This document shows positions 1-42,956 of a stretch of 42,956 nt of DNA, one piece after another. The DNA comes from Lachnospiraceae bacterium (GTDB lineage Bacteria; Bacillota; Clostridia; Lachnospirales; Lachnospiraceae). The position numbers and the translations under genes are program-made. The notes beneath the pieces are model-generated. The model did not search any database. It was not told the DNA's origin and saw only the letters and a list, made by a program, of their open reading frames with translations. The stretch covers positions 1 through 42,956 of the forward strand of contig JALELZ010000024.1 of the NCBI GenBank assembly GCA_022768465.1, given 5' to 3'. Positions within the stretch are counted from its first letter, which is position 1, and every line of letters begins with the position of its first letter.

Positions 1-324
1 GGTTTCAAAGATATATCTGGTTTGATCGTGCGTCAGGCGGCTTCCTTCCATATGGTTGGAATTGTATGTCAAATCAATCTGCGTTTTATGGTAGATCCCA
101 CCGGAATATTTACTTACCTTCTGCTCTTTCAGAATATCCAACAGAGTAATTGGCCCTTCTTTTCTTTTGTTTGTACGCTCCGGTTTTTCTGCGTTTTCCG
201 GAATGTTCCATGTCTTGCCGGTAATAAACGCACCGTTCACACGCCCCTGGGCGCAGTAATTTCTAACACTGCGCTCTGACACATCCCACTTTTTTGCTAT
301 TTCAGCAACTGAAAGATACCGCAT
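1..324 (-). CDS. Fic family protein with N-terminal helix-turn-helix, 5' part only
   Basis: The reading frame runs from an ATG at 324 to the left window edge without a stop, giving the first 108 residues. GGAGG lies 7 nt before the ATG, which supports this start. Residues 1-40 (starting MRYLSVAEIAKKWDVSERSV) form a MerR/excisionase-like helix-turn-helix. About residues 85-108 contain SNHMEG, which fits the (S/T)xxxE(G/N) inhibitory helix motif that in Fic proteins blocks AMP transfer until relieved. The catalytic HPFxxGNGR motif would lie outside the window, so activity cannot be judged. Fic proteins of this layout are usually nucleotidyl-transferases acting on protein targets, often in toxin-antitoxin-like or accessory loci, and the neighbourhood here is full of mobile-element debris. 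The family call is fairly secure; the target is unknown. Confidence 0.75.
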   Translation of the reverse strand, partial: MRYLSVAEIAKKWDVSERSVRNYCAQGRVNGAFITGKTWNIPENAEKPERTNKRKEGPITLLDILKEQKVSKYSGGIYHKTQIDLTYNSNHMEGSRLTHDQTRYIFET

Positions 325-370
325 CTATGATCCTCCGCCATAATATTTATCCCAAAAACTACGTTAATCT

Positions 371-398
371 ATTATATAGTATAGCACGTCATCGGCAA
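371..398 (-). promoter_or_regulatory. Candidate promoter of the Fic gene
   Basis: On the minus strand TTGCCG (393-398) and TATAAT (371-376) are separated by 16 nt and lie about 47 nt upstream of the Fic start codon. The -35 element overlaps one arm of the inverted repeat at 391-442. The consensus -10 is convincing; the -35 is a 4/6 match. Confidence 0.45.
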
Positions 399-442
399 AA
401 ATATCAATGCCATTCGAGGCATAGCCGCAACACTTTGCCGAT
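391..442. repeat. Nested inverted repeat upstream of the Fic gene
   Basis: ATCGGCAAA (391-399) pairs perfectly with TTTGCCGAT (434-442), and inside it ATGCC (407-411) pairs with GGCAT (418-422). The outer arm covers the candidate -35 of the Fic promoter, so it could be an operator. It could also be the relic of a mobile-element end, given the TnpV fragment next door. The structure is seen directly; the role is inference. Confidence 0.45.
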
Positions 443-506
443 ACAGGAAATACTGCTTCTGGATATAGGAAGCCGGACTCCATCGAAAATGAAGTCAGGC
501 AAGGTG

Positions 507-851
507 TTATCTATATACGATTTCGTTCAACACAATTTCTTCTGCCCGGTTGCGGATGCTATTCATAGCTCTGACCCAGGCCATCTGGTCTGCTGCTTTC
601 AGTTCCTCAGTCACGCCATCAGCGACCTTCATCTGCTCAACAATCAGGGACAAACGCTCCTGTGCCTGCTCGTTCAGATCGGCAAGATAAGTCCAGAGCT
701 GGACTTCCAGAACCAAATCATTGAACATCATTGGATTGTGCTCCTTCAGATACTCTCGGTGCATCCGCACGTATTTTCCGATTGTGCGTTCCTCATTTGG
801 AAGCGTCAGATGTTGCTGTCTATTGCGTGCGGCACAATCTACTATATGATT
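507..851 (-). pseudogene. tnpV: TnpV-like transposon protein, 5'-truncated remnant
   Basis: The frame is open from just after an in-frame TAA (852-854) to the stop at 507. It encodes the body of a TnpV protein (LTLPNEERTIGKYVRMHREY, then a helical region ending in MAWVRAMNSIRNRAEEIVLN). TnpV is a small (about 120 residue) accessory protein found in many clostridial transposons. The usual N-terminus (an acidic start followed by a GDYLIPDLTLP-type segment) is missing or degenerate: only a few unrelated-looking residues precede LTLP. The only internal start would be GTG at 770, giving 87 residues, with no clear ribosome binding site. I read this as a decayed piece of a transposon. Function of TnpV itself is not well established. 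Confidence 0.7.
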
Positions 852-885
852 TTAATTCGTCTCGGAATATGAGATTGCAAAATTT

Positions 886-1647
886 TTAGGAGAACTTTTC
901 AATCTCTTCAATATGATAGCGATGCTTCCCTTTACTCCTCTTTCCATACTCGATTGCCTCCTTCGGGCAGTAACAGATGCACGCCATACAGTGAGTACAT
1001 TTATCACCCCAGACAGGTTTGCCATCCTTGAGACTAATGTTATTAAGAGGGCACCGAGCCTCGCATATGCCACATCCGATGCAGGAATCCTTCACTTGAA
1101 ATGCCGTTGCTTTAACAATAAAACGATAAAATATCGGGTTAACCGTACCGCTCATAAAACGGTCATATACACTATTCCTATGTGCGGATAATTTCTGTCC
1201 GGATTCGATACATGCTATAACATTATTTAGCGACGGTTCTGCTTCACCTACGATTTCACATGCCTTATCAGCTGTCGGCGCGTTAAACATGGCTATATAG
1301 TTTTCAGGCATGATGATCTGGGCAGTACCCATATATTGAAGTTGCTTTTCATCTGCGAGCTGCCGATTATAGTCTGCCGCATTACCGATTTCACTTCCGC
1401 AATTCATCACGAACCAAATGCGCTTCGCACCTACCAGTTCCGTTTTTCGGAGCCATTCTGTTACCAGACGCGGAATTCGCCATGCATATGTCGGCGTCAC
1501 CAGCACCACATCTCGTCCTGTCTTCACCGGCTTTGTATTTCCGGTTTTAATACAGGCATTCAAGTCATAAATTGGCATACTAAGTCTGCCTGCTATGCGT
1601 TCGGCAAGATAGCGGCTGTTTCCGGTTCCGGTAAAATAAAGTACCAT
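886..1647 (-). CDS. EFR1 family flavodoxin-ferredoxin protein
   Basis: A 253-residue protein with an N-terminal flavodoxin-like domain (VLYFTGTGNSRYLAERIAG is the FMN phosphate-binding loop) and, at about residues 185-245, two [4Fe-4S] motifs: CIGCGICEARCP and CTHCMACICYCP. This is the EFRODO/EFR1 architecture common in gut Clostridia, a soluble cytoplasmic electron-transfer protein joining an FMN carrier and a 2[4Fe-4S] ferredoxin in one chain. The physiological partner is not known. The ATG at 1647 is chosen over the adjacent in-frame GTG at 1650 because AGGAG sits 7 nt before it. It is probably part of the same imported patch as the flanking TnpV and DUF1003 remnants. Confidence 0.85.
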   Translation of the reverse strand: MVLYFTGTGNSRYLAERIAGRLSMPIYDLNACIKTGNTKPVKTGRDVVLVTPTYAWRIPRLVTEWLRKTELVGAKRIWFVMNCGSEIGNAADYNRQLADEKQLQYMGTAQIIMPENYIAMFNAPTADKACEIVGEAEPSLNNVIACIESGQKLSAHRNSVYDRFMSGTVNPIFYRFIVKATAFQVKDSCIGCGICEARCPLNNISLKDGKPVWGDKCTHCMACICYCPKEAIEYGKRSKGKHRYHIEEIEKFS

Positions 1648-1714
1648 CACTGCTCTCCTCTGAACGTTATAAAGAAAAACTTAAAGTTATCGCTACTGTG
1701 CCCTTCATAACAAT

Positions 1715-2085
1715 TTAAAGCGTTTTTGTGTCTATGTCTTCCTCTTCATGCAGTTTCTTTTCAAGCGCTGTCTGTTTTGCCAGAATAGCATTGACCTTAT
1801 CGTACAAATCCTCAATCATAATCTCTGTTTTAAGATTGACCTTATAGTCATTTTCTGCTCTTCGACGATCCTTTTCCTCTTGTCTGTTCTGACTCATCAT
1901 GATAAGCGGTGCCTGAATTGCGGCTACACATGAAAGCACCAGATTCAGTAAAATAAATGGATATGGATCAAATGCCTTGGATGCCAAAACGACATTTACT
2001 GCCATCCAGAGAATTAGCACACCGGTAAATGAAAAGATAAATGCCCAGCTTCCTGCAAATTTTGCTATTCGCCGATTGTAAAATG
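1715..2085 (-). pseudogene. DUF1003 membrane protein, truncated by the IS30 insertion
   Basis: The frame encodes the C-terminal two thirds of a DUF1003 protein: RIAKFAGSW, a first membrane segment, the hallmark DPYPFILLNLVLSCVAAIQA, then IMMSQNRQEEKDR and a cytoplasmic coiled region ending EEDIDTKTL. DUF1003 proteins are usually about 170-190 residues with an N-terminal cytoplasmic segment, which is lost here. The frame happens to continue into the insertion element to an ATG at 2149, but those 22 or so residues are the reverse complement of the IS end and do not resemble the family. No matching N-terminal piece is visible on the far side of the IS (after 3250), so sequence was probably also deleted. 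Confidence 0.8.
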
Positions 2086-3248
2086 AAGTTGGACATCTGA
2101 ATAAAATAAGGATCCATGGTAAGATCTTTGGTAGAATGTAAGTCACCACAACAAACTTTCTACAGGAGAATCACCACCATGGACTGCTCATATTCTACCA
2201 CAGCCTCTCATAAAAAAGGTAAACATCTTTCGTATGAGGAGCGAGTTCTTATTCAGATTCGTCTTAAAGACAACTATTCCATCCGGGCAATTTCCCGTGA
2301 GATAGGTTGCTCGCCGAGTACTGTCTCAAATGAAATAGTACGTGGTTCAGTTGCCTTGTATAACGGCAACGTGACCCGTTATAAGGCGTCTGCCGGTCAG
2401 AAAGCTTATGAAGACAACCGAAAGCACAGTTGCCGGCATTATGACTTTCTAAGCAGATCAGCGTTTCTGGAGTATGTGCTGAAACATTTTACTGAAGATG
2501 GCTGGTCTTTGGATGCCTGTGTTGGGCGTGCTGTTCTCGATGGTGAATTTACCAGAGGACAGATCGTCTGCACTAAAACGCTTTACCGCTACGTTGATCT
2601 TGGCTTCATTGGCATCAGGAACCATAACCTTCCTGAAAAGCTTAAGCGTAAGTCCAAGAAACGTAGATCCAGGATCAATAAGAAAAAGCTGGGCCGCAGC
2701 ATTGAGGAGCGTCCAAAGGAGATCGAATCCCGTGAGGAATTCGGACACTGGGAATGTGACCTCGTACTGGGCGCTAAAACCCGGGATGACCAGGTCCTGC
2801 TCACTCTTGCTGAACGCAAAAGCCGTGAGTTTCTGATGCTTCCTATTGCAGATAAGACATCAGTGTGTGTCATGGAGGCAATCAAACAGCTTCAGGCGAC
2901 TTACAGCGAACACTTCTGTGAAGTGTTCAAAACTATCACGACCGATAATGGTTCGGAATTCGCCGACCTTTCAGAGCTTGAGAAGATGGCTGATACGCTT
3001 GTCTACTATGCTCATCACTACACGTCCTGTGATAAGGGAACCGTAGAGCGGCATAACGGTCTGATCAGAAGGTTCATACCAAAGGGTAAGCGGATTGATG
3101 ACTTTACCGGTCAGCAGATCTCCGATGTGGAGACCTGGTTCAACTGCCTCCCAAGGAAGATTCTGGGTTATAGAACTCCGGATGAAATCTTCGAGCAAGA
3201 AATCGACCGAATCTACCAGGCTGCTGCCTAGCGGAGGGTGTCCAACTT
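2086..3248 (+). mobile_element. IS30-family insertion sequence
   Basis: The element is bounded by imperfect terminal inverted repeats. The left end begins AAGTTGGACATC (2086-2097), and the right end read on the opposite strand begins AAGTTGGACACC (3248 back to 3237), matching in 11 of 12 positions. Length is about 1.16 kb, with one transposase filling most of it, as expected for IS30. I could not find a convincing short target duplication beside the ends. The left side interrupts a DUF1003 gene. Confidence 0.8.
2179..3231 (+). CDS. IS30-family transposase
   Basis: A 350-residue transposase. The N-terminal HTH region (SYEERVLIQIRLKDNYSIR, then SREIGCSPSTVSNEI) is typical of IS30. The DDE catalytic core is recognisable: HWECDLVLG supplies the first Asp, TTDNGSEF the second and GTVERHNGLIRRF the Glu. 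It ends in the family's IGYRTP-type segment (ILGYRTPDEIFEQ). I chose ATG 2179 (MDCSYST) because AGGAG lies 10 nt upstream; an in-frame ATG at 2116 would add 21 residues of unlikely sequence. The gene appears intact, so the element may still be mobile. It makes the DNA cleavage and strand-transfer enzyme for its own element. Confidence 0.92.
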   Translation: MDCSYSTTASHKKGKHLSYEERVLIQIRLKDNYSIRAISREIGCSPSTVSNEIVRGSVALYNGNVTRYKASAGQKAYEDNRKHSCRHYDFLSRSAFLEYVLKHFTEDGWSLDACVGRAVLDGEFTRGQIVCTKTLYRYVDLGFIGIRNHNLPEKLKRKSKKRRSRINKKKLGRSIEERPKEIESREEFGHWECDLVLGAKTRDDQVLLTLAERKSREFLMLPIADKTSVCVMEAIKQLQATYSEHFCEVFKTITTDNGSEFADLSELEKMADTLVYYAHHYTSCDKGTVERHNGLIRRFIPKGKRIDDFTGQQISDVETWFNCLPRKILGYRTPDEIFEQEIDRIYQAAA

Positions 3249-3250
3249 GT

Positions 3251-3570
3251 TATTGCAATTTACGTAAATATTTTTTTGTATTTTTTGCAAAATTTACAGT
3301 GGAGAGATTAGTAGAATTGACAAATTAGTTATAAAATATAAAAAAACACTTACACTATTCTGGCAAATGCTTAAGCAGATAATCTCGAGATTGATAATAG
3401 TTTTTTAGTTAGTTTATATTAATTAACCCCCACCGTTTCGATGAAATTCACTGCCTCTGACAGTCCAAAATAGAAAGCGTTACTCCTGTCATTATAAAAG
3501 CCAATAAAATATTCTTCGTAAATATTTTCTTCATTGTATTCGCCCCCTCAAGGAATATAAAGCGTAGTTC
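3251..3570. other. A+T-rich spacer between the IS and ogt
   Basis: About 320 nt, very A+T rich near the IS. It holds the small minus-strand ORF described separately (3448-3534). No terminator hairpin, RNA gene or remnant of the DUF1003 N-terminus was recognised. Confidence 0.5.
3448..3534 (-). CDS. Possible 28-residue peptide with signal-like N-terminus
   Basis: An ATG at 3534 preceded by AGGGGG at a 9-nt spacing opens a 28-codon frame with a basic start (MKKIFTKN) and a hydrophobic run (ILLAFIMTGVTLSIL), ending DCQRQ then TGA. It could be a real small secreted or membrane peptide, or the 5' stub of a gene for an exported protein that has been disrupted. Overlapping it in another frame, from about 3558 to 3430, is an open stretch without a start codon that also reads protein-like (EEYFIGFYND, FYFGLSEAVNFIETVGVN). 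I do not recognise either. The RBS and hydrophobic stretch are seen; the coding status is inference. Confidence 0.3.
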   Translation of the reverse strand: MKKIFTKNILLAFIMTGVTLSILDCQRQ

Positions 3571-4080
3571 CTATAAATTCTCTGTTTTCACATTTTCAAG
3601 CTCCAGCAATTTAACTTTTCGATCAATGCCTCCGGCGTATCCTGTTAGATTACCGTTTGTACCAACAACTCTGTGACAGGGTATCATAAGTGATATAGGA
3701 TTATGCCCAACTGCACCTCCGACTGCCTGCGCCGACATTTTAGCTATTCCCTTCTGCCTAGCAAATTCGGAAGCTATTTCTCCATAGGTCATAGTCTTTC
3801 CGTAAGGTATTGTAAGCATTATCTCAAACACCGTTCTTCTGAAAGGTGTTAAATCATATCTCAACGGCGGCATGAAACCCGGTTCTCTTCCCTCAAAATA
3901 AATATCCAACCACCGTTTTGCCAGCTTCAGCACATCTGTGTCTTTATATTCCATTTCCTCTGAAAGCGTACTTCCAAAATACTTCTGACCTTCGAACCAC
4001 AGACCTATTACTGCCGATTCATCACAGACAATAGTAATAATTCCAAGCGGCGAATTATATTCACATGCATATACTGACAT
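3571..4080 (-). CDS. ogt: Methylated-DNA-[protein]-cysteine S-methyltransferase
   Basis: A 169-residue cytoplasmic DNA-repair protein that transfers the methyl group from O6-methylguanine to its own cysteine and is consumed in doing so. The active-site motif PCHRVVG is present near residue 135, followed by the usual GYAGGIDRKVKLLELE C-terminus. Upstream are the RRTVFEIMLTIPYGKTMTYG segment and MSAQAVGGAVGHNP helix of the DNA-binding domain. The length and single-domain form fit Ogt rather than Ada. The ATG at 4080 is favoured over the one at 4086 because AGAGG sits at a normal spacing from it. Monocistronic as far as seen. Confidence 0.92.
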   Translation of the reverse strand: MSVYACEYNSPLGIITIVCDESAVIGLWFEGQKYFGSTLSEEMEYKDTDVLKLAKRWLDIYFEGREPGFMPPLRYDLTPFRRTVFEIMLTIPYGKTMTYGEIASEFARQKGIAKMSAQAVGGAVGHNPISLMIPCHRVVGTNGNLTGYAGGIDRKVKLLELENVKTENL

Positions 4081-4151
4081 ATCCATACCTCTTAAAAGGA
4101 CTGCCGCAAATACAGCGACAGTCCAAATATAATCACATACTCAAAATTCAA

Positions 4152-5522
4152 TTACATAGTGATCCATCCAAATGCATTTGCGATAGAACTAAATAAGATG
4201 ATTCCGGCAAAAACAGGGCAAAGATAATGGATCATAAAGCAGAATATATTCTTTCTGCGGAACTTTCCGTCACAAAGTGTAACCTCTTCTTCAATACGTT
4301 CAAGGCCAACTACCTTTGAAATAAACAGGCAAGTTGCAATAGCTGCAAGCGGCATCATTATAGTATTTGTAAGGAAATCAAAGAAGTCCAGGAACTGCAT
4401 TCCTATAATAGTTACATTTGCAAGCGGACCATATCCGAGTGCAGATAAGCTTCCGAGTACAATTATAATTATACCGATGACCGTTGTTGCCTTCTTTCTG
4501 CTCCACTTAAATTCATCCTCAAAGGTTGATACAGCACTTTCTGTTAATGCAATTGAGCTTGTAAGTGCTGCAAAAAGAACTAATACGAAGAACATACAGC
4601 CTGTAACTGTACCAAGTCCCATACTTGCAAATACCTTAGGTATTGTAATAAACATAAGTGCAGGACCGGCCTGAAGAGCATCAGCATCTCCGCCTGAAAA
4701 TGCAAATACTGCAGGAATTATCATAAGTCCGGCCATGATTGCAATAGCTGTGTCAAAGATTTCAACCTGAATCGTAGAATCCTCAATTGCAGTTTCCTTC
4801 TTCATATATGAACCGAAGGTTATAAGAATACCCATTGCAATTGAAAGTGAATAAAACATCTGACCCATAGCAGTAACAACCGTCATCCACGAAAAATGAC
4901 TCAGATTAGGAATAAGGAAATACTTAACTCCTTCAAGAGCTCCCGGTCTTGTTACTGAATAAACAGCAATGATAACCGATAAAAATACAAGTATCGGCAT
5001 CATAAATTTAGATACACGCTCTATTCCGTTTTGTACTCCGGCATAAATAATTACTAATACTACAAGTGAGAATACAATAAAGCATATTTCCGGAGATGCT
5101 CCGTTAGATATAAATGTTGAAAAATATCCGTCAGCTGCTACTGCCTGCGTCTGACCTGTCATATATTCAACAAGATACTTTACGACCCATCCTCCGATAA
5201 CCGAATAGTACGGCACTATAAGAATAGGAATTATAGCATTTAGCCAACCGCCAAATGAGAGCCATTTAGATTTTCCAAAGGAGGAATATGCTCCTACAGG
5301 ACTCTTTTTTGTCATTCGTCCTAATGCTGTTTCAGCCATTATCATCGAATATCCGAATGTTAATGCTAAAATGATATATACAACAAGGAAAATTCCACCG
5401 CCGTATTTAGCGGCAAGATAAGGAAATCTCCATATATTACCAAGACCTACAGAAGCTCCCGCCGCTGATAAAACAAATCCGATCTTTCCCGAGAAAGAAC
5501 TTCTGTTTTTATTGTGTTTCAT
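4152..5522 (-). CDS. Sodium-dependent transporter of the neurotransmitter:sodium symporter (SNF) family
   Basis: A 456-residue integral membrane protein, the usual bacterial length, with about 11-12 membrane segments. The first helix carries the family signature GKIGFVLSAAGASVGLGNIW followed by RFPYLAAKYGGG, the unwound Na+/substrate-binding region. Helix 6 has the FYSLSIAMGILITFGSY region. Relatives (LeuT, MhsT, TnaT) import amino acids with Na+, but the substrate here cannot be named. The ATG at 5522 is chosen because AAGGAG lies 9 nt upstream. A longer frame beginning with GTG at 5555 would start inside the inverted repeat at 5547-5587. That repeat lies just upstream of the RBS and may control this gene. 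Confidence 0.9.
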   Translation of the reverse strand: MKHNKNRSSFSGKIGFVLSAAGASVGLGNIWRFPYLAAKYGGGIFLVVYIILALTFGYSMIMAETALGRMTKKSPVGAYSSFGKSKWLSFGGWLNAIIPILIVPYYSVIGGWVVKYLVEYMTGQTQAVAADGYFSTFISNGASPEICFIVFSLVVLVIIYAGVQNGIERVSKFMMPILVFLSVIIAVYSVTRPGALEGVKYFLIPNLSHFSWMTVVTAMGQMFYSLSIAMGILITFGSYMKKETAIEDSTIQVEIFDTAIAIMAGLMIIPAVFAFSGGDADALQAGPALMFITIPKVFASMGLGTVTGCMFFVLVLFAALTSSIALTESAVSTFEDEFKWSRKKATTVIGIIIIVLGSLSALGYGPLANVTIIGMQFLDFFDFLTNTIMMPLAAIATCLFISKVVGLERIEEEVTLCDGKFRRKNIFCFMIHYLCPVFAGIILFSSIANAFGWITM

Positions 5523-5546
5523 TACCCATCTCTCCTTAACACTTTT

Positions 5547-5587
5547 ATAAAACACGATTTGTATTTATGCCCCACATCGTGTTTTAT
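5547..5587 (-). promoter_or_regulatory. Perfect 12-bp inverted repeat in the leader of the SNF transporter gene
   Basis: ATAAAACACGAT (5547-5558) and ATCGTGTTTTAT (5576-5587) are exact inverted copies separated by 17 nt, ending about 25 nt before the start codon. In the transcript this forms a hairpin just ahead of the RBS. In DNA it could be an operator. The structure is certain; the role is inference. Confidence 0.55.
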
Positions 5588-5674
5588 GGTGACAAAGTCT
5601 GAATTAATTATATTCAGACTCATTTTAAGCCTAGCTGATTTAATATATCATTTATTCTGATTTATCTCTACATA

Positions 5675-5721
5675 AAAAGAAAAAAACCGGATGCAGTTTA
5701 CGAATAAACAACATCCGGTTT
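5675..5721 (-). terminator. Rho-independent terminator of the hydrogenase operon
   Basis: On the minus strand AAACCGGATG pairs with CATCCGGTTT, and the hairpin is followed by TTTTTTCTTTTT. It lies about 50 nt after the stop of the last hydrogenase gene (5770). Confidence 0.88.
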
Positions 5722-5769
5722 AATTATATTGATTCGATCATGAGATCACTGTATGAATGTGTACGTGAC

Positions 5770-6516
5770 TTATTCAAGCGATCCCATGCTGAGAGCCTTC
5801 TTAGGACAGTTGGTTACACATTGTCCGCATTTAATGCATGTCTCTCTGTCGATTTCCCAGGTCTTTGCCTCTCTGTTAACCTTGATAGCTCCGACCGGGC
5901 ATTTCTTCTCACATAATGTGCAGTAAACACATGAATCTGAGAATATAACTCCCTCAGGTGCAGCTTCCTTGAAAGAAAGAACCTTCTTAGGACACTTTGT
6001 GATACACATTCCGCACTTAACGCACTTATCGTGATCTACAGTCCATGTCTTTGTTGTTCTGTCTACAGTTATAGCCTGCTCAGGACAGCTGCGCATACAG
6101 AGGCCGCAGTAAATACAGTTATCAATATCACACGCAAGCTTTCCGAGAACCTTTTTCTTAAATGTAGTTCCTACAGTGATAAGATCCTCAGGATCCTCAG
6201 CTACCATGTGGTAGTCAGGAGTAAGCTGTATAGCCTTAGTACCGCAGAAATCCTGGCAGTATGCACAGAAGGTGCATGAAGTCATATCGAAGGAACGCTT
6301 GATATTGGTTCCTCCTTCAACCTCTTCCTCTTCTCTGGTAATAGCTAAAGGAGCACATACCTTTATACACATTCCGCAGTCAACGCACTTATCTGCGTCA
6401 AAGCTGATACGTCCTCTGTATCTAGGTTTTCCCATATCCTCAGGATTTGGAAATGGCTCAGCACTCGGCTTTTTGAAAAGATTGATCAGCGCTGTTGTAA
6501 GATAAGGAAACATCAT
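5770..6516 (-). CDS. mbhN: Polyferredoxin subunit of the membrane hydrogenase, six [4Fe-4S] motifs (MbhN/EchF/NuoI-like)
   Basis: A 248-residue iron-sulfur protein and the last gene of the hydrogenase operon, overlapping mbhJ by 4 nt. The N-terminus (residues 1-95) resembles NuoI/MbhN, the two-cluster subunit that passes electrons from reduced ferredoxin toward the small subunit. Six CxxCxxCxxxC motifs are present, starting at residues 44, 81, 134, 165, 196 and 227. Standard MbhN/EchF has two, so the C-terminal half looks like added bacterial-type ferredoxin repeats (for example CIYCGLCMRSCP and CVKCGMCITKCP). It has no membrane segment apart from a short hydrophobic N-terminus and should sit on the cytoplasmic arm. 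The extra clusters suggest a longer electron wire or a docking site for a different donor. Confidence 0.85.
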   Translation of the reverse strand: MMFPYLTTALINLFKKPSAEPFPNPEDMGKPRYRGRISFDADKCVDCGMCIKVCAPLAITREEEEVEGGTNIKRSFDMTSCTFCAYCQDFCGTKAIQLTPDYHMVAEDPEDLITVGTTFKKKVLGKLACDIDNCIYCGLCMRSCPEQAITVDRTTKTWTVDHDKCVKCGMCITKCPKKVLSFKEAAPEGVIFSDSCVYCTLCEKKCPVGAIKVNREAKTWEIDRETCIKCGQCVTNCPKKALSMGSLE

Positions 6517-6959
6517 TTGTGCATAGCCTCCCTCTTCTTCTCAAGTATAAGTGCAGCCTTGTAAAGGCCTTCCATAATAGCCTCAGGCTTTGGAGTGCAG
6601 CCTGCTACCGATACATCTACATGGACATATTTATCGAGAGGTCCGTCGATTCCATAGCTTCCCTTGAAAACATTTCCTGATTTCGGACATGATCCGATAG
6701 AAACTACACATTTAGGCTCCGGAGTCTGCTCAATAGTACGAATAAGTCGGTCTCTTGACTGAACTGTAATAGGTCCTGAAACAACAAGTATATCCGCGTG
6801 TCTCGGAGAACCGGCAAGCTTAAAGCCGAATCTTTCAGCATCGTATCTTGGTGTAAGACATGCAACGATCTCAATATCGCAGCCGTTGCAGGAGCCGGTA
6901 TTCAGATGGAACAGCCATGGCGATTTGGCTGCGCTCTTATCTATAAGTTTCTTAAACAT
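6513..6959 (-). CDS. mbhJ: Hydrogenase small subunit (MbhJ/EchC/NuoB-like)
   Basis: A 148-residue NuoB/PSST-like protein that carries the proximal [4Fe-4S] cluster delivering electrons to the [NiFe] site. The four ligands are visible: CNGC (Cys24, Cys27), GSCPKSG (Cys91) and GCTPKP (Cys121). The length is that of the short group 4 small subunits, which lack the extra cluster domain of uptake hydrogenases. AGGAGG precedes the ATG. It overlaps the polyferredoxin gene by 4 nt, consistent with translational coupling, and follows mbhM by 12 nt. Confidence 0.92.
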   Translation of the reverse strand: MFKKLIDKSAAKSPWLFHLNTGSCNGCDIEIVACLTPRYDAERFGFKLAGSPRHADILVVSGPITVQSRDRLIRTIEQTPEPKCVVSIGSCPKSGNVFKGSYGIDGPLDKYVHVDVSVAGCTPKPEAIMEGLYKAALILEKKREAMHK

Positions 6960-6971
6960 TACCGTACCTCC

Positions 6972-7922
6972 TTACATTCCTATCCATACAAGAATAGTGC
7001 TGACAAGTGCCAGCCCGGCAACAACAGTCCAATAGAATTTAAACAGATGCTCTATCTTAAGTCTTGCTGTAACAGCGTGAATAGTGGTAATGCTGACAAG
7101 CATAACAGCAATACAAATAATAACGAAAAGTACAGCATCTAATGCTACAAAGCCTGTACGAATACCGCCCAAGAACATTGACGTGAAGAGACCTGTCATG
7201 ATGATCATCTTCATGTTAATGCTGAGCTTGAAAAGTGCAAGCGGTGATCCGCTGTACTCAACAAGTGGTCCCTCACAGATCTCATTCTCAGCTTCAGCTA
7301 CATCAAACGGCTGTGTTCCAACCTCTGCAGGTATAACAAGAAGCATTGCAAGTGCAGCCGGGATCATGCTCCAATGAGAAAGCAGTGAACCATTTGCAGC
7401 CTGATATTCCGAAACAAGACTGAGATTAAATACGAGCTGATCTCCTCCGACCTTCTTGGCTACTGTAAGAAGAACAAGTACAAAAGGAAGCTCATATGCC
7501 ATCATGGTTACCATCTCACGTGAGATACCGATACTTGCAAAAGGTGAACCTGATGAAGCTCCTCCTATGATGAGTGCTGCACCCGGAATAGTCACAAGAT
7601 AGAGAATAACTATCATGTCGGCTGCACCATTAATTGCAGTAAACCCGAAAATAGGGATGAAAAGCATTATAAAGCAAAGGCTTACAAAGCTTAACACCGG
7701 TGCTTCTAAGAATGCTGCACGGTTTGCCTTTGCAGGTATGATCGTCTCTTTGCCGAGAAGCTTGAAGAAATCATACATAGGCTGTCTGAGCGGTGGTCCC
7801 ACACGCTTCTGCATATGAGCAATGACTTTTCTGTCAATGCCTGCCATAAACAGTCCTACGGCTATTGTAAATAATGCGCCCGGGAACACAAGAATATAGA
7901 ATACATATCTTAATATAGTCAT
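6972..7922 (-). CDS. mbhM: Membrane-anchor subunit (MbhM/EchB/NuoH-like)
   Basis: A 316-residue membrane protein of the complex I subunit 1 family with about eight helices. Conserved loop motifs are present: KRVGPPLRQPMYDFFKLLGK, and ENEICEGPLVEYSG, the acidic loop that faces the hydrogenase module. It anchors the peripheral electron-transfer arm to the ion-pumping arm and shapes the quinone-like cavity that in hydrogenases transmits the redox signal. Spacing of 12 nt to both neighbours and a GGGGG-type RBS fit a single transcript. Confidence 0.92.
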   Translation of the reverse strand: MTILRYVFYILVFPGALFTIAVGLFMAGIDRKVIAHMQKRVGPPLRQPMYDFFKLLGKETIIPAKANRAAFLEAPVLSFVSLCFIMLFIPIFGFTAINGAADMIVILYLVTIPGAALIIGGASSGSPFASIGISREMVTMMAYELPFVLVLLTVAKKVGGDQLVFNLSLVSEYQAANGSLLSHWSMIPAALAMLLVIPAEVGTQPFDVAEAENEICEGPLVEYSGSPLALFKLSINMKMIIMTGLFTSMFLGGIRTGFVALDAVLFVIICIAVMLVSITTIHAVTARLKIEHLFKFYWTVVAGLALVSTILVWIGM

Positions 7923-7934
7923 TCCTGAACCCCC

Positions 7935-9848
7935 TTATCGCATAAACATAAACATGAATACCACAATAATAGCTGTAGCAATAACTACCATATTGCAGTA
8001 ATCGGTAACACGTCCTGAATGAAGCTCTTCCATTACTCTGTAGTAAGGCTTGAAGTCATACTTATAGCCCCAGAGCATATCTGAACCGCCTACATGTGAA
8101 TAGACAGGCTCTTCTCCTGAGAAGAAGTTAGAGTGCTTCATAGCATTCTTAGGATCAACCTCTACTGTAGCGCCTCTGTCTGACTTAGAGCCGAGGATAA
8201 CGATGAATGCTGCAATAAACACTGTAATAAACAGTATAAGATAAACGATCGGGCTCCATGAGCTAACCATAACATTGCTTACTGCCATGTTATATACTCC
8301 TGCAGCTGCCGCATATCCTTCACCCATCATTACATCGATGTACTTGACTACATCAACAGTAGAACGAACTGCCGGAAGAATGAAGTCTGCTGCGATCGGT
8401 CTGTAGAATATACCTGTGAGCAGGCAAAGTGCTGCAAGTATATACATAGGAACGAGCATGATTGCAGGAGCTTCCTTGACATCCTTGTTCTCTTCTGAAA
8501 GCTGTCCGAAGAATACTGCCTGAGCTATCTTTACAAAAGATGCAAGTGTCATGACAGATACTACGAGCGCTGTAATTGTGATGATGAGGTAATAGAAATT
8601 ACCTGTCTCCGCTGCCTTTGTATAAGCTGCCTGATAGATAAGCCACTTGGAAGCAAAGCCGTTAAACGGCGGAAGTCCTGAAATTGCTGCTGCTCCGAAA
8701 AGGAAGCAAACAGTAGTATGAGGCATTCTCTTTGAAAGTCCGCCTAACTTATCGAGATTAGTAACTCCGCCTGTCTGGTGTAAAACAGCACCTGCAGCAA
8801 GGAAGAGAAGTCCCTTGAACAGCATATGGTTCATTGCATGGAATATTCCGCCTGTAAGACCGAGCGCTGTGCCTAAGCCTGCTGCTGTTATGATATATCC
8901 GACCTGAGAGATACTATGAAACGCAAGCAATCTCTTAAAGTCATGCTGAGCAAGAGCCATTGATACACCGACAAACATTGTCACTGCACCGAAAGCTGTA
9001 ATGATTATCTGCATCTGTGTAAGATCCATAGCTCTGAACATGATATATATGCAGCGGATCATTCCGTAAACACCTGCCTTGGTAACAACTCCTGAAAGCA
9101 CCATTGAAATAGGTGAAGGAGCAACCGCATGTGCATCAGCAAGAGGTGTATGGAAAGGAACCATGAAGCTCTTAACACCGAAGCCTGCTACTGTAAGTGC
9201 AAATGCAAGCAGAGTTGTTGGTGTAAGTCCGCCTGAAAGCATTGAAGCAAGCTGAGCAATATTAAGTGTATGGCACTGAAGATAAATAAGTGCAATACCT
9301 GTAAGTATGAAGCCTGATCCGAGTGAGCAAAGAACAAGATACTTAAGTGCAGCCTCAAGTGCTCCGTCCTTGTCTGTAATGAATCCGGTAAGTGCAACTG
9401 CTGAGAAGGTCATGATTTCTACCATGATATACATGTTGAAAAGATCCCCTGTCATGCAGAAGCCGAGTATCGAACCGCAAAGCATCATGAACAATGTATA
9501 ATAATGTCCGAGATGATGCTCACCCTTCATATATCCGAAGGAGTAAAGGTTTGATATCCAGAATGCTGTTATTGCAATGATTGCAAATACAAGACCGAGT
9601 GCATCGACCTCATAGCCGATACCGATAGCATAGCCTGCAACCGGCTCCCAGTTACCCATCCAATATGCAATTACTCCGCCGTCAATGATTATCGGCTTAA
9701 TAAGTGCATATACAAGACCTGCAACAACAGTAAATGTAATAAAGCTAATGGCATTTCTTACCGCCGCATTTTTTGATCCGAAGATCTCAATAAGGAAAGC
9801 TCCGAGGAACATACCCATAACGGCAAGAACAGGAAAATGCTGTATCAT
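7935..9848 (-). CDS. mbhH: Ion-translocating antiporter-like subunit (MbhH/MrpD/NuoN-like) with C-terminal extension
   Basis: A 637-residue protein of the NuoL/M/N and MrpD family with about 14 core helices plus an extra C-terminal part. The proton-channel landmarks are visible: an acidic residue in MYIMVEIMTFSAVALTG, the HxPLADAHAVAPSP-type loop (HTPLADAHAVAPSPISMVLS) and a lysine in HAMNHMLFKGLLFLAAG. Standard MrpD/MbhH is around 500 residues. After about residue 525 there is an added hydrophobic helix, a soluble stretch (FSGEEPVYSHVGGSDMLWGY, then FKPYYRVMEELHSGRVTDY) and a final membrane helix. No separate mbhI gene exists in the operon, so this tail may replace it. It overlaps mbhG by 4 nt. 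Confidence 0.92.
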   Translation of the reverse strand: MIQHFPVLAVMGMFLGAFLIEIFGSKNAAVRNAISFITFTVVAGLVYALIKPIIIDGGVIAYWMGNWEPVAGYAIGIGYEVDALGLVFAIIAITAFWISNLYSFGYMKGEHHLGHYYTLFMMLCGSILGFCMTGDLFNMYIMVEIMTFSAVALTGFITDKDGALEAALKYLVLCSLGSGFILTGIALIYLQCHTLNIAQLASMLSGGLTPTTLLAFALTVAGFGVKSFMVPFHTPLADAHAVAPSPISMVLSGVVTKAGVYGMIRCIYIMFRAMDLTQMQIIITAFGAVTMFVGVSMALAQHDFKRLLAFHSISQVGYIITAAGLGTALGLTGGIFHAMNHMLFKGLLFLAAGAVLHQTGGVTNLDKLGGLSKRMPHTTVCFLFGAAAISGLPPFNGFASKWLIYQAAYTKAAETGNFYYLIITITALVVSVMTLASFVKIAQAVFFGQLSEENKDVKEAPAIMLVPMYILAALCLLTGIFYRPIAADFILPAVRSTVDVVKYIDVMMGEGYAAAAGVYNMAVSNVMVSSWSPIVYLILFITVFIAAFIVILGSKSDRGATVEVDPKNAMKHSNFFSGEEPVYSHVGGSDMLWGYKYDFKPYYRVMEELHSGRVTDYCNMVVIATAIIVVFMFMFMR

Positions 9849-10204
9849 CCGCGCAACCTCCTTACATCATCGACATTGATGCTGCCGTACTTTTTCTTAA
9901 TCATGACTACGATTGCAAGAGACATAGCATTTACGCAGGCACCGATAACGATGCTGGTAAGTGTAAGTGCCTGAGGAACCGGGTCAACGAAGAACTGTGC
10001 CGAAACACCGTTCAAAAGGTCTGACATCTGATATACAGGAACAGAGCCGCCGTCATTGAAGCCTGTGCTGACTATAAGCAGATTCACGCCGTAATCTATA
10101 ATGCTGAGTCCGATAATGGTCTTCAGCAGATTTTTCTGTGTGCAAACGGCATAAAGTCCGAGGACGATAAGCAGAATGCATGCTATATAGTTAAATATCG
10201 TCAT
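9845..10204 (-). CDS. mbhG: MrpC/NuoK-like membrane subunit (MbhG)
   Basis: A 119-residue protein with three membrane helices and the NuoK/MrpC-type segment LKTIIGLSIIDYGVNLLIV. In Mrp antiporters and the Mbh complex this subunit packs beside MrpD/MbhH and lines part of the ion pathway. It lies 5 nt after mbhF and overlaps mbhH by 4 nt. The C-terminus (KKKYGSINVDDVRRLRG) is cytoplasmic and basic. The family call is secure from both sequence and operon position. Confidence 0.9.
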   Translation of the reverse strand: MTIFNYIACILLIVLGLYAVCTQKNLLKTIIGLSIIDYGVNLLIVSTGFNDGGSVPVYQMSDLLNGVSAQFFVDPVPQALTLTSIVIGACVNAMSLAIVVMIKKKYGSINVDDVRRLRG

Positions 10205-10209
10205 AAGAA

Positions 10210-10833
10210 TTATGCCTCCTTGCCTTCTAAGCTCTGTGCATTATCCGCTGCAGGCTCAGCATTTGCTTCAGCAGATTTCTCTGCCTTGATCTCACTGAGA
10301 AGCTTAGCATCCTTACCCGGAACAACAGGTGCCGGTGCAGGATCGATCTTCTGCGGCTTAACAGGCTTTTTATCACTTGAATCAGGTCCTAAGAGTCCGA
10401 GCATAAGTATAAGCAGGAATCCAACACCTGTAAGTACCTTATAACCTACGGTATAACCCATAAAGGTTACGGTTCCGGCTGAAATAACATCTCCGACAGC
10501 ACCGTTATCAAACAGCCAGTTACGGCAGAAATTCATGCCTGTAAGAATACCTGAAAGACCAAGTATTACGTATATACTTGCACCGATTGCCTCGTTTATA
10601 CGAAGGACCTCAGGGTTAACTGTAAGTGTTGTCTTGTCATAGCCGTATGCAAGATACAGGAACAGTATAGCGGATGCAACCGTTACACCACCCTGGAAAC
10701 CTCCTCCTGGACTGACTGTACCGTAAATAATGATATAGAGTCCGAAGGTAAGTGCAAAAGGAAGTATGCGATCGGCACCACATCTGACTATGATATTTTT
10801 CTCATGAATACCTTCTTTGAAATGCATCTTCAT
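10210..10833 (-). CDS. mbhF: MrpB-like membrane subunit (MbhF) with Pro/Ala-rich tail
   Basis: A 207-residue protein. Residues 1-145 are an MrpB domain with four helices and the conserved YGTVSPGGGFQGGVTVASAI segment. Family members are mostly about 140-150 residues. Here the C-terminal 55-60 residues form a charged Pro/Ala/Lys-rich tail (KPVKPQKIDPAPAPVVPG and an EKSAEANAEPAAD stretch), probably disordered and cytoplasmic. It shares one base with mbhE (TGATG), so the two are translationally coupled. In Mbh the MrpB-like subunits belong to the Na+/H+ translocating half of the membrane arm. The role of the tail is unknown. Confidence 0.88.
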   Translation of the reverse strand: MKMHFKEGIHEKNIIVRCGADRILPFALTFGLYIIIYGTVSPGGGFQGGVTVASAILFLYLAYGYDKTTLTVNPEVLRINEAIGASIYVILGLSGILTGMNFCRNWLFDNGAVGDVISAGTVTFMGYTVGYKVLTGVGFLLILMLGLLGPDSSDKKPVKPQKIDPAPAPVVPGKDAKLLSEIKAEKSAEANAEPAADNAQSLEGKEA

Positions 10834-11195
10834 CAGGCTTCACCTCCGTCTTCTTCCTTTTTAGGCTTTTTGTAGCCGTTCAGGATAACGTAAGCTCCTG
10901 CAATTGCTGTAAGAAGTATGAATGACTCACCGATGGTATCAAAACCTCTGAAGTCGAATACTACTGCAGCTACGTTGTTGGCAGCCTTGGTCTTTTCGAG
11001 GTTTTCCTTTACTATGATCTCGGCAACACCGCTTGCGTTATTTACAGAATAGTCATCCGGATGATAATAAAGATCAACTACGTCTGTCTGTCTTCCGTCA
11101 TATGTCAGAGCCAGATCCCTGTAGGCATAATCAACCGAGAATATTCCGCACACAAGAATGATAAAGAGTGAAAGGATAGTAAGTGCTTTTCTCAT
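10833..11195 (-). CDS. mbhE: Membrane hydrogenase subunit MbhE
   Basis: A 120-residue protein with an N-terminal helix, an external loop of about 55 residues and a second helix in the conserved VVFDFRGFDTIGESFILLT segment typical of MbhE and of the C-terminal part of MrpA. It overlaps mbhD by 4 nt. In the Mbh complex MbhD and MbhE together replace the C-terminal part of MrpA and are thought to take part in Na+ handling. The family is recognised by motif and gene order. Confidence 0.88.
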   Translation of the reverse strand: MRKALTILSLFIILVCGIFSVDYAYRDLALTYDGRQTDVVDLYYHPDDYSVNNASGVAEIIVKENLEKTKAANNVAAVVFDFRGFDTIGESFILLTAIAGAYVILNGYKKPKKEEDGGEA

Positions 11196-11449
11196 TTCTC
11201 CTCATCCTCCTTTGATGTTGTTTTTCTAACCGCAATAACAAAAATTACTGTTGAAAGAACTGCTCCTACCGAAGCCTCGGCAATAGCAACGTCCGGTGCC
11301 TGCAGCAAAATGAACTCAAGTGACATGAACGCTCCGGTTACACCCAAAGCAATGACTGATGAGAGCATATGCTTAAATGCTATTGCACAGACAGCGGAAA
11401 CAAGAATGCCGGTGAGGACAAGCGCATTAAGAATAACTACAAGATTCAT
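11192..11449 (-). CDS. mbhD: Membrane hydrogenase subunit MbhD (DUF4040)
   Basis: An 85-residue, three-helix protein with the DUF4040 signature LLQAPDVAIAEASVGA, equivalent to a segment of MrpA. It overlaps its neighbours on both sides by 4 nt (ATGA-type junctions). In Mbh it joins MbhE to complete an MrpA-like ion site. It is short but clearly homologous and fixed in the usual MbhC-D-E order. Confidence 0.9.
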   Translation of the reverse strand: MNLVVILNALVLTGILVSAVCAIAFKHMLSSVIALGVTGAFMSLEFILLQAPDVAIAEASVGAVLSTVIFVIAVRKTTSKEDEEK

Positions 11450-11796
11450 TCCTCTTCCTCCTCTACCATATCTTCTCCGTATTTATCACAGACCATTTCC
11501 TTATCAGGTCTGACACCGTGCTTATATGCACCCTTCATGATAGCGTGGCTCGATATCGGGCTTGTTACCAGATAAAAAACTCCCATGATAAGAAGCTTAA
11601 CTACCATGCCGCCGTCATGAAGATAAAAGCCTGAGTAAAGTACTCCGCCTATAATAACTCCGAGTACTCCGAGGGTAGTTATATTACCGCTCGCATGTAT
11701 TCTTGTGAATGTATCAGGAAATCTTATTATTCCCATAGTTCCTGCAAAAGCAAAGAATACACTGATTGCAACAAATACATCTATAGCGATTCTCAT
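11446..11796 (-). CDS. mbhC: MrpG-like subunit (MbhC)
   Basis: A 116-residue protein with three helices and the MrpG signature GTMGIIRFPDTFTRIHASGN. The C-terminus is very acidic (EDMVEEEEE). MrpG/MnhG proteins are part of the multi-subunit Na+/H+ antiporter and of Mbh hydrogenases. It overlaps both neighbours by 4 nt. The catalytic contribution of MrpG is not well understood even in model systems. Confidence 0.9.
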   Translation of the reverse strand: MRIAIDVFVAISVFFAFAGTMGIIRFPDTFTRIHASGNITTLGVLGVIIGGVLYSGFYLHDGGMVVKLLIMGVFYLVTSPISSHAIMKGAYKHGVRPDKEMVCDKYGEDMVEEEEE

Positions 11797-12053
11797 AGTC
11801 TTCCCTCCAGATAACGTGATGTAATAACCGATCCGAGGAAACCGAGGATAGCTGTTATAAGTGCAAGATCAAGGAATACGCTTCTTCCGCTGTATAAAGC
11901 AAAAAGAATGAGCGCCATATCCGTAAGCACATCCAAACAGTCGGCAGTTACTGCTCTGTCAGCAGCACTCGGTCCTACTATAAGTCTGTAGAACAGACAA
12001 AGGGCCATAACTATGAAACATATAGCAAAGAATACAAATTCTTCAAAGATCAT
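11793..12053 (-). CDS. mbhB: MrpF-like subunit (MbhB)
   Basis: An 86-residue protein with three helices and the MrpF motif RLIVGPSAADRAVTADCLDV. It fits the MrpE-F-G order and overlaps both neighbours by 4 nt. In Mrp complexes this small subunit is needed for assembly and ion exchange. The conserved acidic residue in the middle helix region (DCLDVLTDMALI) is present. Confidence 0.9.
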   Translation of the reverse strand: MIFEEFVFFAICFIVMALCLFYRLIVGPSAADRAVTADCLDVLTDMALILFALYSGRSVFLDLALITAILGFLGSVITSRYLEGRL

Positions 12054-12595
12054 CCCCAGATACCCTTTACCTTTCTTTCAAATTTGCCTTTTATCATCTC
12101 TCCTGCCTCAGCCGGCTCCTGAGTGGCTACATCTATCCAGTGTACATAGTAATATGTCTGATCGTCCTGATCTACGATATCCATAGTAACTGTTCCCGGT
12201 GTAAGAGTTATTGAATCGGCAACAAGTGCCATTCCGTAATCTGACTGAACATCAACCGGTATCTTAACAATACCTGGATTAAGCTTTGGCTTGATGCTAA
12301 GTGCTCTTTTAGCCACATCAAGGTTTGCCTTTACGAGTTCAACAGGGAATATGAGGAACAGGTAAACTAAAAGCTTAACAAGTCTTGCCGGATTCCAGAG
12401 GAACCATGGGCTGTTATTGATAAGGAATCTTCCGCTGAACCATCCTGAGAATAAGCTGACACATATTCCTATCACTATGGACTGCAGTGATACATTTCCG
12501 TTAAAAATCGCTGTCAGCTGACCGGTGATAACAAGCCAGAACAGAAAGCACAGTACAGCCGTCGACATCATAGCCGGAAAACTGCTCTTCTTCAA
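12050..12595 (-). CDS. mbhA: MrpE-like subunit (MbhA)
   Basis: A 181-residue protein with two or three N-terminal helices and a cytoplasmic C-terminal domain containing the MrpE-type LVADSITLTPGTVTMDI segment. It is the first gene of the Mrp module, 15 nt after hypB. MrpE proteins take part in assembly of the antiporter. The length is slightly longer than the usual 155-170 residues, the difference being at the C-terminus. Confidence 0.9.
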   Translation of the reverse strand: MKKSSFPAMMSTAVLCFLFWLVITGQLTAIFNGNVSLQSIVIGICVSLFSGWFSGRFLINNSPWFLWNPARLVKLLVYLFLIFPVELVKANLDVAKRALSIKPKLNPGIVKIPVDVQSDYGMALVADSITLTPGTVTMDIVDQDDQTYYYVHWIDVATQEPAEAGEMIKGKFERKVKGIWG

Positions 12596-12610
12596 AATCT
12601 ACACCTCCGT

Positions 12611-13270
12611 TTACTTTCCGGTCTTTTCGCTTATTTTAGCGGAAAGCCATGAAATTAGCTCATCAAGTCCGTCGCAGGTCTTGTTTGATACTTTAAATAT
12701 AAGTGCATCAGGATTTGCATCCTTTTCGTTCTTTTCGACTCTTTCAACATCGAAATCGAAATACGGAAGCATATCGAACTTATTAAGAACAAGTGCATCC
12801 GTGGTTGAGAACATCAGTGGATACTTTTCAACCTTATCGTCACCCTCAGGTATGCTTAATATCGCAACTCTGAGATCCTCACCGATATTAAATTCGGCAG
12901 GGCAAACAAGGTTTCCGATATTCTCGACAAATATGACATCTAACTTGTCGAGGTCAAACATAGGAAGCATGTTCTGAATGCTCATTGCCTCAATATGACA
13001 TGCACCGTCAGTCTGAAGCTGAACTACAGGGATACCCATCGCATCGATCTTATCAGCATCTATCTGTCCTGCAATGTCTCCCTCAATAACGCCTATAGCA
13101 TATTTGTCCTTAAGTCTGTTTATTATCTGAGTGATGAGGCTTGTTTTTCCTGCCCCCGGTGATCCCATGACATTTATGAGAGCCACCTTTTTATCGGCTA
13201 ATTCATCGATTACAGCCTTGCTGACATCCTCATTCCACTCGAGTATCTGTTTAACTATCTTAATTTCCAT
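12611..13270 (-). CDS. hypB: Hydrogenase nickel insertion GTPase HypB
   Basis: A 219-residue GTPase that delivers nickel to the hydrogenase large subunit precursor together with HypA. The P-loop GSPGAGKTS is at residues 36-44, the metal-binding DGACHIEA motif is present, as are FVENIGNLVCPAEFNIGE and the NKFD guanine-binding motif. There is no histidine-rich nickel-storage N-terminus. It is 6 nt after hypA and 15 nt before mbhA, so the maturation genes are embedded within the structural operon. Confidence 0.95.
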   Translation of the reverse strand: MEIKIVKQILEWNEDVSKAVIDELADKKVALINVMGSPGAGKTSLITQIINRLKDKYAIGVIEGDIAGQIDADKIDAMGIPVVQLQTDGACHIEAMSIQNMLPMFDLDKLDVIFVENIGNLVCPAEFNIGEDLRVAILSIPEGDDKVEKYPLMFSTTDALVLNKFDMLPYFDFDVERVEKNEKDANPDALIFKVSNKTCDGLDELISWLSAKISEKTGK

Positions 13271-13276
13271 CTGTGT

Positions 13277-13618
13277 TTATTCAGCCTCCACGCTGTCCAC
13301 ATAATATTCCTTGCCGGAAATTATTTTAAAACCGGTGCCTCCGCACTCCGGGCACTTGAAATGCCCTATCTTTATGACCCCGTCATATCCGCAGTCCGGA
13401 CACTTTATGGTCACCGGAACCTTCTCAATAACTATCTTTGCTCCTTCTGCCACAGTATCCCTTGAGGCTATGTCAAAATAGTAATTAATGCACTCAGGTA
13501 CTACACCGGAAAGCTCTCCTATTCGAAGCTTTATTGAAAGCACCTTGTTGACATTATATTTTTCAACCTCGGGTATTACTGCTTCAAGTATGCCCTCTAC
13601 TATACTAAGCTCATGCAT
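13277..13618 (-). CDS. hypA: Hydrogenase maturation nickel metallochaperone HypA
   Basis: A 113-residue protein starting MHELSIVEGI, where His2 and the free N-terminus bind nickel. The structural zinc site is formed by two CxxC pairs (CPDCGYDG and CPECGGTG, about residues 74-92). HypA hands nickel to HypB and the large subunit. It lies directly between mbhL and hypB. The RBS is weak (AAAGG), but the conserved N-terminus fixes the start. Confidence 0.95.
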   Translation of the reverse strand: MHELSIVEGILEAVIPEVEKYNVNKVLSIKLRIGELSGVVPECINYYFDIASRDTVAEGAKIVIEKVPVTIKCPDCGYDGVIKIGHFKCPECGGTGFKIISGKEYYVDSVEAE

Positions 13619-13630
13619 GATATGCCTTTA

Positions 13631-14713
13631 TTATCTGTCCATACATGAGAAGCAAGGATCAATGCTGGCGATGATGAGTCCTGCATCTGCTACTGAATTG
13701 CCCTTGAGCATTGTAGGAACTGTAGGTGCATTCTTAAATGTAGGTACATGTATGCTGACTCTTGCAGGCTTATCTGTACCGTTGGCAGCAACGAAGTAGC
13801 TGAGCTGACCTCTCGGAGCCTCATGTCTCATCATGTACTCACCCTTCTGTATTGTAGGGATCTTATTACCCATGTTGATAGGGCCCTTCGGCATGTTCTT
13901 GAATGCCTGTCTGATGATCTTGATACTCTCGAAGCATTCTAAAAGTCTGACAACCACTCTCGCAAATACATCGCAGGTATGGTATGTAGCAATGTTGAAC
14001 TCAAACTCATCGTATGCCAGATACGGAGCATCCTTTCTGACATCCACTGCAACGTTTGATGCTCTTGCGTGAGGTCCGATTGCTCCGAGTGTAAGCGCAT
14101 CCTCTGTTGTAAGTACTCCGACTCCCTGTGTTCTTAAAGCTACTGTCTTATCGTTAAGTACAAAGTCTGTGAGTACCTTGAGATCCTCCTCATATTCATC
14201 AAGAGCCTTCTCAACCTGCTCCATCTGATCCTTGGTAATGTCTCTTCTTACTCCGCCGAAAATAGCTATTCCGTAGTTAACACGGTTTCCTGTAAGAAGT
14301 TCAAGCATATCCATGATTTTCTCACGATCGTCCCATGACTTCATGAATAAGCTGTCATGACCGATATTGTGAAGAGCAACTCCAACCCAGAGTGCATGTG
14401 AATGAAGTCTCTCAAGCTCACTGATGATGACATTGATATACTGTGATCTCTTGGATGGTGTAACACCGGCTATTGCTTCACAGGTCATTGTAAATGTCAT
14501 CGCATGTGAATGTGAACAGATACCGCACACACGCTCAACAAGCGTTGTTGTCTGGATATAGTTTCTGTCCATGGCGATCTTCTCGATGCCTCGGTGGTTA
14601 TATCCTATAAATATCTCTGCGTCCTTTATAAGCTCTCCCTCTGTGATGAGTCTTGCATGTACAGGCTCTTCAAGAGAAGGATGGTAAGGTCCTATAGGTA
14701 CTATATAACTCAT
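13631..14713 (-). CDS. mbhL: [NiFe] hydrogenase large subunit (MbhL/EchE-like)
   Basis: A 360-residue catalytic subunit. Both nickel-binding cysteine pairs are present: CGIC at residues 63-66 (ERVCGICSHSHA) and DPCFSC near the C-terminus (Cys354, Cys357). Thus it is a true hydrogenase rather than a NuoD-type subunit that has lost the site. The protein ends three residues after the last cysteine (MDR), so there is no cleavable C-terminal propeptide; this is known for some group 4 enzymes such as CooH. Size and sequence place it with the group 4 energy-converting enzymes. It makes H2 from protons with electrons from the small subunit. Neighbours are mbhK (5 nt upstream) and hypA (12 nt downstream). 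Confidence 0.94.
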   Translation of the reverse strand: MSYIVPIGPYHPSLEEPVHARLITEGELIKDAEIFIGYNHRGIEKIAMDRNYIQTTTLVERVCGICSHSHAMTFTMTCEAIAGVTPSKRSQYINVIISELERLHSHALWVGVALHNIGHDSLFMKSWDDREKIMDMLELLTGNRVNYGIAIFGGVRRDITKDQMEQVEKALDEYEEDLKVLTDFVLNDKTVALRTQGVGVLTTEDALTLGAIGPHARASNVAVDVRKDAPYLAYDEFEFNIATYHTCDVFARVVVRLLECFESIKIIRQAFKNMPKGPINMGNKIPTIQKGEYMMRHEAPRGQLSYFVAANGTDKPARVSIHVPTFKNAPTVPTMLKGNSVADAGLIIASIDPCFSCMDR

Positions 14714-14718
14714 TTCCT

Positions 14719-15108
14719 TTAATCCTCCTTCTTGTATCTGTTATCTATAAGCTCATCCATAGGTGTTACTATTATATGACCCTGTCCGCTTAGCATAGTA
14801 TCCGGAAGGAAAAGCCTCTTTGAGGTATCAAGTCCTTCGAATACAAATCCGAAAAGCTCGTTTAGCTCTCTCTCAGGCCAGGCAGCAGCCTCGCTGTAAA
14901 ACTCGGATATTGACGGCACAGTGCTCTCACCTACTACGGTATATGACTCGATCACAGTATCTATCTGATATTCATATGAAATATGCGGTATGTTCTCCTC
15001 GTCAAGATATCCGTGTATCATGGAAAGAATCACTCCGTCCTTACGCATCCTGTGCGCAACAGGAATTATCTCATCCTTTGTTATAGGGATTTTTCTGTAC
15101 TCCTGCAT
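14719..15108 (-). CDS. mbhK: NuoC-like subunit (MbhK/EchD)
   Basis: A 129-residue protein of the complex I 30-kDa family. The signature segment WPERELNELFGFVFEGL is clear, followed by RLFLPD. It is a cofactor-free scaffold of the peripheral arm that holds the large and small subunits. AAGGAG precedes the ATG. It is 58 nt after hypC and 5 nt before mbhL. Confidence 0.9.
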   Translation of the reverse strand: MQEYRKIPITKDEIIPVAHRMRKDGVILSMIHGYLDEENIPHISYEYQIDTVIESYTVVGESTVPSISEFYSEAAAWPERELNELFGFVFEGLDTSKRLFLPDTMLSGQGHIIVTPMDELIDNRYKKED

Positions 15109-15166
15109 AAAAATTCTCCTTAAATATAATACATACTAATAAGCAGTAAACTGCCTTTAAACGTGT

Positions 15167-15400
15167 TTACGGAGCAGTCTCTCCGAGTGCCTCCTCAAGC
15201 GCCTTCCACGCTTCGAGATTCTCCTCAGCCTGCTCATTCTTCAGCTTTTCTATGGCAAATCCTGCATGGACTACCACGTAGTCTCCCACCATAGGCTCCT
15301 TTATAAAATTGATCTTGATATTACGGCTGACACCATCTCTTTCGGCGACAGCATCGGTTCCGTTTATTTCTGTAAGCCTTAACGGCACTGCTAAGCACAT
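15167..15400 (-). CDS. hypC: Hydrogenase assembly chaperone HypC
   Basis: A 77-residue chaperone starting MCLAVP, where Cys2 binds the iron carrying CN and CO ligands and contacts the large subunit precursor. The VGDYVVVHAGFAIEKL segment is conserved. It is the first gene of the operon. HypD, HypE and HypF, needed to make the Fe(CN)2CO group, are not in the window and must be encoded elsewhere if this enzyme matures normally. Confidence 0.95.
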   Translation of the reverse strand: MCLAVPLRLTEINGTDAVAERDGVSRNIKINFIKEPMVGDYVVVHAGFAIEKLKNEQAEENLEAWKALEEALGETAP

Positions 15401-15584
15401 ATACCTATCCTGATGACTGCTTATAAATAAAGTAAATGACTATTTTTTAACAAAAACTCCCCAAAAAAAATGCGGTTCAAATACTTTTACATACATTAAA
15501 GACTGATCAAGAAACCGTATAGATCCCGGCAGATCACAGCCTAAGCAGATGCTTATAACAGTTTTGAAACCACAAGTTGCGATA

Positions 15585-15602
15585 TTGTTATTTGTGTAAC
15601 AA
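15585..15602. promoter_or_regulatory. Rex-like operator 1
   Basis: TTGTTATTTGTGTAACAA is an 18-bp inverted repeat (TTGTTA, 6-nt spacer, TAACAA). It matches the outer bases of the Rex consensus TTGTTAANNNNTTAACAA. It abuts the minus-strand -10 candidate TATACT at 15604-15609. Rex senses NADH/NAD+ and represses fermentation and hydrogen genes in Firmicutes, so the match is meaningful in this place. Binding is inferred. Confidence 0.6.
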
Positions 15603-15603
15603 A

Positions 15604-15632
15604 AGTATAGCATGAAGCTGTTAATTTATTAA
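15604..15632 (-). promoter_or_regulatory. Candidate promoter of the hydrogenase operon
   Basis: On the minus strand TATACT (15604-15609) is a -10 candidate, with TTAATA at 15627-15632 as a -35 at 17 nt spacing. The -35 falls inside Rex-like site 2 and the -10 is next to Rex-like site 1. The -35 is a weak match, so the promoter is proposed mainly from the arrangement. Confidence 0.4.
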
Positions 15633-15635
15633 CTA
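15618..15635. promoter_or_regulatory. Rex-like operator 2
   Basis: CTGTTAATTTATTAACTA contains the perfect palindrome GTTAATTTATTAAC and keeps the TGTTAANNNNTTAAC core of the Rex consensus, with two or three outer mismatches. It is centred 33 bp from site 1, about three helical turns, so two dimers could bind the same face. Confidence 0.55.
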
Positions 15636-15891
15636 ATATTTATATGATTATTGTATTTTTGTTAAAACACTTAATAAACTATTTTCATAATATGTGCACA
15701 ATATACAAAATACTCGTTAAGTTTTATTTCATATATCGATTGACATCTCGTAAATATTCAGTGAGACACTTAATTAATAAAAATCAGCTGTATTGCTATT
15801 TCAGAATTTCTTACAAATTCCTGAATTCACACTATTAAATCCTTATTTTCTGAAAAAAGTATTGCATTATCGTCAGCATTGTGTAATATCT

Positions 15892-15928
15892 GTATTAAGA
15901 CAACTAATACACGTATTACACTTAATAC
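15892..15928. promoter_or_regulatory. GTATTA/TAATAC operator-like repeats before the GntR gene
   Basis: GTATTA (15892-15897) with TAATAC (15905-15910), and GTATTA (15913-15918) with TAATAC (15923-15928), form two palindromes with 7- and 4-nt spacers. YtrA-type GntR repressors commonly bind such inverted repeats ahead of their own operon, so autoregulation by the 15997 gene is likely. A looser pair, GCTGTA/TACAGC, follows at 15933-15957. Confidence 0.5.
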
Positions 15929-15996
15929 ACTTGCTGTATTTAATTGCTTACTACAGCTAAACATTATTACTATTCAAATTCAGAAAGGAGACAGCG

Positions 15997-16386
15997 ATGA
16001 TAATTTTGGATCAGACAGACAGACGCCCGATATATGAACAGATCGTGGAAAAGCTGTCCGACCTTATGCTTCGCGGCATTCTAAGCGAACACACTCCGCT
16101 CCCATCGGTCAGAAATCTTGCGGCGGAGCTGTCAATAAACCCCAACACCGTACAACGAGCCTATAACGAGCTTGATAGACTGGGGTATACATACTCAGTT
16201 AAAGGCAAGGGGAGCTTCGTTGCAGAGCTTTGTTCTGTTCGTGAGGAGCAGACAAAACTGCTGATCAAAAGCTTCAGCGAAGACGTAACAAAACTTTATG
16301 ATGCCGGAGTTTCGGCAGAGCTTCTTGTTAAGGAGATAAACACTATCTACGGCAACAATTACAGCGAAGGAGGCAGCAAGCAATGA
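15997..16386 (+). CDS. GntR family transcriptional regulator, YtrA subfamily
   Basis: A 129-residue regulator with an N-terminal winged helix (RRPIYEQIVEKLSDLMLRGI, then LPSVRNLAAELSINPNTVQR and a GKGSFV wing) and only a short C-terminal helical tail of about 45 residues. That short tail defines the YtrA group, which controls ABC transporter operons and has no large effector domain. GAAAGGAGA precedes the ATG. It overlaps the ATPase gene by 4 nt, so it is translationally coupled to the transporter it probably controls. The inducer is unknown; in relatives it is often a cell-envelope stress or antibiotic. Confidence 0.92.
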   Translation: MIILDQTDRRPIYEQIVEKLSDLMLRGILSEHTPLPSVRNLAAELSINPNTVQRAYNELDRLGYTYSVKGKGSFVAELCSVREEQTKLLIKSFSEDVTKLYDAGVSAELLVKEINTIYGNNYSEGGSKQ

Positions 16387-17282
16387 TAGAAGCCAGAAAC
16401 CTGACAAAAAGATTCGACGACTTCACTGCCGTTGACAATATATATCTGACTATACGCGATGCATGTGTATTCGGCCTCGTAGGAACCAACGGCGCAGGAA
16501 AAAGTACATTTATGAAGATGGCCGCAGGCATCCTTAAGCCTGATGCCGGCACTATAACGATCGACGGTGATGAGGTATTTGAAAAGCCGCTTACAAAAGA
16601 GCGCTTCTTCTATATTTCAGATGACCATTATTTCTTCAGCAATTCATCTCCTGATGAAATGATGCGCTTTTATGCAAATATATACCCTTCCTTTGATAAG
16701 GATAGATACAATAAGCTTATAAAGGCCTTTGAGCTTCCTGATAAAAGAAAGGTCAATACCTATTCCAAGGGCATGAAGAAGCTTCTTGCCATAATCTACG
16801 GACTTTCTGCAGGAACAAAGTATCTCTTCTGCGATGAGACCTTTGACGGGCTTGATCCGGTAATGCGTCAGGCTGTAAAGAGCCTTATTGCTTCGGATAT
16901 GGCAGATAGAGGTCTGACTCCGGTCATTACCTCTCACAACCTGCGTGAGCTTGAGGATATTTGCGACCATGTAGGTCTTCTGCACAAGGGAGGCATTCTC
17001 CTCTCAGAGGATCTTGATGATATGAAGATCAATATTCACAAGGTTCAGTGTGTACTTCCTGAGCAGTATACGGAGGCTGACCTTAAGGATCTTGACATTA
17101 TAATCACCGAAAAGCGCGGAAGCCTTTTGACACTCACCATAAGAGGCAGTGAGGATTTGATAAACGCTGCGATAAAACAGCTTGATCCTATATTCTACGA
17201 AATGGTTCCTCTTACACTTGAGGAAATATTTATAAGTGAAACGGAGGTAAAGGGCTATGACATCAAAAAGCTCATTCTTTGA
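16383..17282 (+). CDS. ABC transporter ATP-binding protein
   Basis: A 299-residue cytoplasmic ATPase. Walker A is GTNGAGKST, the Walker B region is YLFCDETFDGLD, and the H-loop is ITSHNLREL. The signature motif is the divergent YSKGMKKLL, common in YtrB-like ATPases, in place of LSGGQ. The C-terminal 80 residues are the usual extra domain of drug or export-type ABC-2 ATPases. It overlaps the regulator by 4 nt and the permease by 26 nt. Export, rather than import, is likely because no substrate-binding protein is present. Confidence 0.92.
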   Translation: MIEARNLTKRFDDFTAVDNIYLTIRDACVFGLVGTNGAGKSTFMKMAAGILKPDAGTITIDGDEVFEKPLTKERFFYISDDHYFFSNSSPDEMMRFYANIYPSFDKDRYNKLIKAFELPDKRKVNTYSKGMKKLLAIIYGLSAGTKYLFCDETFDGLDPVMRQAVKSLIASDMADRGLTPVITSHNLRELEDICDHVGLLHKGGILLSEDLDDMKINIHKVQCVLPEQYTEADLKDLDIIITEKRGSLLTLTIRGSEDLINAAIKQLDPIFYEMVPLTLEEIFISETEVKGYDIKKLIL

Positions 17283-19776
17283 TCTTTTAAAGGAAAATTT
17301 CAAAAGAAGGACCTGGACTGTTGCTCTGTCTGCACTCTTCTTTATGTTTTATTTCCCTATAGGAACCCTGCTCATGTCAGACATGTATTTAAAGAGCAGT
17401 CACCTTATGAAGGCAGCTGATCTGGCCAGAGCAAAACGTCATATATATAATGAATTTATAAATATGCACCAGAGCTCGGGATACTCCATAGTCATATGGC
17501 TTGGAATTCTCGCCTTCATAATGGCATTTACCGGCTTTGCCTACCTGCATGAATCAAAAAAGACTGATTTTTATCACAGTCTTCCTGTCAGCAGACCTAA
17601 GCTCTTTGCAGTTAATGTCACAAACAGCATTATTATAGTTGCTGTGCCTTACCTTATTACCGCAATGCTGTCGGCCGTTATCGCAGCTGCACGAAGCGGT
17701 TACACAGACTGCTATTTGATTGCTTTGACCTCCTTCGTACAGTGCATGGGCTTCTTCCTGCTAATGCTTATGACTGCAGTTCTTGCTGTAATGCTTACCG
17801 GATCACGCCTTGTAGGCATTTTCGGAACGGGTATATTCTTCTTCTGGGGACCGGTAATAATAGCCCTGACATTTGCGTATATAGGTACTTATTTTAAGAC
17901 CTATTATGCACAGTCAGATTCGGTTGAAAATCTGATTCCGGTTTCATCACCTCTGTTCTGGGCATTCAGTTACGGAGATATAAGCATAACTGTCAGAACT
18001 GTTTCAGCATATATAATTGCTGCCGTCATGTATTTCATTAATATGAAGCTCTACATGATGAGACCGTCTGAAGCAGCAGGTCAGGCTATGGTATATAAGC
18101 TCACAAAAACGCCTATTAAGGTAATCATCGTTATACCTGCAGCTCTTTCCTGCGGACTTATCTTTAATCAGATGATGAACGGTTCAGATGTATGGACATT
18201 GTTTGCTATAGTATCAGGCTGTATCATAATTCTCTGTATTGTTGAGATAATCTATAACCTTGATTTTAAGAAGCTGTTCATGCATAAATTAGTACTTGCC
18301 GAATGCCTTATAGGTTCGCTTGCAATATTTGCATTTTTCAGATTTGATATATCAGGCTTTGACAGCTATATGCCGGATGCATCAAAGATAAGCTCTGCAG
18401 GTATTTTCTCTAACGGTATTGAAAATATGTACTCTTCAGAGGACGATATCACTCTTAATGAAACCTATGACAATGTTTATATTGACATTAAGACCTCCGA
18501 TAAAAGCGTTGTAGACAGGATGATGCTCACAAACATCTCCGATCTGCAGGATATCGCCATGAAAGGCATAGAGGACACTGCTGCAAATAAAAAATATGAT
18601 GGCGATTACGTCTACGCTAATACAGCCGACCAAAATGATGCATGCATGAGTACAGTGCTCGTCGGCTGGCATCTAATCAGCGGAAAGACTGTATACAGAC
18701 AGTACTATATGGATCTTAAAACGGTTTCCGAGCAGCTCGAAAACATAATTGATTCTGATGAATTCCGTGAAGGCACCTACCCTATTCTTGCGGATGATAT
18801 AAGCAAAAGTGCTGACCTTAAAGGCGTGAATTATCAGGACGCTCTGGGCTTCCATCATATAAGCTTTAAGGGTGCTGAGGGCGATGAGCTCATTAAGCAG
18901 ATGGAACAGCTTTATACAACTTATAAATCTGAGCTTTCCGGACTTAATGCCGATATTAGAAGAAATGAGACTCCTATAATAACAATTCAGTTTAAGGACA
19001 GCTATATTCAATCCTTGGCTGATACTATAAGAAAGACAAACAGAGGATATTTCGGACAGCTGAATTATACTCAGTATTATCCTGTATATCCATCATTTAC
19101 AAAGACACTTGCACTTTTAAATGAATACGGAGTGGATATCAATGAAGTGTTAAATGCTGATGATATTAACACCATTGTAATCAGTGATTCCAGAGGCTAC
19201 AGCATTTCAGAAAGCGGTGTTACCTTCACGCCTAAATCAGATCTTATCATTACCGATAAGGATCAGATTCGTGAAATATTATCCTGCACACGCTATGACC
19301 TTAACTGCCAGAACAGCCTCTACCCTCAGCTCTATTCATTAAGCTCAAATGCTTATCTTAAACGAAGCTATGTATTCTCCGGTTCAGAATATGTGCTTAA
19401 TAACGGTTATGCTCCTACAGACTCTTATGATACTGGAGCTGTTGAAGAGGAAATCGTGATAGAAAGTGAAGCTGATACGGAAGCTGTAATTAACAGCACT
19501 AAAGAAAGTAACGTCTATATTGACGAAATATCAGAAAAAAATGATTTCGTTAATACTGCTGACACTGTTAATGCTTCCGATGCCGCAGCTTTACAGACTG
19601 AGTTCTACGATGAAGCTGCAGATATGTACATGGATAATGACTATGAAGGCTATTACTATGATCAGTCTGTAGGAAACATTTGCCTCTACTTCAGAGCTGA
19701 TCGTATTCCTGATTTTGTAAAGGATTACTTTGAGCTGAGTGATGAGGATATTGCCAATTCATCTCCTATCTGGTAA
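17257..19776 (+). CDS. ABC-2 type permease with large acidic C-terminal domain
   Basis: An 839-residue protein. Residues 1-370 contain about nine hydrophobic helices of an ABC-2 permease (for example AVMLTGSRLVGIFGTGIFFF). From about residue 385 to the end there is a long soluble region, rich in Asp, Glu, Ser and Tyr, that should lie outside the cell. It includes a low-complexity acidic stretch (VEEEIVIESEADTEAV). The protein ends ELSDEDIANSSPIW. Related YtrA-linked permeases carry a similar extracellular domain, but I cannot assign it a function. The first 26 nt overlap the ATPase gene; the basic start MTSKSSFFDLLKENFKRR is typical. It works with the ATPase as one half or both halves of the channel. 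Confidence 0.82.
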   Translation: MTSKSSFFDLLKENFKRRTWTVALSALFFMFYFPIGTLLMSDMYLKSSHLMKAADLARAKRHIYNEFINMHQSSGYSIVIWLGILAFIMAFTGFAYLHESKKTDFYHSLPVSRPKLFAVNVTNSIIIVAVPYLITAMLSAVIAAARSGYTDCYLIALTSFVQCMGFFLLMLMTAVLAVMLTGSRLVGIFGTGIFFFWGPVIIALTFAYIGTYFKTYYAQSDSVENLIPVSSPLFWAFSYGDISITVRTVSAYIIAAVMYFINMKLYMMRPSEAAGQAMVYKLTKTPIKVIIVIPAALSCGLIFNQMMNGSDVWTLFAIVSGCIIILCIVEIIYNLDFKKLFMHKLVLAECLIGSLAIFAFFRFDISGFDSYMPDASKISSAGIFSNGIENMYSSEDDITLNETYDNVYIDIKTSDKSVVDRMMLTNISDLQDIAMKGIEDTAANKKYDGDYVYANTADQNDACMSTVLVGWHLISGKTVYRQYYMDLKTVSEQLENIIDSDEFREGTYPILADDISKSADLKGVNYQDALGFHHISFKGAEGDELIKQMEQLYTTYKSELSGLNADIRRNETPIITIQFKDSYIQSLADTIRKTNRGYFGQLNYTQYYPVYPSFTKTLALLNEYGVDINEVLNADDINTIVISDSRGYSISESGVTFTPKSDLIITDKDQIREILSCTRYDLNCQNSLYPQLYSLSSNAYLKRSYVFSGSEYVLNNGYAPTDSYDTGAVEEEIVIESEADTEAVINSTKESNVYIDEISEKNDFVNTADTVNASDAAALQTEFYDEAADMYMDNDYEGYYYDQSVGNICLYFRADRIPDFVKDYFELSDEDIANSSPIW

Positions 19777-19848
19777 ATACAAATATTTGCCATTGATCAT
19801 ATATCGAATAATCCACTCTTCCGGTGCGTTTCCACGACGCACATATCA

Positions 19849-19882
19849 AAAAGCCGATGCGGATCATTCCGCACCGGCTTTT
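19849..19882. terminator. Bidirectional terminator between the ABC operon and asnA
   Basis: AAAAGCCGATGCGG pairs with CCGCACCGGCTTTT (one mismatch) around a 6-nt loop, with A and T runs on both sides. A second small hairpin (GTGCGT/ACGCAC, 19824-19842) precedes it. It can serve the permease gene on the plus strand and asnA on the minus strand. Confidence 0.85.
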
Positions 19883-19921
19883 ATATTCTGATTAAAATCA
19901 CATTGAATTTGAACTTTTTTT

Positions 19922-20929
19922 TCAGAAAAGATAGATATTGTGTTTTGCACACTCATCTCTCATAGACTGAGGCCATACAGAAGCCTGAACCTCACCTACA
20001 TGTGCTCTTCCTAAAAGAAGCATGCAGAGTCTTGACTGACCGATACCGCCTCCGATAGTGTAAGGAAGCTCCTTGTTGAGTATCATCTTATGGAAAGGAA
20101 GTGACTCTCGTTCAAGGCATCCTGCCTTGATAAGCTGCTCATGAAGACTGTCCTCAGAAACTCTGATACCCATTGAGGATATCTCAAGTGCAATCTGAAG
20201 CGGTTCAAACCAGAAGAGAATATCTCCGTTGAGCTGCCAGTCATCATAGTCCGGTGCTCTGCCGTCATGAGGCTTTCCGTCACCTAATTTATCTCCTATA
20301 CGCATTATAAATACAGCACCATGCTGTCTGCATATCTCGTTTTCTCTTTCCTTTGCAGTCATATCAGGATAGAGCTGTCTGAGTTTCTCTGAATCAATAA
20401 AGAAAATATCATCAGGAAGCTTATATACAGCCTGAGGATATTTGTACCATACCTCATGCTCCATGTGCTTTATGACCTTGAATATAGTTCTTACAGTCTT
20501 TTCAAGAGTTTGCGGTGTTCTGTCTTCTTTAGTGATGACCTTTTCCCAGTCCCACTGATCAACATAAACACTGTGAAGGTTGTCAAGCTCCTCGTCACGT
20601 CTTATAGCGTTCATGTTGGTATAAAGGCCTTCTCCCGGAAGAAATCCGTACTGTCCCAATGCCATTCTCTTCCACTTAGCAAGTGACTGAACAACTTCTA
20701 TATCCTCTCCCGGCATTGCTGCAAGGTCAAATGAAACCTTTCTTTCCACGCCGTTCAAGTCATCATTAAGGCCTGTACTCTTTTCCAAAAAGAGAGGTGC
20801 AGATATACGACTAAGGTTCATTTCCTTTCCGATTTCCTTCTGGAAAGTATCTCTGATGTACTTGATAGCTTCCTGAGTTTCTCTCACTGAAAGCTTAGGA
20901 TCATAATGATCAGGCAAAATAAGTTTCAT
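19922..20929 (-). CDS. asnA: Aspartate-ammonia ligase (asparagine synthetase A)
   Basis: A 335-residue class II synthetase-like enzyme that makes asparagine from aspartate, ammonia and ATP through an aspartyl-AMP intermediate. The start ([18 protein letters not shown]), the substrate-binding GVERKVSFD region, the [13 protein letters not shown] segment and the C-terminal [14 protein letters not shown] motif are all characteristic. Length is that of the family. AGGAGG lies before the ATG. A 17-bp palindrome at 20955-20971 is placed as an operator. Monocistronic, ending at the terminator near 19880. Confidence 0.95.
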
Positions 20930-20954
20930 TTCTTTACCTCCTAAATATTTCCAT

Positions 20955-20971
20955 AAACATTCTGAATGTTT
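20955..20971. promoter_or_regulatory. 17-bp perfect palindrome upstream of asnA
   Basis: AAACATTCTGAATGTTT consists of two perfect 8-bp half-sites around one base and lies 26-42 nt before the asnA start codon. With a single-base centre it cannot form an RNA hairpin, so a DNA operator for a dimeric regulator is the best reading. The regulator is unknown; asnA is controlled by AsnC in Enterobacteria, but that site is not comparable here. Confidence 0.5.
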
Positions 20972-21002
20972 GAAGTAACAATAATTATCATATAAGCGGC
21001 AT

Positions 21003-21809
21003 TTATTTTATAAGTCCTAAGGTCTTTTCAAGCTCCTTAAGCTCTCTACCTTCCACCTGTCTGAATTCTCCCTCTTTGAGGTCTCCTAATACTATATTCA
21101 TTATCCTCACACGCTTAAGCTTAAGAACATTGTTGCCTAAAGCTGCGCACATACGTCTTATCTGTCTGTTAAGCCCCTGTGTAAGTATGATATTGAAGGT
21201 ATAATCATCTATTTTCAATACCTTGCAGGGCTTTGTAATCACATGCTTATAGCGCCTTATGATCGTCTCCGCCTGCCTGCCTGTATTACGTTTGTTATTT
21301 TCTGATGATGCACCGGTTTTATTTTCTATAGGTATTTTTATATCAACGCCCTGTGAAAGCTTCCTTAAAAAACCATCTGTAAGACGTCTTTCACATCTTA
21401 CTATGTATTCCTTTTCATGACCGTTCACCGACTTATTGATAAGATTAACCAATTCTCCTCGATTGGTAAGCAGCAATAATCCTTCGGATTCCTTATCCAG
21501 CCTTCCTATAGGAAAAAGTCTTGCATCATAGTCTATATAATCAATTACATTCCGGGCTCTGTCCCTGTTGGAGGTTGTGCATACAATGCCTCTCGGTTTA
21601 TAAAAAGCTACCAGCTCGGGTTTGACCTCAAGTTCAATATCTACCTTTTTATTATCTACGGTGACAATGTCACCGCTGCCCACCTTCTGTCCCGGCTCGC
21701 AAATATTGCCGTTAATAAGGACTCTGCCTTCCGTTATAAGTCTGTCGGCCTCACGTCGTGAACAAATGCCCTTCTCGGACAGAAATTTATTTATTCGTAT
21801 ATTTTCCAT
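21003..21809 (-). CDS. RsuA/RluF-family pseudouridine synthase
   Basis: A 268-residue RNA-modifying enzyme. Residues 1-60 are an S4 RNA-binding domain ([20 protein letters not shown]). The catalytic motif [15 protein letters not shown] gives the conserved Asp near residue 104. The C-terminal [20 protein letters not shown] segment is the family's second signature. It most resembles RluF, which modifies 23S rRNA near position 2604, but RluB/RsuA cannot be excluded. It carries an insertion of polar residues ([17 protein letters not shown]) around residues 165-182. The function is certain at family level only. Confidence 0.88.
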
Positions 21810-21927
21810 ATAGCTTTACTTCCTATCCGACAACTAAAAACGATTGTGTAACAAATGACAATAAATCGATCTGAATGTGTTCTTCGACATTCACTTTCCG
21901 TAAAGGAAAAAGTATTTATTGTCATAA

Positions 21928-21965
21928 ACAAAGAAAAAGGAACCAACCAAATGATCGGCTCCTTT
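21928..21965 (-). terminator. Terminator of the gamma-glutamyltransferase gene
   Basis: On the minus strand AAAGGAGCC pairs with GGTTCCTTT (one G-U pair) around a 12-nt loop and is followed by TTCTTTGTTT. Confidence 0.75.
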
Positions 21966-22086
21966 ACCTTTTTCATACAATAGCATTATTATCGAAAAAA
22001 TGCAATTATTTTATTTAAAAAAACAGCATTTTTCCATGTTTTTTGACTTGCTTATTTCTGCTGACATACCAGGTGTAATATTCTCA

Positions 22087-23700
22087 TCACCATGCAGCTA
22101 TGCTTCCGTCAGATCTTGGCTCCGTAGCGCCGCACAGCACCCCGTCCTCTGAGCGCCATATGATCTGGCCTCTTCCCATAGAATAGCTGTCAGGAAGTAT
22201 GCTTATATCATGTCCTTTTCTCAAAAGTGCTTCTGCAATACTTTGATCAAATCCCATCTCAAGCTCTATTTTTTTGCCGCCTGTCCACTGCCATCTTGGT
22301 GCATCCAAAGCCTCCTGCGGATTCATTCCGAAATCAACGGTATTCATGACTACCTGAAGCTGTCCCTGAGGCTGCATAAAGCCGCCCATAACTCCGAAAG
22401 GCCCGACAGGCTTCCCGTCCTTAGACAAAAAGCCCGGTATGATAGTATGATATGGTTTCTTTCCGGGAGCGATACAGTTTTCGCTTTTCGGATCAAGATA
22501 GAAATTATTGCCTCTGTCATGCAAAGCTATTCCGGTTCCCGGAACCACTATACCCGATCCGAAATCCTTATAATTGCTCTCTATAAATGAAACCATATTG
22601 CCTTCGCAGTCAGCTGTACAGAAATAAACTGTATCACCGCTGTAAGGCTGTCCCGGCATAGGCTCCATGGCTGTTTTACCTATGAGAGAACGCCTTGTTT
22701 CAATATATTCATCACTCAAAAGCTGCTCTACAGTCGCTTTCATGTAATTAGGATCGGCAATATATCTCTTTCCATCCGTAAATGCCAGCTTCATAGCTTC
22801 AAGCTGCTTATGAACTGTCTCTGCGTCTTCTCGCGACGTAAATTTAAATTCTGAAAGGATTTTAAGTGCCATAAGCACGACCAGCCCGTGTCCGTTAGGA
22901 GGTATCTCCGAGACTGTATATCCCCTGTAATCGACACTGATAGGCTCAACCCATTCTGCTCTGAAATCTGCAAGATCTTCTTTTCTCAGATATCCGCCTG
23001 TTGCCTTTGAAAAGCTGTCTATTTCATCCGCAAGTGCTCCCTGGTAAAATGATTCACACCCTGTTGCAGCTAATTCTCTCAGAGTTTCTGCATGATCTTT
23101 AAGATACATTATCTCTCCGGGCTTCGGACCTCTTCCCTTTGGTGCAAAGGTATTAAACCAATGCAGCAATTCAGGAGCGTTAAATTCCGCTTTATATTCA
23201 TTAAAGCATCTGTCCCAAAGATATGCCGTAGACGAGGCGACAGGAAATCCGTTTTCAGCAAGGTCAATTGCCGGCGCAAGAACATCTTTTAAAGGAAGCT
23301 TTCCAAAGCGCTTTGAAAGCTCTGCCCACGCTGACGGTATTCCCGGTACAGTTACAGGAGCCCAGCCATGAGCCGGCATAATTTCTCCGTACTTTTCTCT
23401 GAATTTTGCGGCATCAACAGCCATAGGTGCCGGACCGCTTGCATTAAGTCCGTAAAGCTTATCTTTTATCCAGCAAAGAGCGAATGCATCTCCTCCTATG
23501 CCGTTATTGTTCGGCTCTGTAACGGTAAGGCAGGCTGCTGTTGCTATCGCCGCATCAACGGCATTTCCGCCCTTCTTCATTATCTCAAGTCCAGCCCCCG
23601 CTGCCAGTGGCTGTGTTGTGCAGACCATTCCGTTTTTTCCGTAAACAACTCTTCTTCTTGACGGATATTTATAACTAAGCGCATCAAATTCCGGCCACAT
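22087..23700 (-). CDS. Gamma-glutamyltransferase family protein
   Basis: A 537-residue N-terminal nucleophile hydrolase. The family N-terminal segment (GLEIMKKGGNAVDAAIA, then TEPNNNGIGGDAFAL) and the cleavage/nucleophile region GDTVYFCTADCEGNMVSFIE are visible; the threonine in GDT would be the nucleophile created by self-cleavage. Such proteins cleave gamma-glutamyl bonds in glutathione or related compounds, or act as acylases of the YwrD type. No secretion signal is seen, so it is probably cytoplasmic, which favours the YwrD/acylase-like branch. ATG 23700 is preferred because AAGGGG lies at normal spacing; an upstream ATG at 23751 adds 17 unlikely residues. Confidence 0.87.
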   Translation of the reverse strand: MWPEFDALSYKYPSRRRVVYGKNGMVCTTQPLAAGAGLEIMKKGGNAVDAAIATAACLTVTEPNNNGIGGDAFALCWIKDKLYGLNASGPAPMAVDAAKFREKYGEIMPAHGWAPVTVPGIPSAWAELSKRFGKLPLKDVLAPAIDLAENGFPVASSTAYLWDRCFNEYKAEFNAPELLHWFNTFAPKGRGPKPGEIMYLKDHAETLRELAATGCESFYQGALADEIDSFSKATGGYLRKEDLADFRAEWVEPISVDYRGYTVSEIPPNGHGLVVLMALKILSEFKFTSREDAETVHKQLEAMKLAFTDGKRYIADPNYMKATVEQLLSDEYIETRRSLIGKTAMEPMPGQPYSGDTVYFCTADCEGNMVSFIESNYKDFGSGIVVPGTGIALHDRGNNFYLDPKSENCIAPGKKPYHTIIPGFLSKDGKPVGPFGVMGGFMQPQGQLQVVMNTVDFGMNPQEALDAPRWQWTGGKKIELEMGFDQSIAEALLRKGHDISILPDSYSMGRGQIIWRSEDGVLCGATEPRSDGSIAAW

Positions 23701-23986
23701 TTTAAATCCCCTTATTATCTGCTCATTCTTTATGCATTCATCTGCTACCATATAATTATAAAAATACTGAAAATATAGTCAATCGAATGACTAAAACTTT
23801 TTCTTATACCCATGATAATTTTTCGTTAATGGACATAAGTGTTTTTATACTATACACTCAACATAAGCTTACAGCACAGTATTGTTAAACTGTTTTCATA
23901 TTCAATAAATATTTTAACTAATAATAATCTGTCTAAGCCAACCGATAATTATTTAATTTGAACAACTAAAATTTAAAGGAGCTCAT

Positions 23987-24988
23987 ATGAATATCAAGGA
24001 AGAACGTCCCGTAATTAATATTGAAGATATCAAAGCTGCTTACGAACGCATTAAGCCATATATCAGACATACGCCTTTACTTGATGCCTACAACATGAAA
24101 TCAGAACTCGGCTGTGAGGCATACATGAAACCTGAAATGCTGCAGTATGTAGGTGCCTTTAAGCTTCGCGGCGCTCTTAATGCAATTCTCAGCATGGATG
24201 AAAGTAAAAGAAAGCGCGGCATTATTACAAGCTCATCAGGAAACCATGCACAGGCCTGTGCCTATGCCGGTCAGCTCCTGAATATCCCGGTAACTGTAGT
24301 CATTCCGGAAGATGCCCCGGCTATAAAGATCAATAATGCAAAAGCTATGGGTGCAAATGTTATCCTTTGGGAAAGAGATTATTTTTCCAGACTTGATAAG
24401 GTTAAATCAGAGGCTGCGGAACACGGTTATGAAATAGTCCATCCATATGAAGATCCAAGAGTCATGGCCGGACAGGGTACTATTGCCATAGAAATACTTA
24501 ATGATCTTCCTGATGTTGATAAAATATTGGTTCCTATAGGCGGAGGCGGGCTTATCTCCGGCATTGCTACCGCTTCAAAGGCATTAAAGCCTGAGATAAA
24601 AATAATAGGTGTTCAGCCATCAGCCAGTCCTGCATACTTTAACAGCCGTAAGGAAGGTCACCGCGTCAGTGTCGATCCGCTTCCGACAGTAGCAGACGGT
24701 CTCGCCTGCCGTCAGGCCGGTGATAATCCTTATATAATGATTGAAAAATATGTAGATGATATTGTCACTGTAGATGATGAGCAGATTGTAGATTCAGTCA
24801 GACTTATTGCCAACAAGGCAAAGCTTATTGCAGAGCCGTCTTCCTGTGTAGGCCCTGCCGCTCTTCTTTATAAAAAGCTGTCTGTCCGCCCTGATGAAAA
24901 GGTCGTTTGCGTGCTCACAGCAGGAAATTGGAGCATTGAGGATATCGCACATCTTTATATCGGCGATGAAATAAGAAAGATTCACTGA
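23987..24988 (+). CDS. PLP-dependent threonine/serine dehydratase-like protein
   Basis: A 333-residue fold-type II PLP enzyme. Lys59 in VGAFKLRGAL binds PLP, SSGNHAQACAYAG is the substrate/phosphate loop and VPIGGGGLISG the glycine-rich cofactor loop. It lacks the C-terminal regulatory ACT domain of biosynthetic IlvA, so it is like catabolic threonine dehydratase, serine racemase or EutB-type dehydratases. It probably deaminates threonine or serine to a 2-oxo acid and ammonia. AAAGGAG precedes the ATG. It is alone on the plus strand between terminators. Confidence 0.88.
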   Translation: MNIKEERPVINIEDIKAAYERIKPYIRHTPLLDAYNMKSELGCEAYMKPEMLQYVGAFKLRGALNAILSMDESKRKRGIITSSSGNHAQACAYAGQLLNIPVTVVIPEDAPAIKINNAKAMGANVILWERDYFSRLDKVKSEAAEHGYEIVHPYEDPRVMAGQGTIAIEILNDLPDVDKILVPIGGGGLISGIATASKALKPEIKIIGVQPSASPAYFNSRKEGHRVSVDPLPTVADGLACRQAGDNPYIMIEKYVDDIVTVDDEQIVDSVRLIANKAKLIAEPSSCVGPAALLYKKLSVRPDEKVVCVLTAGNWSIEDIAHLYIGDEIRKIH

Positions 24989-25007
24989 CTTAAAAATATT
25001 CTGTAAA

Positions 25008-25072
25008 AAAAACCGCGAACCAGCTTTATTGCAGCACACCAATGATGTATGCCTAGCTGATTCGCGGTTTTA
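25008..25072. terminator. Bidirectional terminator between the dehydratase gene and trpS
   Basis: AAAACCGCGAACCAGCT (from 25008) and AGCTGATTCGCGGTTTT (to 25071) pair with one mismatch across a loop of about 30 nt, with A and T runs on the outside of both arms. Confidence 0.85.
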
Positions 25073-25157
25073 AAAACAACGCTTAATGCGTTAAACCGTT
25101 GATTCTCGGTTATCACAAATAAATTCTTATGCAGCTATAAACTACCATGTCAGCTTA

Positions 25158-26225
25158 TCAGTCCTGCTTAAGCAGATTTCCCTCATCAAAATAATCTATC
25201 TTCATAGCACGGCGCACTTCACTCATAGTCTTTGCAGCTGTCTCATGCGCTTTTTCGGTTCCTGCTCTTAGAATTTCATATACATCAGGAAGTCTCTTCT
25301 CCCATGCCTCTCGTCTTTCTCTGATAGGTCCAATCTCTGCCTGTATAACATTATTAAGGAACTTCTTAACCGTAACATCTCCGAGACCGCCTCTTGTATA
25401 GTGAGCCTTAAGCTCATCAAGATTTGCGTAGTCAGGAAGGAACTCTGAAAAATACTCATCCTTACAGAAAGCATCCAGGTAGATGAACACCGGATTGCCC
25501 TCAACGTGTCCCGGATCTTCCTTTCTGATATGAGTAGGATCCGTATACATTGACATGATCTTCTTCTTTATATTCTCAGGAGATTCTGAAAGGTAAATGC
25601 AGTTTCCTAAAGACTTACTCATCTTTGCCTTTCCGTCGATACCAGGAAGTCTGAGACATGCCTTGTTGTCAGGAAGCATTATCTTTGGCTCTGTAAGAGT
25701 CTCTCCGTAAACAGAGTTGAACTTATGTACTATCTCAGTACACTGCTCAAGCATAGGCATCTGATCCTCTCCTACAGGTACTGTAGTAGCATGGAAAGCT
25801 GTGATATCAGCTGCCTGGCTGATAGGATAACAGAAGAAGCCTACAGGAATATTCTTCTCAAAGCCTCTCATCTGTATCTCTGACTTGATGGTTGGGTTTC
25901 TCTGCACTCTTGCTACAGTTACAAGATTCATGTAATAGAAGGTAAGCTCTGTAAGCTCAGGAATCATTGACTGAATAAAGATCGTTGACTTGTCAGGATC
26001 TATTCCGCAGGCAAGATAATCAAGCGCAACATTCATAATGTTCTGACGAACCTTCTCAGGATGCTCGGCATTATCCGTAAGCGCCTGTGCATCAGCTATC
26101 ATAATGTATATCTCATCATACTTGCCGGAATTCTGAAGCTGCACTCTGCGCTTAAGTGAACCTACATAATGTCCAACGTGAAGCTTGCCGGTAGGGCGAT
26201 CTCCTGTCAAAATAATCTGCTTCAT
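25158..26225 (-). CDS. trpS: Tryptophan-tRNA ligase
   Basis: A 355-residue class I aminoacyl-tRNA synthetase that charges tRNA-Trp. HVGH at residues 16-19 is the HIGH motif and KMSKSLGN the KMSKS loop. The segment DITAFHATTVPVGEDQMPML supplies the tryptophan and ATP pocket. Length is near the usual 330-350. I looked for a T-box leader upstream (26226-26418) and found none; the spacer is short and holds only the repeats next to feoB. Confidence 0.96.
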   Translation of the reverse strand: MKQIILTGDRPTGKLHVGHYVGSLKRRVQLQNSGKYDEIYIMIADAQALTDNAEHPEKVRQNIMNVALDYLACGIDPDKSTIFIQSMIPELTELTFYYMNLVTVARVQRNPTIKSEIQMRGFEKNIPVGFFCYPISQAADITAFHATTVPVGEDQMPMLEQCTEIVHKFNSVYGETLTEPKIMLPDNKACLRLPGIDGKAKMSKSLGNCIYLSESPENIKKKIMSMYTDPTHIRKEDPGHVEGNPVFIYLDAFCKDEYFSEFLPDYANLDELKAHYTRGGLGDVTVKKFLNNVIQAEIGPIRERREAWEKRLPDVYEILRAGTEKAHETAAKTMSEVRRAMKIDYFDEGNLLKQD

Positions 26226-26374
26226 CTATAAATACTCCTTAATCTATATTTGCGAAAAAATTCCAATTATTAATTAAATATATACCATATATTTATATAA
26301 CCGAAACCTGTTTATGTCAACGAAGCATTCCGGTATCAGTTGGAGTAAAGAACATTTTGATCCCCAACCTAATA

Positions 26375-26425
26375 CCATAAACATTCACATATTACAAACA
26401 TTCGCATATTATAAGCATTCACATA
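26375..26425. repeat. Three tandem 17-bp repeats overlapping the feoB stop
   Basis: Three consecutive units on the plus strand, CCATAAACATTCACATA, TTACAAACATTCGCATA and TTATAAGCATTCACATA, share the core AxCATTCxCATA. The third contains the last codons and stop of the feoB frame. No dyad or U-run is present, so it is not a terminator. Confidence 0.6.
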
Positions 26426-28004
26426 AGTATAAGCTTCATGATAAATGCTGCTGCCCAGGCTATAAAGCACTGCCATATAACCATTCCGACAGCTGTTTTG
26501 TCTCCGAGCTCTCTCTTTACGGATGTGACTGCTGCCACGCATGGTGTGTAAAGGAGACTGAAAACCAACAAAGAGGCCGCCTGAGCTGTGGTAAGCAGCC
26601 CCGCTATTCCGCCTGCAAACAGCACCTGAAGTGTAGAAACTACGCTTTCCTTTGCCATAAATCCGCATATAAGAGATGTGACTATACGCCAGTCTCCGAG
26701 GCCGAGCGGTTTAAATACAGGAACCAAAAAGCCTGAAACAGCTGCAAGTATGCCTATAACTATACCGCCAAGATACAGAGCGGTTATTATAAAGCCTCCA
26801 TTTCCGGGAAAAAATGCATTTACAAAAAATGAATATATAGGCAGCTTTGCGGTACAGCTCATAAACGGTGTGAGCAGAATAGTCATTTTCCTGTCTCGTT
26901 CACTCGGAAGTGTTCTGGTTGCCATGACTGCCGGAACCGTACAGCCGAAGCCTATAAGAAGCGAAACTATACTTCTGCCTGAAAGACCGATTTTTCTTAA
27001 AAGCTTATCCATGAAGAAAGCAACTCTTGCAATATATCCGCTGTCTTCCATCATTGAAAGGAAGAAAAACAGCGTCACTATTACAGGTAGGAACGAAAGT
27101 ACAGAACCGACGCCTGCAAATATACCGTTAATTACAAGCCCATGAAGTGCTTCATTAACATTGCATGCAGTAAGCATAGTATCAACAGAGGCCGACAATG
27201 CATCTATTCCGCTTTCAAGGAGTCCCTGAAGGAACGCGCCTATAACATTAAAGGTCAGATATAACACTGCTGCCATTATGGCAATAAAACATGGTATAGC
27301 AGTATATTTACCGGTAAGTATCCTGTCTATACGCTGACTTCTGATCCTTTCCTTGCTTTCATGCGGCTTAACAACTGTCTTTTCGCATATTTTCTCTATA
27401 AATGAAAAACGCATATCAGCTATGGCAGCACTCTTATCAAGACCTCTTTCCTTTTCCATCTGTTCTGTCAGATGACCTAAGGCATCTATTTCATTCTGAT
27501 CAAGCTTAAACTTCTCAAGTATAAGCTCATCTCCCTCAATAAGCTTTGTAGCTGCAAAGCGCACCGGGATATCCGCTGCCTTTGCATGATCCTCTATTAG
27601 ATGTGCAACCGCATGTATGCAGCGGTGAACGGCTCCGCCGAAATCATTTTCATCGCAAAAATCCTGCCTGCCCGGTCTTTCCTGATATCTGGCGATATGT
27701 ATGGCATGCTTTATAAGCTCGTCTACGCCTTCATTTTTAGCGGCTGAGATAGGTACGACCGGAACCCCCAGCATTGCCTCCATGCCGTTAACATCTATTG
27801 CACCGCCGTTTCCCGTAACCTCATCCATCATATTGAGTGCGACCACCATAGGAACATCCATTTCCAGAAGCTGCATGGTAAGATACAGGTTTCTCTCAAT
27901 GTTATTGGCATCCACGATATTTATGATTGCCTTCGGCTTTTCATCAAGCACAAAGTTTCTGGAAACTATTTCCTCATTTGTTAATATCGCTTGCACCACG
28001 GTGC
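26419..28004 (-). pseudogene. feoB: FeoB ferrous iron transporter lacking most of its GTPase domain
   Basis: The frame encodes the C-terminal 500-odd residues of FeoB. It opens in the late part of the G domain (NEEIVSRNFVLDEKPKAIIN, then the ALNMMD guanine motif and VVPISAAKNEG), continues through the helical domain and has the full membrane part (gate motifs such as GFGCTVPAVMATRTLPSERD and FMSCTAKLPIYS) to a normal end. The expected N-terminal P-loop (GNPNxGKTTLFN), switch I and DLPG motifs, about 100 residues, are absent and cannot fit in the space before feoA. The frame has no credible start: it begins at a TTG inside feoA, in a different frame. I read this as an internal deletion, so Fe2+ uptake by this locus is probably lost or altered. 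Confidence 0.85.
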
Positions 28005-28243
28005 TTTCTTGTTCTTTCAGATATAGGCTCAATATCTATCTGCGCAGCTTCGCTTAATCTTAGGGTCAGCTCATAGCCGTGTATCTGCAGCTCCATAGGG
28101 TCTCCCATAGGCGCGAACTTTTCTGCCGTAACCTCAGCTCCCGGAATCACTCCCATATCAAGAAAATGCTGCCTTAATGCGCCGCTTCCTCCAACGGAAG
28201 TTATGACAGCGCTCTTTCCTATCTCAAGTTCCTTTAATGTCAT
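27974..28243 (-). CDS. feoA: FeoA domain protein, C-terminus altered by the feoB deletion
   Basis: An 89-residue protein with a complete FeoA SH3-like core (MTLKELEIGKSAVITSVGGS, then RQHFLDMGVIPGAEVTAEKF and HGYELTLRLSEAA). FeoA helps FeoB at the membrane. The last residues (about 12, ending GASDINK) come from sequence read out of frame across the deletion junction. In related bacteria FeoA is either separate or fused to FeoB, and either layout could have been present before the deletion. Start choice is uncertain: ATG 28243 gives the typical MTLKELE start, ATG 28264 adds seven residues; neither has a strong RBS. Confidence 0.75.
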   Translation of the reverse strand: MTLKELEIGKSAVITSVGGSGALRQHFLDMGVIPGAEVTAEKFAPMGDPMELQIHGYELTLRLSEAAQIDIEPISERTRKHRGASDINK

Positions 28244-28344
28244 TAATATATTGAAATTCAGCATAGTAACTGCATCTTCTATAAAAAAACAGCCCGTTTG
28301 AAATAATACGACGTTTGACGTTTTACTCTATTTTTTTTATAATG

Positions 28345-28373
28345 AAAATGTATATCTGACTGATATACATTTT
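28345..28373. promoter_or_regulatory. Perfect 12-bp inverted repeat between feoA and the LUD gene
   Basis: AAAATGTATATC (28345-28356) and GATATACATTTT (28362-28373) are exact inverted copies around a 5-nt centre, 43 nt before the LUD gene start and about 100 nt before feoA. A T-rich run and TATAAT-like sequence (28338-28343) sit beside it. It can be an operator for a dimeric repressor or, in RNA, a small hairpin in the LUD leader. Confidence 0.55.
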
Positions 28374-28415
28374 GAAGCATTGCAGTTAATAAAGCAGATA
28401 TTTAAGGGGAAAAAT

Positions 28416-29057
28416 ATGAAAGATGCAAATGTTACCAAGGCACTTCATTTAAAGGCAGAGGGAGTTATTAAGGCACTCGCCTCAAGAAATATGCACGGCT
28501 ATTATGCCGAAACAAAGGAGGAGGCGCTTAAAATAGCTCTGGAGCTTATTCCTGAAGGAAGCTCTGTAGGCTACGGCGGAACTGTAAGTGTTGATGAAAT
28601 AGGCTTAAAGCAGGCACTCTCAAATGATAAGTATCATCTTATACGTCGTGAGGAAGCAAAGACTCCTGCTGAGCAGCATGATAAATACAAAGAAATTTTC
28701 GATGCCGATTTCTTCCTTTCAAGCGTCAATGCCATGTCTGAGGATGGTATTCTTGTCAACATCGACGGCAACTCCAACAGAGTTTCAGCCATATCCTTCG
28801 GACCTAAAAAAGTACTTTTTATCGTCGGCATGAACAAGCTTGCAAAGGATCTTGATGCGGCTGTAAGCCGTGCCAGAAATATTGCTGCTCCTGCCAATAT
28901 CCAGCGCTTCGATGTTAAAACTCCATGTAAGGAGCTTGGAACCTGTATGAACTGTAAATCTAAGGACTGCATCTGCTGCAACGTACTTATTACAAGATTC
29001 CAGCGTGATCCTGAAAGAGTTCACGTTATCCTTGTAAATGATGATCTTGGCTTCTGA
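28416..29057 (+). CDS. LUD-domain protein (LutC/YkgG, DUF162 family)
   Basis: A 213-residue protein of the lactate utilisation family. Conserved segments include EGSSVGYGGTVSVDEIGL, DFFLSSVNAMSEDGILVNID and SAISFGPKKVLFIVGMNK. The C-terminal part has a cysteine cluster (CKELGTCMNCKSKDCICC) and ends VHVILVNDDLGF. LutC works with LutA and LutB in lactate oxidation, but stand-alone DUF162 proteins like this one are frequent in Clostridia and their role is not settled; no lutA or lutB is nearby. ATG 28416 is chosen for its AAGGGG at good spacing, over ATG 28380. Confidence 0.85.
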   Translation: MKDANVTKALHLKAEGVIKALASRNMHGYYAETKEEALKIALELIPEGSSVGYGGTVSVDEIGLKQALSNDKYHLIRREEAKTPAEQHDKYKEIFDADFFLSSVNAMSEDGILVNIDGNSNRVSAISFGPKKVLFIVGMNKLAKDLDAAVSRARNIAAPANIQRFDVKTPCKELGTCMNCKSKDCICCNVLITRFQRDPERVHVILVNDDLGF

Positions 29058-29182
29058 TACGTATAGATATCTGACAAAAGCTTAAAAATTTAAAATCCGC
29101 AATATTCTTGAGCCATTCATCTGTAGAAACAATACATAATAAAAGCTTAAGAGTCTAAAATGTAACTAAATATTTTTAAAGG

Positions 29183-29252
29183 AAAGCCGGACTGTATGCC
29201 ATATGTTTACCCTAAAATAAGGATAAAGCATATGCCATGCAGTCCGGTTTTC
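29183..29252. terminator. Bidirectional terminator between the LUD and aminopeptidase genes
   Basis: AAAGCCGGACTG (29183-29194) pairs with CAGTCCGGTTTT (29240-29251), and an inner CATATG-containing stem extends it. T-rich sequence follows on both strands. Confidence 0.8.
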
Positions 29253-29254
29253 AA

Positions 29255-31120
29255 TTATATTGCTGAGCACATATTTTTAAGCCATATAAGCTCTTCTTCA
29301 TTCATATCATCCTTAAGCTCTTCATAAACTCTTTTGTGATATGCATTGAGCAGCTTAATGTCTCTTTTTTCCATTATGGAAATATCCAGACAGCTCTTAT
29401 CCATCGGACAAAAATTCATGGTCTCAAAGCTCATGAATCGACCATATTCATTAGTATAGTCATGCTTAACTATAAGCAGATTTTCCGTTCTTATACCGTA
29501 TTTGCCTGCCACATACATGCCCGGCTCATCAGATACATACATTCCCTCAAGCATAGGATATGCACCGTCAATAGTTGCAGCTTTATAGCGTATTCCTACC
29601 GGAGCCTCATGGACATTAAGACAAAAGCCTACTCCATGACCTGTACCATGATTGTAATTAAGTCCGTGTCTCCAGAAAACATCTCTTGCCGCACCGTCTA
29701 TCAGTAAACCGGATGTTCCTTCAAGAAACCTCTCATCGGCAAGTCTTAGGTTGGCGATAGCTGTAAGTGTAAAGCTTAATCTTTCTTCATCTGTCAATGC
29801 TCCGCAGCTCCATGTCCTTGTCACATCGGTCGTACCCTCGGGATATTGTCCGCCGCTGTCTACAAGATACAGTCCGTGCGGCTTGATCCTTACAGTCTTT
29901 TCAGGAAGCGGTGACGGGGCATAATGAGCCATGGCGGCATTTGCACCGTAAGCAGATATCGTAGAGAAGCTTTCCTCAATAAAGCCGGGCTGTTCCTTTC
30001 TGTATTCATTAAGCTTTTCAACACAGTCCCATTCACTTATTCCGCTTTCAGCATTGCTACGCTTATCAAGCCCCTTGGCATCAAAGACAGCTTCAATACC
30101 AAGCTGCTTTTTAAACCAATACATGAATTTTGTAAGCGCTACACTATCCTTATGCTGAGCTATGCGGAGATTGGCTGTCTCTACAGGATTTTTCCTGCAT
30201 TTTTCCTTTGTCACAGGATTCATCTGATCAATGATCTCGATACCTTCAGGAACAGAGCTTACTATTTCATAGCTGCATCTGTCAGTATCTAAAAGTACCT
30301 TTTTATCAAGCTTTTTTATATCGTCATAAATCTGCTCATATGGGTAGACATCAACACCTATGCCTCTTAAATAGTCTGCATCTGCTGAAGGCCCCGGAAG
30401 CTTATCTGCATTATCAACAAAATGTCTCTCATCAATATAAAGGCGCGCCTCGGCTTTAGTTATCAACATAAACGCACTGAATACCGGATTGCACGGTATA
30501 TCATCCGCACGCATATTTAAAAGCCAGGCAATATCATCAAGTGAAGCTATTACATGGTAATCTGCCCCGGATCTTTCCATTTCAGCTCTAAGCTCAGTAA
30601 GCTTAAGAGAAGCGCTTTTTCCTGTAAATCTTTCATCAAGTATCCAGCATTTGGTACAGCTTTCTGCAGGTCTCTCCTTCCAAAGCCTTCCGCAGATATC
30701 CTCTGAAATGATATGGCCGCCGTTTACATTATTATTTATAAGAGCTTCAAAAGCTTTTCCGTACTTATAGGACACACATTTACCGTCAAAGCCTATCGTA
30801 CCGCCTGCCTTAAGATTATCCTTTACCCAATCGTTCAATATGGGAACCTCAGGCTCTCCCATACGCATAAGCTCTATGCCGCTTCCTTTAAGCTCTTCCT
30901 CCGCCTGTATAAAATATCTTCCGTCAGTCCACAATAGAGCTTTTCCTGATGCTGTAACCACCATTTTTCCATCTCCGCCGGTAAAGCCGGAAAACTCCTT
31001 GAGCGCATGAAAGTGCTTTCCTGTGTACTCACTCAGATGGTCATCCATGTCAGAAATAATATAGATATCGATATTTTCTTTTTTAAGCTCTTCTATAAGC
31101 TCCGCTGTCTGCTTTCTCAT
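29255..31120 (-). CDS. Aminopeptidase P family protein (M24 metallopeptidase)
   Basis: A 621-residue cytoplasmic peptidase that removes N-terminal residues before proline. Two creatinase-like N-terminal domains (residues 1-310) precede the pita-bread catalytic domain. Metal ligands are visible: YLVDSGGQYPEGTTDVTRTW (two Asp), GTGHGVG (His), VSDEPGMY (Glu) and GIRTENLL (Glu). This long form with a C-terminal cap resembles the eukaryotic XPNPEP1 architecture and is common in Firmicutes. The stop lies very close to the shared terminator with the LUD gene. Confidence 0.93.
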   Translation of the reverse strand: MRKQTAELIEELKKENIDIYIISDMDDHLSEYTGKHFHALKEFSGFTGGDGKMVVTASGKALLWTDGRYFIQAEEELKGSGIELMRMGEPEVPILNDWVKDNLKAGGTIGFDGKCVSYKYGKAFEALINNNVNGGHIISEDICGRLWKERPAESCTKCWILDERFTGKSASLKLTELRAEMERSGADYHVIASLDDIAWLLNMRADDIPCNPVFSAFMLITKAEARLYIDERHFVDNADKLPGPSADADYLRGIGVDVYPYEQIYDDIKKLDKKVLLDTDRCSYEIVSSVPEGIEIIDQMNPVTKEKCRKNPVETANLRIAQHKDSVALTKFMYWFKKQLGIEAVFDAKGLDKRSNAESGISEWDCVEKLNEYRKEQPGFIEESFSTISAYGANAAMAHYAPSPLPEKTVRIKPHGLYLVDSGGQYPEGTTDVTRTWSCGALTDEERLSFTLTAIANLRLADERFLEGTSGLLIDGAARDVFWRHGLNYNHGTGHGVGFCLNVHEAPVGIRYKAATIDGAYPMLEGMYVSDEPGMYVAGKYGIRTENLLIVKHDYTNEYGRFMSFETMNFCPMDKSCLDISIMEKRDIKLLNAYHKRVYEELKDDMNEEELIWLKNMCSAI

Positions 31121-31163
31121 AACACTAATGCTTCACTCCGTTTTTATGTAATTATTATGCTAA

Positions 31164-32069
31164 TTATATAAGCAATATACGCTTAAATGCATTGAAAAAA
31201 CCGTCGTGTCTGATATCGTCTGTAACAATATCGGCTGCTTCCTTTGCTGCCTCATCTCCGTTACCCATAGCAATGCTTAAGCCGGCAGCTTTAAGCAGCG
31301 GCACATCATTATGCGAATCACCGATAGCATAGGTTTTTCCTGAACATTCTTCATCACTTAAGCCATAATACGCACAGACCTTTTTAAAGCCCTCTGCCTT
31401 TGAAAAGCCTCTTTCTATCATGTCGGCACCTCTGCCGCCGTTAAACGGGAAAAGCTGTATACATGGAAATGCCGCCTCAACTATGGGCTTTTCCACTGAA
31501 ATATCTCCGGCATAGGACAGCGCCGAGACCGGAAGCCTTCTTTCAAACAATTCCTCAAAAGGAACAAAATTCCTTTCAACAAGCTTTTTATATGATCTGT
31601 CAGCCGCAAGCTTTATCTCAGGATTAAGAAAGAAATCTTCACCGCCTATGCTTGTTCCTACGCAATAGCCATTTTTTTTACAAAATTCATATATCTCGTT
31701 GACGAGCGAAGCCTCCATGATGTGTTCAAATATGAGCTTATCGCCTATCGTTATCTTATTGCCGTTATGATGTATTATCGCATCCGGCTTTATCATATCT
31801 CGATATCTGACACTGTAATGAGTATCCATGTCTCTGCCTGTTGAAAGTACAATAAGATATCCGTTTGCCTTAAGCTTATCTAAAGCCTCCATGGTGCTGT
31901 CAGGAATCAGATTTTGCCCGTTATCAAGGATAGTGCCGTCAAGATCAGAAAAAACAATGCCCTTTAAATCCAAATGTGCATTGTCCTCATGCTTAACCCC
32001 TATAACATTACTTTCTTTATAGTCATGTACTGGTTCCGTTATTTGTACTTTTTTATTATTGATACTCAT
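31164..32069 (-). CDS. Cof-type HAD-IIB hydrolase
   Basis: A 301-residue phosphatase. The HAD motif I SDLDGTILDN is at about residues 41-50, motif II is VLSTGRDMD, and motif IV is GDSHNDVPLLKAAG. The IIB-type cap domain lies between. Cof-like members dephosphorylate sugar phosphates, flavin precursors or pyridoxal phosphate; the substrate cannot be told. The first 37 residues (polar, MSINNKKVQITEPVHDYKES) are an unusual extension with only a weak RBS, but there is no nearer ATG before the motif. Confidence 0.88.
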   Translation of the reverse strand: MSINNKKVQITEPVHDYKESNVIGVKHEDNAHLDLKGIVFSDLDGTILDNGQNLIPDSTMEALDKLKANGYLIVLSTGRDMDTHYSVRYRDMIKPDAIIHHNGNKITIGDKLIFEHIMEASLVNEIYEFCKKNGYCVGTSIGGEDFFLNPEIKLAADRSYKKLVERNFVPFEELFERRLPVSALSYAGDISVEKPIVEAAFPCIQLFPFNGGRGADMIERGFSKAEGFKKVCAYYGLSDEECSGKTYAIGDSHNDVPLLKAAGLSIAMGNGDEAAKEAADIVTDDIRHDGFFNAFKRILLI

Positions 32070-32159
32070 CCGTATTTTTCTCTGTTTCTTTATTTTTCGA
32101 CCTGAATTAAGATACTTCCATTTACACAGAATAATATATACCTAAGTAGTTTAAGAATA

Positions 32160-32185
32160 ATCCCCATCTTTCTCAAGACGGGGAT
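32160..32185 (-). terminator. Terminator of the UPF0210/ACT operon
   Basis: On the minus strand ATCCCCGTCTT pairs with AAGATGGGGAT (one mismatch) around a GAGA loop and is followed by TATTCTT, a modest T-rich tail. Confidence 0.7.
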
Positions 32186-32196
32186 CATAAATTTCT

Positions 32197-33561
32197 TTAA
32201 TTTTTAAAGCTGTGGATAGGCGCCGGTATACGACCCTTTCTGTTAATGAACTCATCACATGCAAATTCGTTAACATGCATTATAGGTGCATGTCCTAAAA
32301 GTCCTCCGAATACAGCACTCTCACCGACTCCCTTTCCTATAACCGGAATAACTCTGACAGCTGTAGTCTTCTGGTTAATCATACCGATAGCTGCTTCATC
32401 TGCTATGATTCCTGAAATAGTAGAAGCCTTTGTATCGCCCGGTATTGCTATCATATCAAGTCCTACAGAGCATACGCAGGTCATTGCCTCTAACTTTTCA
32501 ATAGTAAGTGCACCGGCTTCTACAGCATCGATCATACTCTGATCTTCACTCACCGGTATAAACGCACCTGAAAGGCCTCCTACATAAGAAGAAGCCATGA
32601 TTCCGCCCTTTTTCACCTGATCATTAAGAATAGCAAGCGCAGCGGTCGTTCCCGGAGCTCCGGCCCTCTCAAGACCTATCTCCTGAAGGATATCAGCAAC
32701 GCTATCTCCTATAGCAGGTGTAGGTGCAAGTGAAAGATCTATAATACCAAAAGGTATGCCGAGTCTTCTTGATGCCTCCTGGGCTACAAGCTGACCTACT
32801 CTTGTTATCTTAAATGCTGTCTTCTTAATAGTTTCGCAAAGGACCTCAAAGCTCTCGCCTCTAACCTGTGTGAGTGCCTGCCTTACAACTCCCGGACCGC
32901 TGACTCCGACATTGATCACAGCATCACCCTCTGTAACACCATGGAATGCTCCTGCCATGAATGGGTTATCATCAGGTGCATTACAGAATATTACCAACTT
33001 TGCACATCCTATAGAGTCATTATCAACTGTCATTTCAGCAGTCTTTCTTATAATGCCTCCGAGCAGACGCACTGCATCCATGTCAATACCTGTCTTTGTA
33101 GAGCCTACATTGACAGATGAGCATACAAGACTTGTCTCCGTGAGTGCCTGAGGTATTGACTCTATAAGCAATCTGTCAGCCTCAGTCATTCCCTTGTTGA
33201 CAAGCGCGGAATAACCTCCGAGGAAATTAATACCGATAGTATCAGCCGCTCTGTCAAGTGTATGAGCAATGCTTACAAAATCCTCAGGGCTTCTGCATGC
33301 AGAAGCACCTACAAGTGAAATAGGTGTGATTGACACACGCTTATTAACGATAGGAATACCGTATTCCTTAGATATTTCCTCTCCGGTGCTTACAAGCTTT
33401 TCGCCGAGTCTTGTGATCTTATCGTAGATTTTCTTATTGACATTATTAATATCAGAATCCGCACAGTCAAGAAGGCTGATGCCGAGAGTGATAGTTCTTA
33501 CATCAAGCTGTTCCTGCTCTATCATTTTGTTGGTCTCAGAGACCTCAAATAAATTTATCAT
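32197..33561 (-). CDS. UPF0210 (PFL family, DUF711) protein
   Basis: A 454-residue protein of the UPF0210 family, annotated 'PFL family' for a distant similarity to pyruvate formate-lyase folds. Recognisable segments are [20 protein letters not shown] at the start, the Gly-rich [14 protein letters not shown] and the [14 protein letters not shown] end. No glycyl-radical motif or catalytic Cys pair of PFL is evident, so radical chemistry should not be assumed. It lies 12 nt after the ACT-domain gene, a pairing that is widely conserved. Function is unknown. Confidence 0.9.
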
Positions 33562-33573
33562 TCTTTAATCTCC

Positions 33574-33846
33574 TCAGACTCTGTGCATCTTTGTGAAAAT
33601 GTCTTCTCTCTGAGCAAGAATGCGAACGCCTATTTCCTCACCGAGACTCTTAAGCTCATCGCTGATATCGAAAAACTCTCTGCTTGATCCGCTCATATCA
33701 GCAATGACCATCATATTGAAAAATCCGTCTAATATAGTCTGTGTTATATCAAGAATGTTAATATTCTGCTCTGAAAGGTATGTGCAGACCTTAGCTATAA
33801 TTCCTACTCTGTCCTTTCCGACAACGGTTATAATAATTCTATCCAT
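33574..33846 (-). CDS. ACT domain protein, UPF0237 family
   Basis: A 90-residue, single ACT domain (MDRIIITVVGKDRVGIIAKV, then NINILDITQTILDGFFNMMV). ACT domains bind amino acids and regulate partner enzymes. The stable pairing with the UPF0210 gene suggests it regulates or forms a complex with that protein. The GAAGAAGATGG sequence gives a weak RBS. A minus-strand TTGACA (33959-33964) with an AT-rich -10 (AAATAA, 33936-33941) is a possible promoter. Confidence 0.9.
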   Translation of the reverse strand: MDRIIITVVGKDRVGIIAKVCTYLSEQNINILDITQTILDGFFNMMVIADMSGSSREFFDISDELKSLGEEIGVRILAQREDIFTKMHRV

Positions 33847-34004
33847 CTTCTTCTCCGTAAATTTCTATCGGCTGATTAAAATAATTACAAAGCAATTCTA
33901 CACGAATATATGCTTATAGACAATATATCGGAAGTTTATTTAAAGATACTCGCTTTGCTGTCAACTATGTATATGTTAAAAACTATAATGCCGCTTTTTA
34001 TAAA

Positions 34005-34048
34005 AATGACGCGGATACATCATAAATAAAGATAATATCCGCGTCATT
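34005..34048 (-). terminator. Terminator of the branched-chain aminotransferase gene
   Basis: AATGACGCGGATA (34005-34017) pairs perfectly with TATCCGCGTCATT (34036-34048). On the minus strand the hairpin is followed by TTTATAAAAAG. It lies just after the stop at 34077. Confidence 0.82.
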
Positions 34049-34076
34049 ATAATGCGTCATAAATTATGCACAATAA

Positions 34077-35147
34077 TTATTTTGATACAGGATGAGTCCA
34101 GCCAAATCTATCGTTTGACTTACCCCACTGTATTCCTGTTATTTCATCATAAAGCTTATGAACTGTTGGTCCGATCTTTCCGCCGTTGATCTCATATTCC
34201 TTATCTCCGACAGCAAGCCAGCCTACCGGTGAAACTACAGCAGCTGTACCGCAGCCCCATGCCTCTTCGAGCTTACCGTTTTCTGCTGCCTTAACGACCT
34301 CCTCAAGGCTTACTCTTCTTTCCTCTACCTTCTCACCGTCAGCTCTTAAAAGCTCAAGGATAGATTTTCTTGTAATTCCCGGAAGGATAGATCCGTTAAG
34401 CTCAGGTGTAACAATAGTACCGTCGATCTTGAACATCATATTCATAGAACCGACTTCCTCAATATACTTACGCTCAACGCCGTCAAGCCAGAGTACCTGT
34501 GTATATCCCTTTTCCTCTGCAATCTCTCCTGCACGCTGTGCTGCAGCATAGTTTCCACCGCACTTGGTAAATCCTGTACCGCCTCTTACCGCACGTACAT
34601 CCTCTGTCTCAACCATGATCTTAACAGGGTTGATTCCCTGTGGATAATATGAGCCTGAAGGAGCACAGATTATTACAAAAAGAGCTGAATTTAATGTATG
34701 AAGACCTACGCTCTTATCTGTTCCGATAATGTAAGGTCTGATATAAAGTGATGTTCCTTCTGCATGAGGTACCCAGTCCTGATCAAGATCAACAAGTGTA
34801 TCTATAGCCTGTACAAAATCCTCTTCAGGAATAGTCGGCATGCTGAGACGCTTTGCGGAATTATTTATACGCTTTGCATTCTCAAACGGTCTGAAGGTCT
34901 GAACCTTTCCGTCTGCTCTGCGATATGCCTTAAGTCCCTCAAAAACCTCAAGTGCATAGTGAAGTGCTGTTGTTCCCGGATGCAGTGAAAGATTTCCGAA
35001 AGGAACGATTCTTGCATCATGCCAGCCTGTCTCTCTGTCCCAATCCATAAGGAACATATGATCAGTAAATACTTTGCCGAATCCTAATTTGCTCTCATCC
35101 GTTGGCTTTGGAGCCGGATTTTGATTTCTCTCGATTTTTATTTCCAT
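34077..35147 (-). CDS. ilvE: Branched-chain amino acid aminotransferase
   Basis: A 356-residue fold-type IV PLP enzyme that interconverts leucine, isoleucine or valine and their 2-oxo acids with glutamate. Segments typical of the long (eukaryote-like) BCAT group are present: GKVFTDHMFLMDWD, LHYALEVFEGLKAYR, GFTKCGGNYAAAQ with the PLP lysine, and WLDGVERKYIEEVGSMNMMF. GGAGGATAA lies before the ATG. It has its own promoter with good consensus boxes (35215-35242) and terminator. Confidence 0.95.
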   Translation of the reverse strand: MEIKIERNQNPAPKPTDESKLGFGKVFTDHMFLMDWDRETGWHDARIVPFGNLSLHPGTTALHYALEVFEGLKAYRRADGKVQTFRPFENAKRINNSAKRLSMPTIPEEDFVQAIDTLVDLDQDWVPHAEGTSLYIRPYIIGTDKSVGLHTLNSALFVIICAPSGSYYPQGINPVKIMVETEDVRAVRGGTGFTKCGGNYAAAQRAGEIAEEKGYTQVLWLDGVERKYIEEVGSMNMMFKIDGTIVTPELNGSILPGITRKSILELLRADGEKVEERRVSLEEVVKAAENGKLEEAWGCGTAAVVSPVGWLAVGDKEYEINGGKIGPTVHKLYDEITGIQWGKSNDRFGWTHPVSK

Positions 35148-35466
35148 TGTATTATCCTCCCGATATATTCCGGCATGCAGTCGGTCAATTTATTAACGAA
35201 ATATATTTTTCTCTATTATAGATATGAAGATTTAAAAGTCAACTTTTTATAACTAAAAATATAGATATATTGTATATTTTCATATCTTTATAACTATGGG
35301 TTATATTATTTGTGTAAGTATTATGAAAGCTCAAATCATATTTATATATAATGCATAAAGTCAAATATTAATTAATCACCTATATTTCAGCATTTTAACA
35401 CTTAAGTTGTTTTTTATTGTCTGCAGTTATTTTCATTTCGAATATTAGTTTTAAAATTTAGTTTTA
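35148..35466. other. A+T-rich spacer upstream of ilvE
   Basis: About 320 nt. It contains the ilvE promoter and an 8-bp inverted pair on either side of it (GATATGAA at 35221-35228 and TTCATATC near 35279-35286). I searched it for a T-box leader (conserved GGGTGG/ACCGCG anti-terminator) and saw none. There is no terminator hairpin for the gene that ends at 34077 within it, and no ORF. Confidence 0.5.
35215..35242 (-). promoter_or_regulatory. Promoter of ilvE
   Basis: On the minus strand TTGACT (35237-35242) and TATAAT (35215-35220) are separated by 16 nt, about 70 nt upstream of the start codon. This is one of the best sigma-A-type matches in the window. Confidence 0.65.
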
Positions 35467-36651
35467 TTATTTAGTTTTATATTCTTCGTACAGTGCCTTA
35501 AAGGCAGGAATTGAGTTTTCTATTACCGAACGCGAAACACAGTAAGAAATGCGCACATAGCCCTCACATCCGAAGTCATCGCTCGGCACCAGCAAAAGCT
35601 CATGCTTTTTGGCTCTTTCGCTGAAAGCCTTTGCATCAGGCTCAAGAGCCTTCATAAATAAGTAGAATGCTCCCTTAGGCTCTGCATATTCATAGCCGAT
35701 TGAGCTTAATCCGTCCAAAAGCAGCTTTCTGTTTAGGGCGTATTCCGATATGTCTGAAGTCTCTCCGACACATCTTTCTATTACTCTCTGGAAAAGGCTC
35801 GGCGGATTTACATAGCCCTGTGCTCTTCCTGCTCCCATCACTGATGCATAAACCAATGCAGCATCCTGCATTTTATCATTGACAGCTATATATCCGATAC
35901 GTTCTCCGGGAAGTGATAACGATTTACTGAAGGAATAGCACATTATTGAATCATCATAATATTGAAGTGTGCACGGTACATCTGCTCCGTCATAAACTAT
36001 CTCTCTGTAAGGTTCGTCGCTTATAAGGTAGATAGGGCTCTTATTGGCATTTTCATGCCTTTTAAGCACTGCCGCAATGTCCTTTATATTCTTCTCACTA
36101 AGCACAGCTCCGGAAGGATTATTAGGCGAGTTAATAATTACAGCCTTTGTTTTTGAGCTTATAGCTTTGTCAAACGCCTCGATATCCACCGTAAAATCTG
36201 CCGCTGCAGGAACGACAACAAGCTTTCCTCCGGCACCTTCAACAAACACTCTGTACTCAGGGAAAAACGGTGCAATGACAACTACCTCATCCCCCGGAAG
36301 AAGCACTGCTCTTAATGAAATCGTGAGACTTGCCGCAGCACCGCAGGTGACATATAAAAGCTCCGGAGACAGCTTAAGCGCATATCGTGCATTAAGATTC
36401 TCAGCAAGCTTTTGTCTTAATGAAATAAGCCCTGCTGCAGTTGTATAAGCATGCGCAGGTATGGTTTTATCGCTTACAATATCTATAACAGCGCGGTTAA
36501 CGCATTCAGGCGCAGGTACGCTCGGATTACCGAGACTGAAATCATATACCTTATCAGCTCCTATTTCAGCCTTTCTTTTAGCTCCGTATTCGGCAAGCTC
36601 TCTTATACAGCTTCTGCTCTGTCCCCACGCAAGAGTCTTTTCAGGTAACAT
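35467..36651 (-). CDS. Class I/II PLP-dependent aminotransferase
   Basis: A 394-residue fold-type I aminotransferase. The PLP lysine lies in YSFSKSLSLPGERIGY, the substrate-binding segment is NSPNNPSGAVLSE, and the C-terminal arginine is in GCEGYVRISYCVS. It is of the AspC/AAT type acting on an amino acid and 2-oxoglutarate; the substrate cannot be decided. ATG 36651 is preferred because GAGGAG lies 7 nt upstream; a longer frame to 36723 adds 24 residues with no family similarity. Confidence 0.9.
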   Translation of the reverse strand: MLPEKTLAWGQSRSCIRELAEYGAKRKAEIGADKVYDFSLGNPSVPAPECVNRAVIDIVSDKTIPAHAYTTAAGLISLRQKLAENLNARYALKLSPELLYVTCGAAASLTISLRAVLLPGDEVVVIAPFFPEYRVFVEGAGGKLVVVPAAADFTVDIEAFDKAISSKTKAVIINSPNNPSGAVLSEKNIKDIAAVLKRHENANKSPIYLISDEPYREIVYDGADVPCTLQYYDDSIMCYSFSKSLSLPGERIGYIAVNDKMQDAALVYASVMGAGRAQGYVNPPSLFQRVIERCVGETSDISEYALNRKLLLDGLSSIGYEYAEPKGAFYLFMKALEPDAKAFSERAKKHELLLVPSDDFGCEGYVRISYCVSRSVIENSIPAFKALYEEYKTK

Positions 36652-36744
36652 AAATATCTCCTCATTGCTTCTTGTGCATATTAATGTAGGACTGTTATAG
36701 CACTTTAAACCAGTGAATTGCAATAGTAATGCTTATGAATTTCA

Positions 36745-38121
36745 TTAAATATTCTTCTGAACTATGTACTGCGCATATTTGTCTGCGTCTGCCTTATGAC
36801 ATCTGACGCTTATCAGTGTGCCGTTTTCAGTATAATCACTTTCAACGACATTGGCATTTTCCATAAAATAGCTTAAGACAGCGCCCTTATCATAAGGAAT
36901 CAGCAGTGAAATATCCGTATAGTCGCTGTATACCTTTTCCAGTATCAGCTCCTTAAGCGCCGCTATGGATGCATCGTCCTTTGCTGAAATATAAATGCAG
37001 TCTCTCGGTGCATTTGATGCATTGTCCCTCATTCCTTTTACACGCTTAGGATAATCCACCTCCGGCACGCATTTATCACATTTATTATAAACTATCACCG
37101 AAGGGATATGACCTGCTCCAAGCTCGGCAAGTGTCTCTTCTGTAACCTTCATGTGCTCATAATGATAAGGATCCGAGTAATCTATTACCTGAACAATAAG
37201 ATCAGCCTCTTTTGCCTCCTCCAGAGTCGATTTAAACGCCTCTACCAATGCTGTCGGAAGCTTGTGGATGAATCCGACTGTATCGGACAGCAGAAAATCC
37301 ATATTATTTCCCGTACAGATCCTTCGAACTGAAGTATCAAGCGTTGCAAAAAGCATATCAGCTTCATAAACATTTTTATCACTGCCTTCACGATCATTTC
37401 CGAAGATCTCAAGCATTCTGTTCATGAGAGTGGACTTGCCGGCATTTGTATATCCTACAAGTGAAACAAGCGGAAGTCTTGAAGAGCGTCGTTTTTTTCT
37501 CTGCGTCTCGCGCTCGCTTACGATTTCCTTTAAGTCATGCCTTAATTCTGCAAGTCTGTGATCAATACGTCTTCTGTCAAGCTCTAATTTTTTTTCTCCG
37601 GCACCTCTTGAGCTCATAGAGCCTGACGTTCCTCCCTGTCTTGTCATTGCAGGGGTTATACCTATAAGTCTGGGTTTGAGATAATTAAGACTGGCAAGCT
37701 CAACCTGCAATTTTGCCTCACTGCTCCTTGCTCTCTTTCTGAATATTTCTAATATAAGAGCCGTCCTGTCCATTACAGGCATATCAAGAGTTTTCTGCAG
37801 GTTTCTAAGCTGTGACGGTGAAAGTGTGTCATTAAAGATGATAAGCTCAGCCTCCAAAAATTCTGCTCTTTCAATAACCTCATCAAGCTTACCCGGGCCC
37901 AGATAAAGCGCATTATGTGTACGCTCCATTCGCTGTATCACCTGTCCGACAGCCCTCATGCCGCAGGCTGAAGCAAGCTCCGAAAGCTCATCCATGGAGT
38001 GATAAAATTCCTCTTCGGTCTCCCTTTTGCCTCTGCCGCCATCATTATATGCACCTGTCTCATACACCCCTACAAGAAGGACTTTTTCTTTGTTTTCTTC
38101 AATTACTTTAACATTAGTCAT
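36745..38121 (-). CDS. hflX: GTPase HflX
   Basis: A 458-residue ribosome-associated GTPase that splits stalled or stress-damaged 70S ribosomes. An N-terminal HflX domain (residues 20-200, with GPGKLDEVIERAEFLEAELI and the NDTLSPSQLRNLQ segment) precedes the G domain: P-loop VGYTNAGKSTLMNR, G3 DTVGFIHKLP and G4 YNKCD. A linker with QGGTSGSMSSRGAGEKKLEL joins them. Length and motif order are normal. Confidence 0.95.
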   Translation of the reverse strand: MTNVKVIEENKEKVLLVGVYETGAYNDGGRGKRETEEEFYHSMDELSELASACGMRAVGQVIQRMERTHNALYLGPGKLDEVIERAEFLEAELIIFNDTLSPSQLRNLQKTLDMPVMDRTALILEIFRKRARSSEAKLQVELASLNYLKPRLIGITPAMTRQGGTSGSMSSRGAGEKKLELDRRRIDHRLAELRHDLKEIVSERETQRKKRRSSRLPLVSLVGYTNAGKSTLMNRMLEIFGNDREGSDKNVYEADMLFATLDTSVRRICTGNNMDFLLSDTVGFIHKLPTALVEAFKSTLEEAKEADLIVQVIDYSDPYHYEHMKVTEETLAELGAGHIPSVIVYNKCDKCVPEVDYPKRVKGMRDNASNAPRDCIYISAKDDASIAALKELILEKVYSDYTDISLLIPYDKGAVLSYFMENANVVESDYTENGTLISVRCHKADADKYAQYIVQKNI

Positions 38122-38582
38122 ATATATACCTTTATTTTAATTCCACTGTCTTCCTCATATTATACAGTAATTTTCAACACGTAATGAATATGATTATATA
38201 TCCCTATCTACATACTGAAAACCATAATATTCTATACATTGCCGCGTCTTTGCTGACAGTCATTTTAAAGAAAAGCATTAAAAATAATTTTTATATCGTA
38301 ATATTTGGTTATTAAATAATAAATTGTGTAAATTATTCATATAGCGAACGGCTATTACAGCATTTTTGATAAAAATATACAAAAATTGTATTATTTTTAG
38401 TACTTGTCGTTCCTATTGCTCATTTGTTGTCTTTTTACTTTCAAGACCCCCTAATATTTGCTATAATTTGATTCAAATCGATATTTTTAGAATGATTTGT
38501 ACGATTCAGATCAGGATAAACCTATCGATTCAAGTGCCTATATAGCATTTACTAACAATTTTTATATAAGGAGGACATGTAA
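38122..38582. other. Divergent spacer between hflX and nifJ
   Basis: About 460 nt, A+T rich, with no ORF. It holds the nifJ promoter candidate (38439-38467) and a roughly 115-nt nifJ leader. A small perfect hairpin (ATAGC, 5-nt loop, GCTAT) and an imperfect AAAATATACAA/TTGTATTATTTT pair are visible upstream. No clear Rex box like those in front of the hydrogenase operon was found. Confidence 0.5.
38439..38467 (+). promoter_or_regulatory. Candidate promoter of nifJ
   Basis: TATAAT (38462-38467) with TTTCAA at 38439-38444, 17 nt upstream. The -10 is a full consensus match; the -35 is weak. It leaves a leader of about 110 nt before the start codon. Confidence 0.5.
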
Positions 38583-41500
38583 ATGACTCGTAAAATGAAG
38601 TCAATGGACGGTAATAACGCAGCCGCTCACGTTTCTTATGCATTCAGTGAAGTTGCAGCTATTTACCCAATAACACCGTCCAGCCCAATGGCCGATCTTG
38701 TCGACCAGTGGTCAGCAAACGGACTTAAGAACATCTTTGGTACCAGAGTAAAGGTAGTTGAGATGCAGTCAGAGGCCGGTGCAGCAGGTGCTGTTCACGG
38801 TTCACTCGGATCAGGTGCTCTTACATCTACTTATACCGCTTCACAGGGACTTCTTCTGATGATCCCTAATATGTACAAGATCGCTGCAGAGCAGCTTCCT
38901 TGCGTATTCCACGTTTCAGCACGTACCGTTGCTACTCAGGCACTCAACATTTTCGGAGATCATTCCGATGTTATGGCATGTCGTCAGACCGGCTTTGCAA
39001 TGCTTTGCGAAGGCAATGTACAGGAAGTTATGGATCTTTCTCCGGTAGCTCATCTTGCAGCTATTGAAGGCAAGGTTCCGTTCATCAACTTCTTCGACGG
39101 ATTCCGTACCAGCCATGAGATCCAGAAGATCCAGGTATGGGATTTCGATGACCTTAAGGACATGTGCAACATGGAGGCTGTTAAGGAGTTCCGTGAGCAT
39201 TCACTTAACCCTGAGCATCCTCATATGAGAGGTTCACACGAGAACGGAGATACATTCTTCCAGCATCGTGAGGCCTGCAATAAGTTCTATGATGCACTTC
39301 CTGACGTAGTTGAAAAGTACATGGGCAAGATCAACGAGAAGCTCGGTACAAATTATCAGCTCTTCAACTACTACGGTGCACCGGATGCAGAGCGTGTTAT
39401 CATTGCTATGGGATCTATCTGTGACGTTGCTGAGGAGGTTATTGATTACCTTAACGCTCACGGCGAAAAGGTTGGTCTTGTAAAGGTTCGTCTCTATCGT
39501 CCTTTCAGAGCAGACAAGCTTATCGAGGCTATCCCACAGACAGCTAAGAAGATCGCTGTTCTTGACCGTACAAAGGAGCCTGGAGCACAGGGCGAGCCGC
39601 TTTATCTTGATGTTGTTACAGCTCTTGCAAATGCAGGAATCACTGACAGAACAGTTATCGGCGGACGTTATGGTCTTGGTTCAAAGGATACACCTCCTTC
39701 ATCAGTATTTGCAGTATATGATGAGCTTAAGAAGGCAGCGCCTCTTCGTCAGTTTACTATCGGTATCACAGATGATGTTACCAACCTCTCACTTAAAGAG
39801 GATAAGAACTGCCCTAACACTGCAGCTGAAGGAACTATCGAGTGTAAGTTCTGGGGTCTTGGCGGTGACGGAACTGTTGGTGCCAACAAGAACTCTATTA
39901 AGATCATCGGTGACCACACAGATAAGTTCGTACAGGCATATTTCCAGTACGATTCAAAGAAGACCGGCGGCGTAACTATCTCCCACCTTCGTTTCGGAGA
40001 CAAGCCTATCCGCAGCCCATACTACATCAACAAGGCTGACTTTGTTGCCTGCCATAACCCTTCATACATTACAAAGGGCTTCAAGATGGTAGATGACGTA
40101 AAGCCGGGCGGAATCTTCATGATCAACTGCCAGTGGGATTTTGATGAGCTCAATCACCACTTAAAGGCAGAGGCAAAGCGTTATATCGCTAAGAATAACA
40201 TTCAGCTCTACACCATCAATGCTATCGACCTTGCTATCGAGATTGGTATGGGTAAGAGAAACAATACTATCCTTCAGTCAGCATTCTTCTCACTTGCAAA
40301 GGTAATGCCTGAGGCTGAGGCTATCCAGTACATGAAGGATGCCGCAACTCATTCTTACCTCAAGAAGGGACAGGATGTCGTAGACATGAACCACAAGGCT
40401 ATCGATCTCGGTGCAACAGCATACAAGAAGATCGAGGTCCCAGCTGATTGGGCTAATGCAGTTGATACTGATGAGCCTGAGATTCTTAAGGGTAAGGCTG
40501 AGCTTGTTAAGCAGGTTCAGGATCTTCTTGATCCTATCGGACGTATGGACGGTGACAGCATTCCTGTATCAAAGTTCATGCCTCACGTTGACGGACAGTT
40601 TGAGCTTGGTGCTTCTGCATATGAGAAGAGAGGCGTTGCAGTATCAGTTCCTACATGGGATCCTGAAAAGTGTATCCAGTGTAACCGCTGTGCTTATGTA
40701 TGTCCTCACGCTACTATTCGTCCGTTTGCACTTACAGAAGAAGAAGTTAAGGCAGCTCCGGCTGCAATCAAGACTGCTGATATCAAGGCAGGCGCAGGCA
40801 AGGGAACATATAAATTCTCAATGGCTATCTCACCGCTTGACTGTATGGGATGTGCTGTCTGCATCAGCATGTGTCCTGTAAAGGCAATCACAATGGTTCC
40901 ACAGGAGCAGGAACTTCCACAGCAGGAAGTATTCAACTACTGTGTATATGAGACTTCAGAGAAGAAGGATATGCAGGATAACTCAGTTAAGGGCAGCCAG
41001 TTCAAGCAGCCTATGCTCGAGTTCTCAGGCTCATGCGCCGGCTGTGCAGAGACAAGCTATGCTCGTCTTGTAACTCAGCTTTACGGAGATCACATGTATA
41101 TCTCTAATGCTACAGGATGTTCTTCTATCTGGGGCGGTCCTGGTGCTACATCACCTTACTGCACAAACAAGGAAGGTCACGGACCTGCATGGTGCAACTC
41201 ACTGTTCGAGGATAACGCTGAGCACGGTCTCGGAATGTTCGTTGGACAGGATACCATAAGAACAAGCCTTGCTGAGCAGACAAAGGAGCTTATTGCTCTT
41301 CCTCACGTACAGCCTGCACTTAAAGATGCAGCTCAGAAGTGGCTTGATACCATGAAAGATACAGCTGCAAATGCAGAAGCTTCAAAGGCTTATGTTGCTG
41401 CTCTTGAAGCAAACGCTTCAGCAGTTGACATTGCCGCAGATATCCTTGATAAGAAGGAATACCTCGCTAAGAAGTCTATGTGGATCTTCGGCGGAGACGG

Positions 41501-42119
41501 CTGGGCATACGATATCGGTTACGGCGGACTTGATCATGTTATCGCACAGAACAAGAATGTAAACATCTTCGTATTCGATACTGAGGTTTATTCAAACACA
41601 GGCGGACAGGCTTCTAAGTCTTCTAACATCGGTCAGGTTGCACAGTTTGCAGCTGCCGGTAAGGAAGTTAACAAGAAGAGCCTTTCAGAGATAGCTATGC
41701 AGTACGGCTATGTATACGTAGCACAGGTTGCTATGGGTGCAGACCCTGCTCAGACAATCAAGGCTATCACAGAAGCTGAGGCATATGACGGACCATCACT
41801 TATCATCGGATACAGCCCATGTGAGATGCACTCAATCAAGGGCGGAATGGCTAACTGCCAGATGGAGATGAAGAAGGCTGTAGATTGCGGTTATTGGAAC
41901 CTCTTCCGCTTCAACCCTGCTGCTGAGACCAAGTTCACACTTGATTCAAAGGCACCTGTAGGCGGATATAAGGAATTCCTTATGAATGAGGCTCGTTATT
42001 CAAGACTTACTCGTGAGTTCCCGGATCGTGCAGAAGGACTCTTCGAGCGTAACGAGGAAGCAGCTAAGGAGCGCTACGAGCATCTTACAAGACTTATAGA
42101 TCTCTACGACAGAAAATAA
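38583..42119 (+). CDS. nifJ: Pyruvate:ferredoxin (flavodoxin) oxidoreductase, single-chain
   Basis: A 1178-residue homodimeric enzyme that oxidises pyruvate with CoA to acetyl-CoA and CO2 and reduces ferredoxin. Domains in order: TPP pyrimidine domain (YPITPSSPMADLVDQW near residue 20), transketolase C-terminal-like domain, gamma domain (about 420-600), a 2[4Fe-4S] ferredoxin domain (CIQCNRCAYVCP from residue 697 and CMGCAVCISMCP near 753), then the TPP-binding domain with the proximal cluster (CAGCAETSYARL near 818) and GGDGWAYDIGYGG near 971 followed by DTEVYSNTGGQASKS. AAGGAGG precedes the ATG. It supplies reduced ferredoxin, the presumed substrate of the hydrogenase encoded at 5770-15400. 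Strong codon bias suggests high expression. Confidence 0.97.
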   Translation: MTRKMKSMDGNNAAAHVSYAFSEVAAIYPITPSSPMADLVDQWSANGLKNIFGTRVKVVEMQSEAGAAGAVHGSLGSGALTSTYTASQGLLLMIPNMYKIAAEQLPCVFHVSARTVATQALNIFGDHSDVMACRQTGFAMLCEGNVQEVMDLSPVAHLAAIEGKVPFINFFDGFRTSHEIQKIQVWDFDDLKDMCNMEAVKEFREHSLNPEHPHMRGSHENGDTFFQHREACNKFYDALPDVVEKYMGKINEKLGTNYQLFNYYGAPDAERVIIAMGSICDVAEEVIDYLNAHGEKVGLVKVRLYRPFRADKLIEAIPQTAKKIAVLDRTKEPGAQGEPLYLDVVTALANAGITDRTVIGGRYGLGSKDTPPSSVFAVYDELKKAAPLRQFTIGITDDVTNLSLKEDKNCPNTAAEGTIECKFWGLGGDGTVGANKNSIKIIGDHTDKFVQAYFQYDSKKTGGVTISHLRFGDKPIRSPYYINKADFVACHNPSYITKGFKMVDDVKPGGIFMINCQWDFDELNHHLKAEAKRYIAKNNIQLYTINAIDLAIEIGMGKRNNTILQSAFFSLAKVMPEAEAIQYMKDAATHSYLKKGQDVVDMNHKAIDLGATAYKKIEVPADWANAVDTDEPEILKGKAELVKQVQDLLDPIGRMDGDSIPVSKFMPHVDGQFELGASAYEKRGVAVSVPTWDPEKCIQCNRCAYVCPHATIRPFALTEEEVKAAPAAIKTADIKAGAGKGTYKFSMAISPLDCMGCAVCISMCPVKAITMVPQEQELPQQEVFNYCVYETSEKKDMQDNSVKGSQFKQPMLEFSGSCAGCAETSYARLVTQLYGDHMYISNATGCSSIWGGPGATSPYCTNKEGHGPAWCNSLFEDNAEHGLGMFVGQDTIRTSLAEQTKELIALPHVQPALKDAAQKWLDTMKDTAANAEASKAYVAALEANASAVDIAADILDKKEYLAKKSMWIFGGDGWAYDIGYGGLDHVIAQNKNVNIFVFDTEVYSNTGGQASKSSNIGQVAQFAAAGKEVNKKSLSEIAMQYGYVYVAQVAMGADPAQTIKAITEAEAYDGPSLIIGYSPCEMHSIKGGMANCQMEMKKAVDCGYWNLFRFNPAAETKFTLDSKAPVGGYKEFLMNEARYSRLTREFPDRAEGLFERNEEAAKERYEHLTRLIDLYDRK

Positions 42120-42173
42120 TTTATAAAGTCTGATACAGACAAAGCTTTATTTAATCAAAGCACTTAAATGTTT

Positions 42174-42210
42174 AGGGCAGTGCCAATCCGGCACTGCCCT
42201 GTTTTTTCTT
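42174..42210 (+). terminator. Terminator of nifJ
   Basis: AGGGCAGTGCC (42174-42184) pairs perfectly with GGCACTGCCCT (42190-42200) around a 5-nt loop and is followed by GTTTTTTCTT. Confidence 0.95.
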
Positions 42211-42278
42211 CCTATTACTCGCCCCATTTGAACAGTTCTGTTCTGCCAGATGTAATACAAAAGAGATATTTCTGCACC

Positions 42279-42310
42279 ACAAAAGACCCGGAGCAAAAGT
42301 CTCGGGTCTT
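42279..42310 (-). terminator. Probable terminator of the aldehyde dehydrogenase gene
   Basis: On the minus strand AAGACCCG pairs with CGGGTCTT around a 12-nt loop and is followed by TTG, a short T tail. It lies about 215 nt after the stop codon, so it would leave a long 3' untranslated region. Confidence 0.5.
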
Positions 42311-42444
42311 CCATGTTATTATTAAAGGATAAGAATTAACTAACTGGATTAAAAGTAAATTATAATTTGCCCTCGGTCTGTTAAACCGAATCCAAACTGC
42401 AGAAAGGGATAAGTGCTGCAGCCGGATATGAAATTTTCATAATG

Positions 42445-42509
42445 TCTGTCAGACAGTTAAGCGGCCTATTATTTAAGGCAGTCAGAGAAATGCCAATCTG
42501 TCTGACAGA
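42445..42509. repeat. 12-bp inverted repeat next to the aldehyde dehydrogenase stop
   Basis: TCTGTCAGACAG (42445-42456) and CTGTCTGACAGA (42498-42509) are exact inverted copies 41 nt apart, and each arm contains its own palindrome (CTGTC-A-GACAG). It has no T tail on either strand. It may be a processed 3' end structure or a repeat element; no other copy was noticed in the window. Confidence 0.5.
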
Positions 42510-42523
42510 TCAATAATTTTTAT

Positions 42524-42956
42524 TTAAGCGTCCTTCTGAGCAACGCCGAAGATCTTAGCTCCGTCAGGAAGCTCAACATCAAGCTTTCTGACAGCCTGTG
42601 ATACGTTGATAAGGTGGATGTAGTCTACGTTTCCTGCAAGGATGTTGTTGCCCCATGATCCGCATCCCTCTGATACTGCCGGTGAAAGTGCGTTTGTTGC
42701 AGGACCCCATGCATCAGGTGTCGGCTGGTTGATAAGTACTCTTGCTACAGGTATCCTCTCTGCATAGTACTTAATATGATCCTCATTGTGTGAGAAGATT
42801 CCAGCTGTATGTCCTATTCCGCCTGACTCTTCCATGTTCTGAATAGCCATAGCTACAGCTTCCTCGAAGTTATCATATGTCTTAAGGATAACGATAGGTC
42901 CCATGATCTCGTGAAGAAGGATATCTTCCTTACCTACTACAGGTGATACGAGAGCG
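42524..42956 (-). CDS. CoA-acylating aldehyde dehydrogenase, 3' part only
   Basis: The frame is open to the right edge and gives the last 143 residues of an aldehyde dehydrogenase. The motifs EIMGPIVILKTYDNFEEAV, ESGGIGHTAGIFSHNE and GCGSWGNNI are like those of the acetaldehyde dehydrogenase domain of AdhE and other acylating enzymes, which reduce acyl-CoA to aldehyde with NADH. The protein stops shortly after this domain (IFGVAQKDA), so there is no fused iron alcohol dehydrogenase domain as in AdhE. The catalytic cysteine is outside the window. It fits an acetyl-CoA-to-acetaldehyde step after PFOR, but other acyl-CoA substrates are possible. Confidence 0.82.
   Translation of the reverse strand, partial: ALVSPVVGKEDILLHEIMGPIVILKTYDNFEEAVAMAIQNMEESGGIGHTAGIFSHNEDHIKYYAERIPVARVLINQPTPDAWGPATNALSPAVSEGCGSWGNNILAGNVDYIHLINVSQAVRKLDVELPDGAKIFGVAQKDA

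Follow-up and report, generated by a model that had tools for sequence, protein, structure and literature searches.

[FeFe] hydrogenases usually get the credit for hydrogen made in the gut. The energy-conserving [NiFe] enzyme known as an alternative there is Ech, and the design in which a hydrogenase is mounted on an ion pump is best known from heat-loving archaea. In Pyrococcus the Mbh genes run from A to N, with MbhI as a separate gene. The module roles of Pyrococcus MBH have been described (PMC8415708). Among Lachnospiraceae, Ech (group 4e) together with Rnf is described as common in butyrivibrios (PMC4478896). HydDB also lists a group 4g, of ferredoxin-coupled, putative enzymes, which its authors describe as loosely clustered and of undetermined role (PMC5037454). 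Loh 2021 distinguishes several 4g lineages, including the 4g-5 of Thermosphaera which has all of the Mbh subunits in another order (PMC7886697), and Greening 2019 reports that in rumen data 4g enzymes rank with the hydrogenases of highest expression, naming Clostridium (PMC6776011). Polyferredoxins with even numbers of clusters are attached to the Eha/Ehb and Mvh hydrogenases of methanogens: EhaP has 6 clusters, EhaQ 10, MvhB 12 and EhbK 14 (PMC3087415).

Here we describe an operon in a 42,956-nucleotide contig (JALELZ010000024.1; the whole stretch is referred to as the window) from a Lachnospiraceae genome of 1.86 Mb, whose probable product is a membrane-bound [NiFe] hydrogenase with the Mbh architecture that oxidises ferredoxin and evolves H2. 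In the open-licence PMC literature, searched by title and the start of the abstract, we found no description of its clade or of a variable MbhN in Clostridia.

Operon layout and subunit set

The operon consists of 16 intact co-directional genes on the - strand, from 15400 to 5770, in the order hypC K L hypA hypB A-G HI M J N, and a strong terminator lies behind the last of them (Table 1). The gaps between them are, in order, 58, 5, 12, 6, 15, -4, -4, -4, -4, -1, 5, -4, 12, 12 and -4 nt. The initial annotation had described 16 tightly packed genes in a Clostridia-like chromosome, hyp genes embedded between structural ones and a departure from the archaeal order, and all of this was confirmed: every ORF was found in its place, and all 16 match the expected families (Hyp, Mnh/Mbh, 30-kDa, 49-kDa, NADHdh, Oxidored_q6 and multi-[4Fe-4S]).

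Table 1 Features of the hydrogenase operon and of the pyruvate:ferredoxin oxidoreductase locus in the window.
Feature	Position	Strand	Evidence
hypC, maturation chaperone, first operon gene	15167..15400	-	TIGR00074 82.7 bits, cut-off 48
mbhK-like 30-kDa subunit, 129 aa	14719..15108	-	PF00329 E 2e-10
mbhL, [NiFe] large subunit, 360 aa	13631..14713	-	6cfw_L E 4e-80; L1 CGIC, L2 CFSC motifs
hypA nickel chaperone	13277..13618	-	TIGR00100 102 bits, cut-off 88
hypB GTPase	12611..13270	-	TIGR00073 238 bits
mbhA (MnhE-like), sodium module, TTG start	12050..12595	-	PF01899 E 1.4e-40
mbhB (MnhF-like), sodium module	11793..12053	-	PF04066 E 8.6e-12
mbhC (MnhG-like), sodium module	11446..11796	-	PF03334 E 1.1e-21
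mbhD, proton module	11192..11449	-	PF13244 MbhD E 5e-20
mbhE, proton module	10833..11195	-	PF20501 MbhE 28.7 bits, cut-off 27
mbhF (MnhB-like), sodium module	10210..10833	-	PF04039 E 4.7e-22
mbhG (MnhC/NuoK-like, Oxidored_q2)	9845..10204	-	PF00420 E 1.8e-24
mbhH, antiporter-like subunit fused to MbhI, 637 aa	7935..9848	-	6cfw_H E 5.7e-86, residues 13-511
MbhI-like C-terminal part of mbhH, residues 529-633	7950..8264	-	6cfw_I E 3.4e-8
mbhM (NuoH-like, NADHdh), membrane anchor	6972..7922	-	6cfw_M E 4.9e-40
mbhJ, small subunit (Oxidored_q6)	6513..6959	-	6cfw_J E 2.4e-52
mbhN polyferredoxin, 6 C..C..C...C motifs, MbhN core ~ residues 1-116	5770..6516	-	
Two added two-cluster ferredoxin units of mbhN, residues 117-248	5770..6168	-	31-residue motif spacing, alignment
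Intrinsic terminator after mbhN	5680..5721	-	stem + T tract, -19.8 kcal/mol for 49-nt stretch
Pyruvate:ferredoxin oxidoreductase, 1178 aa, separate locus	38583..42119	+	POR_N, POR, PFOR_II, EKR, Fer4

The operon shares with Pyrococcus furiosus MBH (group 4d, PDB 6cfw) the subunit set J, K, L, M, N, D, E, G, H, I, A, B, C and F, and also the NiFe ligands and antiporter residues. The hydrogenase module (J, K, L, M and N) is fully present, K by its 30-kDa family match alone, as are the proton module (D, E, G and H through Pfam MbhD, MbhE, Oxidored_q2 and Proton_antipo_M, and I as a fusion) and the sodium module (A, B, C and F, corresponding to MnhE, F, G and B). MbhE is just above its cut-off and the K-like subunit is short. 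Among solved structures, L, H, M and J all match 6cfw best, and so does the C-terminal part of H. This part, the last ~105 residues, corresponds to MbhI, which has no separate gene; we considered that MbhI might be missing and rejected this given the fusion. When aligned, MbhH has in common with 6cfw_H the E in YIMVEIM, the K in GFGVKS, the H in PFHT, the K in VVTK, the HxxNHxxxK in IFHAMNHMLFKG and the K in FASKW, which we take to be the conserved antiporter residues. Unlike the Pyrococcus operon, the one in the window has K-L at the front, hyp genes inside and MbhI fused to MbhH.

The initial annotation had called this a true hydrogenase from both NiFe cysteine pairs of the large subunit, and these were found as CGIC at residues 63-66 and CFSC at 354-357 of 360, both invariant in the alignment of relatives. 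MbhL ends exactly in DPCFSCMDR without a C-terminal extension, and the second cysteine motif is the end of the protein in 94/94 rows of the clade. The maturation protease HycI was detected in 0/15 carrier genomes vs 6/6 controls whose MbhL has the extension, a pattern which suggests that the large subunit needs no C-terminal proteolysis and apparently follows a maturation route without the protease. The host genome has hypF-hypD-hypE elsewhere, making HypA-F complete, and within the genus sample HypD occurs wherever MbhL does and nowhere else (7/7 carriers vs 0/18 non-carriers); it is also present in 8/8 further carriers.

We make no promoter claim because a promoter scan gave 41 sites vs 34.6 expected, and Rfam and tRNA scans of the window gave no matches. 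The SNF-family symporter gene behind the terminator (4152-5555) was considered as a partner and rejected: its homologues, found in 6/93 locus records, are all distant (31-34%, E at most 1e-20) and every one lies upstream of mbhL, and 53 of the 67 named loci with mbhN in the run reach at least 1.8 kb beyond mbhN. We leave the symporter outside the hydrogenase system.

Spread and phylogenetic position

The operon is not a chance arrangement: relatives carry MbhL, M, J and H of the same clade, and the contiguous order L-hypA-(hypB)-A-to-H-M-J-N is kept in 57 of 80 named related loci; the remaining 23 are cut by contig ends or have subunit assignments which are swapped, missing or doubled. It represents a patchy but recurrent lineage and is not a single-genome oddity. 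The embedding of hyp genes noted in the initial annotation holds for the window but varies in relatives, where 39 of the 57 contiguous loci have no hypB in the run and hypC is found elsewhere in some, ~2 kb downstream of N. Two other Bacillota loci, L090 and L172, carry Mbh genes in the archaeal-type order, from A to N with a separate I, in L172 without a detected K.

The MbhL of the window sits in its own clade (100/100), apart from Pyrococcus MbhL (HydDB 4d type), and most members of this clade are MAGs from gut Lachnospiraceae and Oscillospiraceae. The complex I rows form a separate cluster (100/100). The 4d rows (Pyrococcus, which is the one archaeal row in these trees, L090 and L172) cluster without the window clade in the L tree (98/94), the M tree (86) and the H tree (97). 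The label "Mbh-type", given in the initial annotation, is therefore secure as architecture, with all modules present and matching 6cfw, but not as phylogeny: the tree places MbhL outside the 4d clade, and the AU test does not reject joining the two (p = 0.125). With MbhL outside that clade, function argued from kinship alone is weaker than the architecture suggests.

We consider it unlikely that the locus is a plain HydDB 4d Mbh whose separate clade is a tree artefact caused by long branches and thin sampling. The complete set of module subunits, the best structure matches to Mbh, the AU value and the existence of the two 4d-like Bacillota loci are all consistent with such a reading, but the grouping of the 4d rows without the window clade in three trees, albeit with one archaeal row, argues against it, as do the differences in gene order, the HI fusion, the missing C-terminal extension and the expansion of N.

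An origin as an Ech-like relative which acquired an Mrp module, with the Ech of the same families as its nearest catalytic kin, also seems improbable. Both are ferredoxin-linked, energy-converting [NiFe] hydrogenases, the clade MbhL lacks the C-terminal extension as Ech rows do and the AU test does not reject joining with Ech (p = 0.36). However, in the L tree the 15 Ech rows make up a clade of their own (100/100) with the window MbhL outside, Mrp A to G subunits, including the MnhE, F, G and B sodium module, were not found in the sampled Ech loci, the EchF-type subunit has 2 motifs in 15/15 rows, and the best solved structures for MbhM, H and J are those of Mbh, in lists which do not contain Ech. 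The L tree places the window clade sister to FHL plus ehf rows (80/91), a position which we do not use because the program flags long branches meeting at that node. Within the present sample the lineage stands apart from both the 4d and the Ech clade. Surveys that rely on HydDB may already include such genes under 4d or 4g.

The MbhN polyferredoxin

The polyferredoxin gene claimed at the end of the operon proved to be an MbhN core with two extra two-cluster units, giving six [4Fe-4S] motifs at residues 44, 81, 134, 165, 196 and 227. The best match of the protein is a methanogen polyferredoxin (MvhB), with 6cfw_N ranking lower (residues 3-112, E 5.5e-16). Within the clade MbhN has 2, 4, 6, 8 or 10 motifs, added in pairs, and its length varies between close relatives, whereas in 40 other group 4 or complex I loci the corresponding subunit has no more than 2. 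The counts for the clade come from 86 locus records. We set aside 13 that lacked an mbhN adjacent to mbhJ and, from the 73 that remained, 6 incomplete ones; after dropping 2 records with identical MbhL, 65 rows were counted. One row (L144), which looks frameshifted and has 3 motifs, was kept in the count but excluded from the tree, which has 64 rows. Because ORF starts were taken farthest upstream, some of the N-termini are longer than they should be. Three carriers whose record titles mark them neither as MAGs nor as uncultured (Pseudoflavonifractor sp. An44, Clostridiales bacterium NK3B98 and Lachnoclostridium sp. Marseille-P6806), apparently isolates, all have 2 motifs; repeats may be collapsed in assemblies from short reads.

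The clade thus differs from Pyrococcus MBH in carrying zero to four extra two-cluster units, and from the methanogen polyferredoxins, described as separate genes, in that the array continues the MbhN core within one protein and varies in length among close relatives. A tentative reading, which we put forward as a possibility and no further, is that MbhN is a modular, length-tunable electron antenna, with a constant core plus zero to four 2[4Fe-4S] domains, close-packed in the window and tethered by Ala/Pro-rich linkers in the longer forms. The domains would serve as built-in ferredoxins or an electron buffer, their number tuned by repeated duplication and loss, on a separate sodium-module lineage which would stand in for the large [FeFe] hydrogenase in some gut Clostridia. 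Swinging lipoyl arms offer an analogy for the added domains. If this were true, the pump could hold many electrons or dock several donors together.

Genomic context and proposed function

The pyruvate:ferredoxin oxidoreductase expected by the initial annotation is present in the window and is likely the source of reduced ferredoxin; it is one of four POR-domain genes in the host genome, which also has the Rnf marker PF03116. Electrons from ferredoxin reduced by PFOR would enter at the six-motif iron-sulfur array of MbhN and pass via MbhJ to the NiFe site in MbhL, where protons would be reduced to H2. The redox step would drive proton movement via M, D/E, G and H, and the A, B, C and F module would swap protons for sodium, as in Pyrococcus MBH. 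We infer the Na+ or H+ pumping, the coupling ion and the H2-evolving direction. Together with Rnf, the complex would give one fermenter two ferredoxin-linked ion pumps. Of the rotor subunits, inspected by eye, the V-type-like one has LPGTQG, presumably a sodium-type motif, and the F-type-like one has no clear sodium motif.

[FeFe] hydrogenases of group-A size (an ORF of at least 575 aa) were found in 17/17 non-carriers of the genus vs 2/6 carriers, all of these genomes being at least 75% complete; the genus carriers without a large enzyme apparently represent two lineages only. The replacement is not strict, because two carriers within the genus (G004 and G008) and three outside it (G272, G276 and G290) keep large enzymes. 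Another carrier, G012, also has an Ech-like locus. The host genome has a single PF02906 gene, a monomeric group B [FeFe] hydrogenase (TIGR04105).

We regard it as quite unlikely that the complex runs in reverse, a direction proposed for some group 4 enzymes, in which the ion gradient would be spent on reducing ferredoxin with H2. H2 is available in the gut, and the group B [FeFe] hydrogenase could be a source of it. HydDB, for its part, terms Ech-type enzymes physiologically reversible. Against this, the four POR-domain genes already provide makers of reduced ferredoxin, and CdhC/AcsB had no match in the host genome or in 18 of 20 other genomes tested, with two weak matches (carriers G294 and G299); the cell thus has no evident use for low-potential electrons drawn from H2. 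This absence argues weakly against an H2-consuming acetogen, as the control set contained no acetogen and sensitivity for bacterial AcsB was uncontrolled. A non-hydrogenase (complex I or Ehr) reading is out, since the NiFe ligands are kept and complex I rows are separate, and a formate hydrogenlyase (4a/4b/4f) was rejected since no formate dehydrogenase was found in the 16 operon genes and 9 other window genes scanned.

As a candidate H2-evolving pump, this lineage brings a complex I-related machine with a sodium module into common gut families, with apparently protease-free maturation and an electron-input arm which varies by steps of two clusters. Because a natural series of 2 to 10 motifs exists on one machine, the role of polyferredoxins in hydrogenases becomes directly testable. 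The lineage is also a putative identity for part of the group 4 hydrogenases expressed in rumen surveys.

Operon content and the place of its large subunit

In the genome that holds the window (1,862,304 bases in 33 contigs, 96% complete; the window is contig 30), a single gene of the 49-kDa/large-subunit family was found. The sixteen co-directional genes described in the initial annotation are in place, with intergenic gaps of −4 to 58 nt, and their family names were upheld by concordant Pfam and NCBIfam assignments. The best solved-structure match for each of L, H, M and J was the Pyrococcus furiosus MBH (6cfw). Directly past the operon terminator lies a gene of the sodium:neurotransmitter symporter family, relatives of which were not found 3′ of mbhN in the related loci searched, and about 2.5 kb past the operon end is an ORF judged by eye to resemble a transposase of the IS30 type.

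Positions of the hydrogenase operon and flanking features in the window
Feature	Position	Strand	Content or location
16-gene operon	15400 down to 5770	−	hypC, mbhK-like, mbhL, hypA, hypB, mbhA-G, mbhH, mbhM, mbhJ, mbhN
Strong terminator	5721-5680	−	3′ of mbhN
Symporter gene	4152-5555	−	
Transposase-like ORF	2116-3231	+	

Three points amend the initial reading, namely the presence of MbhI, the exact end of the large subunit and the make-up of the last gene. MbhI is present in the operon as the C-terminal part of MbhH: residues 529-633 of this 637-aa protein match 6cfw_I (E 3.4e-8). The antiporter residues of MbhH are common to 6cfw_H. L090 and L172, two Bacillota loci with the archaeal-type Mbh gene order, encode H (522-523 aa) and I (110-113 aa) as distinct proteins. 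The fusion has precedent, since in MBS the C-terminal helices of the MbsH′ antiporter are described as corresponding to the N-terminal part of MbhI (Haja and Adams, PMC8415708).

In an MbhL tree of 63 rows with one archaeal reference (Pyrococcus), the window clade had support of 100/100. Pyrococcus MbhL formed a distinct clade with L090 and L172 (98/94), while the Ech rows (n = 15; 100/100), a group that usually has three antiporter subunits (n = 13; 96/88) and the complex I rows (n = 7; 100/100) also stood apart, the last in keeping with the initial claim of a true hydrogenase. Topologies uniting the window clade with HydDB group 4d (p = 0.125) or Ech (p = 0.36) survived the AU test, and the result for union with the three-antiporter group was borderline (p = 0.048). 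By a quick method with SH-aLRT only, the window clade and 4d rows were also apart in the M and H trees. The J tree recovered the window clade as a single group (99), but not the 4d rows. These sequences indicate an Mbh architecture carried by a separate lineage, within the limits of one archaeal reference. The initial reading as an ion-pumping, Mbh-type complex was upheld in part: the observation and architecture stood, but the 63-row MbhL tree placed the window clade outside the Pyrococcus/4d clade.

The HydDB text describes 4d as “ferredoxin-coupled, Mrp-linked” and gives the role of 4g as undetermined (PMC5037454). Loh et al. 2021 (PMC7886697) divided 4g into six lineages, reported that none of its enzymes was biochemically characterised, and described a full Mbh subunit set in a different order for Thermosphaera 4g-5. 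The nearest kin of a Mrp-linked hydrogenase from Saganbacteria are reported in Pelobacter and Clostridia (Carnevali et al. 2019, PMC6349859).

Several other loci are worthy of note. L090 (genome G684) and L172 (G383) were the 2 of 45 non-clade loci inspected for gene order with the archaeal-type order, and both genomes contain HycI. Loci L067-L075 and L178-L181 represent a separate hydrogenase group with 47-52% identity to the window MbhL, usually with three antiporter-like subunits and a large-subunit C-terminal extension. The group 4 loci L076, L077 and L176 each have a giant antiporter subunit of about 1085-1285 aa; the first cysteine motif of L176 is CSLC, and CGIC was not found in L076 or L077.

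Distribution and gene order

The closest relative of the window MbhL was found on contig 11 of G012, a genome placed in the same genus (86%). Clade MbhL was present in 7 of 25 genomes of the genus sample (76-100% identity), 8 of 299 across the family (66-100%, own included) and 2 of 398 across the phylum, these being the own genome and G428 (63%). A scan of genome contigs, using two patterns so that one gene may count twice, identified at least 564 stretches encoding relatives, of which the best 80 (62-86%) were kept. By title these 80 comprised Lachnospiraceae (22), Oscillospiraceae (19), Clostridiales (13), Ruminococcaceae (8) and others (18); many titles named the ruminant gut, some named no gut, and the three marked neither as MAG nor as uncultured were Pseudoflavonifractor sp. 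An44, Clostridiales bacterium NK3B98 and Lachnoclostridium sp. Marseille-P6806. Rows labelled Lachnospiraceae and Oscillospiraceae were intermixed in the MbhL tree, which suggests transfer between these families if the MAG labels hold. MbhLKJ is reported as absent from 62 butyrivibrio genomes, in which Ech together with Rnf is common (Hackmann and Firkins, PMC4478896).

The order L-hypA-(hypB)-A-to-H-M-J-N was contiguous in 57 of the best 80 of these at least 564 stretches. The gene order of the window is recurrent, but the embedding of hyp genes among structural genes, also pointed out initially, is variable: hypB is not always in the run, and in some related loci hypC and K are located 3′ of N.

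Large subunit maturation and the polyferredoxin arm

The window MbhL stops exactly after the second cysteine pair, and in 94/94 clade rows (same-genome duplicates included) the protein terminates in DPCFSCxDx with nothing beyond. The C-terminal extensions found on MbhL of L090, L172 and the 47-52% identical group are thus missing from the window clade, and a maturation endopeptidase is predicted to be unneeded. HycI (PF01750) was found in none of 15 carrier genomes, i.e. those with a window-clade MbhL (three of these < 80% complete), and in all 6 control genomes having an extended large subunit. HypD was found in 15 of 33 genomes tested, these being all 7 genus carriers and all 8 other carriers, versus none of 18 genus non-carriers (Fisher P = 2e−6, kinship ignored). 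The own hypD lies within a hypF-hypD-hypE cluster on a contig other than that of the window. On either side of this cluster and ahead of hydF, within 4232-16739 of L197 (own genome C29:118000-137900), are two nitrogenase-component-1-like (NifE-like) proteins of 892 and 499 aa and a 527-aa ORF without family match.

MbhN, the polyferredoxin, was scored by counting C..C..C...C motifs, which do not prove a cluster. From 86 locus records, 73 had an MbhJ-MbhN pair, 67 were complete and 65 remained after removal of identical MbhL. Motif numbers were 2 (n = 16), 4 (n = 27), 6 (n = 14, including the window), 8 (n = 4) and 10 (n = 3), and were even in 64/65 rows. The exception, L144, has 3 motifs and an apparent frame shift in its repeat region, which may be true decay or an assembly error in the tandem units. 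Spacing in the first pair (the core) was 37-43 residues, and in later pairs exactly 31 in 76/79 and 28-29 in 3. The window MbhN reads as an MbhN core plus extra ferredoxin units.

Of the 79 inter-unit joints, 37 were at least 45 aa long, and Ala+Pro reached at least 35% in 26 of these 37 versus none of the shorter joints (11.6% within units). The window joints, of 41 aa (12% Ala+Pro) and 19 aa (16%), are low in these residues, so that Ala/Pro tethers mark its relatives and not the window itself. Adjacent units in L141 were 93% (protein) and 94% (DNA) identical, indicating recent duplication there. On a 64-row MbhL tree the motif number required at least 15 changes versus a shuffled mean of 32.1; it is inherited yet repeatedly altered. 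The 2-motif rows formed one branch (support 93) with tails of 38-52% Ala, Lys and Pro. The three apparent isolates all have this 2-motif form, the evidence for longer forms comes from MAGs, and short-read assembly may collapse repeats.

In 40 other group 4/complex I loci the nearest matching subunit had 2 motifs (n = 38) or 1 (n = 2) and never more; a 41st control, L083, had no matching subunit. Methanogen Eha/Ehb operons contain polyferredoxins of 6, 10 and 14 clusters (PMC3087415), but as separate genes, whereas in the window the extra units are fused to the MbhN core.

Other hydrogenases and energy context

A group-A-size [FeFe] hydrogenase (PF02906 ORF ≥ 575 aa, classed by size) was found in 17/17 genus non-carriers versus 2/6 genus carriers (G004 and G008), all ≥ 75% complete (P = 0.0017, uncorrected), and in 3/8 carriers outside the genus (G272, G276 and G290). 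The single PF02906 gene of the own genome encodes a monomeric group B enzyme (TIGR04105), PF02906 had zero matches in carriers G001, G013, G024 and G299, and G012 has an Ech-like locus in addition to its clade MbhL. It is possible that within the genus the NiFe pump replaces the large [FeFe] hydrogenase, with a weaker pattern outside it.

Rnf (PF03116) was found in 20/25 genomes of the genus, among them the own genome and one with a match below the cut-off, and in 1/8 carriers outside the genus (G359). The own genome has four POR-domain genes, including that for the 1178-aa PFOR of the window, confirming the gene for the partner first proposed, and CdhC/AcsB had no match in it. Of its two ATP-synthase rotor-family loci, the V-type-like rotor has by eye an LPGTQG motif, which we take to be sodium-type; in the F-type-like rotor what we assume to be the sodium motif was not clear by eye.

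In the simplest account the host would be a fermenter shedding ferredoxin electrons as H2 via a putative ion pump, of which the direction, rate and coupling ion are matters of inference. The model proposed for Pyrococcus is that the redox reaction builds up a proton gradient, which MbhABC then exchanges for sodium; membrane H2 production is unchanged on MbhABC loss (PMC8415708). Judged from its genes, the system is an energy-converting hydrogenase with Mbh architecture from gut Clostridia, set apart by its own lineage, the HI fusion, a large subunit predicted to be protease-free and a variable polyferredoxin arm. The clade may already be included in the HydDB 4d or 4g counts of earlier surveys, and 4g enzymes are reported among the top-expressed hydrogenases in rumen data (PMC6776011).
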